NCBI GenBank assembly: GCA_029532415.1
Contig: JAQOTA010000050.1
Coordinates: 1,674,001-1,738,000 of the forward strand
Direction: 5' to 3'
DNA: 64,000 bases
From: Marasmius tenuissimus
Lineage: Eukaryota > Basidiomycota > Agaricomycetes > Agaricales > Marasmiaceae
Positions 1 through 64,000 of this stretch are shown piece by piece (position 1 is the first letter of the stretch; every line of letters starts with the position of its first letter). The translations under genes were made by a program, and so were the position numbers. The notes under the pieces are model-generated. The model was not told the origin of the DNA and searched no databases. It saw nothing but the letters and a program-made list of their open reading frames with translations.

Positions 1-586
1 TTCTCTGCTGAACACCGTCCGACTGAGAACCCGTCGCTGTCGTACTCGAAGCCGCCCCTGCATTGCTAGTCCCAACCTCAGGCCCAGACCCAGGCCCAGT
101 TTCACTCGCCGTCGCACTGCTCTGCCCAACCTCCTGCCCTCCACCAGTCGCACTCGCAGTTGCACTCGACGTGGAATTCCCCGTCGTTGAATTAGTCGAA
201 TTATCCCCACCACCCGACGCAGTGCTATTCCCACTACCATGTTTATCTTTGCCCACAGTCCCACCAACAGCACCCCCAACCACCGCACCGATAACAACCA
301 GAATCACAACCGCGATGATGATGATCCCTTTTGTCGTTTGCCAGAAAGGTTTTCGCGAGAGAGATTTTTCATTAGGATGGGTATTGTCGTTGTGGGGTAT
401 CTGCTGGTGTTGGTGTTGGTTCTGAGGGGGTTGGGATTGTAAGAGGTCGGGGTTGTATCCTTCCTGTATGATTATCGTCTCATTAGCATCTATCCATAAC
501 GTAGACTGGTCACTGAAGCGAACCTGACGCATCTGCTTCGTCACAGCCGGTGCATCACCGAGGAGGGTGTGGTCGTATGAGGACAT
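1..586 (-). CDS. single-pass membrane protein, 5' part (runs off the window)
   Basis: An open frame runs from an ATG at 586 down to base 1 without a stop, giving about 195 residues. The N-terminal 80 or so residues are polar and Gln/His-rich. A strong hydrophobic segment rich in Ile and Val follows (starting GIIIIAVVILVVIG) and leads into a Gly/Val run. After that comes a long Ser/Thr/Gly-rich stretch with many NST-type N-glycosylation sequons. This is the usual layout of agaricomycete type II membrane proteins whose C-terminal ectodomain (often a lectin-like beta-propeller) follows a Ser/Thr linker; that domain would lie outside the window, so the function is not assigned. An AT-rich TATA-like element lies about 165 bp upstream. 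No intron is needed in this part. Confidence 0.7.
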   Translation of the reverse strand, partial: MSSYDHTLLGDAPAVTKQMRQVRFSDQSTLWIDANETIIIQEGYNPDLLQSQPPQNQHQHQQIPHNDNTHPNEKSLSRKPFWQTTKGIIIIAVVILVVIGAVVGGAVGGTVGKDKHGSGNSTASGGGDNSTNSTTGNSTSSATASATGGGQEVGQSSATASETGPGSGPEVGTSNAGAASSTTATGSQSDGVQQR

Positions 587-735
587 TTTGTTCCGCTGCC
601 TTCAAGAGGTTTATAGTAAAGGGCAAACGAGCGGAAAGAGCACTCTCAGAGAGATTGGAACGGTGGGTGGGTGGGAGAAAAGGGTTGGGTACGATGAGGC
701 AGTGACATTGAGTTTCTCGTCCACTTCGGGTTTCG

Positions 736-766
736 TGATGCGCCCGTGCTATAAATATAAGCGCCC
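736..766 (-). promoter_or_regulatory. TATA-containing promoter segment, repeated at 21104
   Basis: The stretch around GCTATAAATATAAGCGC is nearly symmetrical and lies about 165 bp upstream of the start at 586. Almost the same sequence recurs at 21104-21137. This suggests a shared or duplicated promoter, although the strand on which it acts cannot be fixed from sequence alone. The rest of 767-977 shows no gene. Confidence 0.4.
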
Positions 767-977
767 GTTGAATTTTAGGCTCTTTCAGCCGCGTATCCGG
801 CATAGGTACGAGTTATGAGTAAGGACTTTTCATCTCATCTACTCAGACTCCCTTTACATATTCTCGCCGGGACGAACGCATGCATGGACATGGCGTTTGT
901 GACAGAGGCTGGATTGGCCTACCCACAGGTCGCTTATTGGTGGACAGCCGTAGGCGTCATGCCAGCACCGTGATTCA

Positions 978-987
978 GCTCCACTTC
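978..987. repeat. target-site duplication, left of copy A
   Basis: GCTCCACTTC directly abuts the first base of the left inverted repeat of copy A. GCTCAACTTC directly abuts its right end at 18985-18994. Nine of ten bases match. Ten base pairs is within the 8-11 bp range typical of Mutator-like elements. Confidence 0.8.
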
Positions 988-1046
988 GAGGACACAGACG
1001 ATGAGTACCCACCTGACAGATGCGGACACAAATTGATGACAGTTGA
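988..1046 (+). repeat. left terminal inverted repeat, copy A
   Basis: 59 bp pair with the reverse complement of 18926-18984 without gaps. The outer 10 bases match at only 5 positions (GAGGACACAG against GGGGCCGGGG). The inner 49 bases, beginning ACGATGAGTACCCACC, match at about 45. The same two end types recur on copy B. Confidence 0.85.
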
Positions 1047-1372
1047 TGACACCTGTTGATCGGTGGTGCCTAGCTACGAATGTTCTAGATAAGATTGAAA
1101 ACCTGCTAAGGGGTTAGCTCCTAACTGCACATGATGAGACTTAGCATTGCCAAATGGGCGATTGAGCCAGCACCGATGGAAGCGCACTGATCAGCGCCGA
1201 TAGCAAACCTCTTGACCGACTCTTCACATCCACTCACAGTCTTCACAATCAAGATTGCTCTAAACTCTTTTGGGAAGACTATCTACCAAATTCGGACGGT
1301 ATTGAAGATCTCGCTCAGCCCATTCCACAAATTCCGTCAAGTAATACGACTGTAGCTCTCCTCATTTGCACC

Positions 1373-4300
1373 ATGTCTCGACCTCAAATCATGTCCATAA
1401 CTGCAATTCTCAACCCATACTCCCCTGCAAACTCTCAGTTCTCAACTCCAAGTACATCACAGCCGCGCTATTCAAATCAGCTTCCTATTCAGAGCCCTCT
1501 GCGTCTGAACCCTTCGCTCACCCCCTGTTCCACACCCCCGCGGTCACCTAGTGCTGCCAGTTCCTCAAGTTCTAGCCCAACCTCGTCTACAAGTTTGAGC
1601 CCGATGTATTCACGCTCTCCCTCACAAACTTTCTCCATCTATACTGGTGAAGTGGATCCTCCGACACTCACCAAAACCAATGTAAAGGCGTCGCGAAATA
1701 CGACTCTCGATAGACTGTATGTCTATGAAGATTCAAATGCTTACATCGAGTATCCCGAGACATCGAAGCGCGGAATTGGATACCTATTCCTCCAAGACCC
1801 TGGCAACTGGCGTTCTCCCACCTCAGACTTTGCGTACTCTCTAGGGAATCCAGGGGGTCAAAAAACTGCTGATCGACACGGGAAGCTACTCACTCATGAT
1901 CTTCTTGGGAATGGTACTGTCCCTTGTATGGTCCGGTCAAGAACCTGTGCGGCGACTTTTGCTTTGTATGATCCATTTAGTCTAACCTTTGGATTGTCCA
2001 GGTCAAGGAGCGAAGGTTTGCCCTCACGCCGATGTGGACAAGATGAAGGCCCCTCATACCTGTGCATCCTTGGATCTAGTCAGGGAAAGGCTGGCTCAAG
2101 ACCGTGATTTCCGGCTTCAAAATGACTCCCCTTCTCGTCAGGTCTTCCTCAAGACTCAGGCCTTTATCACCTCTCTGCTCCGTGTTGGCTGTCGGCTTAC
2201 AGGTGAAACGGCTGTGCTGGATTCTGAAGATAGCGATGAGGAGTCCCAGTTTATTCGGGACCATCATCAGTCTCTGAGAAGGGGTTATGTGGAGAAGGAA
2301 CCGCGCTGTCAGGGTAGATTGAGTCTACTTCATGATGGCGGAATGATAGCGTCTGTTTCATCCTTGTTCTGTACTCGAGTTATGGCTGAATTCATTTGTT
2401 TAGATGCGAACACTATGACTCTCAAACTGCCCGTTCTCACTTTCACATGCGGCTGGACGACTCCTACAACAGGGAATACATCAAAGCTGTACTTGCTGGC
2501 GATACTCAAGCAGCAAAGGAGCTTGAGGAGGATGCATTCTTACAGTACAATGTTGGACCCGATGCAGAGTGTACAGTTGTATCGAATCATTCAGCTCAGC
2601 GTATCAACTGTCGTGAGTATTAGGAACGGCCAACCCTGGAATATATACTAATCTTTCAATTAGCATATTCTCACCGGGACAAGAATGACCGACTCTATCA
2701 GCCCCTTCTTGAACGATTACCGTGCTCTGTCAAGTTTCGGGTATATGAACCTTTGGAAGATTACCGCGTACAATGCCCATATGTTCTCGTGATATGCTCT
2801 GGCGTCCACCGTCACCCTATCCCCTTGCCAACAAAAACACCTCCGCGACTTCGTAACCAACTCTTCAAAGTCTTTCGTGACATTGGGGAAGACTTGGCGG
2901 ACCTTACTGTCCGAGGACTCCTTCGCCATGGTGTCGTTCATTCTTACCTCAAGCAGCTGTTTCCTCAAAATCCTCTCGCTTCGCTCTATGATGTTCACTC
3001 TTCCCTAGCCAACCATGAGCACCTAGCATACTACATCAAGACTGCAAGGGGGCTATACTTCCCTCATGGGACTGGATGGAAAGGTGCGTTGTTGATTTAT
3101 ACCTTTTGATATCTAGGGTTAACGCGTGTTGTGATAGGTGCCCTTCATCTGTATCATCTTCAGACTGAACGATATCCGGTAGAAGCTCACTACATCCGCC
3201 GGTTCATTGAATTCACGGATGAGCCTGGAGTCATAGACGATGATGGAGATGATGAGCCTGCACCGCCTGAGGGACATCGGATTATTATCTGTATGGCTCC
3301 TGGGGCTAGTGCGCTACTCCAGCAAGCCCAGTTTCTCCAGAGCGACATCTCCTTCAAACGAGTTCAGGGCTGGAAGGAGTTTATCATTGCTGGACGCGAC
3401 CGGGAATTGAATTCCAGTACAATTTGTTTTTATTGACCTGGTAATCTTCTTGCTCACTGTGTTTTTCAGCGGTTGTCTATTGTAGGGCATATGTCACTGG
3501 AGAATCAGCTGCGCTGCATCTTCGTCTTTTTGATGCTATTGAGGAGCTTGTTGTAGAGGATACAGGTCTACCCATACGCTGGCGGCACTTGTACGCAAAC
3601 TCTAATGACGATGAAGATCAGAACGGGCTAATGTTGCTGTGGATTGCGGATCAACACGGAGGTCAAGCAAAAGGTGCTGTTATTGCAGACGCTAAAGTAC
3701 ACTATACTGACCAGAAACCATAGGCCTGGGACTTCATATGCAACGTATAGCCCAACGGCTTCCCAACCGACGTGATTTATTTCAGCCACACAGGTCAGTT
3801 GCGGAGCTCTCCTGGTCTGAACATCTCCACCGGGTCTTCCGTCTTTGCTCTGTTCATGTCCACCGGAACATCCAAGAGTGTGGGGTCCCTCGTACTGTCA
3901 AAGAGGCCATGAGAAGCTTGGTGTGCATGGCACATGATGATTGGGAAGGAGCCGTTAGGATTATAAAAGAGGAAGGCGGGAAGAAGGGAATTGGTATGTC
4001 CCTCCTTGTTGGCTTTGTTCAATTCTAACGCTTGCTCAGATTGGTATGAAAATAAGGTGAACAGTAAATTTGCACTCGAAGGGATTTGCTGGGAGCGAAG
4101 TAAGGTTCCCAAGGCGGTATGGATTGCTGGAGATAGAAATGACAATATTGTTGAGGGTGCGCACTCTAATATCAACCTTGAAGGGAAAGGGTGTTCTTTG
4201 GTTGGGGGCATGGAAAAGGCCAGGCGTTATGATGCTTCTCGACTTGCTTCAATCAAGGTATGTGTTTCTTATAAATTTGTTTGCGAAATGCCTGCTGACT

Positions 4301-4755
4301 TTTCTTGAAGCTGACTCAGGATGCAGGTATAAGGCGCTCATACGCTTCAGGACTTCTAGTGGATAATGCGTCCCGCGGAATCAAACGAAAATGTGAGTAT
4401 TATGCCTTTCCTTTGCCTCTCACATGGACTTCAACATGCGTTTTTAGTTGCCGGAGACCATAAACGACTTGAGAAAGAAGATGATTTGATTCGGCAGCAC
4501 AACCAGAAACTCAACAAGGCGCAGGAGCGATTCAACAAGGCAAGGGAAAAGGGTAGCAAGCTGTGGGCACACGTTCAAGAGCTGCAACAGCTCAATTCGA
4601 CACAGGAGGAGATACAATCAGCACTGGAGCAGGTTGAGAAGGAAAAGGAATTGTATGTACGGTATCGGGATGAAGTTGTCAAGCAGTCTGACAAGGGAAG
4701 CGCTCTTCGGAAAGGAAGCGGGCGCGAGATGGCACGGACTTTGGTTCTCGGATAA
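1373..4755 (+). CDS. MULE-like DDE transposase, copy A
   Basis: Ten exons splice in frame with GT-AG introns: 1373-1913, 2002-2350, 2404-2612, 2664-3083, 3138-3416, 3470-3673, 3724-3993, 4040-4257, 4311-4392, 4448-4755, giving 959 residues. An N-terminal Ser/Pro-rich part is followed by a Cys/His-rich region (about residues 180-375, including ACEHY and CPYSH) that could be a zinc-binding DNA-recognition domain. A candidate catalytic triad follows: D576 in LQSDISFKRV, D660 in WIADQHGGQAKGLG, and E796 in DRNDNIVEGAH. An LCSVHVHRN motif between the second D and the E resembles the C/HxH signature of Mutator-like transposases. The C-terminus (about 857-959) is a charged probable coiled coil. It is the first gene inside the left end, as expected for the mobility gene. 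A KDZ-type transposase was considered, but its hallmark motifs were not seen. Confidence 0.8.
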
Positions 4756-4841
4756 AGGGCTTCTTTTAATTTAACTCTATTCATTTTTTCTCTTCCTGTT
4801 ATAACTATGTGGAATGGATGGAAATATGGGACAGGAAAAAA

Positions 4842-6107
4842 ATGCCCAACCTCGCTCGATACCAAGCCAACCTTCTTGCAGCTTTCTTCAAAGTCCCTCC
4901 AGAGACCACCCTCCAGATCCTCGAGTCCCTCCCTCGAAAGGACCTTCAGACGATGACTCTTGTCTGCACTGAAGTATCATCCCTGGCTCAACGCCTATTC
5001 TCTGACACCATCAATATTTCGCACGGATACGACTCTCACATCTTGTCTATGATGAGGCTGCGTAACAAAGCCGCACCTACATCCCTATTCAGAAGGGTCA
5101 AAAGGGACTTAGCCTTTTCACAGGACAAAGCGCAACAGATACTTCTGTATTGTGCAGAAGGAAAGATGGACCACATCAGGGAGCTCCACTTGTTCTCTAC
5201 AAAGAAGAACATCGACTGGGACATTCTATATCCAGAAGCTTCCGCTTTGCTCTGGAAATTCCGCTCATCCCTCCGGGCCATCAAACTCCAGTCTCTTGGA
5301 TGCCAATTCATCTGCCGTATTCTAGGCGAATTGAACTCGTTCTACTCTATCACAACCCTCGTCCTTCATGCCCCAGCATTTCGTTCCTTTGACTGGGGGA
5401 CAACTATCCGCTTGCCCTCTGTTTCGAGCCTATCCCTTATCGACATGAACCCCGAGAGGCAGCCCTCCTTCAACTTCTATAGCGTAGCCGAGCGACGCCT
5501 CCAGACAGGACCACTCACCCATTTGTCCATTATTGGGGAATTGGGCAACTTGGCTGTGGCGCGTATTGTCGGCAATTACTCGGATCATGAGTTGTTAGAA
5601 CTCAACCTATTGGATTCCAGAGGTCCTAGTAACGGTATGTCATCTCTACTTGTCATAACTGATAGAAATTGACCAATCCCAACAGTGACTTTACCCATTC
5701 CGACTCCAGTCACCAGTATAGACTCCGTTGTGCACTTTGGCATTGACCTGGCCTGGTTTGCCGCCTATTTGAATGCCCCCGCACCTCTAGTTCCATTTCC
5801 GAAACTCGAAACCCTCTCAATACAAGTCAGCTGGGAACAATACGATACGGACGATATCTTCCAAAACATGACGGCCCAATGGGATGCTCTGGCAGCTGTA
5901 GTGCCCAGGTGGTTAGCGGCCAAGCAATTCAAGGTATCCTTAGACCTGCGGGACGAATTCCAGATTGACACTCATGCACTGGAACGATTTGCGAGGGAGA
6001 GGCTTGGATTTGAGATCGGTCAGTCGCAGGCTGCACCACTTCCAAAGGTGTATGAGTTTACAGATTTGCCAGGCTGGGGAAGTAGTGAGAATTGGGGTTC
6101 TCAGTAA
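4842..6107 (+). CDS. F-box protein, copy A
   Basis: Two exons (4842-5634, 5686-6107) give 404 residues. I chose the ATG at 4842 because the sequence upstream of it differs in frame between the two element copies, while the protein from this point is conserved. Residues about 12-50 hold an F-box (VPPETTLQILESLPRKDL, then LVCTEVSSLA). The rest resembles the divergent leucine-rich C-terminal halves of agaricomycete F-box proteins. F-box proteins bind Skp1 and bring targets to SCF ubiquitin ligases, so the product may direct turnover of a host or element protein; the target is unknown. It starts 86 bp after the transposase stop on the same strand and lies tail-to-tail with the TET gene. Confidence 0.8.
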
Positions 6108-6208
6108 TATCGAGTTTGTTTCCTTACTTTCCTTGCAGTAGTACAAAAGAAGTTCCAGAGCGATACATTTCAGTGGCTGTAGCTACAGTTACAAGAAAAA
6201 AAGATACA

Positions 6209-7939
6209 TCAGTTGGGGGATTCGTCGAGTGTAGCTACATGAATAAAGTCCTTCAATTCGTAAATAGTAGAAAAGATTTTGAGATTTTCCTGATACGCGT
6301 TAGCCTTTCCCTTCATCATCTTCTCGTACTCGGCTCGGTTGAATTCCTTCAGCTGAGCCTCGGTCATGAAGTCGTTATCGACCCAACGAAAGATTGGACC
6401 AGCAGAATATTGAGTGAACGAATTCCTCTGATCACCTGTAGTGCAAGTCAGCATCAGAATCAAACTTGGAAGAATAACACAAACTCACCTTTAGCTACCG
6501 GGATGTTGTAGTGAGTAACAACAGCCGAAGGAAGTCCAATCGTGGAGGCCGGAGGAAAGTCAATGATGAGTTTCAGCTCATCCAGCACGATTTGGCCTCC
6601 TTTCCGATGGTCAAAGCGCCCAAGAGCTGTAACAAAGCACAAACCAGGGGGCCAGTTGAAGAAGTCGCGGTGAGGGGTCGTGGTCACGCTGCGACCAAAA
6701 TTGAATGTCGCTGCACTGAAGACGCCATGCTTAAAGTTTGCCTTGAGGTTCGGCAGTTTGTTCAGAACTTTCTTCAAGGTCGATTCGTGCCTCTCATATG
6801 CACGGGGTCTCCAAAGCGCATAGGACTCTAGAAAAATTGATCAGTACATGAATATGACAGTGAAACAAGACATAATACCGTTCTGGAACCCAGCAACACG
6901 CTGGATCCCTTCATGGGCAAGGAGGCGAGCCAACGCGGGGGCCATCTTTCCATTCTTGAGTTGAACAGGCGTGGCGTTACCCATTCCCATGGCTATCCCG
7001 ACGTTGAATGCAGAAAAGTTGCCGCGACGATGGGGACCATTGGGTGAGTCATTCCCGATTCCTACAATATCACCCTCTTCAAGGATGGCATCAAAAGCAT
7101 CAAGACAGGATTTGACGTAGGTAGGGTCGTCTGGTCGGCCACAGAGCACCGCAATGATTCTGCCAGCGCTATCAACAATGAGCAAGGGGGTGCTGTGAGA
7201 TGTATTCAGTAAGAGGTTGGAATCGTGAGATTAAAAAAAATCGCACACGCCATCCCACTTGATGTGGCGATATCCGTTCTTCTTCATCTCCTCAATGGTG
7301 GGGTTCTCTGCGGTGCTCTCCGGCAAGGTGGTCTTGGATGGATTCTTTTTTTTGGCGGATTCTTCTTCGTCACATCCTCCTTCAGTGCTCCCTTCCCTGC
7401 TGCCTTCTTCTCCTTCTTCCCCGCCTTCTTCTTTGGGCAGCCCGTGTAACCACCCTTGGCAGCTGCAAAGTCTGCTGCATCAAAAGGAACGCTGAGGACT
7501 TTCACAAATTTCTGGAGCTTCAGCTTGATGCGCTCGGAGAGTGGGCGCTTCTCCTTTGGCTGGGCCCTTCGTTTTTCGCGACGCTTCGAGTTGTTCTTGC
7601 TTTGTCCAGGGTCATGGGTGGCGTCGGCTACTGCATCGGTCTTCGTCTTCTTCGCCACACCTTTCTCCTTCGTCTCTCCTCCTCTCCTCCGCTTTCCCTG
7701 CTGACCCATTCCTTCCAACACACTCGACGGCGCCTTGGGGCCCAAATCCTCCTCAACCGACATCTCCGGCTCCCTCTCTTCGGCTTCTCTGAACAGACGA
7801 ACAAAAGGGTCGGGTAGCTTGAGCTTCTGAAGGTTGATGATGCCGTAGACGCGTCCCGAGCGGAGCTAAAAAAACAATACCGTGAGGCCGGAAAGAATGA
7901 ACGGTGAGATAGCGAGCTTACCGAGTGGAAGAGCGTCAT
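6209..7939 (-). pseudogene. TET/JBP-family dioxygenase with a frameshift, copy A
   Basis: This is the counterpart of the intact gene at 38773-40500. Exons run leftwards from the ATG at 7939. A run of eight T at 7346-7353 corresponds to a stretch one base longer in copy B. The resulting 1-nt deletion in the Lys-rich region shifts the frame and gives a stop near 7284, before the catalytic core. The downstream exons encoding the iron-binding core (TPHRDF, VVTHYN, DQRNSFTQY) remain open. A sequencing or assembly error in the homopolymer is possible. If real, copy A makes at most an N-terminal basic fragment and depends on other copies for the enzyme. Confidence 0.75.
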
Positions 7940-9390
7940 CTTGATCTGTTGGAAAAGCTAGTCAGCTCCTGAGCAAACATGAGTAGGATTGAGGGGGGAA
8001 AACGCGAAAAAAAAACGCGAAAATAGCCATGTAAATGTAGCAACAAAAAATCAAAAAAAAAAGATGCAGCGAGCACCAATGCACTCGAGAATACAGCAGC
8101 TCGATCCAAGGGTGTTCGAATCGTTCACTCTGCTCTAGTCTGTGAGGCAATTGGCGCACTTTGGGGGGTTGAAAAGGGGGAAAAATCGCTCAAGGCCTAC
8201 CCAACCGCTGCAGCAGTGCGATCCAACGGTGATCGAATCGCTAACCCTGCTGCAGAAAACATGAGATAGGCATGAACTTGTCAAAAACAGCGAGAAAAAC
8301 GCGTAAAATGGGTCAATCGAGCGGTTGAAAAAAGTTGAACCAACAAAAAAAGCAGAGAAAAAAGCGACAAATGGAACACTTACTGATTTACGGGCCAAGT
8401 CCAGCAAAATCAAGCTGGGAAACTTCTTTTGCGAGGCAGCGAATCCAAGAGTATGAGAGATAGCAGCAAAGGGGAGTAGTGGTAAGAGAAAGAGGGAGGG
8501 TGCAGAGGCCGGCGCCAATTTGGCCTGGTGAACGTGAGCTTAATAAGCCGAGCTGGGGTACTGGGTCGAAGCTAACACGCCGAAATACTGCATCAAAAGT
8601 CAATAGAAGCTATATTCAAAGATATTATAGTTCACGGATTACACTAAATTGGGGTGTGAGAGACTGGCTTCATCCACCAGGGTCGGGGTCTCTGCCAGCT
8701 CTCGCCCACCACGCTCAATGAAAACAGCCCACCGCAGACGGTAGACGGGTAGACCTTTGGCCCCAACGCCCATAACATCACCCCAACGCGAGAAACAAAG
8801 TCCAATCTCTCGATTATTCCTCCTGCGACCCTCAAAACGGCCCGTCGCTGTTTGTTGTCCAGCTCACACTGGCACCATTGTCACAGACCGTTGCGACTGA
8901 TTCCGACTGAATCGGCTGCAGAAGTTGGCTGGGCATGTTTGGTTTATGAACACGACCGTAACGGGTAGGTGCCGCTGCCAAAGGCAAGCAGGACCAGCCG
9001 CTAGCGGTATGAAGCGCCCACAACCCGCGCATGCACCGCCAATGGGTCCACAGGTACGGAACAGAGCTGCAACGTTCGTGTTATTCAATGCGAGAGACCG
9101 TTCGCGAATGGCTCGGATGACCTACAAGATCAAAAAAATATATGTTAGCACCCTTTCGTCCATATCACAAAAACTGACTCGGTTACCTCCTCAAAATCTC
9201 CGTCATCTCGTTAATGTAACTGAACGAAAGAGACTCCGTAGACCTGGATCATCGTCCGCCAGGATTGTTCTTCGTCATCTAGCTTTGTTCGAATCGACAG
9301 TTTCCCGAGTTGGGTGCATTAGGCTTCTCTCGAGGGTCTCCTCATCAACGGCGGATGCGGTTGCACAGACGGTGGCCGGTGATGATGATG
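7940..9390 (-). other. TET upstream region, conserved in both copies
   Basis: This 1.4-kb stretch matches 37320-38772 of copy B closely. Just upstream of the TET start is a possible 5'-UTR intron: in copy B a GTAAGTG donor lies near 38330, with a CAACAG acceptor right before the ATG. A conserved stretch at 8864-9118 can be read as a Cys-containing peptide (RTCGPIGGACAGCGRF), but it has no recognised family and its continuation is broken. It may be promoter, leader or an old gene relic. Confidence 0.4.
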
Positions 9391-9402
9391 GATAGAAACG
9401 AC

Positions 9403-9709
9403 TGGGGAGTACAAAGTCAACACCCCCCTCATCTCCCCCCGCCTCAAACTGTTCAACATCATCAACGTCCAAGAAGACTTCAACTTCCACGCCGCCCTCT
9501 ACGCCAACGACAACCACGCCTTCCGCACCGCAACCTCCGGTGGCGTCCCCTTCGGCGACGGCCTCAATACCCTCTCCGATTTCACCTTCATCGACCTCGA
9601 ACACACCAAATGGGACAAATGCAACCTCAACGAAGGCGACTGTCTCACCCCAAAAGGGTTCGCCTTCACACGTGTCCATGTAGCCCCGTTCGCGTGGATA
9701 TTCCTCTGA
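9403..9709 (+). pseudogene. endonuclease/exonuclease/phosphatase gene fragment, copy A
   Basis: The open stretch encodes pieces such as NDNHAFRTATSGGVPFGDG, TKWDKCNLNEGDCLTPKG and TRVHVAPFAW. These match the core of fungal secreted endonuclease/exonuclease/phosphatase-fold proteins. It is cut off abruptly at about 9709. Copy B keeps a much longer part of the same gene (36233-37290). Each copy lacks segments that the other has, so both descend from one captured host gene and have suffered different deletions. Confidence 0.6.
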
Positions 9710-9799
9710 CAACCGGTGGTTTATCGCTGCGAATACTTGACTCATCACGTCCTTTCAGAGTGGTGGTGTTATTATCTAGGTCGAAAAAAAAAGAAAAAG

Positions 9800-10560
9800 A
9801 AAAAGCGCGCACCTCGACGACGCCGGGACTGAGATACCTCGGGGGGTAGCTGGCGTCGGTGTGGCAGGTGTAGCAGGTGTCGGTACTAAAGGAACAGGCA
9901 TAGATTGACCCTCCAAAGCCAATAAGCCAGCATCCCCAACAGCTCCGTCAACGATGACCTTTACAACGCCCTGCACGTCGTCCCCGACCTATGTGGCATT
10001 CCACACCTCGTCTTCGACTGCTTTAGCTTGTTGGTTGAGCCTGGACTGGTGAAACGCGTTGAGCCATTGTTTGGCTATAAAGCAACGACCATGCATTTGC
10101 AGCGGACTTCGCAGTCGACGACGAATTTGTGGGTTTCTTTGTAGACGGCGACAAAGTCGTCGAGAGACACGCTTGTCAGGTATGTTTGATTCGATGTGAG
10201 TTGGGAGGCGAGGGATGTATGTGTGAGGGAGGTGAATTGGGTGAGGAGAGATTGGAGGTCTTCGGTGAGAGTTGGGATTAGATCTGGTGTGACGAGAGTG
10301 GGGTGCATTCGTTTGAGGTATTCGACTAGTTCGAGGAGAGTGTTGTTTTGGGATTGAAGGGCGTCGATGGCGTGGATGATGTCAGCGTACGATTGGGAGA
10401 GACGTCTTCGCAGGTTGCCGCTGTCTTCCGGTGAATCACCGTCTGTGGTGAAATCGAGGATGCGGAGGAGAATGACGCCATGGAATAGGAAGACGAGGAA
10501 GATGACATTGGAGGGTTCTGTTGCAAGTCTGGGGGTGGTAGGCCGGTGATGTTCATAGAT
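9800..10560 (-). pseudogene. VPS54 fragment (middle to C-terminal part), copy A
   Basis: Read on the minus strand, the segment encodes DFVAVYKETHKFVVDCEV and then, after a frame change, AFHQSRLNQQAKAVEDEVW and GVVKVIVDGAVGDAG. This resembles the middle and C-terminal part of Vps54, a GARP tethering-complex subunit for endosome-to-Golgi traffic. Frame breaks show that it is not an intact gene. Copy B instead keeps the N-terminal part (35074-35640), so the two copies hold complementary remains of one captured gene. Confidence 0.55.
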
Positions 10561-10639
10561 ATCGGGCGGGCGGATTTGGTGGCGGATGATGGTGGGGAGT
10601 TGGTGGGGGAGAAGAAACCGGCGATGGAAGTCTCTGCGG

Positions 10640-11050
10640 GACATGCGTAGTCGCTTCTTTCCACGTCGCTCGTACGTTCCTCCAAAGCCCGCACATGCCC
10701 CACTGTCCAGTTCTCCAGCTTCTCGAACCGTTTAGCGATCGTGAGTAGGGTATTGAGTGTTGAACTGTGCATAAAGCGGCGGTGCCTCGCGAGAAGGTGA
10801 AGAAGTAAGAGGTGACGGTGAAAGGTTAGGCGCCATATTCGAACGTGATGGTGTAGGCGATGCAGCTCCCCATCCGAGGGATGAAAACCAAACGGTCCTT
10901 CACAGGACACCACACGCTCCTTCCGTCTTCGTCTCCCTCGCCTCCCTCTCGCAAACTTCAATGGTCTTCCCTCGTTATAGTCCCTCTGAACTGGACGTTG
11001 GGCCGAGGAGAACATGGGTTGATGAGTACCTACATGGTAGTCCAAGGGAA
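10640..11050 (-). other. unidentified coding relic, copy A cargo
   Basis: The minus strand contains a helical, charged stretch (TIAKRFEKLENWTVGHVRAL) followed by a Ser/Pro-rich part. It looks like a real protein segment, probably captured, but I do not recognise the family. No complete gene can be built, and copy B has no counterpart here. Confidence 0.3.
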
Positions 11051-11309
11051 AGAGATGATGCTGGGCACAGGGTTACGGCCGGTACTTTACCCGGTGTTGT
11101 ACGGATATCGGAGTACACAGGCCCGTAACCCAATACCATCCTTTCCACCACACGTGGTGAATGGAATCAAATCCGAGGCGGAGAGGTTTTGTTGACCCTA
11201 AAAAACGCTAAAGTGAGTCTCAGGCCGCTAGGAAACGTCGCTGGTTACTCACCAGTACCCTTAGAGACGTTATATGACTTCTGAACGCCGTGGATAGCCG
11301 CCCTCGATC

Positions 11310-11932
11310 TCAGGAACGCCAACGTAGGTGATTGTTTCGTGGGTGTGGTTTGTGTAGGCGTAGTCTGCTCCTCCCCTTGCTCGTCTTCTCTTTCCCCGAA
11401 TACCGTTTAGATCTCCTAGTAAAACTCGGGCTCATCGGACTCCCAGGAACCGTCAACGTCAACTGTTGAGGTGATGGACTCGACTGTGGAACGGGGAAAT
11501 CCAAACGTGGAGGAACAGGCGGTGGAAGCGCCGGTAGCGGATAGACATGAATCGGAAGTGGCGGAGGAGAGGAATGTGCGTGAGATTCGCGGTGATTGTG
11601 AACGTTAGGTGCCCCATACGCGCTGGATGGGATGAAATCTATCGCCTACAATGCAGAAGAGTCAGATCGTAGGAAGGGGCATTGAGTGTTGATCTTTCTT
11701 CACTTGGTGTAGTCCTGAAGTGCGACATCTGTAGTGGTCGAGCCGTTCAGCAGCATGCCTCGGGCTGGCGAGAGGTCACATACTGAAATCGAAACTATCC
11801 GTCCTCTCTGCGAATCCAAGTCCAATATGAGCCTTCTCCCCACTATCCTTGACTCGAACAACGAAATATCGGGATGAGTCCAGTACTGCTTCGACACAGG
11901 GCTTAGCGAGGTCGTATTTCGCACAAGCAAAC
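11310..11932 (-). pseudogene. NECAP-like gene fragment, copy A cargo
   Basis: Read on the minus strand, an exon at about 11932-11790 encodes [18 protein letters not shown], then [20 protein letters not shown] short exon near 11728-11702 encodes VALQDYTK, and a Pro/Ser-rich tail follows (IDFIPSSAYG onwards). This is the PH-like ear-binding domain and the tail layout of NECAP (adaptin-ear-binding coat-associated) proteins, which act in clathrin-mediated endocytosis. The N-terminal half was not found in frame, so this is a captured fragment and not a working gene. Confidence 0.6.
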
Positions 11933-12019
11933 ACTAGATGGAAACGGCTGAGAAATATGGGTTCATCTATTTATTGACGAGTCCTTACGCTCTCCTGTAA
12001 TTCATACAAGTCAGTTCTA

Positions 12020-12546
12020 GCAGGTGGAAGCTAACCCAACAGCGTCGTTACGCGGACTTGTCGGATGAGAATAGGCTTGTTGGGACCCAAATCGTGCATC
12101 TGACCGGTGGGAAGTAGAGAAAATGTGAGGGCAACATGCGGATACCGCTCGCGTTGATTTTGAAGTTGTTTTGGCACATTTCGAGTTCTAGAATGAATAT
12201 AGTGAGTTTCCAGAGCAAAAATCATAAAACTATGAAGAGAAGCGTACCTTGGCAAAAGATTGTGGTGGTGGTTGCGGAGAGACCGTACCCACCGGCGCCT
12301 GTATGCTGAATGAACACAGCGCACAGCCACTCTACGCCTCTTGCTTTTCTTCCACCACGACCACCACAATTCGACGTTTTCGAACGGAATTCTGCAAACA
12401 AAACACCCCAGGTGAGCTCTTTGTACCTCTAGATATTCTTTATTTTTAAAATCTGATTTTTTCGTGGTACTCTTGGTTGACCTTCCAAATAAGGAAGTGC
12501 CAGCACCAATTGGCCCTCTGACTTCCTTTTAAGGAAGGTGAACGAT
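12020..12546. other. stretch upstream of JmjC shared with copy B
   Basis: This segment recurs at about 33591-34120 of copy B. Open stretches on the minus strand (12031-12369) look like further decayed cargo next to the NECAP-like fragment, but no family is recognised. The right part must hold the JmjC promoter. The variable cargo region ends at about 12020 in A and 34120 in B. Confidence 0.35.
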
Positions 12547-15500
12547 ATGGCGGTACGTTTGAGCTTCTCCGCGGTCTTGGGGGAGCACTTATTTCTGTTT
12601 AGCATAGCGGAACTGTAATCAAAGGGATCCGTGGCCCCAAAACCACGAAAAGGAAATCCAAGTCTGGCGTTGAAGTGACGCTCGACAAACATATATTCAA
12701 ACAGATCCCGTTTGAGACGGATCCGGCGCACTTGCTTGACGCTGACAGCTGCCCCCCCATCGCCAAAGTCAGTTGTGCTTTTTATACCAGTGATATTAAC
12801 TTATATTGCATACTAGAAGCTGCTAATCCAAGCGAAGATAGACCTCGAGATTCTCCTCTCGTCTGAAACGGATCAGGACGATTTCGACGAATCGGTCGAC
12901 TCACTCGAGAACAAGGAACTTGCAGAGAACATCTTCATGCTCCGATTAGTGGATAAGCTGAAGGAGGTTTATGGAGGGGACAAGGTACCCCGTAACAAAG
13001 AGATGGGCTGGACTGCAATCCCTCCCCAGTCTTTTCGCAAGATTGTAAGTTTATTAGTTGTCTACCGCACAGTCTCCTGGTTCTAATCCGTCTCCAGCCT
13101 GCTCTATCCCTGTTCAATAAAGAGAATGGCTGGGTAGATGCCCTGCAGACTCTGCAGCGGGGCTGTGTGTCTGAGCCAGAGCCTGCAATGAGGAATTCAA
13201 AGAATTCAAAGTCGCCAAGAACGGTGATGCGCGGGATTGTCGCAGGCATTTTGCAAGCAGAAAGCTCAACTGCATTCCAAAGTGCTGTGAAGAACTTTGG
13301 TTACCTGGCACTTGCACTCACCTACGTTCTCAAGGCAAGTCTATTTGTCTGGCTGCGTCTTTAATCACTCAAATGGAGTTCTAGACGGGTAAAACAACCT
13401 TTCCTCCCAAGTATGAGGACATGGTGGGCGAGATGGATTCCCTCGATGGGTTGAGCTCGAAACCATCTGAACTTCGAGGGGGTCTCAACGCTACGATGAT
13501 TAGTCCCTTTACCCTTCTTTCACCACGAGGATGCAATGCATTTCGAAACGACAACTCCGCCCTCACCATGCTTCGTGTGCGTAACTGTTTTTTATTGATG
13601 AATCGCCTCTAAAACATGGCTTTACAGTGGCTCACGGCATTCGGAAATATCAAGCCCAAGGAGCTTCTCCGAGTGGAACGCTTGTTCTACACTGAAATTC
13701 TGTCAATCGTCGACGGCTCGATTTCCCCTTTCACTGCGGTGGTGAACTTCCTTGATGCTGTAGATGAACTTGACTTTACGGAATGTGATGACTTGGGGTA
13801 TTTCGACATTGGTATGTGTTATCCATCACTATATTTCATAGTTTTCTCTGAACGTTCAATAGTAGGCAACGAGGAGGAGTCCGATGACGACGATGAACTC
13901 GAGGAGGAGGAACCAACCACCACCAGGCGTTCCAAGCGGAAGGCAGGGTCGGATGCTGATGAAGATGAGGCTCCTCCAGAAAAGAAGAAACGCGGCGGAG
14001 GCGGATGGTTTGGCGGTGGAGGCGGCGGCGGCGGCAGTGGGAACAAGCAGAAAAGAAAGCCTTCTGTGTTTGTTGTCAAGGATGATGAAGGCTGGAAAAA
14101 GGTAGAGCGGTTAAAGGCCAAGATGGGAGATATTCCCCGCTTGAGTATTCTTGAGGACTCACCGGTAAGCCTTCTATCTCATGCCTTTTCGCTCAGAACT
14201 GATGGTAACTTCAGCGAGCAAGGGAACCCCGCAATACTTTTACGTTGAGATGCGTCAGGAATGGTGAAGAGTATCAATACACCCCGGCTTTCTATGTGAG
14301 TTATCTTGTGCATTCGTCATTTACTTTGTTTGAATAGACTTCATCAGCCACAAAATCCAAACTCCAATTTCTCGTTTGACCCGCACACTACTCTGAAGAA
14401 GATCTTGGAGGACTTGGTCTGGGTTCAAGCCAGTACCAACCTGGAGCATTCGGGCGATATATTGGCTTTCCCCTACGCCCAACTCAAGAATTTTGGCAAG
14501 GAAGAGCTGTTGAAACGGTTTGGGAACACATTTGGTATTGTGTTGACAGAGCGCATACTGGAGAACAAGGACGAATTCTCCGAAAGTGTTCTTTCCAAGT
14601 TGGGTCTTCTGGACGATATGAGGCAGATTCACGGTACGCGTTCCAATGTATTGTTTTTCTTGGTTACTGACACGTGCTCAGACGCCTCTCTCGATGGCGA
14701 ACGCGAAGATGGAAACACGTATATCCAGGCCAGTCTTAGGGAGATGTATGAAGCCAGGGATCGCCGCGGACACATCATGAACCTACTCGACGTTCCTTCT
14801 GAGTCAGGCGGCACCTGGGTACCACTTGATCTAGCAATTTGTCGGCAGGCATGGATGAACATCCAGGATGATGAAGCGCAGTTGGACTTTGTCTTTCCAA
14901 TGCGCGACATGTGCTGGTACTTGTGCGGGTTAACGGATGCTCTCCACGACTGGCATGTTGATGCTCAAGGTCTGGCCACTTGGATCACCATTCTCACTGG
15001 GAAGAAGTTGTGGATAATCGGTGCTCCCAGTGCAGCTGATCCCCAAGAGCACGCTGGAATCGAATCGTTCAACACCTGTCAAGAGAAGAGCGTAGGTTGG
15101 AAAAAGTACGGGATTTTGTTGGAAGCGGGCGACACATTGTGAGTTACACCGTATTCTCTTTCTATCTACCCACTCATATACTTCCAGGATAATGCCTCCC
15201 AACACACCTCACTTTGTTGTGACAGTTGTTGATTCCGTGGTGGAAGGGGGCCACTTTTACTGCTCTTCAACAATCCAGAAATCGTGTTTTGGGATCTTTC
15301 ACGTCACTGCATCATACCGACACGTTACGAACAACGACCACTCCAAAATCCGATATGTGCTTGTGAACATCCTCAACTATTGGTCCCGGTACATGATGAA
15401 TTCTCCCAAATACGAATCGAATCTTCACGACCAACACTTTGACCCCACCCTCGATATCCCTATCGTCTCCACGCGCGATGGACTTCTCCAATTCCTATCC

Positions 15501-15977
15501 CTGGTCAACATCGTCTATCTTGGCACTGTACTTTGCCCCGAGCGCTACGACATTGCAGTACTCAAAGGTGCAGAAAAGGCCAAGGTAGAAAAGACGTTAT
15601 CGGAGTTCCTAAACCCCCTCTACACAACCTCCAGAATATACGCTGATGCTGCATTGGACTGGCTACAGACCAGATACTCTGTGGTGTCGACTGAAACTGG
15701 AGAGGATTGTTGGGACGAGGTACGATATGGCTATCTAGTTGATCAAGCTAGGACCCTGGTTCACCATCGACACTTGTGGGAAGGAGAAAACGCGGTTGCT
15801 GGAGTCTCTCCGAACCTCACCGCTGCAGCAATAGAGGAGAAGATCACGAGCGACTTTGGTCAGTACGATGCAACGCTGAAGAAACTTTGGGATGATGCTA
15901 GCGATTCAGAGGCACACAAAGACTACTTTTATCACCGGTGTAACTTTACTTTCAACCGCGTTGCAACAGACGATTAG
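12547..15977 (+). CDS. JmjC-domain protein, copy A
   Basis: Eleven exons splice in frame: 12547-12552, 12603-12767, 12817-13044, 13098-13334, 13385-13576, 13628-13811, 13866-14164, 14215-14295, 14348-14633, 14682-15138, 15188-15977, giving 974 residues. The fourth intron has a GC donor (AAG/GCAAGT) and an AG acceptor. The middle holds an acidic run, basic clusters (RRSKRKAGSD, PPEKKKR) typical of a nuclear protein, and a Gly tract whose composition differs slightly between copies. The C-terminal third has a JmjC core: H651 and D653 in DWHVDAQG, Lys 667/668 in LTGKKLW, and H720 in PPNTPHFVV. These are the expected iron and 2-oxoglutarate ligands, so enzyme activity is plausible. JmjC proteins demethylate histone lysines or hydroxylate proteins; the substrate here is unknown. 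No PHD or other reader domain was seen. The 3' end lies 8 bp from the convergent PIDLT gene. Confidence 0.8.
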
Positions 15978-15985
15978 ATACATAT

Positions 15986-16430
15986 TTATTCCAGTGTCAA
16001 ATCAATGGGATTTTCTTTCGATGACCCTTCATCATTTTCTTTGTTGCATTCTTCCACATCCAACGGATTCTCCTGAGTACCATCCACTGTGAGATCAATA
16101 GGTAGAAACTGTGAGTCTCCTGGTGGTACAGTTAGGTCAATGGGTTCTTCAGGCAGTGCGGCTGTGGGTTCGCCTATATTCCATATCAAAATCAACCTGG
16201 CAGATAACTCGAAGGTAATTCGTACGGGAATACTGGTCAAACCGCTCTTCTATGAAATATGTTAGCCTGGTTGTGGTCCATTGGCAGTAAGCAGTTGTAC
16301 CTTCCATCAACCAGAGGAAGTTCCCATCCGGATCATAATGAATGTATGCCCCACCATCTTCCACGAAGACACCTGGGTCATTCTGAAGCTGTTCAAGAGC
16401 CTGTTCGCACTGAGTAGGGGAGGTCTCCAT
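15986..16430 (-). CDS. small acidic protein with three PIDLT repeats, copy A
   Basis: This is the counterpart of 29704-30148, where the splicing is described. The start MET-SPTQCEQ is at 16430 and the stop at 15986. The predicted 113-residue product ends in an acidic tail with PIDLTV, PIDLTV and PIDLTLE, each resembling a SUMO-interaction motif. The coding part differs from copy B by a few substitutions and has no frame break. It is tail-to-tail with the JmjC gene. Confidence 0.6.
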
Positions 16431-16552
16431 GTCTATTTCTGATACGATAGCACTATCTTATAGTCTGAGTTCATCCAATTTGGTATCGCGATCCATACTT
16501 TTTTTTCCTGATTATGACAGGTAATGACAGGTACATAGAAGAGAACAACTGT

Positions 16553-18404
16553 CTATTTTACAAATTCTATCTCGGAGTCGGACTATCACTTTGGCATTAG
16601 AACGCATCACAGGTCAGGAGGAGAATATGACGCTCACATCAAAGTACTCGTACTTGTACCTGTACGTTTTGCAGGGATCCGTGCAGTCGCCAGAGTTATC
16701 GAGATGAAGCTGGTGCTCGGAGAAAACCCTTGCCAATTTGCACACGCGACATACATACCAAGCAGACTTGATAACAGCCCAGACGTCCTGGGGAACACCA
16801 AGCTTGCTGTGATATTCGATGAAGGCGACACTAACCCGGGATCGTGCTGTAAACTCGAAGCGTTTTGCATGGGACTTGTTGCTTTGCAAATCGCAGGGAT
16901 ATCTTCGGAGCGATACCTTGGGTTCACTGAGAATAGTCTCTCGCACAACTGAACAGAAATCATGAGTGCTTGCTTTGTGAAACTCGTATGAACGCGCACC
17001 TTCTTCCTTGGACTCACAATTCCCGCACTGGTCCCCAACAAGATGGATAGAGTGACCCTCGTTAGTGAATACGCAGAGACAGATATGACAGAGAACTGCA
17101 TCCTCAATAAGAGCATGGACAGAGTGCGCAGGTACTCCCGCCTGTGAGCAGAATGCACGTATGACTTGTCCAAAAGCGTCAAAACTGGGGTAGATGAGTT
17201 CCCATCTGCAGCCATTGGAACCAACACGATTTGGGAACTTGTGCGAATCATACGGGTCGAGTACGCTGCACTCGCCCTCAAAGTAAGCGGGGTGATCGTA
17301 TCGGGGGTCTATAGAGCTGTGAGAACAGATCTATCATGATCGCAGAATCAAACCATACTCACATTCTCCTGCGTTGGTACCCTCAAAGTCGACCATATTC
17401 CGAACGAGTTCCTTATCTAGAGGCACATCAGAGAGATTCTAGTGGGAATGATAGGTGAACAAACCGTATTGTGCCCTAGCATTAGCAACGCTGGGAGAAA
17501 ACATGTTTGGTCCGCCATGTTCTCCCTCAGACTGATGGCGAGTCATTACTGGTTGCGCAACAGCCAGCTGACTGTCAGGTTGCTTGCGCTTTAGGCTCCC
17601 ATGTTCATTGGTAACATGTTGCTGAGCTGGTAGAATGGTGGGCATTGAGGGGCCTGGCTCAGAAACTTCCTCCTGGATCTCCTCGAAACGACCTGGTGGG
17701 AAATGAGAACGTGATACACTCTGGCATTAAATTCGAAACCAACCAGAGTCATTGACAGGTAGATGATCGGGGTGGCAAGGAAGACCTTGGTAGCCAGCAC
17801 TAAGCTTTGGCAAGACCCCTACTGAGGACATCAGCTCCGCCGAGATGAGATGAGCACTGTACTTACAAGCAACGGGGCATCCGTTCGTCTGGCAGACAAA
17901 TATATCGTACTTGACTTGGTGGACAGTCTTCCGCAAGAGGATGAGGAATGGCCCAACATGATCCTGCAGTGGACCATCCACATAGCAGATTGGATGATCG
18001 AGAGTTCGCTTCTGAGGTGGTTTCTTGAAGTCGTCGATAAAATTTTGAGCGCTAGCGGGCCGGATTTGACCATTGATCTCAACGTCCTGCCTACAAAAAA
18101 ACATATTCGTATCACAAGGCTGCAAGTCACGTCCCACCAACATACCTCTGCCATTTCTGAATCATTTTGGTGTCCGGGTTGTAAGTCATGATTGGTTTTC
18201 CGGCGTTTGCAGAATCCAGCGCTCGTTGAATCTTGAATTCATCCGGGGTCTGAGTAGGCTGCGAGCCAGAGGCGCGAAATTTCTTGGAGGCATGATTGAA
18301 CCAGGACATATCTGAGGACACGGAGGTGGGGGGTGATGAAGGAACGATTGCAAGTCACCAATTGCCCCTTTGGCTACAAGTATCTCCTTCACAGACCTCG
18401 TCAT
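16553..18404 (-). CDS. Cys-rich protein of unknown function, copy A
   Basis: This is the mirror of the gene at 27731-29582. The start ATG is at 18404 (MTRSVKEIL; copy B has MTSSVKEIL) and the stop at 16553-16555. The same exon set applies and no disruption was noticed. Details of the Cys pairs are given under the copy B gene. It is the outermost gene at the right end of the element, transcribed inwards from that end. Confidence 0.6.
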
Positions 18405-18925
18405 CTGTGAAATAAAAAAAAAAAAAGAGCGAGATCATCGGGTCCCCACATTCTCCAGAGTCCTGAGTGAAGCCTACGTCGCGTCAATCTTGAGGTTCCA
18501 AATCACAGAATTTTGCTGTCAAAGTGTCAAGCAAATCGAGCAGTAGTAGCACGGCTTGCATGAGTCGGTGGACCAAGTTGCCCGTCCTTGAACAACCCTA
18601 TACATATGTATGTTTTCCCTGTTCACCATCCAGAGCTCTGGCAGATTGGTTCATCAAAAGACCCAATGTTTGTCGGATAGCGACAGTCCAGAACGCGGAA
18701 GAACATAGGCAACCCCGGTATTTGCTATTCCGGGTCCGAAGAACTGGAGAAGCGCCCTGGCGCCTGACATCGGAATATGCCGTGTTTCTCGACGTTTTGG
18801 GTATTTTGGGTTTTATTTTGCAATATTTTCTTGTTTTCCAAAAGGGATCATTATTATTGATTATTACTGATAATTACAGAAAACGCTCTGATTATCTAGA
18901 CACAACCTGTCAACCCCTCTGTCTG

Positions 18926-18984
18926 TCAAGTGCCATCAATTCGTGTCGGCATCTGTCAGGTGGGTACTCATCGTCCCCGGCCCC
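18926..18984 (-). repeat. right terminal inverted repeat, copy A
   Basis: The reverse complement begins GGGGCCGGGGACGATGAG and pairs with 988-1046. Between this repeat and the Cys-rich gene start (18405-18925) there is about 0.5 kb without a recognised gene. It contains an A-run near 18415 and AT-rich direct repeats around 18840-18880. Confidence 0.85.
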
Positions 18985-18994
18985 GCTCAACTTC
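18985..18994. repeat. target-site duplication, right of copy A
   Basis: GCTCAACTTC, matching 978-987 at nine of ten positions. The following 18995-19230 shows no gene. Confidence 0.8.
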
Positions 18995-19234
18995 AGTCAC
19001 CTACATTCCAATCAGGAACGTTTGACTCCAGCGCCAAGTTTATGATTTAGATGTGTATCGCTTGCCAGGTCTCTCACCTCGGGGAGTTCCGGTCGCGTCT
19101 CTGTGAAGCTGAGAGGATTGGGAACGATGGATGGGCGAGTGATTTGATGCTCATGTATTAAGGTGCGGAATAAAGGAGTAACTCAGCGGGCGACTATTTA
19201 GCTAAACAAAATATGTTTCACGTGGAGTGGGTGG

Positions 19235-20574
19235 GAGGTCATTAGCTGGCAGAAAGATAGTCGCTCGGGGCGACTGGGAAAAAAAGGCGAGATTCCGATT
19301 GCCGATTGCCGATTCTGACATTACCACTACGTGCTGGTCTGCTGGCTGCTCGTACTTCAAATCGAACGGCCTGCACCGAACTGTGAAGAGTCTGCACATC
19401 GCAGGAAACAGCCTTCACGTCGAGGCACTCCGCGAACATCGTGCCCGCCTGAAACGGACATCATGAGCAAGCCGCAGATTACAAATATGGGGAAAGAAAC
19501 GCTGGCCATAAACCGGTTGTGTGCATCCCCCAGCTCCCTCCTCAAACTCGACAGTTTTTCCTTCGTCTTGTTTGCAAAAAGCAGACGCCCTAAGCGTTTC
19601 GTACGAGACTCTCGTTCGATTTCGGTGATGGAGTCACGGACTCGGATGAGGGTCCTGCGTCCAGCGGATTGAGTGAGTGACAGTGAAACCTCAGGACAAC
19701 TATTCGGGGACTTACCGCTCGAAGTTCTTGACACAATGCTCTATATCCTCCGTCGGCTTGACACGACTTGTCTGCATCTTCCGCGTCAATTCATCCAGAA
19801 TACCAGCAACCAGACGTAATAAGTCCGTATATTCTGCTGTTGCCGCGAGTGGTCTAGTCGAGAGATATAAGATCACCATGGTCCCAAAACAAGAGAAGAA
19901 CATACCTTGGTCAACTCCCCGATTTGACTCAAGATGCCCCCGACAGACTTCAGTACGTCTAGCCCAGGTGCAGCACTGACGGTGGAGACGATGCTTCCAG
20001 TGAGAATAAGAGCGTCTTCCCAGGTACACACAGGGAGTTTGTGGGTCTGAATGGTTGCTTTCAGTTCGAGTAATAGGCCGGTGTAGGGTATAAAAAAGAC
20101 TCACCTTCAAAGCGGCCTTGTACTGTGCATCGAGCTTTTTCTCCAACCGACGAAGGTGGTACTTTTCCAGGCGTAAAAGACGACTGTGGGCAGCATTCGG
20201 ATTGCCGCCTGCCTGTGTACTCTCGAGGCGCTTCGCTATATCTTGAACGACGCTACGAAAGCAGTGAAAGCCGTATGCCAGTCTCAAAGCTCGAAGTCGT
20301 AACGAAGACTCAGAATCACACGTACTTGTAAAACCCTCGATATCCTTTCTCATCAACTTTGTGAACCGGATCTTTCACGATGAGGTCAATGATCAACGAG
20401 CACGCTTTGTCCCCCAGCTCGACGAGCGGGTGATCGTCCACATTGGCGTGCTACAACGTGAGACATGAGTGCTTGTACACCTCCAGTACTGAGAAGTGAG
20501 CACACCAGGGCGAATACCCTGATTCGAAGATGGGCTTCGACCGCTTTAGGTTCTGTAGCAATGCAGTTGGCCAT
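19235..20574 (-). CDS. MLKL/HeLo-like helical-domain gene, probably decaying
   Basis: Several open stretches on the minus strand join across likely introns. They are: a start at 20574 (MANCIATEPKAVEAHLRI), HANVDDHPLVELGDKACS, VVQDIAKRLE, a segment with GLDVLKSVGGILSQIGEL, DLLRLVAGILDELTRKMQ, then RVRDSITEIERESRTKR, LGRLLFANKTKEKLSSL and a hydrophobic end (FPIFVICGLLMMSV). The last parts resemble the four-helix MLKL/HeLo N-terminal domain found in fungal and plant cell-death and NLR-type proteins. At least one intron junction near 19860-19915 does not keep frame with a simple GT-AG splice, so the gene may be broken. A second, clearly broken copy of its 5' end lies at 26530-26732. Confidence 0.45.
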
Positions 20575-21100
20575 TTGGCTGGGTGTCAACGACTAGAATT
20601 CCTAGGTTTCCAGTGGTGTGTTGAGAAAGTGTGTGTGTGGGCAATATCGCGAGCAGGGACTTGGGATCGCTTCCGAATGAAGCAGGAAAAGTTGTAGACA
20701 ACCTAGAGGGTGCTCCTTTCAAGCTGTTGAGAATGGGCATGCCGACATAGACTAAGAGATCTTGTGAGCAAGTGTTATTGATGACAGGAAGCGCTCGAGA
20801 ACTCACCTTCTCCAGGTAACTGTGATTCAATGTACAGCCCAGAGTCGCGAGGGGAGACTGGGCTGAATGCTGCGGGGCACATGGGACTCCGAGAGCAAAC
20901 GCGACAGGTCACCTCTTGCGCCTCCGTTGGTCAGTATTCGAGAACTCATAGCTTTGGATGTAGAATGGGTTTATTTCGAGAGTTTCAGGTATGGATTATC
21001 AGCGGCTGGTGAAAAAGAATTTCGCCGAAGCCATTGATGATGGTTTGTGTTGAAAGGCTTGATGACGAGCGCCTACCGTTGAGTCTCGTCCATCCGAGTG
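20380..21100. repeat. duplicated segment, unit 1 (contains the unoccupied site of copy B)
   Basis: This stretch is related to 26530-27142 plus 51429-51470, i.e. the sequence that now flanks copy B. It includes the first two exons of the helical-domain gene and about 0.5 kb upstream. CCATTGATGA at 21031-21040 corresponds to the CTATTGATGA duplicated on both sides of copy B, and the following GGTTTGTGTTGAAAGGCTT also matches the right flank of B. Confidence 0.75.
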
Positions 21101-21204
21101 TCGTGATGCGCCCATGCTATAAATATAAGCGCTCGTTGAGTTCATGAGCCGCCCGGCGCAGTTCAAACTTCACTCGTTTCTCCCTCATCGAAAAATCCTG
21201 ATGA

Positions 21205-21595
21205 TCATTCACGCTTATATACCCAGCCCTCCAGAGATCTACTTCGGCTTCTCTATCAGACTGGATTGAGGAAGCAGAAAGCGACACGGCTGGAATTGAT
21301 ATATCGGAGTCAGAGACTCGGAGGGCGTATCTCCAACGGTATAAAGAGCTCACTCCCATTCGTAGAACGTAAACTTTCCCTACAGGCCTTGACGGAAATA
21401 CTCTTCCTACGTATATTACCAGGAATTTCCAAGTATACTACGACAGCGCCGGCCCATAACAGTACCACTCTAATTGTTGATCGTGCTGATAATCGTCTCA
21501 GAGCGATTGACCTTCCACTACCCACCTTCCGTTACTCTGAACTCTCGACCACAACATCCTCAAGGGCCTCCACAATGCCCACGCGTTTACACTGA
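21205..21595 (+). pseudogene. F-box gene relic
   Basis: The plus strand encodes SDWIEEAESDTAGIDISES, then LQRYKELTPIRR. A possible intron (GTAAACTTTCCCTACAG) follows, then ALTEILFLRILP. This matches the coiled lead-in and F-box start common in agaricomycete F-box proteins (SPIRRLPxEILxEIF). The reading then breaks down and no long frame follows. The short open stretches at 22031-22860 may be more of the same relic. Confidence 0.4.
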
Positions 21596-21641
21596 ACAAT
21601 CATGAACTCGAAATCGCCAAGTTCAGCATCTCCTTCGTTCC

Positions 21642-21994
21642 AGCTATTTAAGAATCCCTAGCATATTTTCGCACAACTCCAGGAACTTGATCTGTTGACA
21701 CGCCAAACAACTGCACGTGCAAATAACCCGAAATATTTGGATTATTATTTTCCCTTTACCGCCTCGAAACCACCCGTACCTCTTCGATTTGACTCCCGTT
21801 GAGCTACCATTGTCTACTACAATCACCCGAATCTTCATTTGATCAACTCCCTCTACCTCAAAGTGGGTGCGAGCGAAGCACACCTTCCCAGAAAATACCA
21901 GTTTTGGGAATATCCGCACGTGGTCGTGTTTGGCATGTCAACAGATCAAATTCCTGGAGTTGTGCGAGAATATGTTAGGGATTCTTAAATAGCT
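21642..21994. repeat. 353-bp foldback (inverted repeat)
   Basis: About 80 bp starting AGCTATTTAAGAATCCCTA at 21642 recur as the reverse complement ending at 21994, with a handful of mismatches. The interior is about 190 bp. Transcripts would fold into a long hairpin. The flanks show no clear target duplication. It may be a MITE-like element or a local inverted duplication inside the F-box relic. Confidence 0.75.
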
Positions 21995-22873
21995 GTCATA
22001 CTTCCGTCACTTTCCGACGACTGCAGATCAATGGTACCCTTCACGTTCTCCGAAATTGGAGTCCTGCGCAGTCATCTAGTTATGGCGAAATCTCTTACCC
22101 TCGTCGAGATTGATCCGCTCTCAAGCTTCAGTCTGCGTGCCTCATCTTCCATGACTTTCAAGATCCACAACGGAACTATTTTCCCAGCTCTCAACACATC
22201 TCCCCCGACTATGGCGACATCCACTGAACCGTACAATTTGGAACCTTGACCCTAGAACGACTCTACGGTCTACCTAGAGAGGTGTACGTGTTCCCTCAGG
22301 CTCGTGAACATCGATGCTATCCTTTTCCAATGTACGCGCCTACTTGCTCATCTTAACGTCAAGGAGATCCATAGACGAACAACTTCCTCTGCCGTCTTAC
22401 TCCCCTTCCCCGACGCGAGATTCTCGACTTTGTAATACATCCTTCTCGCATCATCGACTATGGTCTAGTCGTCGACTTGCTATCTTCGAGTCTTCCTTGA
22501 TACGGATGCTCTACCGTCAGGGATATGAGGGTTTCGGAGACTCGTCTACCGCCGCAGCCTATGAAACACACGTTTGGTGTGGTGCTCACACCGTTGACCG
22601 ATAAGATATTTGCACTAGGGAGGTTTTGTTATTTTCTTCGATTCGCCCGGACTCTCGTAGTGGACGTGGCGGCCATGGCTGGCCCACTTGAGATTTTATG
22701 GGCTACATACCTTTTTGTCTCTCGCTATCTATCACTGCTTGGATCTATACGATCGCATTCAACCCGTTGCTTCACGAAATATCTCCAATCTCGAATACCA
22801 TCTACCTTATCAGGGTTTACAAATTTACAGATCACACTCTTCAATGCCAAGCCTACTTAGCCCTCGCCCTACT

Positions 22874-23406
22874 CTACTGCGGACGACCAAGGTTGTTCCA
22901 GGTGACGAAAATGGGGCCAAATCCGCCTGGGTTCAACGCCTGATACAAGGGGTCGCTCAAGGCGAGGCCATCATCAGGGCCACCAGTAGGATCGTCGATG
23001 CAACCTCCAGTGCAGTCGTCGGTGTACGTGCCATTCACGTTATTTCCGTTGACTATAATTCGCTCTCGCGTTAATTGACCCGTAGGGAGGACTACCCGAA
23101 TTCACTTACAAGCAAGACTGATTGTGCTGCAGCACAGAACTGGGTTTAGGGGCTGAGCTGGGAGAGCCACTTTGAAGGTGGGGTTCTGTGTAGGGGTGCA
23201 AGGTCCGCAGGACTCGGTGGTGACTCCCAGTGTGCTGTTGCGGACAGCTATGAAGGACGAGTAGGATGAATCAGTACTCGACTCGTGGAGGACAAGGTCC
23301 GATTATGGAACATACCCCAGCCTCGTTCTGCGCTGGCAGCGCCAGCAAAAAGCATGGCCGCGACGACGGCGAGTTGAGGAACGGTAGAGAGCTTGTTAAA
23401 GGACAT
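22874..23406 (-). CDS. small secreted protein, expansin/DPBB-like
   Basis: Three exons read leftwards (23406-23316, 23247-23110, 23052-22874) and give 135 residues. The N-terminus is a signal peptide with a hydrophobic core and a likely cleavage after AGAASA. The mature part has an ESCGPCTP motif, a VLCC pair, TYTDDCTGGC and DGLALSDPLYQAL, and ends FVTWNNLGRPQ. The CxxC, then D-C-x-G-C, then acidic-L-x-L-S and V-x-W order is that of double-psi beta-barrel (RlpA/expansin-like) secreted fungal proteins. The catalytic role, if any, is unknown. A TATA box lies about 75 bp upstream. It is the only well-formed gene between the two transposon copies. Confidence 0.75.
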
Positions 23407-23478
23407 TGTTTGGTGCGATAGTAAGCACTGAGTAGAAACTGTTGGAATTTCTGAGGAGTGGTAGGACAGTCGATTGAC

Positions 23479-23486
23479 CTTTTATA
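23479..23486 (-). promoter_or_regulatory. TATA box of the secreted-protein gene
   Basis: TATAAAAG on the minus strand, about 75 bp upstream of the ATG at 23406. This is a normal distance for a fungal promoter with a short leader. Confidence 0.6.
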
Positions 23487-23659
23487 CGCAGTTGGGACCC
23501 GTATTACACCATCGTGGTGGCGTGCATACCTGTTACCAAAGGTGTTTCGCTCTCTTTTCCAGCGCGGCTCCGAAAGGACTAACCAAGTCGAGTACAGCGA
23601 TAAGGACAAAGTTTTAATGTCCTACTGTCTGTGGCTTTGCATTCTTGGGGAATGATGCG

Positions 23660-26150
23660 TTTATAGCGGATGAGGCCAGCGGGTGAGTATGGCACTACAT
23701 TCTATCCCACAGTAACAATCTAATCTCAATACTCATGGCGCAACGGACGTTTTAAAAAACCAACTTGAACCGCTAGAGAGCTAGCCTAGAAAGTTTAAAG
23801 CAGGACCAAGAGTTCTCGGTGATCTCTGGAGACGGGAAGGCTAGTATCCTCAGCTTGTTATTGGCAATCGATTTGCCTTCGCAAGTAGCAGGACGGCGTA
23901 TTCGGAGGCTCGAAATGTGCGGGAGTCCCCGAATTCCAATCTCGAAACACGGTAAGTTGGATCCACTGGGATAGAATTCTTACGTCTTACTGTCCTGAAA
24001 GCCCATGTCTGTAGTCTTACAGATCATAGAGTGGCCCGCATTAGACAAATGACTATACATGGCGAAAGTAACGCCATCTGGAGGGCTGTGACTCGCAGGT
24101 GACTTGATCATCATCTCTCGTTAGGCTTCCGTTGACTTCACATCGACTTTCGAGTCGTCGATCAGCTTCACAGCGATGGATACGAACACTCCGACAACCG
24201 AATCATCAGGACTCTCGAATGCGGGTTGAGTTCTTGTTGGACTCTACATATACGTCTTCCCATGAAAGTTGGGCCCGTGATGCCAGTTCTGAGAACGAGT
24301 GTATCCATATGAATCCAGAAGGTCATATCTTCTTCATCGACACAAGCCTTCTAGCACACCGACGTACATCCATGGTCATGAAATCTCTTTCTCTACCTTG
24401 CTTGCTTTGTCCACGTTGGCGTTCGCCAGTGATTATCTGGAGGTTCTGTGAAAGACTGGAAGGTTTCGTGGGGTTTTCGCAAACGGCACAGGACAATGCT
24501 AGCCAGGAGTATTGTACACCGTGTGCTATCCGCGCTTCACAAACTTACACCGATAACCTGTGCAGCAGGGCGGAACTAGTACCGAACTTTGCACCAACGG
24601 GTACCTTGAGCCACTCCGAAGTTTCTCCAGCTCCCCAATACAAACCTTATTCGTCTCGATTTGGGGCGGGCTCTCGACCTGACCCAAAACCCATCACGTA
24701 CGTTTGCTCGCCGTTGGGTCAGGACCGATCCTGCTAATCCCAGTAGGCACAATTCAGCGCAGTGTACCCATTGGCGAACGAGTCCTTTTTGTCTCGGCGT
24801 AGGTGCTTTTCCGCATTACCCGTGAAACATCTTTTGAAAGGTATATGCAGAAATTACCGCCTGGATAACTTCGGCTTCTGAGTCGTGAGTTGTGGTTACG
24901 CAGGGTTGTTGATGGTTCTGACGAGGGACTCCAAAACTAGCTTGCGAGCTCCGTCATTCCCAAAAGATCTGAACGCCGGAATGGACTCTACCAACACATC
25001 GCCTCGATCGTCAGTTGGTAGTGTTCGTCCGTATGAAGTCTGGCTTTGAGAGACTAGGAATGGACACGACACAAGCTCTCAGATTTCTGTAAGAAACATC
25101 ATTTTTCCTGGTGGCAACTAAATAGGGCCACCGGGTCAGGCATTTGCCTCTAGGTTTATCGTACGAGTCGATCAGTACCATATTGCCACTCGCTTGAAAC
25201 ACCTCTCCATCACACCTCCCGTCAGTTTGCCGGCGTGGGAATTGTCGAATCCCTACTCCTAGTAGATCCCCGGCGATCTACAGAGCATCCCTTTCGAGCT
25301 GGCACAGCAGATTAATCGACCGGTTCATTGTGAGCCTCAAAGAAGAGGCATTCCGACCATGGTCTGAGGTGCAGTTGGGATATCACATAGTACTAAGAAA
25401 TCTCCGTCCCCAAGATTCATGACAACTTGAAGTGTCGGATGTCCGTCTTTGAGCGGATATAGGATGCTAACATGGCGTCGGAGGTCTCGAGTATCAACTG
25501 CCTGCAGCCCGAAATACTCCTTTTGAGATTCGGACATGGTTTCAGCTGCAGACGACATTTCGATTTGCAATCCCTCGCTTTTGCAGACCCTGCTCAACGT
25601 CAGTAATCATATCATTGACGACACCAATAGTCAGTTGTGGGACCCCACGATCTCTCTGGGTCTCTCTTCTCTGCGCGGACTCCCGAGAAAGTCAGACATA
25701 GAGATTTTCTACTTATACACTACCTTGCTGGAACCAACGTGCACATTGCCTCGGTAGTAGCCATTCTCCTGATATCCGCTCGTGTGCTCGCGGGTCAACA
25801 AGGGCGCTGGGCTCGCCATCAGCTTGACTGGAATGAATCTAAAGGGGAAGGCCCAGGATGATACCTTCGATGATTTTATTCTGTAGCCGCCTGCCAATCG
25901 ATAATCACGGAGGATGTTTCCCAGAAGACCATGAACTCTGGGCACAAGATGATTTGGCTCTTGGAGCTCCGTTTAACACGGGGGGTTCCCTGTCGATCGT
26001 GCAGGATCGTGCCGAGGCCTAGTACATATACACTCAGACTGTACAGACTAGATGGACATTGCGCCCCGGAGACTCCTCTCCGGGCATGCCGCGAAAAAAC
26101 AGCAAATCTTCGCTTATTGCTTCCGAGAATTGATACCAGGAACGACTTCA
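23660..26150. other. 2.5-kb stretch without a recognised gene
   Basis: Several open stretches occur, the longest 24132-24737 (+, 201 codons). None shows a known domain, consistent codon pattern, signal peptide or splice structure. The stretch is probably degenerate intergenic DNA or old gene relics. Confidence 0.4.
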
Positions 26151-26383
26151 TGCTTGTAAATGAGTAGTGATGCCTCCTTTTGGTCTACTCAGCACTCGCT
26201 CTACGTCGACCGGCCTCCAATTTTGACCTTCTAGTTGCGCATGCTTCCGAGATCCAGCTGTTTTATGGCCCCGTTCCCGGAATGGAAATCGAACTGGCCA
26301 ATGATATGACTGATTCCTATCTGAACTTCGTCTACAACTTGAGTCCCGGATGTAAGCCGTTTCTACTACGACCCGTTAGCTAG
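26150..26383 (+). pseudogene. carboxylesterase C-terminal relic
   Basis: The plus strand encodes VAHASEIQLFYGPVPG and then DMTDSYLNFVYNLSPG. This follows the catalytic-His and tail motifs of fungal type B carboxylesterases (VxHGSEIxxxxG, then a DxxxxF helix). No upstream nucleophile-elbow region was found, so it is only a fragment. Confidence 0.4.
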
Positions 26384-26529
26384 ACGAATAACCCGTCACA
26401 CTAGTATAATCTTGACACGCGTCCGATCTTACAACCATTCGAGAAAATATTACAGCCATTTCGAATAGTGAGGATGGCATCTTGACTCGGGGAGCGTCGG
26501 AAGTGCTGACTGAGGTATCCACTACGGAT

Positions 26530-27142
26530 CTTTCGCGATGAAGGCGATGATTGAGGAGCACGCTTTGTCCCCCAGTTCGACAAGTGGGTGGCCGTTCGAA
26601 TTGGCGTGCTGCAAAGAGAGACATGAGTGCTTGTACATCTCCCGTATTAAGAAGTGAGCACACCAGGTCAAGTACCATGGTACGAAGATGGGATTCGATT
26701 GCTTTGGGTTCTATAGGGATACAGTTGGCCATTTCTCTAGGCGTCAATCAAGGGCTGGAATTCCTAGGTCTCGAGTGGTGAGTTCAGGGCGCTTTGAACT
26801 TGTTTCGAGCTGTCGAATGCAAAACACAGGTACGATAGGTATGCCGACATAGAAACCTTGTGACCAAGTGTTATTGATGACGGGACGCGCCCGAGAGTCG
26901 ACGATGTGCTCACTTTTTCCAGGTAACTGTGATTCGGTGTACCGTCAAAGAATTCCGAAGGGAGATTAGGCTGAATGTTGCGGGGCACATGGGAGTCGGA
27001 GGGCAAACGCGACAGGTCACTACTTCCGCCTTCGTTGCTCAGTACTCGAGCCAATAGCTTTGGATGTGTAGAACTGGATGGAATTATTTCGAGAGTAATG
27101 GGTATGAATGATTATCAGCTGGTGAAATGAATCTGTCCGAAG
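26530..27142 (-). pseudogene. broken second copy of the helical-domain gene 5' end (duplicated segment, unit 2)
   Basis: It starts at 26732 on the minus strand (MANCIPIEPKAIESHLRT) and continues after an intron with HANSNGHPLVELGDKACS, then meets a stop. It parallels 20380-20574 and the sequence upstream of it. Copy B was inserted at the right edge of this unit; the unit resumes at 51429. Confidence 0.6.
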
Positions 27143-27152
27143 CTATTGATGA
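27143..27152. repeat. target-site duplication, left of copy B
   Basis: CTATTGATGA, identical to 51419-51428 and present once, with one difference, in the related unoccupied site at 21031-21040. Confidence 0.9.
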
Positions 27153-27211
27153 GGGGCCGGGGACGATGAGTACCCACCTGACAGATGCCGACACGAATTG
27201 ATGGCACTTGA
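27153..27211 (+). repeat. terminal inverted repeat, left edge of copy B
   Basis: GGGGCCGGGGACGATGAG type, corresponding to the right end of copy A. It pairs with 51360-51418. Confidence 0.85.
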
Positions 27212-27730
27212 CAGACAGAGGGGTTGACAGGTTGTGTCTAGATAATCAGAGCGTTTTCTGTAATTATCAGTAATAATCAATAATAATGATCCCTTTTGGA
27301 AAACAAGAAAATATTGCGAAATAAAACCCAAAATACCCAAAACGTCGAGAAACACGGCATATTCCGATGTCAGGCGCCAGGGCGCTTCTCCAGTTCTTCG
27401 GACCCGGAATAGCAAATCCCGGGGTTGCCTATCTTCTTCCGCGTTCTGGACTGTTGCTATCCGACAAACATTGGGTCTTTTGATGAACCAATCTGCCAGA
27501 GCTCTGGATGGTGAACACGGAAAACATACATATGTATAGGGTTGTTCAAGGACGGGCAACTTGGTCCACCGACTCATGCAAGCCGTGCTACTACTGCTCG
27601 ATTCGCTTGACACTTTGACAGCAAAGTTCTGTGATTTGGAACCTCAAGATTGACGCGACGTAGGCTTCACTCAGGACTCTGGAGAATGTGGGGACCCGAT
27701 GATGTCGCTCTTTTTTTCTATATTTCACAG

Positions 27731-29582
27731 ATGACGAGTTCTGTGAAGGAGATACTTGTAGCCAAAGGGGCAATTGGTGACTTGCAATCGTTCCTTCATC
27801 ACCCCCCACCTCTGTGTCCTCAGATATGTCCTGGTTCAATCATGCCTCCAAGAAATTTCGCGCCTCTGGCTCGCAGCCTACTCAGACCCCGGATGAATTC
27901 AAGATTCAACGAGCGCTGGATTCTGCAAATGCCGGAAAACCAATCATGACTTACAACCCGGACACCAAAATGATTCAGAAATGGCAGAGGTATGTTGGTG
28001 GGACGTGACTTGCAACCTTGTGATACGAATATGTTTTTTTGTAGGCAGGACGTTGAGATCAATGGTCAAATCCGGCCCGCTAGCGCTCAAAATTTTATCG
28101 ACGACTTCAAGAAACCACCTCAGAAGCGAACTCTCGATCATCCAATCTGCTATGTGGATGGTCCACTGCAGGATCATGTCGGGCCATTCCTCATCCTCTT
28201 GCGGAAGACTGTCCACCAAGTCAAGTACGATATATTTGTCTGCCAGACGAACGGATGCCCCGTTGCTTGTAAGTCCAGTGCTCATCTCATCTCGGCGGAG
28301 CTGATGTCCTCAGTAGGGGTCTTGCCAAAGCTTAGTGCTGGCTACCAAGGTCTTCCTTGCCACCCCGGTCATCTACCTGTCAATGACTCTGGTTGGTGTC
28401 GAATTTAATGCCAGAGTGTATCACGTTCTCATTTCCCACCAGGTCGTTTCGAGGAGATCCAGGAGGAAGTTTCTGAGCCAGGCCCCTCAATGCCCACCAT
28501 TCTACCAGCTCAGCAACATGTTACCAATGAACATGGGAGCCTAAAGCGCAAGCAACCCGACAGTCAGCTGGCTGTTGCGCAACCAGTAATGACTCGCCAT
28601 CAGTCTGAGGGAGAACATGGCGGACCAAACATGTTTTCTCCCAGCGTTGCTAATGCTAGGGCACAATACGGTTTGTTCACCTATCATTCCCACTAGAATC
28701 TCTCTGATGTGCCTCTAGATAAGGAACTCGTTCGGAATATGGTCGACTTTGAGGGTACCAACGCAGGAGAATGTGAGTATGGTTTGATTCTGCGATCATG
28801 ATAGATCTGTTCTCACAGCTTTATAGACCCCCGATACGATCACCCCGCTTACTTTGAGGGCGAGTGCAGTGTACTCGACCCGTATGATTCGCACAAGTTC
28901 CCAAATCGTGTTGGTTCCAATGGCTGCAGATGGGAACTCATCTACCCCAGTTTTGACGCTTTTGGACAAGTCATACGTGCATTCTGCTCACAGGCCGGAG
29001 TACCTGCGCACTCTGTCCATGCTCTTATTGAGGATGCAGTTCTCTGTCATATCTGTCTCTGCGTATTCACTAACGAGGGTCACTCTATCCATCTTGTTGG
29101 GGACCAGTGCGGGAATTGTGAGTCCAAGGAAGAAGGTGCGCGTTCATACGAGTTTCACAAAGCAAGCACTCATGATCTCTGTTCAGTTGTGCGGGAGACT
29201 ATTCTCAGTGAACCCAAGGTATCGCTCCGAAGATATCCCTGCGATTTGCAAAGCAACAAGTCCCATGCAAAACGCTTCGAGTTTACGGCACGATCCCGGG
29301 TTAGTGTCGCCTTCATCGAATATCACAGCAAGCTTGGTGTTCCCCAGGACGTCTGGGCTGTTATCAAGTCTGCTTGGTATGTATGTCGCGTGTGCAAATT
29401 GGCAAGGGTTTTCTCCGAGCACCAGCTTCATCTCGATAACTCTGGCGACTGCACGGATCCCTGCAAAACGTACAGGTACAAGTACGAGTACTTTGATGTG
29501 AGCGTCATATTCTCCTCCTGACCTGTGATGCGTTCTAATGCCAAAGTGATAGTCCGACTCCGAGATAGAATTTGTAAAATAG
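27731..29582 (+). CDS. Cys-rich protein of unknown function, copy B
   Basis: Eight exons splice in frame: 27731-27776, 27824-27989, 28045-28268, 28314-28391, 28443-28670, 28719-28772, 28827-29497, 29553-29582, giving 498 residues. The last exon is supported by a clean 55-bp intron that moves the end from a downstream stop to SDSEIEFVK. The first third is unfamiliar, the middle (about 225-270) is polar and probably disordered, and the C-terminal half has paired cysteines. These are CHIC at 339-342, CGNC at 360-363 with two histidines between, and CRVC at 452-455 followed by His residues and a further Cys. The pattern suggests zinc binding, perhaps nucleic-acid or chromatin contact. I do not recognise the family. 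The gene starts about 580 bp inside the element end and reads inwards. Confidence 0.7.
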
Positions 29583-29703
29583 ACAGTTGTTCTCTTCTAT
29601 GTACCTGTCATTACCTGTCATAATCAGGAAAAAAAGTATGGATCGCGATACCAAATTGGATGAACTCAGACTATAAGATAGTGCTATCGTATCAGAAATA
29701 GAC

Positions 29704-30148
29704 ATGGAGCCCTCCCCTACTCAGTGCGAACAGGCTCTTGAACAGCTTCAGAATGACCCAGGTGTCTTCGTGGAAGATGGTGGGGCATACATTCATTACG
29801 ATCCGGATGGGAACTTCCTCTGGTTGATGGAAGGTACAACCGCTTACTGCCGATGGACCACAACCAGGCTAACATATTTCATAGAAGAGCGGTTTGACCA
29901 GTATTCCCGTACGAATTTCCTTCGAGTTATCTGCCAGGTTGATTTCGATATGGAATATAGGCGAACCCACAGTCGCACTGCCTGAAGAACCCATTGACCT
30001 AACTGTACCACCAGGAGACTCACAGTTTCTACCTATTGATCTCACAGTGGATGGTACTCAGGAGAATCCGTTGGATGTGGAAGAATGCAACAAAGAAAAT
30101 GATGAAGGGTCATCGAAAGAAAATCCCATTGATTTGACACTGGAATAA
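29704..30148 (+). CDS. small acidic protein with three PIDLT repeats, copy B
   Basis: Three exons (29704-29833, 29885-29908, 29961-30148) give 113 residues. The first two introns are 51 and 52 bp. The N-terminal part (CEQALEQLQND, HYDPDGNFLW) could form a small fold. The tail is acidic and carries PIDLTV at 62-67, PIDLTV at 76-81 and PIDLTLE at 107-113. A hydrophobic I-D-L core beside acidic residues is the form of SUMO-interaction motifs, so the protein may bind SUMO or SUMOylated partners; this is inference. An unspliced reading of 93 residues is possible but lacks the conserved tail. The gene ends 8 bp from the convergent JmjC gene, so the transcripts probably overlap. Confidence 0.65.
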
Positions 30149-30156
30149 ATATGTAT

Positions 30157-33100
30157 CTAATCGTCTGTTGCAACGCGGTTGAAAGTAAAGTTACACCGGT
30201 GATAAAAGTAGTCTTTGTGTGCCTCTGAATCGCTAGCATCATCCCAAAGTTTCTTCAGCGTTGCATCGTACTGACCAAAGTCGCTCGTGATCTTCTCCTC
30301 TATTGCTGCAGCGGTGAGGTTCGGAGAGACTCCAGCAACCGCGTTTTCTCCTTCCCACAAGTGTCGATGGTGAACCAGGGTCCTAGCTTGATCAACTAGA
30401 TAGCCATATCGTACCTCGTCCCAACAATCCTCTCCAGTTTCTGTCGATACCACAGAGTATCTGGTCTGTAGCCAGTCCAATGCAGCATCAGCGTATATTC
30501 TGGAGGTTGTGTAGAGGGGGTTTAGGAACTCCGATAACGTCTTTTCTACCTTGGCCTTTTCTGCACCTTTGAGTACTGCAATGTCGTAGCGCTCGGGGCA
30601 AAGTACGGTGCCAAGATAGACGATGTTGACAAGGGATAGGAATTGGAGAAGTCCATCGCGCGTGGAGACGATAGGGATATCGAGGGTGGGGTCAAAGTGT
30701 TGGTCGTGAAGATTCGATTCGTATTTGGGAGAATTCATCATGTACCGGGACCAATAGTTGAGGATGTTCACAAGCACATATCGGATTTTGGAGTGGTCGT
30801 TGTTCGTAACGTGTCGGTATGATGCAGTGACGTGAAAGATCCCAAAACACGATTTCTGGATTGTTGAAGAGCAGTAAAAGTGGCCCCCTTCCACCACGGA
30901 ATCAACAACTGTCACGACAAAGTGAGGTGTGTTGGGAGGCATTATCCTGGAAGTATATGAGTGGGTAAATAGAAAGGGAATATTGTGTAACTGACAATGT
31001 GTCGCCCGCTTCCAACAAAATCCCATACTTTTTCCAACCTAAGCTCTTCTCTTGACAGGTGTTGAACGATTCGATTCCAGCGTGCTCTTGGGGATCAGCA
31101 GCGCTGGGAGCACCGATTATCCACAACTTCTTCCCAGTGAGAACGGTGATCCAAGTGGCCAGACCTTGAGCATCAACATGCCAGTCATGGAGAGCATCGG
31201 CTAACCCGCACAAGTACCAGCACATGTCACGCATCGGAAAGACAAAGTCTAACTGCGCTTCATCATCCTGGATGTTCATCCATGCCTGTCGACAAATTGC
31301 TAGATCGAGTGGTACCCAGGTTCCGCCTGACTCAGAAGGAATGTCGAGTAGGTTCATAATGTGTCCAAGGCGATCCCTGGCTTCATACATCTCCCTAAGA
31401 CTGGCCTGGATATATGTGTTTCCATCTTCGCGTTCGCCGTCGAGAGAGGCATCTGAGCACATGTCAGTAACTAAGAAAAACAATCTGTTGGAACGTGTAC
31501 CGTGAATCTGCCTCATATCGTCCAGAAGACCCAACTTGGAAAGAACACATTCAGAGAATTCGTCCTTGTTCTCCAATACGCGCTCTGTCAATACAATACC
31601 AAATGCGTTCCCGAACCGTTTCAACAGCTCTTCCTTGCCAAAATTCTTGAGTTGGGCGTAGGGGAAAGCCAATATATCACCCGAATGCTCCAGGTTGGTA
31701 CTGGCTTGAACCCAGACCAAGTCCTCCAAGATCTTCTTCAGAGTAGTGTGCGGGTCAAACGAGAAACTGGAGTTTGGATTTTGTGGCTGTTGAAGTCTAT
31801 TTGAACAAAGTAAATGACGAATGCACAAGATAACTCACATAGAAAGCTGGGGTGTATTGAAACTCTTCACCATTCCTGACGCATCTCAACGTAAAAGTAT
31901 CACGGGGTTCCCTTGCTCGCTGAAGTTACCATCAGTTCTGAGCGAAAAGGCATGAGATAGAAGGCTTACCGGTGGGTCCTCAAGAACACTCAAGCGAGGA
32001 ATATCTCCCATCTTGGCCTTTAACCGCTCTACCTTTTTCCAGCCTTCATCGTCCTTGACAACAAACACAGAAGGCGTTCTTTTCTGCTTGTTCCCACCGC
32101 CGCCGCCGCCGCCACCTCCACCACCAAACCATCTGCCTCCGCCACGTTTCTTCTTTTCTGGAGGAGCCTCATCTTCATCAGCATCCGACCCTGCCTTCCG
32201 CTTGGAACGCCTGGTGGTGGTTGGTTCCTCCTCCTCGAGTTCGTCGTCGTCATCGGACTCCTCCTCGTTGCCTACTATTGAACGTTCAGAGAAAACTATG
32301 AAATATAGTGATGGATAACACATACCAATGTCGAAATACCCCAAGTCATCACATTCCGTAAAGTCAAGTTCATCTACAGCATCAAGGAAGTTCACCACCG
32401 CAGTGAAAGGGGAAATCGAGCCGTCGACGATTGACAGAATTTCAGTGTAGAACACGCGTTCCACTCGGAGAAGCTCCTTGGGCTTGATATTTCCGAACGC
32501 CGTGAGCCACTGTAAAGCCATGTTTTAGAGGCGATTCATCAATCAAAAACAGTTACGCACACGAAGCATGGTGAGGGCGGAGTTGTCGTTTCGAAATGCA
32601 TTGCATCCTCGTGGTGAAAGAAGGGTAAAGGGACTAATCATCGTAGCGTTGAGACCCCCTCGAAGTTCAGATGGTTTCGAGCTCAACCCATCGAGGGAAT
32701 CCATCTCGCCCACCATGTCCTCGTACTTGGGAGGAAAGGTTGTTTTACCCGTCTAGAACTCCGTTTGAGTGATTAAAGACGCAGCCAGACAAATAGACTT
32801 GCCTTGAGAACGTAGGTGAGTGCAAGTGCCAGGTAACCAAAGTTCTTCACAGCACTTTGGAATGCAGTTGAGCTTTCTGCTTGCAAAATGCCTGCGACAA
32901 TCCCGCGCATCACCGTTCTTGGCGACTTTGAATTCTTTGAATTCCTCATTGCAGGCTCTGGCTCAGACACACAGCCCTGCTGCAGAGTCTGCAGGGCATC
33001 TACCCAGCCATTCTCTTTATTGAACAGGGATAGAGCAGGCTGGAGACGGATTAGAACCAGGAGACTGTGCGGTAGACAACTAATAAACTTACAATCTTGC

Positions 33101-33590
33101 GAAAAGACTGGGGAGGGATTGCAGTCCAGCCCATCTCTTTGTTACGGGGTACCTTGTCCCCTCCATGAACCTCCTTCAGCTTATCCACTAATCGGAGCAT
33201 GAAGATGTTCTCTGCAAGTTCCTTGTTCTCGAGTGAGTCGACCGATTCGTCGAAATCGTCCTGATCCGTTTCAGACGAGAGGAGAATCTCGAGGTCTATC
33301 TTCGCTTGGATTAGCAGCTTCTAGTATGCAATATAAGTTAATATCACTGGTATAAAAAGCACAACTGACTTTGGCGATGGGGGGGCAGCTGTCAGTGTCA
33401 AGCAAGTGCGCCGGATCCGTCTCAAACGGGATCTGTTTGAATATATGTTTGTCGAGCGTCACTTCAACGCCAGACTTGGATTTCCTTTTCGTGGTTTTGG
33501 GGCCACGGATCCCTTTGATCACAGTTCCGCTATGCTAAACAGAAATAAGTGCTCCCCCAAGACCGCGGAGAAGCTCAAACGTACCGCCAT
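30157..33590 (-). CDS. JmjC-domain protein, copy B
   Basis: Mirror of 12547-15977, from the ATG at 33590 to the stop at 30157. All exon segments found in copy A are present, with scattered substitutions. The Gly tract after the KKKR cluster differs slightly in composition but keeps frame. The DWHVDAQG, GKKLW and PHFVV ligand motifs and the GC-AG intron are unchanged. Two copies with open reading frames suggest recent selection or very recent duplication. Confidence 0.78.
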
Positions 33591-35060
33591 ATCGTTCACC
33601 TTCCTTAAAAGGAAGTCAGAGGGCCAATTGGTGCTGGCACTTCCTTATTTGGAAGGTCAACCTAGAGTACCACGAAAAAATCAGATTTTGAAAATAAAGA
33701 ATATCTAGAGGTACAAAGAGCTAACCTGGGGTGTTTTGTTTGCAGAATTCCGTTCAAAAACGTCGATTTGCGGTGGTTGTGGTGGAAGAAAAGCAAGAGG
33801 CGTAGAGTGGCTGTGCGCTGTGTTCATTCAGCATACAGGCGCCGGTGGGTACGGTATCTCCGCAACCACCACCACAATCTTTCGCCAAGGTATGCTTCTC
33901 TTCATAGTTTTATGTTTTTTTCTCTGGAAACTCACTATATTCATTCTAGAACTCGAAATGTGCCAAAACAACGTCAAAATCAACGCGAGCGGTATCCGCA
34001 TGTTGCCCTCAAATTTTCTCTACTTCCCACCGGTCAGATGCACGATTTGGGTCCCAACAAGCCTATTCTCATCCGACAAGTCCGCGTAACGACGCCGTCG
34101 GGTTAGCTTCCACCTGCTGGCAAGGGCTGGTGGAGGGAGCTGGCCACTTTGGGCTATCCTGAGGGTAGCGGATGTTAGCCCACCTATGTGCTGCCGGCGA
34201 AGGCTGGTACTCGGGAGAAGAGAAGGAACTTGGGGCTGACGGGTGCCGGTGAGTGTCATTGCCTATCACGAAACGTTAGTCTAACTTCCTTGAAGCTGCA
34301 CTCAGGCACCGACCCAACTTGAAGGCAAACAAGACGACGCACGGGAGAAGGGAAACTCCCAAGCCTGCTTCATCTGCCAACAACCGCCTCCTCAGAGGCT
34401 CTCGGGGTTGATGGAGAACGTATGACGGAGAAGAACTACACCAACTAGCCCACCACCCGCAAGTCGCAGATATTGGTAACCCTAAGCTGCCAGCGGCATA
34501 ACCGCAACCGCTGACAACGGTTCTGGTGCTGGAAGTTCGAGTAACGCCGCTTCTGGCAGCGGCGTAGAAACCTTCGAAAGCGCTCCCCGTTCCTCCTCCT
34601 CATAAGACCTCGTCCTCGTCGCTCAGACAGAACAGCGCTAGCCCGACACCAAGGAAACGATACACATGTTGCGCCGTTGAGACCGAGGGTGAGGTCTAAG
34701 AGTACGGATCGGTTGGATGCGGGTGCAGGGAAGAGTTCGTCGTTTGTGGATCCGTTGGTGTTGAGGAAGCAGGAGTCGGCTGCGAAGTAGGCGCTAAGCT
34801 CAACCCTAGGCGCTTGCGCCAGGATTCTTGTTTGGCTCTGGGTACAACTGGCGCTCGCGCGCGATGCACTGCCTCCTCCCTGGCTTCACTCAGTACCACC
34901 ACCATCAGCTATTCTACGACGACCAGCTACAACATTCCCGGTGAGTTTTTCACTGTTTTGCTCATCTTTACCTACTAACATATTCTACAGCTACGTCGTT
35001 ATCACATCCACTCCCGTTACAAGAGAAACTTTCGCCGAACGGTCTTCCGAAAACGTCTCG
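33591..35060. other. cargo region of copy B, left part, no intact gene
   Basis: 33591-34120 is shared with copy A and holds the JmjC upstream region plus an unrecognised open stretch (33768-34106, +). From 34120 onward the copies differ. 34120-35060 has short open stretches, some rearranged and rich in Pro and Ser, but nothing that can be named. Confidence 0.4.
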
Positions 35061-35073
35061 AATTGGAGCCTAC

Positions 35074-35640
35074 GTGACAGCGGGGAACAATCCACCTCTC
35101 AATCTCCATTTCAATGCCAGTGCTCTCGGGTTGGATTTCGGCGACGAAGGAGGAGGAGGAGGAGTGATAAAGAAAGAATGGAGCAGCTCCAGAGACGGAT
35201 TCCACGCCATCTTGACGGTGTTGAATAACCTACACAAGAAACAGGCGCCTCCTAAAGCACACAGCTCTCTGGGCGGGGCTGCGGTTGGGCCGGCGGAGCT
35301 TCCGAGGGTGAGGAGGACGGATTTCGATGGGTATTTGCGAGCTGTTGGGGACGAGTGGGAGAGGTTTCGTGGGCCTACGGCTATGACTACGACTACAGAT
35401 GACTCTGACCAACCAACGCCGTTACCGGGGAACCTGCCCCCGCTGGAGACGATCCCGTCTATCTTCTTCGACACTTCCTTCGATTTATCAGACCCAAAAA
35501 CGTTCGCATCCGTTTCAGAATCCGAAGATCCGACGTCGTTATCACATTCACTCCAGATCCACCTATCGCATGAAATCTCCCTCCGGTCGTCTAGTTTCTT
35601 CACGGCGCTGTCGAATTTACAGCTGTTCTTGGTGAACTGA
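35074..35640 (+). pseudogene. VPS54 N-terminal fragment, copy B cargo
   Basis: An open stretch of 188 codons contains GFHAILTVLNNLHKKQAPP, then AELPRVRRTDFDGYLRAVG, then IPSIFFDTSFDLSDPKTFA and HEISLRSSSFFTALSNLQ. This is the order of conserved blocks at the N-terminus of basidiomycete Vps54 (GARP complex). It ends in a stop and lacks the rest of the roughly 1000-residue protein. Copy A keeps only the middle and C-terminal portion. Confidence 0.7.
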
Positions 35641-35699
35641 GCAAATGGGTCGTCGCCCAAACGACAAACACCGAGTCCAGTTCAAGATGCGGTGATGGC

Positions 35700-36220
35700 C
35701 CTGGAACAGGAGCTGAAACCCCAGGAAGAGGCCGCCGACGATATCAGGCTGTCACTGAACTCGTTGCAGAAACCCTGGGTGGTGACGAAGAGGACGAGAA
35801 GCGCATGGATGTCGATGGCGTTGAAGACGAGCTGTTGAGCTTACTCGACGACAAACCAGCATCATCTGGTTCTGGTGCTCGTCGTAGCACTCCACAGAGC
35901 TCGAACGAGGTCAAGACCAAGCAACATTCAGCGATGAAGAGTTCAACATCACGGCCTGAATCGCCCTCAATAGCTTCACCGTCATTCCATTCGCCGAATG
36001 TCCGAGCGCTATCGACCCAGGAAAGGTTCGTCATCATTCTGCATGTACAAGTCTCCCGAGCTTACTCTAAACTGTCAATAGCCTGGCCCCAAACCTTCCA
36101 AAAACTCCTCACGACGCTTACGACCGTCATCAACGACCTACGAAAGCTGCTCTTGGACGTTCGTTTGGAATGTGACCCAGACGTGTACTACAACTCTGTC
36201 CGACCGTGGTTCAGAGGGCA
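35700..36220 (+). other. unidentified coding relic, copy B cargo
   Basis: The plus strand encodes RMDVDGVEDELLSLLDDKP followed by a Ser/Pro-rich stretch (SSTSRPESPSIASPSFHSP). It looks like part of a real nuclear-type protein, but the family is not recognised. It has no start and is broken downstream. Confidence 0.3.
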
Positions 36221-36232
36221 AGATTCCGACAC

Positions 36233-37290
36233 TCACAAACGGAAATGGGTTTTCGAAGGGTTACCCGATCTAGAACGGGAAGGCATCTCTGAACCGCTCT
36301 CCCCACTTGCAAGCGTAAACGTCGAAGCAGTCCCCCCACTCCCCCCATGCTTCGCACTCCCAGTCGATCCATCCGGAAACACCACGTTCGCCTGTACACC
36401 GTCCACTCGATCACCTGTGTTAACCGTCAACGACGCCATCCTCGGTACCGGTTTGCCAGCCAAAAACCCAGCAACATCATTAAACGCATCCCCACGCGGC
36501 CCCCCAACCAAATCAACCAACCTCACCGTCTGCGAAAGCGTCCACTCAACCGGATAATGATCACTCAACAGCGCCCCGTCCCATTCACGAAATCCTCATT
36601 CGCAGTTCGATACGACGCAGCCTCCAAACCCAACACCTCGCTCCCCCGAACGAGGATCTTATCAACCACTTCACACGCGTTCATTGTCGATTGAGACGTC
36701 CCAGCCGGGAACGGGAACGGACACGTCAGAGCGGGTGTTCCTTTAACGGGGAAATCTCCACTGCGGATGTTTTTAACCCACGAATCCGTGAAACCGCCCG
36801 AGTCGATCAAAGCGTGTAACGAATCCGAATCGACGTCGCTCGTGTATCGAGAGTTGGTGTCCCCCATCACGATGACGGGTAACCCCATCGAATGAGTTTG
36901 GATGTAATCCGTCACTTGTGCGAGATTCGACGCTCGAGCTGAACGATCTCCGTCGTCGGATCCGGCGTCGGTGTGGAGGTTGTACACGTCGATCCACGCG
37001 AACGGGGCTACATGGACACGTGTGAAGGTGAACCCTTTTGGGGTGAGACAGTCGCCTTCGTTGAGGTTGCATTTGTCCCATTTGTTGTGTTCGAGGTCGA
37101 TGAAGGTGAAATCGGAGAGGGTATTGAGGCCGTCGCCGAAGGGGACGCCACCGGAGGTTCGTTGATGATGTTGAACGGTTTGAGGCGGGGGGAGATGAGG
37201 GGGGTGTTGACTACTGGGTCGCCGGAGGAGAGGAGTTCTTTCGTGGAAGGGATGAGACGGTTGTGGATGACTGAGATACAAACAAAAACT
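36233..37290 (-). pseudogene. endonuclease/exonuclease/phosphatase gene, large fragment, copy B cargo
   Basis: On the minus strand the frame contains NEGDCLTPKGFTFTRVHVAP, DVYNLHTDAGSDDGDRSAR, LPVIVMGDTNSRYT, and SDHYPVEWTL near the end. The GDTNxR and SDHxPV motifs are the catalytic Asp/Asn and His boxes of this fold. A C-terminal part with GSGGTASTFTLASGE resembles a jacalin-like lectin fold. The 5' end is missing, and a segment of about 70 bp present in copy A (before TSGGVPFG) has been lost. It is convergent with the VPS54 fragment, which may reflect neighbouring host genes captured together. Confidence 0.65.
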
Positions 37291-37319
37291 TACCGACGTT
37301 GTACTCCCCAGTCGTTTCT

Positions 37320-38772
37320 ATCCATCATCATCACCAGCCACCGTCTGTACAACCGCATCCGCCGTTGATGAGGAGACCCTCGAGGAGAAGCCTAATGCAC
37401 CCAACTCGGGAAACTGTCGATTCGAACAAAGCTAGATGACGAAGAACAATCCTGGCGGACAATGATCCAGGTCTACGGAGTCTCTTTCGTTCAGTTACAT
37501 TAACGAGATGACGGGGATTTTGAGGAGGTAACCGAGTCTGTTTTTGTGTTATGGATGAAAGGGTGCTAACATATATTTTTTTGATCTTGTAGGTCATCCG
37601 AGCCATTCGCGAACGGTCTCTCGCATTGAATAACACGAACGTTGCAGCTCTGTTCCGTACCTGTGGACCCATTGGCGGTGCATGCGCGGGTTGTGGGCGC
37701 TTCATACCGCTAGCGGCTGGTCCTGCTTGCCTTTGGCAGTGGCACCTACCCGTTACGGTCGTGTTCATAAACCAAACATGCCCAGCCAACTTCTGCAGCC
37801 GATTCAGTCGGAATCAGTCGCAACGGTCTGTGACAATGGTGCCAGTGTGAGCTGGACAACAAACGGCGACGGGCCGTTTTGAGGGTCGCAGGAGGAATAA
37901 TCGAGAGATTGGACTTTGTTTCTCGCGTTGGGGTGATGTTATGGGCGTTGGGGCCAAAGGTCTACCCGTCTACCGTCTGCGGTGGGCTGTTTTCATTGAG
38001 CGTGGTGTGCGAGAGCTGGCAGAGACCCCGACCCTGGTGGATGAAGCCAGTCTCTCACACCCCAATTTAGTGTAATCCGTGAACTATAATATCTTTGAAT
38101 ATAGCTTCTATTGACTTTTGATACAGTATTTCGGCGTGTTAGCTTCGACCCAGTACCCCAGCGCGGCTTATTAAGCGCACGTTCACCAGGCCAAATTGGC
38201 GCCGGCCTCTGCACCCTCCCTCTTTCTCTTACCACTACTCCCCTTTGCTGCTATCTCTCATACTCTTGGATTCACTGCCTCGCAAAAGAAGTTTCCCAGC
38301 TTGATTTTGCTGGACTTGGCCCGTAAATCAGTAAGTGTTCCATTTGTCGCTTTTTTCTCTGCTTTTTTTGTTGGTTCAACTTTTTTCAACCGTTCGATTG
38401 ACCCATTTTACGCGTTTTTCTCGCTGTTTTTGACAAGTTCATGCCTACCTCATGTTTTCTGAAGCAGGGTTAGCGATTCGATCACCGTTGGATTGCACTG
38501 CTGCAGTGGTTGGGTAGGCCTTGAACGATTTTTCCCCTTTTCAACCCCCCAAAGTGCGCCGATTGCCTCACGGACTACAGCAGAGTGAACGATTCGAACA
38601 CCCTTGGATCGAGCTGCTGTATTCTCGAGTGCATTGGTGCTCGCCGGATGTTTTTTTTTTGATTTTTTTTGCTACATTTCCGTGCCTATTTTCGCGGTTT
38701 TTTTTCGCGTTTTCCCCCCTCAATCCTACTTGTGTTTGCTCAGGAGCTAACTAGCTCTTCCAACAGATCAAG
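37320..38772 (+). other. TET upstream region, copy B
   Basis: Matches 7940-9390 of copy A. It contains the probable TET promoter and a possible 5'-UTR intron, with donor GTAAGTG near 38330 and acceptor CAACAG at 38761-38766. The start ATG lies 7 bp after that acceptor. Confidence 0.45.
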
Positions 38773-40500
38773 ATGGCACTCTTCCACTCGGTGAGCTCGC
38801 TATCTCAACGTTTATTCTTTCCAGCCTCACGGTATTGTTTTTTTAGCTCCGCTCGGGACGCGTCTACGGCATCATCAACCTTCAGAAGCTCAAGCTACCC
38901 GACCCTTTTGTTCGTCTGTTCAGAGAAGCCGAAGAGAGGGAGCCGGAGATGTCGGTTGAGGAGGATTTGGGCCCCAAGGCACCGTCGAGTGTGTTGGAAG
39001 GAAGGGGTCAGCAGGGAAAGCGGAGGAGAGGAGGAGAGACGAAGGAGAAAGGTGTGTCGAAGAAGACGAAGACCGATTCATTAGCCGACGCCACCCATGA
39101 CCCTGGACAAAGCAAGAACAACTCGAAGCGTCGCGAAAAACGAAGGGCCCAGCCAAAGGAGAAGCGCCCACTCTCCGAGCGCATCAAGCTGAAGCTCCAG
39201 AAATTTGCGAAATTGCTCAGCGTTCCTTTCGATGCAGCAGACTTTGCAGCTGCCAAGGGTGGTTACACGGGCTGTCCGAAGAAGAAGGCGGGGAAGGAGA
39301 AGAAGGCAGCAGGGAAGGGAGCACTGAAGGAGGATGTGACGAAGAAGAATCCGCCAAAAAAGAAGAATCCATCCAAGACCACCTCGCCGGAGAGCGCCGC
39401 AGAGAACCCCACCATTGAGGAGATGAAGAAGAACGGATATCGCCACATCAAGTGGGATGGCGTGTGCGATTTTTTTTATCTCACGATTCCAACCTCTTAC
39501 TGAATACATCTCACAGCACCCCCTTGCTCATTGTTGATAGCGCTGGCAGAATCATTGCGGTGCTCTGTGGCCGACCAGACGACCCTACCTACGTCAAATC
39601 CTGTCTTGATGCTTTCGATGCCATCCTTGAAGAGGGTGATATTGTAGGAATCGGGAATGACTCACCCAATGGTCCCCATCGTCGCGGCAACTTTTCTGCA
39701 TTCAACGTCGGGATAGCCATGGGAATGGGTAACGCCACGCCTGTTCAACTCAAGAATGGAAAGATGGCCCCCGCGTTGGCTCGCCTCCTTGCCCATGAAG
39801 GGATCCAGCGTGTTGCTGGGTTCCAGAACGGTATTATGTCTTGTTTCACTGTCATATTCATGTACTGATCAATTTTTCTAGAGTCCTATGCGCTTTGGAG
39901 ACCCCGTGCATATGAGAGGCACGAATCGACCTTGAAGAAAGTTCTGAACAAACTGCCGAACCTCAAGGCAAACTTTAAGCATGGCGTCTTCAGTGCAGCG
40001 ACATTCAATTTTGGTCGCAGCGTGACCACGACCCCTCACCGCGACTTCTTCAACTGGCCCCCTGGTTTGTGCTTTGTTACAGCTCTTGGGCGCTTTGACC
40101 ATCGGAAAGGAGGCCAAATCGTGCTGGATGAGCTGAAACTCATCATTGACTTTCCTCCGGCCTCCACGATTGGACTTCCTTCGGCTGTTGTTACTCACTA
40201 CAACATCCCGGTAGCTAAAGGTGAGTTTGTGTTATTCTTCCAAGTTTGATTCTGATGCTGACTTGCACTACAGGTGATCAGAGGAATTCGTTCACTCAAT
40301 ATTCTGCTGGTCCAATCTTTCGTTGGGTCGATAACGACTTCATGACCGAGGCTCAGCTGAAGGAATTCAACCGAGCCGAGTACGAGAAGATGATGAAGGG
40401 AAAGGCTAACGCGTATCAGGAAAATCTCAAAATCTTTTCTACTATTTACGAATTGAAGGACTTTATTCATGTAGCTACACTCGACGAATCCCCCAACTGA
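38773..40500 (+). CDS. TET/JBP-family 2-oxoglutarate/iron dioxygenase, copy B
   Basis: Five exons splice in frame: 38773-38790, 38847-39463, 39517-39830, 39882-40220, 40274-40500, giving 504 residues. The N-terminal 200 residues are Lys/Arg-rich, with nuclear-localisation-like clusters. The C-terminal half matches the fungal JBP1/TET oxygenase domain. H369 and D371 lie in TTPHRDFFN, H422 in AVVTHYNIPV, and R433 in DQRNSFTQYSAGP, as expected for iron and 2-oxoglutarate binding. Members of this family oxidise 5-methylcytosine or thymine in DNA, and fungal expansions of the family are known to be linked to transposons. Here it could remove methylation from the element or from host DNA. The copy A counterpart is frameshifted, so this may be the only working copy in the window. 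Confidence 0.85.
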
Positions 40501-40601
40501 TGTATCTTTTTTTCTTGTAACTGTAGCTACAGCCACTGAAATGTATCGCTCTTGAACTTCTTTTGTACTACTGCAAGGAAAGTAAGGAAACAAACTCGAT
40601 A

Positions 40602-41867
40602 TTACTGAGAACCCCAATTCTCACTACTTCCCCAGCCTGGCAAATCTGTAAACTCATACACCTTTGGAAGTGGTGCAGCCTGCGACTGACCGATCTCAAA
40701 TCCAAGCCTCTCCCTCGCAAATCGTTCCAGTGCATGAGTGTCAATCTGGAATTCGTCCCGCAGGTCTAAGGATACCTTGAATTGCTTGGCCGCTAACCAC
40801 CTGGGCACTACAGCTGCCAGAGCATCCCATTGGGCCGTCATGTTTTGGAAGATATCGTCCGTATCGTATTGTTCCCAGCTGACTTGTATTGAGAGGGTTT
40901 CGAGTTTCGGAAATGGAACTAGAGGTGCGGGGGCATCCAAATAGGCGGCAAACCAGGCCAGGTCAATGCCAAAGTGCACAACGGAGTCTATACTGGTGAC
41001 TGGAGTCGGAATGGGTAAAGTCACTGTTGGGATTGGTCAATTTCTATCAGTTATGACAAGTAGAGATGACATACCGTTACTAGGACCTCTGGAATCCAAT
41101 AGGTTGAGTTCTAACAACTCATGATCCGAGTAATTGCCGACAATACGCGCCACAGCCAAGTTGCCCAATTCCCCAATAATGGACAAATGGGTGAGTGGTC
41201 CTGTCTGGAGGCGTCGCTCAGCTACGCTATAGAAGTTGAAGGAGGGCTGCCTCTCAGGGTTCATGTCGATAAGGGATAGGCTCGAAACAGAGGGCAAGCG
41301 GATAGTTGTCCCCCAGTCAAAGGAACGAAATGCTGGGGCATGAAGGACGAGGGTTGTGATAGAGTAGAACGAGTTCAATTCCCCTAGAATACGGCAGATG
41401 AATTGGCATCCAAGAGACTGGAGTTTGATGGCCCGGAGGGATGAGCGGAATTTCCAGAGCAAAGCGGAAGCTTCTGGATATAGAATGTCCCAGTCGATGT
41501 TCTTCTTTGTAGAGAACAAGTGGAGCTCCCTGATGTGGTCCATCTTTCCTTCTGCACAATACAGAAGTATCTGTTGCGCTTTGTCGTGTGAAAAGGCTAA
41601 GTCCCTTTTGACCCTTCTGAATAGGGATGTAGGTGCGGCTTTGTTACGCAGCCTCATCATAGACAAGATGTGAGAGTCGTATCCGTGCGAAATATTGATG
41701 GTGTCAGAGAATAGGCGTTGAGCCAGGGATGATACTTCAGTGCAGACGAGAGTCATCGTCTGAAGGTCCTTTCGAGGGAGGGACTCGAGGATCTGGAGGG
41801 TGGTCTCTGGAGGGACTTTGAAGAAAGCTGCAAGAAGGTTGGCTTGGTATCGAGCGAGGTTGGGCAT
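40602..41867 (-). CDS. F-box protein, copy B
   Basis: Mirror of 4842-6107, with the ATG at 41867. One extra A just before the start shows that the upstream in-frame ATG of copy A is not conserved. Both exons are open. The F-box and the C-terminal leucine-rich part are essentially identical to copy A. It ends about 100 bp from the convergent TET gene. Confidence 0.78.
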
Positions 41868-41954
41868 TTTTTTTCCTGTCCCATATTTCCATCCATTCCA
41901 CATAGTTATAACAGGAAGAGAAAAAATGAATAGAGTTAAATTAAAAGAAGCCCT

Positions 41955-44900
41955 TTATCCGAGAACCAAAGTCCGTGCCATCTCGCGCCCGCTTCCTTTC
42001 CGAAGAGCGCTTCCCTTGTCAGACTGCTTGACAACTTCATCCCGATACCGTACATACAATTCCTTTTGCTTCTCAACCTGCTCCAGTGCTGATTGTATCT
42101 CCTCCTGTGTCGAATTGAGCTGTTGCAGCTCTTGAACGTGTGCCCACAGCTTGCTACCCTTTTCCCTTGCCTTGTTGAATCGCTCCTGCGCCTTGTTGAG
42201 TTTCTGGTTGTGCTGCCGAATCAAATCATCTTCTTTCTCAAGTCGTTTATGGTCTCCGGCAACTAAAAACGCATGTTGAAGTCCATGTGAGAGGCAAAGG
42301 AAAGGCATAATACTCACATTTTCGTTTGATTCCGCGGGACGCATTATCCACTGGAAGTCCTGAAGCGTATGAGCGCCTTATACCTGCATCCTGAGTCAGC
42401 TTCAAGAAAAGTCAGCAGGCATTTCGCAAATTTATAAGAAACACATACCTTGATTGAAGCAAGTCGAGAAGCATCATAACGCCTGGCCTTTTCCATGCCC
42501 CCAACCAACGAACACCCTTTCCCTTCAAGGTTGATATTAGAGTGCGCACCCTCAACAATATTGTCATTTCTATCTCCAGCAATCCATACCGCCTTGGGAA
42601 CCTTACTTCGCTCCCAGCAAATCCCTTCGAGTGCAAATTTACTGTTCACCTTATTTTCATACCAATCTGAGCAAGCGTTAGAATTGAACAAAGCCAACAA
42701 GGAGGGACATACCAATTCCCTTCTTCCCGCCTTCCTCTTTTATAATCCTAACCGCTCCTTCCCAATCATCATGTGCCATGCACACCAAGCTTCTCATGGC
42801 CTCTTTGACAGTACGAGGGACCCCGCACTCTTGGATGTTCCGGTGGACATGAACAGAGCAAAGACGGAAGACCCGGTGGAGATGTTCAGACCAGGAGAGC
42901 TCCGCAACTGACCTGTGTGGCTGAAATAAATCACGTCGGTTGGGAAGCCGTTGGGCTATACGTTGCATATGAAGTCCCAGGCCTATGGTTTCTGGTCAGT
43001 ATAGTGTACTTTAGCGTCTGCAATAACAGCACCTTTTGCTTGACCTCCGTGTTGATCCGCAATCCACAGCAACATTAGCCCGTTCTGATCTTCATCGTCA
43101 TTAGAGTTTGCGTACAAGTGCCGCCAGCGTATGGGTAGACCTGTATCCTCTACAACAAGCTCCTCAATAGCATCAAAAAGACGAAGATGCAGCGCAGCTG
43201 ATTCTCCAGTGACATATGCCCTACAATAGACAACCGCTGAAAAACACAGTGAGCAAGAAGATTACCAGGTCAATAAAAACAAATTGTACTGGAATTCAAT
43301 TCCCGGTCGCGTCCAGCAATGATAAACTCCTTCCAGCCCTGAACTCGTTTGAAGGAGATGTCGCTCTGGAGAAACTGGGCTTGCTGGAGTAGCGCACTAG
43401 CCCCAGGAGCCATACAGATAATAATCCGATGTCCCTCAGGCGGTGCAGGCTCATCATCTCCATCATCGTCTATGACTCCAGGCTCATCCGTGAATTCAAT
43501 GAACCGGCGGATGTAGTGAGCTTCTACCGGATATCTTTCAGTCTGAAGATGATACAGATGAAGGGCACCTATCACAACACGCGTTAACCCTAGATATCAA
43601 AAGGTATAAATCAACAACGCACCTTTCCATCCAGTCCCATGAGGGAAGTATAGCCCCCTTGCAGTCTTGATGTAGTATGCTAGGTGCTCATGGTTGGCTA
43701 GGGAAGAGTGAACATCATAGAGCGAAGCAAGAGGATTTTGAGGAAACAGCTGCTTGAGGTAAGAATGAACGACACCATGGCGAAGGAGTCCTCGGACAGT
43801 AAGGTCCGCCAAGTCTTCCCCAATGTCACTGAAGACTTTGAAGAGTTGGTTACGAAGTCCCGGAGGTGTTTTTGTTGGCAAGGGGATAGGGTGACGGTGG
43901 ACGCCAGAGCATATCACGAGAACATATGGGCATTGTACGCGGTAATCTTCCAAAGGTTCATATACCCGAAACTTGACAGAGCACGGTAATCGTTCAAGAA
44001 GGGGCTGATAGAGTCGGTCATTCTTGTCCCTGTGAGAATATGCTAATTGAAAGATTAGTATATATTCCAGGGTCGGCCGTTCCTAATACTCACGACAGTT
44101 GAAACGCTGAGCTGAATGATTCGATACAACTGTACACTCTGCATCGGGTCCAACATTGTACTGTAAGAACGCATCCTCCTCAAGCTCCTTTGCTGCTTGA
44201 GTATCGCCAGCAAGTACAGCTTTGATGTATTCCCTGTTGTAGGAGTCGTCCAGCCGCATGTGAAAGTGAGAACGGGCGGTTTGAGAGTCGTAGTGTTCGC
44301 ATCTAAACAAATGAATTCAGCCATAACTCGAGTACAGAACAAGGATGAAACAGACGCTATCATTCCGCCATCATGAAGTAGACTCAATCTACCCTGACAG
44401 CGTGGTTCCTTCTCCACATAACCCCTTCTCAGAGACTGATGATGGTCCCGAATAAACTGGGACTCCTCATCGCTATCTTCAGAATCCAGCACAGCCGTTT
44501 CACCTGTAAGCCGACAGCCAACACGGAGCAGAGAGGTGATAAAGGCCTGAGTCTTGAGGAAGACCTGACGAGAAGGGGAGTCATTTTGAAGCCGGAAATC
44601 ACGGTCTTGAGCCAGCCTTTCCCTGACTAGATCCAAGGATGCACAGGTGTGAGGGGCCTTCATCTTGTCCACATCGGCATGAGGGCAAACCTTCGCTCCT
44701 TGACCTGGACAATCCGAAGGTTAGACTAAACGGATCATACAAAGCAAAAGTCGCCGCACAGGTTCTTGACCGGACCATACAAGGGACAGTACCATTCCCA
44801 AGAAGATCATGAGTGAGTAGCTTCCCGTGTCGATCAGCAGTTTTTTGACCGCCTGGATTCCCTAGAGAGTACGCAAAGTCTGAGGTGGGAGAACGCCAGT

Positions 44901-45333
44901 TGCCAGGGTCTTGGAGGAATAGGTATCCAATTCCGCGCTTCGATGTCTCGGGATACTCGATGTAAGCATTTGAATCTTCATAGACATACAGTCTATCGAG
45001 AGTCGTATTTCGCGACGCCTTTACATTGGTTTTGGTGAGTGTCGGAGGATCCACTTCACCAGTATAGATGGAGAAAGTTTGTGAGGGAGAGCGTGAATAC
45101 CTCGGGCTCGAACTTGTAGACGAGGTTGGGCTAGAACTTGAGGAACTGGCAGCACTAGGTGACCGCGGGGGTGTGGAACAGGGGGTGAGCGAAGGGTTCA
45201 GACGCAGAGGGCTCTGAATAGGAAGCTGATTTGAATAGCGCGGCTGTGATGTACTTGGAGTTGAGAACTGAGAGTTTGCAGGGGAGTATGGGTTGAGAAT
45301 TGCAGTTATGGACATGATTTGAGGTCGAGACAT
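41955..45333 (-). CDS. MULE-like DDE transposase, copy B
   Basis: Mirror of 1373-4755, from the ATG at 45333 to the stop at 41955. All ten coding segments have counterparts with only scattered changes, and the DISF, ADQHGGQAKG, LCSVHVHRN and IVEGAHSN motifs are intact. A nested DIRS element (45621-51322) now separates its promoter-proximal region from the TIR, which could affect expression or mobility of this copy. Confidence 0.78.
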
Positions 45334-45620
45334 GGTGCAAATGAGGAGAGCTACAGTCGTATTACTTGTCGGAATTTGTGGAATGGGCTGAGCGAGATCT
45401 TCAATACCGTCCGAATTTGGTAGATAGTCTTCCCAAAAGAGTTTAGAGCAATCTTGATTGTGAAGACTGTGAGTGGATGTGAAGAGTCGGTCAAGAGGTT
45501 TGCTATCGGCGCTGATCAGTGCGCTTCCATCGGTGCTGGCTCAATCGCCCATTTGGCAATGCTAAGTCTCATCATGTGCAGTTAGGAGCTAACCCCTTAG
45601 CAGGTTTTCAATCTTATCTA

Positions 45621-45734
45621 GACCTCAGCTAAAACCCTCGACGTGGGAGCAGGTTGAAGTGATAGCCAAACAAACGACAACGAGGGTCTCCCGTTGCCTA
45701 CGATCCATTGGTGAAAGCCTCGAAAGGTACAGCC
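45621..45734. repeat. DIRS split repeat B2
   Basis: 114 bp, nearly identical to 46470-46583. It begins GACCTCAGCTAAAACCCTCG, directly after the broken target site. Confidence 0.85.
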
Positions 45735-45917
45735 AAACGATACAAGTACACAAACAAATCAGTCACTGGTAGATCATAAAATAGAGCGTAGCATATGAGG
45801 AAGGGAGATTCCGTGGCAAAACCGATAGTATCGTCAATATAAGCCCCGACATAAGTAAAGTAGCACTCGAAAATGAAAAGAATCGCCATTGGCGTAGATG
45901 TAGGGTGAGGAGGGTGG

Positions 45918-46471
45918 GCGGCACGAAGACGACAGGAAGGAGGCTTCGCTGCGGAGCTAGTGAGTGGAATTCAAGACAGAGAGAAAGGGGGGAATAGTCA
46001 CACCTCGAGGAGACTGAGGTGAAAAGTTAGAACTGATGGAGTTGGGTGACCAACGAGATTAGACAAACTAGTTGGGTGAAAGTCAGAAAGAATACAGAGG
46101 ATAGAAAACAGCTAGGATAGGCGAACCTTTGGGGTTCTGATAGTGACCAAGGCAAGGAGAGGAACCTGGACGCCTCCACCGCCAGCTTCAGCTATAAGAC
46201 AAGAGCACTGGCGGTGGGAAGCTCCCCCCGAGACATGGGTCTTGTGAGAGAGGACAACGGAGCTGAGACAGTTGGTCAGCCGCGAGTCATAGTGGGATAG
46301 CGAGGCAGTGAACTCACGAGAGCCATAGTAGAGGTAGAACGAGACAGGGAGAGAAGGAAACGGAGGCTGAGTGGTGAACACGGATGGAAGCGGGAAAGTG
46401 AGAGGGAGCGCCGAGTAAGCGCCGAGGCCTTAGCGACAGCTCCTTACCCTTGGAACCCGCCTTCGCTTCGA
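45918..46471. repeat. DIRS split repeat A2
   Basis: Repeats 50828-51322. This copy is about 59 bp longer because of an extra stretch near 46068-46130. It ends GCTTCGA and joins repeat B1 directly, overlapping by the GA dinucleotide. Confidence 0.85.
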
Positions 46472-46583
46472 CCTCAGCTAAAACCCTCGACGTGGGAGCA
46501 GGTTGAAGTGATAGCCAAACAAACGACAACGAGGGTCTCCCGTTGCCTACGATCCATTGGTGAAAGCCTCGAAAGGTACAGCC
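46470..46583. repeat. DIRS split repeat B1
   Basis: Direct repeat of 45621-45734, immediately following A2 on the plus strand. Confidence 0.85.
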
Positions 46584-46650
46584 TAGAGAGAGAGTGTGTG
46601 GATGATGATGATGGGGTGGCTGGTGGTGAGAGAAAGATGAGGTTTCGAGG

Positions 46651-47655
46651 TTATGGAATATGTTTGTGGCGAATCATTGCTAGTTCCAGTTCCGCACGAA
46701 CTGTGGGGTTATCACGGATGTAGATCTTCCAGGCCTCGGACGACCAACGACCCAAAGCTTGAATAACTGTTTCCGAAAGCCCAAGCGAAGCGTAGTATGT
46801 TGCCCCCCCCGCCCGAAGGGAATGGCCGCCAAATTCTTTGCCCACGAGAGTGAAGTAACGGCGTTCGAACCAAGAACGGGTCGGCACGGAACCGTCCTCA
46901 CGGAGGAAAAGAGCGGGACGGGCTCCAAACTTGAGGTCGCGAAGAGTGACGTAGTGGGACAGAAGAGTGTGTGGGTCGAGGACGTCGTGGTGGCCAAGGA
47001 GGATATCTGTTCCACGATAGAGGCGGTCTCCTTTATGATAAGGAAGGCGGAAGGATACGTGGTCCTTCGTGACCAAGAAGGACGCGCGTTTGATGATTTT
47101 TCGGAAGTCCACAGCCTTTGGAGATCGGAATACAAGTTCGCCTAAACGATGACAAGCATAGAAGCCCGTGGAAAGAATAGAAAGAAAGAGAATATCATCA
47201 AAGGAAGAAGAAGCTAAATAGTGTGAACCAAACAACTGTAGATGAGAAAGACGTAGTGGGGCTTTGCGGTGCACAGGGTCTGCTCGAACTTTCTTCGAGC
47301 CGGTAATAACTGATTGAACTAGGGGGGTAGCGCGGCTGTCAGAAAAGTGGGGGTAGGCTTCCTGGAGGAAATGTTTGGCGCCCGTAAGGTATTTGGGGCC
47401 AGAAGCAATATACTTGGAAGTGTAAGCGATGTAACGAGCGAGAGTGAGTGGGGTGGGGTCAAGAGAGAGATTATAGGTAGAACAGAAAGAGACATAGTCT
47501 TTGGCACCTGTGTTGTAACCAGATCGAGTGGAGCCTTCGATAGCATTGAAACGAAGAAAATGAATGCGCTCATCAAGGTCGATGAGGCTAGGGAGGGGGT
47601 GATTCGCAGAACGACGCCGCGAACCCCCCTCGGGGCCTAAAATAGGTCTTTCCAT
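46651..47655 (-). CDS. tyrosine recombinase of the DIRS element
   Basis: 334 residues from an ATG at 47655. An N-terminal helical SAM-like part is followed by the catalytic domain: Arg in ACHRLGELVF, then GGHSLRAGGAT (the HxxR box), then a W and the candidate nucleophile Tyr in WKIYIRD. This class of enzyme integrates the circular cDNA of DIRS elements. The start overlaps the end of the RT gene by 19 bp. The frame is intact. Confidence 0.9.
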   Translation of the reverse strand: MERPILGPEGGSRRRSANHPLPSLIDLDERIHFLRFNAIEGSTRSGYNTGAKDYVSFCSTYNLSLDPTPLTLARYIAYTSKYIASGPKYLTGAKHFLQEAYPHFSDSRATPLVQSVITGSKKVRADPVHRKAPLRLSHLQLFGSHYLASSSFDDILFLSILSTGFYACHRLGELVFRSPKAVDFRKIIKRASFLVTKDHVSFRLPYHKGDRLYRGTDILLGHHDVLDPHTLLSHYVTLRDLKFGARPALFLREDGSVPTRSWFERRYFTLVGKEFGGHSLRAGGATYYASLGLSETVIQALGRWSSEAWKIYIRDNPTVRAELELAMIRHKHIP

Positions 47656-49559
47656 GGCGCCGGTATGAACTCCCTGGGAGGTGAAAAATGACCGACGCTA
47701 TTGGCGGGGAAGAGGCGACGATAATCGCTAAAGAGCAAGCGTGAAAGGAGATCAGCCGCCACATTCTCCTTTCCAGGGATGTGATGAATCCTGATATCCA
47801 TCCCAGTTGCGATAATGATTGACGCGATGCCGAGAAGAGGAGCGTTGTGCATGGGGTTTTCGGCCTTGAGCGAGTCAAAAACCTGCACGGAGTCGAGGCT
47901 GTCAGAGAAGACCAGGACACGTTTTGGAGGTCGACTGAAGCAAGATACGTGGAAGACAGCGGAGAGGATGGCCATCAACTCGAGAAAGAATATGTCGACC
48001 GTTCGCTTTCCAGCGTGCGGTTTGAGTGGGTAAACAAAGCCGCGGTTCGCGTAGACGAAGGCCAAACCATCGTTTCCACTGGCGTCTGTGTAGATAACAA
48101 TGTCTGCCTCACTCTCGTCCCAGAAACCATCATCGATGAACCTTACTCCAGTAGCACTTCCTAGGGCATCAGAAAGCCAGAGAAGGTTGCGGTGAACTTC
48201 TCCGTTGATGGGTATCGGGGCGTGAGGGAGGTTCTTGTCTTTCATCTTCCGATACAGCTCCGAGAGCGCTGGCCGAGCATACGGGACAACGTTTAGGGCC
48301 CAGTTGAGGTGTCCCATCAACTGTTGCCAATATCGAAGGCAGGGGGATCGGTTTGCGTGTGCAAGGAAACGCGAGATGCGCGACTGGATGTCTGCAATAG
48401 AAGAAGGTGGAATAGAGATGGCCCCCAGATTGATTTGAATCCAGAAGCCAACAACCTTTAAGTCTTCTCCGTGGCGCTGCTTGTCATCGGAGTAGGGGCA
48501 CCCAATGTGTTCCCAGAGAATGAGGAATTGGACCTGGGACTTGGGCCGACGGAGACCACGGAAAGTGATGAGGTTGTCTGAGAAGTCGTAACCGAAGAAA
48601 TCATCGACGTAGACATGCAGGCTACGGATTCCTAGCTTCCGAACACCAATCCAACACATCAGTGCTGAGATCGTGCACCAAACACGAGGTGAGGCACGCG
48701 TCCCTAGCATGATTCGACGGACGATATAGAGCTTCCCGTCAACGATAACGACCTGACGAAGTTGCCAGATCGGGTGCGCGGGTAGGTTAAGAAACGCTCC
48801 TTGGACGTCGCTTTTGAAGCAAACGAACTCCCGAAGGGGATGGCGTTGCCGAGCGTAACGCATAGATAGGCCAAAGTCAGACATGTTGTCGTAGCGGACC
48901 CGAGACGACTCCCGGGAAATACCATCGTTGAGACCAGAACCCGTATGGTCAACGACAACTCTGGGTTTGGGAGGTAAGTCATCCCCCTGAGACTGCCAGA
49001 CAACGAACATCGGAGAGATTAGCATCCCATCGAGGAGGGCAGGGACCTCCTGAGACCAGTGTCCGTTCCCGAGCTCCTTCGCGGCATACTCCCTGATAGC
49101 ATGCAGGTCTGCAGGATCAGAGGCGTAGTTGTCGGTGAAGCGATTGGCATCCGGTCTCCAATCTCCATCATCGAGGGGCCAGAAGCCGGAACGAAAACCA
49201 CGCTCAACTGAATCTATCAGAGGACGGTTGGGATGGTCATGTAGGAGGTTGATGAATGCGTCGACATTGAACGGCGTGTCAACTTTACAGTGTGACGACC
49301 CGTACTCAGCCAAGGCAGCCTGCACAAGGGGCTCTTGGAATAAATGTGCAGGTGGATCTGGGAGAGGCGGAGCCGATTCCGAATCAAGAACCGCCGGAGA
49401 GATGGGTTCGTGATTGGAGTCTTTCCAGCCAAAACCTCGGCGATGTCGAGGCAGTGGAATGGGATTCGTAGACGAGTGAGCCGGTACCGAATGTGAACCA
49501 AAGGATGACGGAATGAAAGGTCTAGGCAGACGAGCCTGCGAGACCTTGTTTCGTATCAT
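47637..49559 (-). CDS. reverse transcriptase-RNase H of the DIRS element
   Basis: 640 residues from an ATG at 49559, overlapping the gag-like gene by 38 nt. The reverse transcriptase shows KSDVQGAFLNLP (motif A) and YVDDFFGYD (the catalytic YxDD box). RNase H follows with VIYTDASG, FLELMAI, VFSDSLDS and HHIPGKENVAADLLSR. There is no DIRS1-type methyltransferase domain after it, in keeping with PAT/Ngaro-like elements. The same frame stays open upstream to 50795, fully overlapping gag, so a frameshift fusion is possible. Confidence 0.9.
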   Translation of the reverse strand: MIRNKVSQARLPRPFIPSSFGSHSVPAHSSTNPIPLPRHRRGFGWKDSNHEPISPAVLDSESAPPLPDPPAHLFQEPLVQAALAEYGSSHCKVDTPFNVDAFINLLHDHPNRPLIDSVERGFRSGFWPLDDGDWRPDANRFTDNYASDPADLHAIREYAAKELGNGHWSQEVPALLDGMLISPMFVVWQSQGDDLPPKPRVVVDHTGSGLNDGISRESSRVRYDNMSDFGLSMRYARQRHPLREFVCFKSDVQGAFLNLPAHPIWQLRQVVIVDGKLYIVRRIMLGTRASPRVWCTISALMCWIGVRKLGIRSLHVYVDDFFGYDFSDNLITFRGLRRPKSQVQFLILWEHIGCPYSDDKQRHGEDLKVVGFWIQINLGAISIPPSSIADIQSRISRFLAHANRSPCLRYWQQLMGHLNWALNVVPYARPALSELYRKMKDKNLPHAPIPINGEVHRNLLWLSDALGSATGVRFIDDGFWDESEADIVIYTDASGNDGLAFVYANRGFVYPLKPHAGKRTVDIFFLELMAILSAVFHVSCFSRPPKRVLVFSDSLDSVQVFDSLKAENPMHNAPLLGIASIIIATGMDIRIHHIPGKENVAADLLSRLLFSDYRRLFPANSVGHFSPPREFIPAPWKDLF

Positions 49560-50802
49560 CTGTAGCTCGGTTGAGCTGGAACCTTCCATTGAAGGCTCTC
49601 CTGCAGTCGGGGTTGTCCCAGGCACGATGTGAACCATTGCACTGGCAACACAAACCGTGCCTCCGGTTAGCAGGGCAAGGATCCTTGCAACGGTTCCCAT
49701 TCCAATTGAGGCAGATAGGACCCGCGGGGCGCTTTGGCAGAGAAGCCAGACCGGTCGGAGCATCCTTCCTCTTCGTAAAATCGGAGGACGCAGAGAGCTG
49801 AGCGATGGTATGCTCAGAGAATTTGCCGCGGTCGTCAAGTCTGAAAGGGCAGCGCGAGTAGGCTTCCCGAATCCTGTCATCGAGGCGAATCCCGACGAGA
49901 GGGTTCCCAGGGTGATTCCTGAAGAAGGTTGACATGAGGAAGTGGTACCCGCGGAGTTCAGACATTCTGTGAGGGTAGATGATCGTGACGGCTTGGGCCC
50001 AAGCACCGAATACCCGACCCCAGTCTGAGACGTTTGTGATGGGCTTCTTGGAGGAGATACGGCTCTTGTCAGAGATAACGAGATCCCCAAGCTCCAACTT
50101 GGGTTCGTCGGATTGGTTGTACCCGGGTTGGAGAGTATAATTGAGTTTGTCGAAGTTAATGTGTCTGTCGAGGATGATGTCTTTCCAGACAGAATGGGGT
50201 ACAGGGTCAACAAGCTGAAAGCTACGAGCTTTAAGAAGCATAAGGTCGAGTTCAGGCTTGTCCTGGATGAAACGGCGGGTGATGGAGAGGGTACGGGCAA
50301 CGTGCGGATCGGAGTTGACAAGCCGTTCGAGGTCGCCGTGGTCTCCAGCAAGGCCAGGCGGTAAGGAGAAGAGGGGTCCTTTCGGAAGGATAGAATTGAG
50401 AAAGTTATCGACGTCAGAGGTTGAGGGACCTGGAACGCCAGCATCGTTGACTGAAGCGAGGTAAGATGCCCACTGTGTCTCCTCGAAAGCCTTCCTAGCT
50501 TCCTCACTTCTCTTTCGCGACTCCTCTGCAGCTGTCTCGTCTCCATCCTTTCCGGAATCTCGCTCTTCAGGTCGGTCAGGTCCAGAGGGGGTCTTCTCTC
50601 GCTCGGGGTCCTTGGGAGAGGAGATAAACTGAAGTTGGGCCTGCTTAACATAGTCCTGGGACTCTGCGACGGTAGCCCCTTCCTCCCTAAACCTCCTAGC
50701 GAGCTGAATCGGGGTTGAAACCCCAGAAAGATTCCCGTTGGTGTAATCCTCGAAGATCTTCTCAAATTTCTTAGCCCGTGCTCCCACATCGTCACCTGAC
50801 AT
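49522..50802 (-). CDS. gag-like protein of the DIRS element
   Basis: 426 residues from the first ATG (MSGDDVGARAKKFE). The N-terminal half is charged and helical. The centre resembles a capsid-like helical domain, and the C-terminus has a Cys/His cluster: CLNWNGNRCKDPC, then GLCCQCNGSH, which is likely a zinc-binding nucleocapsid motif. It ends inside the start of the RT gene. Confidence 0.8.
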   Translation of the reverse strand: MSGDDVGARAKKFEKIFEDYTNGNLSGVSTPIQLARRFREEGATVAESQDYVKQAQLQFISSPKDPEREKTPSGPDRPEERDSGKDGDETAAEESRKRSEEARKAFEETQWASYLASVNDAGVPGPSTSDVDNFLNSILPKGPLFSLPPGLAGDHGDLERLVNSDPHVARTLSITRRFIQDKPELDLMLLKARSFQLVDPVPHSVWKDIILDRHINFDKLNYTLQPGYNQSDEPKLELGDLVISDKSRISSKKPITNVSDWGRVFGAWAQAVTIIYPHRMSELRGYHFLMSTFFRNHPGNPLVGIRLDDRIREAYSRCPFRLDDRGKFSEHTIAQLSASSDFTKRKDAPTGLASLPKRPAGPICLNWNGNRCKDPCPANRRHGLCCQCNGSHRAWDNPDCRRAFNGRFQLNRATDDTKQGLAGSSA

Positions 50803-50827
50803 TGAGATTAAAGATGGGAACAATAAA

Positions 50828-51322
50828 GCGGCACGAAGACGACAGGAAGGAGGCTTCGCTGCGGAGCTAGTGAGTGGAATTCAAGACAGAGAGAAAGGGG
50901 GGAATAGTCACACCTCGAGGAGACTGAGGTGAAAAGTTAGAACTGATGGAGTTGGGTGACCAACGAGATTAGACAAACTTTGGGGTTCTGATAGTGACCA
51001 AGGCAAGGAGAGGAACCTGGACGCCTCCACCGCCAGCTTCAGCTATAAGACAAGAGCACTGGCGGTGGGAAGCTCCCCCCGAGACATGGGTCTTGTGAGA
51101 GAGGACAACGGAGCTGAGACAGTTGGTCAGCCGCGAGTCATAGTGGGATAGCGAGGCAGTGAACTCACGAGAGCCATAGTAGAGGTAGAACGAGACAGGG
51201 AGAGAAGGAAACGGAGGCTGAGTGGTGAACACGGATGGAAGCGGGAAAGTGAGAGGGAGCGCCGAGTAAGCGCCGAGGCCTTAGCGACAGCTCCTTACCC
51301 TTGGAACCCGCCTTCGCTTCGA
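50828..51322. repeat. DIRS split repeat A1
   Basis: 495 bp, the counterpart of 45918-46471. It ends GCTTCGA against the right half of the broken target (ACATTCGTAGC). Confidence 0.85.
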
Positions 51323-51359
51323 ACATTCGTAGCTAGGCACCACCGATCAACAGGTGTCA

Positions 51360-51418
51360 TCAACTGTCATCAATTTGTGTCCGCATCTGTCAGGTGGGTA
51401 CTCATCGTCTGTGTCCTC
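51360..51418 (-). repeat. terminal inverted repeat, right edge of copy B
   Basis: The reverse complement begins GAGGACACAGACGATGAG, the left-end type of copy A. Confidence 0.85.
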
Positions 51419-51428
51419 CTATTGATGA
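51419..51428. repeat. target-site duplication, right of copy B
   Basis: CTATTGATGA, identical to 27143-27152. It is followed by GGTTTGTGTTGAAAGGCTT, as at the unoccupied site near 21043. Confidence 0.9.
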
Positions 51429-52349
51429 GGACGGTTTGTGTTGAAAGGCTTGATGACGAACGCTCACCGTGCGCGCGTAGTGGTGCGGACGACGTGGTAG
51501 GGTCTCCTCTCTCCGAGTTCTGGCCTCGATGATCGACCTCCATTCAATCCAGATCTAATCCTTCAACTTCGCTGAGCAACCTCGCGCCCCTAGATGACCA
51601 CGATCAGAAGCTTCTGAACCGTGAAACTTTGCAAAATGATTGATTTCAAGTTGATCAAGGATTGGAAACAGCATTGCATTGTAGTTAGAGGATCATCGTG
51701 CCCCGTCTGCTATCAACGAAGACGTGATTCAGAAAAAAGTGCTAGAGGTCGTCTTCGAAGTCAAGGGATCGAACGAAGGAACACCAATTTCGAATTGAGG
51801 CCTGATTCAGCCCAGATCAACCTACCCTCAAGTCGCGTACCACGTGCCAGTGGACAGTTCAAGCCGACGAGCGTGCCTTCCTCCAACACTCATCCAACGC
51901 CCCGACTTCCGCTAATATCCCGTTCAACCACGATGCGCCCGAGTATAAATTTGCAGGAATGTGACTACTCCCAAATCCTTCGACTCGTTTCCTCCGTCGT
52001 ATCCGAGGTGATCAATCATCCGCATCTTGCCTCTAATTATGGGGAGACAAGATCACTCGTGCCGTCCAACCACAGTGGCGTGCCTTCTGGCCCGAAATCT
52101 ACAAGTGCGACTACTAAGGCCAAGTCTAATTATACCCCTTCCCGTCCTATTAGTACCAGCCTCTATTTCAGGCTAGCGTCCAAGCAGACTCTCACGACAG
52201 TGGCCGGTCTTCACTCACTCTCTCACTGAAAGTGGTCATTCCCCGGGGTCTCGGGAAAGCCATGGCCGGGTCTCTTTCAGCAGGTAAGCATAAGAGGGGC
52301 TTCAGTTATTAACTAAATAGGTGAGTACTGTCCTCGACTTCCCACCAAA
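51429..52349. other. stretch without a recognised gene
   Basis: The first 50 bp or so continue the duplicated segment interrupted by copy B. An open stretch at 51621-52229 (+, 202 codons) is Ser/Thr-rich with no recognised domain. A GATGCGCCCGAGTATAAATTT stretch near 51930 resembles the TATA segments at 736 and 21104. Confidence 0.4.
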
Positions 52350-54306
52350 ATGACTTCTACATATTCCATTCCAGCACAGGCCTCCCAGCTCCTGAAGGAC
52401 GGTCTTGTGTACAACGAGCTTCACCAATCTTGCCCGGCCGAGGTGCAAGACGTCTACAAGTTGGTTGAATATCGAGGCGGAGACCTCCCCTCCATACCTA
52501 TCAACTGGCGATTCGCCGAGAGCATCGCAGCTATCAAAGGGTTCGAGGCATGTATGCTGAACGTGTTGCTCAAGAGAAAGTTCGGTGTCGAGCCGCAGAA
52601 GGTTGTGATTGATACGTGAGCAAAACCAGCCTCTAGTCGGGGAAACGCCCCCCTCACTGACAAGATACCTGAACTTGTTACAGGGACCACGCTCAGCTTT
52701 TCTTCATGTCGCCGATCGTATCTTCTTTGAATGTCGACGGAAAAGATATTTCGCCGCACAACCCCAAGGAGTTTTCCCGATGGTTTCCCTCCTCGAAACA
52801 TTCGCCTCATGACGCCTCCTGCACGAATATCTACAAGACGAAGGATGGCAGGTTCTATCACATTCACGGTCGGTATCGTTGATCTGCTCCGGCCCAATGT
52901 CTTTTGACTGATTTCAAACATAGCAAGTTTGAATCCGAAGCCCTCTCAAACAGCACTTGGCATTCCCGAGGAATACCATCCAGCACTCGGAGAGACCTCT
53001 CACTCGATCTACGAGCAGAAAGTCGGGGAACATGACGCCGAACATCTCGACACCTTGATAAATGACGAATATCGTCAGGCGGGGACGACTTGCCAGAGCG
53101 TGAACGAATATTTCGCCAGTGAACACGGCAAGGCGAATGCTCATGTCGGTCTTTTCGAGGTCCACCACGTCCCGAATTCATCACAAAAGCCTTCCTGGTG
53201 GGATTCACCCACCACACCCGATCCCTCTCGTCCTCTGTTTGGTCTGAAGATAATCGATCTTTCACGAATCATTGCTGCACCCACGATTGGGCGTGAGCTC
53301 GCTGAGCTTGGTGCGAGCGTCTTGCGGATAACTTCACCCAACGTTTTGGATAATGAAAACCTCAATTTTGATTTGGGATGGGGGAAATGGTCGGCTCATT
53401 TGGATTTCAAGAACGAAGGGGATAGGGAGAGGATGAAGGAGCTGATAGCAGAGGCTGATATTGTGATCGACGGGTATCGGCCGGGTGTGATGAAGAAGTG
53501 GGGTTTCGGGAAGGAAGATATACTCAGGATGACCGAGGGGAGGGACAAGGGGATCGTTTACGTTCATGAAAACTGTTATGGATGGAATGGGCCTTTGTCC
53601 TATCGTTCGGGCTGGCAGCAGATCACTGATGCGGTGAGTTCCAGTATTCGTGTTTTCCTTGTTCTGCATTGCTGACGGATGAATAGCACTGTGGCGTTTC
53701 GACTGAGTGGGGTCGTGCTATGGGCCATAAACAACCCGTTACTCCTCCATTTCCCAGGTCTGACTTCTGGTGCGTTCACCAGTTTCGAGCTCAGATCTAT
53801 GCTGATAGCTTCCGTCTGTGGTACCGGCGCGGCTGGGGCAACTGGCGTTTTGCAAGCTTTGATTGAACGTGCAGAAAAGGGAGGGTCATTTGTGGTCGAT
53901 GTGAGTTGCCCTTCACTCCCTTGAGCGATCCCTAACTGTCCATCTCCAGGTGGCCCTCAACTACTATTCACAATGGCTTATCCGTACATGTCGAACCTAT
54001 CCCTCTGACGTCTGGGAGCAGGTTTGGGCGAAGCACAACAAACCAGTGTTCCACCATACCGACAACATGACGGTGACTATACCGGCAATACTGGAACTTC
54101 TCAAAGCGAATACGCCGAGTTTGTTCAACCCTGCATTCTTTGAGCTGCGCGATAACAAGGCGCTCGGAGTGAAAGCGAGAACTGTGAAGCCCGTCTTGCA
54201 ATTCCCCGAAGGCGTGGTGAAGCCTGGGTTCAATATTGGGTCCAGGCGAAATGGCATTGATAAGGCGAGATGGCCTGAGGATTTCATGACAGAAATTATA
54301 GCATAG
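52350..54306 (+). CDS. CaiB/BaiF-family CoA-transferase-like protein
   Basis: Exons include 52350 to about 52615, about 52684-52869, about 52922-53633, about 53687-53758, then a junction near 53760-53810 and two final exons ending at 54306. Residues include GVEPQKVVIDT, PLFGLKIIDLSRIIAAPT, GRELAELGASVLRI, ADIVIDGYRPGVMKKWGFG and ERAEKGGSFVVDV, the conserved blocks of type III CoA-transferases and alpha-methylacyl-CoA racemases. Fungal members usually have this duplicated two-half layout of 550-600 residues. The substrate cannot be told from sequence. The junction near 53760-53810 does not keep frame with an intron of normal size, so a very short intron, a sequencing error or a frameshift must be considered. 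Confidence 0.75.
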
Positions 54307-54831
54307 TGCATATCGAATCGTTGTAACATTGTAGTCAAATGAATCGAACAGACTTGAAGAAGCACTCAGGCGTCCTCGAGGATGAGGTATACTTGTGATT
54401 GAATGTGGTCGAGGCCGAATCAATGTTGACCTGCCCTCAAGTCACCTGGGGTGGACAGTTGTGGGCCTTACGATGCGACCACTGCCATCTCATGCACATG
54501 GCCTGCACTAATCGAACTCTTCGCTCATCCGGCTCGTCTCGACCCTGCTAGAACCTGGAGACCATTGAAAGAAGCGACGAATTTCTTCATTCTGGTGGCC
54601 TGGACACGTAGGTTGATAGACGGCTCTGCAAAATGAGACGGTGAAGACTTCAAAATTGACCGCGACTGGGATCTCTGTACGCTCTTTACTGTTCACTCAT
54701 CAGACTGATGTATTTTCCTCATACATAGTTTCTCTACTGGCCGTTCTATGTGCTGCTAGCGTCGATTTCTCTCCCATTCGTGCCCCCCGCAGAGGATCTC
54801 AAACATTTTGAACCATGTCTTACTATGCAGG
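54307..54831. other. intergenic, no gene seen
   Basis: Only short open stretches. The last part is the promoter of the gene at 54920. Confidence 0.5.
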
Positions 54832-54839
54832 TATATAAA
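54832..54839 (+). promoter_or_regulatory. TATA box of the 54920 gene
   Basis: TATATAAA lies 81 bp upstream of the ATG. The surrounding stretch, running into AACCTGGCCAGCCATTTT, recurs at 63977-64000. Confidence 0.65.
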
Positions 54840-54919
54840 CCTGGCCAGCCATTTTGGACCTCCATTCGCCTCTTAACGTCAAACCACCACCATCTCACCA
54901 GCAATCATCAGCTACAAGA

Positions 54920-55613
54920 ATGTCCAGCAACTCGGTCATCAACTTCATCTCGAAGAACATCAGCATCTTCATCCTCATCGCCCTCTCCCTCTCAGTCTTC
55001 TTGGGCGCCGTTATCTTCCTCGTTCGCGGGGTTCGCAAAGGGTTCTTCGCTGTCGATGTTGAGGTAAGACATTTGCTGCTCGTCGTCGTTGACCATTCTT
55101 ACTTACACCTCATTTGCTTTCCAGGTCGGTGGTGATCCTCAACAAGACGCACTCGACAAACACGGAGACAAACTCGCCGAAGTGGTCGATAGGTTCAACA
55201 GGGAGAAGCCTATCCTGTCTCGTCGACTTTTGTCAAAGAGCCAGTTGATATACTCATGGCCACGTCACTTCTCCGAGCTGGAACACAACGTCTCAGCTAG
55301 CACTCGTAACGAAGAGAAACAGAAGCGGATGCCGGCGTCGAAGTCATTCGAGTCGGTGTTCCTTCCGTGGGAGGAAGGTGTGGCAGAAGGATTTATAGCC
55401 GTGCCTATCGCGATAGAGCACATGGCTGAGTTCGTGAAGATGGGGCTACGGGTGGTGGATCCCAAGGTCGATGCTGTGGAAGGAAACACCAAACCCTCTC
55501 ATTCACCCTCGACGCAGGTCGACTTTACTGGGGATTGTTGGTGGGCAGACGGGCGTCGTAGTGTGTCGTTGAGGCCCTCGGTGTCGACTGGGTCTGTGGG
55601 GTTGGGGGTGTGA
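54920..55613 (+). CDS. small single-pass membrane protein of unknown function
   Basis: Two exons (54920-55063, 55125-55613) give 210 residues. The N-terminus has one hydrophobic helix (ISIFILIALSLSVFLGAVIF) followed by RGVRKGFF, a signal-anchor layout with the rest probably in the cytosol. The remainder is polar, with SWPRHFSELE, FLPWEEGVAEGFIAVP and a Ser-rich tail. I do not recognise a family. A matching promoter at the end of the window suggests a tandem paralogue. Confidence 0.7.
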
Positions 55614-58503
55614 TTGTTTACTTTTTTCTTTCGGGTGTCGTGGTTTCCTCTCTTTTTCTCTGGGTCTTGGGTCTTGGGTTTCTCATCTTTCCTTTTCCTT
55701 TTTCTGGTTTATCTGTCTTTTTCTTTTGGGTCTTTGGCGAGAAAATTTCCCATTATACCCCCATTTTTTCTCTCTCAAAAAAATGAAATACCCTGTCTAT
55801 CGATACCGTCGTGCATCGATACCCTCCCTCATCGCCTGAAAAGCATGAGCTCTCCCCCATTTATTCCATCGCAGCATCTCCTGCGCCTCCGCGTACCCGA
55901 CGCGGTCGTGACGCGGTGCCGCCTATCGTCGTTGCTGTTTCTACCTTGGAACGCGACACTTCGCGACAACGCACCACCAAAGTGCATCGAGATCCACCGC
56001 CTCTGTGGGTCTTTGACTGGGGCCTTTGGACGGGACGCTTTTCTTCGTCCTACTCCCATGCGCACCTTGGCGTTTATCCTCACCTACTACGCAATCTTTC
56101 GCCAAACTCATTAAACTAGAGCCCACAACAACACAGTCAGGCGGTCCCCCGTACCACGGACGAACGCTCTCTCGGCGCCGTTCACCCAGTCCGTACCCTC
56201 CGGACATCACGTTTTTCATTCCCTCGCAGCATTCTCGCTACTCTACGCTCCATCACCGCCCTCATGGGGTATCATCTATCGCCCTACTCGCTCTAATCAC
56301 CTTATGTCCGGCTACATCTCTCGCCACATCGCCGTCTTCCGTTCTTTCTTGCACTTTCAACTCATCATCATCATCGTACATCGTCATGGCTCTTTTTGCT
56401 TTCCTGCCATCCCCAACTCCTTTGAACACGGGATTCGACAAAGCGAATGTCCATCCTTTACAGCATCCCGGATTCACCGTTTTCTGCGTTCCTTCGCCCA
56501 GGTCTTTGGGGCGCAATACTTCTCCTCGCCCCGCTCCCATACGATCTCGATTTAACGTCACTCTGCCACGCCATATCTTCGCTACACGTCTACCTTCGCA
56601 CTACAGCCTTCCTCACACCCTATTAGCACGGTCACACCTTCGGACGCTTCTCTTTGTCTCCTTGGAGGAGTTCTACCCTGATCATTCCCCCAGTTCCCTA
56701 TACCGCAATTCCCGCGCTCGGTTTTTGACAGCACATTCACACCATCATTTCGTATTGTGGACGAACTCCCTTAATTGCTCCTTCGGCATCGCAATACCCT
56801 CATCTTCAGTCTCGGTTTGATACGATTCTTTTCCTTGCGGCTTCTCTGGTACTTCCACGCTCTCATCGTCATCGTGATGCGGATCGTTTATCGTCTTTGC
56901 TCGCTCTCTCCTTCTCCCCCAGCTCCATTGTTATTCGCTTCTTCGCTCCTCGTCTCCATCGTTGTCGTCCTCGCTCTTTTAGCTTTCCTTCTGCCCACCG
57001 TGTATATCTCACGTAACATTCGACGCCTCAAGAGATGTCTCGTTATGTGCCACCCAAGTTGGCATAGTGGATCCAGCATCTCTATCGTACTTCGGGCAGG
57101 GCCTTGGAAGGAGAAACACACTTTCGTCGTGCCTCCACCCCAGGGTTCATCGTCAGTCTCTCACCACAGTCCTCGCTTTGGAGTAGCTAGTCCATGCCTC
57201 AACCTGCCCCAGTATAGTCCATACTTACTGCCGTTCTATTTCGTGAAACAACCATCAGGATGCTCGCCCGGCACCATAATACCCATCTTCAAACCATACT
57301 CTCCTTCATCCCGGTGTACCACTGCAACTTCGCCTACATCTGCATACTCCTTCGCCGACTCTCTCCTTCGTATCTGTCAAGTCTCCAACGTTCGGGCTCG
57401 CAGCACAACTTGGATTGCAACATCTGATTTACTTTTGGTGAGTTTCTAAACTCTTGCTGAGATATGTGCTCGTTACTCATCGCATCGGAGTTGTACTGGC
57501 AGGGTTATTTACTTTCCATGTTCGGCTCGTGGCGTACTCTGAGCTTTCGCATTTCATAATACACTATGTTATATCTGCGATTCAGTCCAGCTCCCAGTGT
57601 CGGACCATTTAATTCATATTCAATGCTTCATGTATATGCCACCAATGTGCACGCGGATGTTTTTCCTCCGAATATTCACAATGTATCTTGTACAAACGTC
57701 GTATCTAATTGAAATCGTGAAACTTAGTGCAAGTTCATGCCAATGCGACTGGACATCTGCAACTCGCAAGCTCTCGCGATTCGTGGCCCAACTTTTTCCC
57801 ATATGCTCATCTCTTCCTCGACTGAGCTTCAACTTGCTCAAGCTCACTGATAGCCGCCCATCCAATAATGATGATTTTTATGCTGCATCGCGGTCATCGC
57901 CCTCAAAATGCTTGGTACAAGTATCAGAACCACCGTCTCGCGAGTCGATCTCAGACTCATCTTGACCCAACCATGAATTCACGCGCCGAAGCCTTGATAT
58001 CGACAATTCATTCAAATCAAAGCAGATTAAAGTAATACTCACAGCGGTCGCAGCCGTGTTGTATGGTGTTTACAACGGTGCAAGGTTATACCTCAGCGTT
58101 CAAGAGCTTTCTGGGTTTCTTCGGAAGAGTTTGGTTCTTGGGGACTTCGGTGAGGCGATGGCGGATGTGCGTGTTTTTTCCCGCTGTGATTTGTGAAGCT
58201 TGCTGGCAGTCACTTAACCTACTATACCTAGAAGGAGGTATTCATCGCGAACGAATGCTTTAAGAGGTACGGTAATGTTATTGGTGCATGGGGGATTTTT
58301 GGGGTGGTGAGCGTCCACTGTTCATCGTAAACAAGGTTTGGCAGCAGATGGTGCGGCGGCGCTACGGTCAGTAACGGTCTGAGTGTTTTTATTACAGAAC
58401 GGAGGTAATGTAATGGTACAAGGTACTTAGTTGAAGAACGTAGCACAACAGGACATAACTTAGAATACAGACAGCAAAGATGACATATCAATAACAATAC
58501 TCA
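55614..58503. other. pyrimidine-rich region with diverged tandem repeats, no recognised gene
   Basis: The plus strand is strongly C/T-rich. Two related units can be seen, at about 55850-56100 and 56212-56600: both contain a CGCAGCAT core near the start and a CTCCCATRCG core near the end. A third, weaker unit may follow at about 56870-57140. Long open stretches (e.g. 56026-56820, +) are of biased composition and show no domain. 57600-58500 also shows no recognisable gene. Confidence 0.4.
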
Positions 58504-60767
58504 TCATTCCATCTTGACCCAGATTCCACCCTTCACGCTCATGGTCAGATGTGACTGGAACACAACCTTATCTCTTCCTTTTGTCCCTTTCGCTCCCACC
58601 CACTCCTTCGGTGGCCTGTCACCCTCTTCCGTCGCCTCGTCTACGAACGTGAAATTTGAAAAGCTCTGCAAGAGCCGAACAAGGAAGAACGACGCCTCGT
58701 TATACGCAAACTGCTGACCCAGGCAGATCCGAGGTCCAGCGTTAAACGGGAGGAATATGAACGGGTTCGGTGCGAGGTACTTGTGTAGTCTTTGGTCGAT
58801 AAACCGGTCGGGATCGAATTCGTTGGCGTCTGGACCCCAGAGATCTTCCCGTCTATGGATTAAAAATACGCTGTATAGAACCCTGTCGAGGTATTAGTAA
58901 AGATGATGCGGAAAATGAGACCGAGGGCATACTTGGTGTTGGCGGGAACAAAAATAGGTGGACTTCCTGCTTTGGGGTTGGGGATCGTTGTTGCAGCAGT
59001 CGATGTTCGGGCATCAAAGGGTCTAGATTTCGCCAACAATCAGACGTCATCGTGGGGATAGAAATTGAGGCTTACACGGGCGGATAGAGCCGCAAGGTTT
59101 CTGAGCAGCGCAGGGTGTCATGATCAGTCAAAGCGAGGAGGGTTGTCAAAAGGGAAATGTTTCACCATTCAGGAATGCACGGAGATACTTCATCTCCTTG
59201 ATGTCCTCGTACGAAGGCGCACTAGAAGGCCCTACATGCTTCAGAATTTCTTCCCTCAGCCGTTGAGTGATGTCGGGACGTTGAGTGAGCATGTAAATAG
59301 CAAACGTGAGAAGGCTAGCGGTCTATCGTTCTTGAGTGAGCTGGCGCCGGCGATATTGAAACAAACGAAATCTTACGGTATCCCGGCCAGCAACAAGAAT
59401 GTTGACAAGCTCATCAAGGATCACTTGGTCGTCTACATCGACCGTCATGATCAGCGGCCAGAAACAAGCTGGAGCCACACACGGATACCCAACTAACCTT
59501 GCGTATACCTGACCAAATCCTCCAGGAAACATTCAGAGCCATCCACTTTCTTCTCCCGCTGCTGAACGTCAGCTAGAATCGGCTTGATGAATTCATTGAC
59601 AACTGCTCGCTGATCCGCGACTTCGTCTTTCCAGAATTCCAGCAGGGGCCAAGTTGTGCCTGTTCGTGTCCGACGTGCCGTCAATTCTTGACCTTTCATG
59701 AAAGCTGTCACAAAACTATTGGATGGATGGTTAACAAAAGACTCTGGATTGGCGATCCCAGACGATTTTGGATACGGAAGACCAGCGTCGAGAGATCGAA
59801 CGTTCTTCCCGAACAGAAACTCAGTGGCTGAGTCAAGGGTGAATCGTGCAACAGCGTCCTGGAGCCTGTATGAGTTAACGGACCATGCAAGGGGGAAGGG
59901 CCGCGCACCTGAAATTCGACTGGGTGCCCTGCAGCGAGACGGCCCTTCATCAGACGTATAGTTTCCAGAGCGTGCGTGTCGAATATCTCGAAGTCCCGTA
60001 TACGATCTTTACTGAAGAAAGGCCGGGTCATATTCCGATGAAACCTGTTACGGTGAATGTTACTGAGAGCTGAGCAACGTCTTGACGTGGTCACTCACTT
60101 CCACATGTCACCATCAGCATTAAACACGCCCGCCCCAAGGAGGGTCTTCCACTGTGAGAATAAGAGGGGACCTGTGCACGCGGTTGAAGTTTGAACACCA
60201 GGAGCAAGTATGATAATAATCACCCTTGACAAACTCGTTGAATTGGGTAGCAAGTATGGCCTTTAAATGAAGAGGTTCGGATGTCATCATCTGTATAGAC
60301 AATCGAATGGTCAATACGCTCTGTCACAGTCCTTTGAGACAGAAGACACACCCGTCGTTCAGAGAATATCTTGATGCTATACACGCTGCCATACAGTTGT
60401 TCCCAGTTGAGAAAGACCTCGCCTGTATAATGATTAGACCGACTAGATACGAAAATAGAGCATTCATACCCATGTATCCGGACTTAAATCCCTTCAGAAT
60501 ATCCTTCGCTATCGACAATGATCCCTGGCGGACTTTTGGCACAATGATAGCGCCTCTCGCAGAAGCATCCCTCTTCATCTTGATGTCATCCCATAACTGC
60601 TCGACAAACGTTATCACCGGCTGTAATACCACCGACATGAGTACGTTTCCAGTCTTGGAAAGCGGATAGAGATTGAGCAAGTTAAGAGAAACATAGGTTA
60701 ATAGTATTCTTGTGGAGATCCAGAGGGAAACTTTGAGTAGGAAGACTGGTCCAGGAGGAAGAGACAT
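58504..60767 (-). CDS. cytochrome P450 monooxygenase, CYP63-like
   Basis: The gene runs leftwards from an ATG at 60767 ([15 protein letters not shown], a membrane-anchor N-terminus) to a stop at 58504-58506, with many short introns. Recognisable blocks in order are [31 protein letters not shown], the oxygen-binding I-helix ([11 protein letters not shown]), ETLRLYPPV (the ExxR motif), and the heme-binding [18 protein letters not shown]. These resemble the agaricomycete CYP63 family, which oxidises alkanes and aromatic compounds. No in-frame break was noticed, though not every intron was fixed to the base. The product would be an ER-membrane enzyme using NADPH-P450 reductase. Confidence 0.85.
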
Positions 60768-61698
60768 TGTTATTGCTGGGCATCAGCTTGCCCGAGTTGT
60801 ATTTATGCGGAACGATGACCAAGAGGTCCATGCACATGTGAAAAGGCGGTAGCTCGTAAACAAACCATAACATCGCGCACTTCGTTGACCTCGGCGATCA
60901 CGACGATGCCTCCCATCACTCATCGACATCATCAATATCGTTCACACATATCCTGCCTCATCCGCCCCGACTGCAAATAACGACCTTATGATCTCTCAAG
61001 ATTACCAGAAAGAACCTCGATATCCCACATATCTCCTCAAAAACTTGTGAGCCTAAATGACGCCTGTTGGACTCAGGAGGCTCGGGGGTTTCAACAACCG
61101 GTGGGTTCAGCGCCCATGTCGATTCAATAGGCATCACCAATCATTACTTACAATTCGATGACGGGACTTCTTCAGACTTCTTCGTGCTGACTCTGGAGAC
61201 TTTGGCTCAGCGCGGACTTCGGCGATACGAGAACCGTGATGGAATCATGGATTCCAGCTTCAGTTCGGAATCCCCGGTCGTTACAATCACTCAATCAACA
61301 CCGATAATCAGTGCAGAAGAGTCTTAGATGGCCTCTCCTACGAGCACAAATAGATCCATTGAAGATAACTTGTATGGAGGTCTTCATGTGGTTGGTGACG
61401 ATGAGAAAGCACACACGAGACAGCATGGTAATTGAGCGAACTATTGGGATACTTGAATATGGAGTTACCGCTCATCAGATCCGCGCTCGGCTCTCTGTTG
61501 GGTGTGCTCGGCGTGCGAGGGTGTAGGAGTACTGAATTCGTCTAAAGTTGGTACGTCCATCTGTCAATGAGATGCGTACCGTGATGGATCAGAAGAGTCT
61601 TTTCAGTAATCTTTTCTTGACAGTATACCGCTGTTAGCCCATTTATATGGAGCCGATGTGGTGCTATTTCGCAGTCTTGCCTCTCGCCCACTTGGACG
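60768..61698. other. intergenic stretch, no recognised gene
   Basis: An open stretch at 61067-61327 (+) resembles coding sequence in composition but has no known domain and no clear splice partners. It could be a relic of a neighbour. The last 100 bp hold the upstream region of the next gene. Confidence 0.4.
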
Positions 61699-63289
61699 AT
61701 GACTGACGGTGCTGCAGCTGCGGCGCTGTTTCAAAAGATCCTCACAGCTGTTCAACATCAAAAGATTGTTTCGGTGGGTCTTGAATTTGCGCCCAACCCA
61801 TCCTCTAGCTAATATTTCGTTCAGTATATCGATGGTCTGCCCAATGCCACTTACGGAATTCCGCTGGGGCTAATGTATTCCTAGTTGTCAGCTCCACAGT
61901 ACTCGCCTACGATGTGTTACTGAACCTCGATGTGGAGATACAATACGTCTGGACAAAGAAATGGTCTATGATAACCGTCATATACTTGATACAACGATAT
62001 CTACCGTTCTTCGACACGACAGGACTGGTGCTTCATCGTAAGGTCCTCTCCATTTCCATGCCTTTGTATCCTCTGACTTTTTCTCTCTAGATCAACTCGG
62101 GGAAGGACTTAGCACCAAATACTGCGAGTTGAACTACCACATTAGTGGATGTACGTCACGCCAGTGTCATCGACACAGAAACGTCACTAACGGCCGCTCT
62201 CTACACCAGGGTGTTTTGTGGTTGGCATCGTTCTATCTGAAAGTATGCGCTTCCTTATCCGGATATTCGCATTCTCGTCTAACCTTAGACCAGTACTCCT
62301 CACACTCCGCCTCTGGGCTGTCTGGAAGAGAAGCGTCCCGGTAGCTATCGGTCTCGTCGTCTTCTTCCTCGGGTGTTGGGTCCCGTGCTATATCCTTTTC
62401 AATACATTCCTCAATGCTACCGAATGTGAGTCTGGACGCTCTCGACAGCTTCGGGTTCTGATTATGGTCTAGTCGCAAATCCTCCGTTACCCCATTTTCG
62501 AGGATGCTTTATTTCGGGCGGCAGCCATATACTATACTTGTGCTGGGTCCTGATGATGATATACGACAGCGGTTAGCCCTGATCTGCTCTCTAGGACTGT
62601 GCGGATGCTGATCCACGAATACAGGTACACTGATCATGATCCTCATACCTGGAATCGCAGCTTGTATGTGCTATGGCCTGTGCGCCGTTTATCGTGTAAC
62701 CTAACCGTTTCCGTAGTTCGGATGGGCGGAAGCTCCGAGCTCGTGAAAGCTGTATATCGCGACGGTAGGTAACTTCTCCCCAAAGCTGACAAAATGTCGT
62801 ATTGACTATCATCTTGAATAGGCGTCATCTACTACGGTTACCTATTCCGTGAGCACTCTGGCCCCATCGATATTGACCTTGGTTCCAAACCTTTCTGAAA
62901 CTCCGTCTAGTGATTTCTATGGTGAACGTAATCATCATCCTCACTCTTCCTGTAAGTACCAGAAATAGCTCCTCTTGCCAGCAACCCCGGTTGACAACAC
63001 TTTCATTCTAGCCCGACCTTGTCCATCTTCTCTCATCGTATGTACACTTATCGGACGTCTCGAGGCAGGATATTGGTGTACTGACCAGTTCACCCAAAAC
63101 TTCAGCTTTGAACGCGTCCTCCACTCTGTCCTTGTAAGCCGCGCGGTGCTTCACATACGACGATTAGCATCGTTAGACACCGTGGGTCATTCCATTGAAA
63201 CCAACACCGAAATATCGTTCTCCACGATTCGTGCGAGCCAACAGAAGAGAACATTTCGCTCGAGCCGGTCGTCGGGCTGGGCTCGATAA
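61699..63289 (+). CDS. DUF6533-type multi-pass membrane protein
   Basis: It starts MTDGAAAAALFQKIL at 61699 and runs through several short introns. The diagnostic N-terminal block is VVSSTVLAYDVLLNL followed by EIQYVWTKKWSMITVIYLIQ and RYLPFF, as in DUF6533 proteins. Further hydrophobic segments follow (WCFVVGIVLSE, AIGLVVFFLGCWVPCYILF and others), and a C-terminal motif VLHSVLVSRAVLHIRRLA comes before a Ser/Arg-rich tail. These proteins are widespread seven-helix-like membrane proteins of agaricomycetes with no known function. The exact splice junctions in the first two exons are inferred. Confidence 0.7.
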
Positions 63290-63976
63290 AGTCGGCGTAT
63301 CAACCATCCTTTAGTCTTGTAGCATGTATTCTAGTGTTTTGTGTTTTTAGTGAACCTGTGTATAGAACTCTCGAACTCGAGGAGGCTTGAGATGGATGTA
63401 AGTGGCCAGAAACACGCTGGCTCATTTCCATCGAACCGGGACGCGTACTGGACTACGGGATCGTGAATATGCACCAGCGTCGCTTCGGGAATGGAGCCTC
63501 CGCGCCGCGCCGACCGCGACACACGTGGAGGGGTCACGCAAAAGTCATGCAATACGCACGTGTGCCGGTCATCAAGCATCGCGAGAAAGGCTGACAAGCC
63601 CTCCCTTCACCTTCTCCTTGACCTTCAAGTCTGCTCACTGTAGTCTCTCTTTGCTCTTTCAACCTTTTGGCGCAGCTTGATATAATACTCAAGATTGTGA
63701 AAAGAACTGGTGTATCTCTCTTGCAGCTTCTGGATTCCAGATGAGCGGTTTTGCGAAATGAAACCTCGAAGCTTCAAAGTAACTACTGCCATTACTGGAA
63801 CATATTTACGCTCTCAAGTCACAGCCTGCTTGACTTCTCAGTCTACTTTATGGGCTATTCCACACCGACTCTGATGCTCAACTAGAAGAGCAAAAGTTAT
63901 TCCCCCAAGTTTCCTCTGGTGCTCCCCCGCGGGATAGCTCTGCATTCCTAGCCATCAATGTCTTACTCTCAACAGC
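63290..63976. other. intergenic, upstream region of a gene beyond the window
   Basis: No gene seen. The last 150 bp resemble the upstream region of the gene at 54920. Confidence 0.45.
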
Positions 63977-64000
63977 TATATAAACCTGACCAGCCATTTT
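63977..64000 (+). promoter_or_regulatory. TATA box and leader matching that at 54832
   Basis: TATATAAACCTGACCAGCC at the window edge matches 54832-54857 with one difference. A paralogue of the 54920 membrane protein should start about 55-60 bp past the end of the window. Confidence 0.6.

Follow-up and report, generated by a model that had tools for sequence, protein, structure and literature searches.

Organization of the element and its copies

The window (the whole 64,000-nucleotide stretch of Marasmius tenuissimus DNA analysed here) contains a complete DNA transposon of about 18 kb on the forward strand at positions 988–18984, hereafter copy 1, both of whose boundaries are exact. Its inverted repeat spans 50 bp at 92% identity as called by program and about 59 bp by eye, and this terminal pair is the sole inverted repeat of at least 25 bp reported within positions 1–21000. 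The genes and features of copy 1 are as follows.

978..987, left target-site duplication, GCTCCACTTC, matching the right one at 9 of 10 positions
988..1046, + strand, left terminal inverted repeat
1373..4755, + strand, predicted DDE-type transposase in 10 exon pieces, exon borders placed by eye
4842..6107, + strand, predicted F-box/LRR-type protein in 2 exons; the F-box match is sub-threshold (E 0.0018–0.006)
6212..7939, − strand, TET/JBP-like 2-oxoglutarate oxygenase with HRD...H...R
8940..12019, variable slot of abutting host-gene fragments, differing in content between copies 1/4, copy 2 and copy 3
12832..15977, + strand, predicted JmjC oxygenase gene, including an N-terminal part of its own; start codon provisional
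15989..16430, − strand, small protein with three PIDLT motifs
16617..18309, − strand, Cys-rich protein with relatives at 5 of 8 sister loci
18926..18984, − strand, right terminal inverted repeat
18985..18994, right target-site duplication, GCTCAACTTC

A Pfam search of two stretches adjoining the element gave nothing useful. The 71-Mb genome yielded four copies, a number that, like all our counts of copies and relatives, is a lower bound because the own-genome searches score the best candidates only. The other copies, and an insertion within one of them, are:

27153..51418, − strand, copy 2, inverted in the same window, with a perfect 10-bp duplication, CTATTGATGA, at 27143–27152 and 51419–51428
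45623..51320, 5.7-kb LTR-retrotransposon-like insertion with direct terminal repeats, inside copy 2
C11:319408–341697, copy 3, with a perfect 9-bp duplication, CCATCGTGT
C61:290535–305150, copy 4, which runs off a contig end

Target duplications of 9–10 bp are present in all three copies that could be tested, copy 4 being cut by the contig end, and this bears out the proposal of a sequence-only reading that positions 988–18984 form one mobile unit with inverted repeats and target duplications. Over 14,621 aligned bp, copies 4 and 1 share 99.85% identity, with 1 mismatch and 7 gap openings, and the two differ in their right flanks; because so similar a copy lies at another site, the element has moved recently. 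Segmental duplication in place of transposition was ruled out, as both the flanks and the duplications differ between copies. A right end missing from copy 3 was also considered and ruled out, this end lying at C11:319408, shifted there by a 520-bp insertion that has TACCC at both flanks. A canonical MULE is nested within copy 3.

The unit is thus present as such at four sites, and its genes are retained in the copies found: the F-box, TET-like, JmjC, PIDLT and Cys-rich genes occur in all four, and the whole transposase in three of four, copy 4 holding the last exon alone before the contig ends. The same gene list had been read from copy 1, and a check set beforehand, for copies with the same ends that mostly lack these genes, found instead that 4/4 keep the set (for the transposase 3/4, owing to the contig end). 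What that reading overlooked in the contents of the unit is a mosaic of host fragments specific to each copy, described below.

The transposase and the class of the carrier

The transposase frame is open in copies 1–3, and the last exon in copy 4 has a one-base gap against copy 1. The first D lies in QSDISFKR and the second in ADQHGGQAKG, followed by C-x2-H and an E in NDNIVEGAHSN, and these residues (D279, D364, C413-x2-H416 and E500) are invariant in all four aligned sequences. There is no significant Pfam match to the transposase, a PDB profile search with its alignment gave 0 matches at E≤10, and a PDB single-sequence search gave three matches at chance level.

Mutator-like elements have target duplications of about 8–11 bp, and D...D...E with C-x2-H between the second D and the E is the MULE motif. 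The duplications of copies 1–3 and of the sister element on C5 (9–10 bp) fall within this range, and the residue layout agrees as well, the motif not being unique to MULEs. However, the earlier description of the transposase as MULE-like did not hold up in direct comparison: four diverged transposases have no match to the MULE model PF10551 at E≤0.5 or 1, and hhalign of the transposase against one real MULE, that nested in copy 3, gave a probability of 0.2% with a shallow profile (Neff 1.8). The term is a motif-level reading with which motif layout and duplication length alone agree.

The same four transposases have no Pfam match to the KDZ domain (PF18758) or to Plavaka, for which a Pfam model presumably exists, and no KDZ match falls inside the element among the matches listed. 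The duplications also differ from the 7–8 bp of KDZ elements. A second check set beforehand asked if a TET-carrying family already described includes this DDE protein, and the answer is no as regards both a Pfam KDZ match and the published duplication lengths, the comparison being with published descriptions. The carrier lineage appears to lie outside the 11 of Kojima 2025, set apart by the described duplication lengths and the lack of a KDZ match.

The oxygenases and other proteins

The TET-like gene of copy 1 has a one-base homopolymer frameshift in its N-terminal part that is absent from the three other copies, and copy 3 has a stop codon in this part. H158, D160, H211 and R222, corresponding to an H-x-D...H iron triad and a downstream Arg, are invariant in 5/5 aligned sequences. 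The element's own protein has no match to Tet_JBP (PF12851); of four homologues two match below threshold (E 0.022 and 0.14; 14.4 and 11.9 bits against a cut-off of 34.9) and two have no match. A PDB profile search with the TET-like alignment returned 0 matches at E≤10 and hence no solved structure, a single-sequence search gave three chance-level matches, and the predicted structure of the core has a pLDDT of 36.7, too low to compare with the double-stranded beta-helix of CcTET/NgTET. Because the AG-type positions of Kojima, Gly/Ser and Asp, are Asn and Cys here (counted without gaps), the protein fits none of Kojima's three types clearly. The designation TET-like draws on the catalytic residues, the sub-threshold Tet_JBP matches of homologues, and homologues located beside KDZ transposases. 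If the TET assignment holds, a TET gene lies inside defined termini with a target duplication, and the element would be a TET+ transposon.

The spliced JmjC protein narrowly passes PF02373 (26.2 bits, cut-off 24), with the first exon alone falling below it (15.6), and the HVD and PH residues of H-x-D...H can be read from the sequence. There is also a sub-threshold match to JmjC_2 (E 8.9e-4; 19.2 bits, cut-off 22), a class that takes in non-histone hydroxylases. A relative with 73% identity is found at a C55 locus that lacks long inverted repeats. The PIDLT and Cys-rich proteins have no significant Pfam match, and the PIDLT protein of copy 3 contains a stop codon.

A variable slot of captured host-gene fragments

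The slot of copy 1, and its counterpart in copy 2, contain the following pieces.

9415..9699, + strand, from C59:47239–47523, endonuclease/exonuclease/phosphatase gene, identified through the sequence that continues it in copy 2
9699..10438, + strand, two pieces from C20, VPS54 gene, identified by the reading frame of the donor itself
10439..10865, − strand, two pieces from C10:5717486–5718373
10866..11009, + strand, from C7:3729649–3729792, donor bestrophin-like (sub-threshold, E 0.0087)
11638..12019, − strand, from C21, DUF1681 gene (E 2.8e-19), which we take to be NECAP-type, intron retained
34119..37300, − strand, variable slot and border of copy 2, with further, different pieces from donors C59, C20 and C10 and one from C5:871k

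The captured C7 piece itself has no Pfam match, and the IDO match of copy 2 falls within a C59 piece. In copy 1 the host genomic DNA taken up into the slot comes from five or more unlinked loci, and copy 2 adds a sixth; the pieces are fragments with internal losses. Host-gene fragments thus lie between the termini as in Pack-type elements, together with the element's own transposase, open in copies 1–3, and the slot is Pack-type capture within an autonomous element.

Selection and decay

Copies 2–4 were compared with copy 1 by a simple Nei-Gojobori proportion. For copies 2 and 3, respectively, pN/pS is 0.15 and 0.29 in the transposase, 0.15 and 0.19 in the F-box gene, 0.00 and 0.18 in the catalytic part of the TET-like gene, 0.10 and 0.28 in the JmjC domain part, and 0.08 and 0.26 in the Cys-rich gene, with less constraint in the N-terminal parts (JmjC 0.34 and 0.55; TET 0.54 and 0.25). 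As measured by these ratios, most coding parts have been under purifying selection between copies. Retention of the genes outside the slot does not simply reflect youth, because host genes captured in the same element are present as fragments only. Of the transitions between copies 1 and 3, 155/272 are at CpG; a polarised CpG-decay test gave CpG loss on the element side without clear excess (18 vs 12 and 6 vs 3), and the CpG test therefore does not support methylation of the element.

Sister families and genomic neighbourhoods

A sister family has related ends, and the one copy read (C5:2879313–2896244) is flanked by a 9-bp duplication, AATCGATCC, matching at 9/9 positions, and carries transposase, TET-like and Cys-rich genes. 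Sirtuin and alpha/beta-hydrolase pieces are also present in this element. Diverged sister families again contain TET-like and Cys-rich genes, a pattern overlooked when the gene set was first read; best-candidate searches found no JmjC or F-box relative at any of the 8 sister transposase loci. Merging 78 matches by hand gave 43 TET-like loci, the four family copies counting as four, of which nine have the new transposase no more than 20 kb away, five of these nine outside the family; the expectation is 0.29 if both were evenly scattered, which transposons are not. At least 10 of the 43 have a KDZ match no more than 15 kb away, among the KDZ matches listed (165 found, neighbouring matches of one gene merged by hand).

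Relationship to known systems

Kojima 2025 (PMC12730594) described TET+ fungal DNA transposons in 11 lineages (Kyakuja, Zisupton, Dileera, hAT7, IS3EU, PHISTA, EnSpm, ESTA, Plavaka and Helitron1/2) and proposed an anti-silencing role for them. The present element resembles these in being a complete DNA transposon with a TET/JBP-type oxygenase beside the transposase, but its duplications are 9–10 bp, whereas theirs are 2–8 bp where given; JmjC, MULE and F-box have 0 mentions in the main text of that paper. TET-carrying transposons being known already, the element looks like a further TET+ carrier, with the JmjC gene and host-gene capture as additions.

With Mutator-like elements (MuDR/MULE) it shares long inverted repeats, 9–10-bp duplications, a DDE protein with C-x2-H and silencing-related extra genes, examples of such elements being plant VANDAL and Phytophthora SET-carrying MuDR, both cited by Kojima 2025, but it lacks a MULE Pfam match and profile similarity to the canonical MULE in copy 3. 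The abutting fragments of several unlinked host genes, one intron included, are like those of plant Pack-MULE/Pack-TYPE elements. PMC8903248 characterises Pack-TYPE elements as non-autonomous and from plants, whereas this element is fungal and has its own transposase and oxygenase genes. Captured host genes are likewise amplified by transduplicating fungal transposons, such as a hAT with histone H3 and, reportedly, Pleurotus Helitrons (PMC4289320). The hAT took histone H3 from one transcript without introns (PMC6710886); here, in contrast, there are genomic pieces of several genes in a mosaic that varies between copies.

Proposed mechanism and alternatives

We favor, with a probability of roughly 0.6, the interpretation that this is an autonomous fungal DNA transposon of the cut-and-paste type, forming its own lineage, whose two kept oxygenases likely act against silencing on DNA and chromatin. 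The transposase would mobilise the 18-kb unit, presumably by cut and paste, and the unit would have acquired and kept two Fe(II)/2-oxoglutarate oxygenases, one TET/JBP-like and common to the sister families, the other a JmjC protein seen in this family alone. Most likely the TET-like enzyme would act on the DNA of the element, oxidising its 5-methylcytosine, and a repressive chromatin mark would be removed or altered by the JmjC protein, such that the transposase promoter may stay active. The three remaining proteins (F-box, PIDLT and Cys-rich) would serve to adjust the turnover of host proteins or to bind the termini. The DNA and histone targets, the ubiquitin/SUMO link and the escape from silencing put forward in the sequence-only reading are likewise inferences.

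The slot raises the question of whether the non-transposase genes are all passengers, scooped up with host DNA in Pack-type fashion, and the TET-like and JmjC genes no gain to the element. Uptake from so many unlinked loci fits this, as do the C55 relative of the JmjC protein, with none found in the sister families, and the sirtuin and alpha/beta-hydrolase pieces in the sister element. We nevertheless think it unlikely: the captured pieces are fragmentary, but most copies hold the TET-like, JmjC, F-box and Cys-rich genes in full, with pN/pS of 0–0.3 in the main parts of these genes, and two of them, the TET-like and the Cys-rich gene, are present again in sister families that have diverged. 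The cargo might instead serve the host or act on other substrates: RNA, 6-methyladenine or thymine in the case of the TET-like protein, and a non-histone protein hydroxylated by the JmjC protein. The weak Tet_JBP similarity and the JmjC_2 match leave room for this, but TET-like genes are linked to two transposase families without detectable similarity to each other, which points to a benefit to transposons, and we give such roles little credence. It is very improbable that the carrier belongs, as a diverged member, to the KDZ or Plavaka groups already described as carrying TET genes. Fungal TET genes are reported with KDZ, and some TET-like loci here do lie near KDZ matches, but the four diverged transposases match neither group, no KDZ match was seen within the element among those listed, and the 9–10-bp duplications compare with 8 bp in Zisupton and Dileera, 7 in Kyakuja and 2–3 in Plavaka (Kojima 2025).

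The favored reading of an autonomous transposon with two anti-silencing oxygenases can be extended, tentatively and with more doubt than confidence. The element may represent a new DDE superfamily, at most distantly akin to MULEs, of large autonomous fungal transposons that mount a two-level attack on silencing, on DNA by the TET-like protein and on chromatin by JmjC; the tools might arrive by Pack-type uptake into a dedicated slot, where fragments (MT-A70 methyltransferase, sirtuin and others) are gained and lost and useful genes become fixed.

Demethylase-carrying transposons make the silencing arms race directly testable. The two oxygenases, under purifying selection beside a slot with transient host genes, allow cargo that is kept to be contrasted with cargo that is lost inside one element, and the slot next to the kept genes suggests in concrete terms how enzymes of the host could be turned into weapons of the transposon.

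Boundaries and copies of the element

The element at 988–18984 (copy 1) carries a 50-bp inverted repeat of 92% identity (997–1046 and 18926–18975), and with the outer part of the repeat its ends lie at 988 and 18984, reading GAGGACACAG... and GGGGCCGGGG..., each continuing into ACGATGAGTACCC. Target duplications (GCTCCACTTC/GCTCAACTTC) flank these ends, and the extent proposed in the sequence-only reading is correct to the base. Comparison of the window (C7:1674001–1738000) with its own genome (71 Mb, 70 contigs) reveals three further copies.

27153–51418, inverted: copy 2; 98% identity in aligned parts, perfect 10-bp duplication
C11:319408–341697: copy 3; 97–98% identity in long aligned parts, perfect 9-bp duplication
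C61:290535–305150: copy 4; aligned with copy 1 along 14,621 bp at 99.85% identity, truncated by the contig end

Copy 2 is 8 kb from copy 1 in the opposite orientation. Near its left end there is a nested 5.7-kb LTR-like insertion with direct terminal repeats, and the right end of copy 3 is shifted by a 520-bp insertion with TACCC on its flanks. Copy 4 differs from copy 1 by one mismatch and seven gap openings, and the two have unlike right flanks. The four copies are independent insertions of one unit.

Gene content and selection

The genes of copy 1 are as follows.

1373–4755: transposase; no significant Pfam match
4842–6107: F-box protein; Pfam F-box E 0.0018–0.006, under the cut-off
6212–7939, minus strand: TET-like oxygenase; no significant Pfam match
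12832–15977: JmjC gene; Pfam JmjC in the spliced protein
15989–16430, minus strand: PIDLT protein; no significant Pfam match
16617–18309, minus strand: Cys-rich protein; no significant Pfam match

The spliced JmjC protein scores 26.2 bits (E 1.2e-5; cut-off 24), the first exon by itself 15.6 bits. In the pieces checked, every indel of copies 2 and 3 relative to copy 1 is 3 bases long; copy 3 carries two stops, the first within the TET N-terminal part and the other within the PIDLT protein. The last transposase exon of copy 4 has a one-base gap relative to copy 1, and a one-base change in homopolymer length shifts the frame of the TET N-terminal part in copy 1 but not in copies 2, 3 and 4; such single-base differences between copies may be assembly errors.

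pN/pS of copies 2 and 3, respectively, against copy 1
Transposase: 0.15, 0.29
F-box: 0.15, 0.19
TET catalytic part: 0.00 (one change overall), 0.18
TET N-terminal part: 0.54, 0.25
JmjC domain part: 0.10, 0.28
JmjC N-terminal part: 0.34, 0.55
Cys-rich: 0.08, 0.26
PIDLT: changes too few

Copy 4 has no substitutions relative to copy 1 across all pieces compared. Silent divergence is unequal across modules, being about 0.09–0.11 for TET and F-box and about 0.03 for transposase and JmjC in copy 3, and 0.078 for JmjC and 0.005 for the TET catalytic part in copy 2, which suggests that modules have been exchanged between copies. Transitions at CpG predominate between copies, with 155 of the 272 transitions between copies 1 and 3; because a polarised comparison with the donor loci gave no clear result, we make no claim of element methylation despite this predominance.

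Affiliation of the oxygenase and the transposase

When the TET-like core is aligned with four homologues from the same genome, H158, D160, H211 and R222 are invariant in all five; Tet_JBP is the sole Pfam match, below threshold, in two of the four homologues, the other two having none. Against a TET assignment, the protein has no PDB match and its fold prediction failed. AG-type TET proteins as described by Kojima 2025 (PMC12730594) have Gly/Ser and Asp where this protein has Asn and Cys (by ungapped counting), and the PE type has HxE rather than the HxD present here. The oxygenase is likely a TET protein (a probability of roughly 0.75), of no assigned type. Among the KDZ matches listed, 10 of the 43 TET-like loci are within 15 kb of one, where even scatter expects 1.7, echoing the published KDZ–TET association, and seven of these ten pairs are spaced by about 2.8–3.4 kb (e.g. 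C27:2158830–2162488 and C9:140337–143992). These similarly spaced pairs would make up another TET-carrying lineage of this genome. For nine further TET-like loci, none of them among the KDZ ten, the new transposase is at most 20 kb away (even scatter expects 0.29).

The sequence-only reading calls the transposase MULE-like. Its D-85-D-136-E spacing with C-x2-H (counted on alignment positions), the 9–10-bp duplications and the long inverted repeats form a combination that we take to be compatible with a MULE, but neither Pfam MULE nor Pfam KDZ was found in four diverged transposases. A canonical MULE (C11:329758–332780; PF10551, E 1.5e-13) is nested in copy 3 within a captured gene fragment, and hhalign of the new transposase profile against it failed, which is weak evidence since the profile is shallow. 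The sequence-only interpretation holds in its main lines, the superfamily name being unproven and the function deduced. Kojima 2025 (PMC12730594) describes 11 TET carrier lineages, with duplications of 2–8 bp where stated, and JmjC, MULE and F-box do not appear in its main text. None of the papers listed by our literature searches, which covered mostly open-access work, treats a TET transposon that is MULE-like or carries JmjC.

Sister families

At least eight transposase loci occur beyond the four copies (C5, C32, two each on C69 and C54, C7:1753325 and C7:3342238). A TET-like gene is within 20 kb at five of the eight, and Cys-rich relatives are nearby at five, two of these weak (E 3e-5 and 8e-5); best-candidate searches of the genome placed JmjC or F-box relatives at none. 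Within 20 kb of the transposase at C69:843821 and C54:404581, where the Cys-rich relatives are weak, no TET-like gene was found; these sister loci may preserve the condition that preceded TET uptake.

C5:2879313–2896244: sister element; ends GAGCCCACAGTCGATGCGT and GAGGGAAGGGTCGATGCGT, duplication AATCGATCC (9/9)

Homology of the C32 copy to this C5 element begins precisely at the latter's end. The end pattern GNGNNNNNRGWCGATGMGT has 35 genome matches, compared with 14 for the reversed control, and thirteen of the 35 coincide with termini of these elements or of a relative at C35. The terminus at C35:312288, which is about 75% alike across 126 bp, would belong to a further diverged family sharing the terminal motif. 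We note that 15 kb past the window, at C7:1753325–1764973, there is a transposase of lower similarity (about 41%), and 9 kb further a TET-like gene. Related elements thus form a cluster on this contig; the same layout is seen at C54:70709–82370.

Captured host genes

Copies 1 and 2 diverge at 9699 and converge again at 12019, and copy 3 diverges at 8940. This slot (8940–12019) holds fragments of host genes, which in copy 1 abut one another and are 81–97% identical to their donor loci.

9415–9699: from C59, where the gene is of the Exo_endo_phos2 type (E 9e-7 for the copy 2 piece)
9699–9841 and 9842–10438: from C20, a gene for VPS54 (E 3.1e-22 in the donor frame)
10439–10654 and 10657–10865: from C10
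10866–11009: from C7:3729649, at most bestrophin-like (E 0.0087 for the donor, no match for the captured piece)
11638–12019: from C21, a gene with DUF1681 (E 2.8e-19 for the captured piece)

The copy 1 slot also has a piece resembling C57, common to copy 3; for 11010–11259 (about 250 bp) and most of 8940–9414 no single donor was found. The C21 piece retains an intron, and therefore genomic DNA was the source. Copy 2 contains different pieces of C59, C20 and C10, together with a piece of C5:871k and a multicopy repeat, its C59 pieces deriving from two adjacent genes, one of the phosphatase type and one with an IDO match (from C59:48993–49194, E 3.8e-12). Donor order in element orientation, C59, (C5), C20, C10, agrees in copies 1 and 2, from which we infer that each copy may have lost different parts of what was once a larger collection of captured genes. 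In copy 3 the slot holds an MT-A70 gene fragment whose halves (E 1.8e-17 and 3.8e-8) are separated by the nested MULE. Gene uptake seems to be a habit of the lineage, since two such pieces also lie at C5:2885305–2886438 in the C5 sister element, one from an alpha/beta-hydrolase (E 3.6e-16) and a short one from a sirtuin (25.5 bits with a cut-off of 24, E 1.5e-5). The nearest relative of the JmjC gene, N-terminal part included, is on C55, and the 30-kb stretch around it has no long inverted repeats; the JmjC gene may be an older capture. The CpG observed/expected ratio is 1.03 in the slot and 0.76–0.82 in the remainder of the element; this contrast would be in keeping with recent uptake, but the C55 stretch, which is assumed to be host DNA, also stands at 0.79.

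Proposed role of the cargo

The sequence evidence covers movement of the unit only, and the roles of the cargo proteins, including the escape from silencing put forward earlier, are our inference. The transposase would mobilise the unit, perhaps assisted at the ends by the Cys-rich protein, which has relatives at five of the eight sister loci; the TET-like and JmjC enzymes would oppose silencing of the element, and the F-box and PIDLT proteins may tune protein turnover in the host. The element is of a known kind, a TET-carrying transposon, with two features added: selection acts on a second oxygenase as well, and the element, itself autonomous, shows capture of the Pack type.
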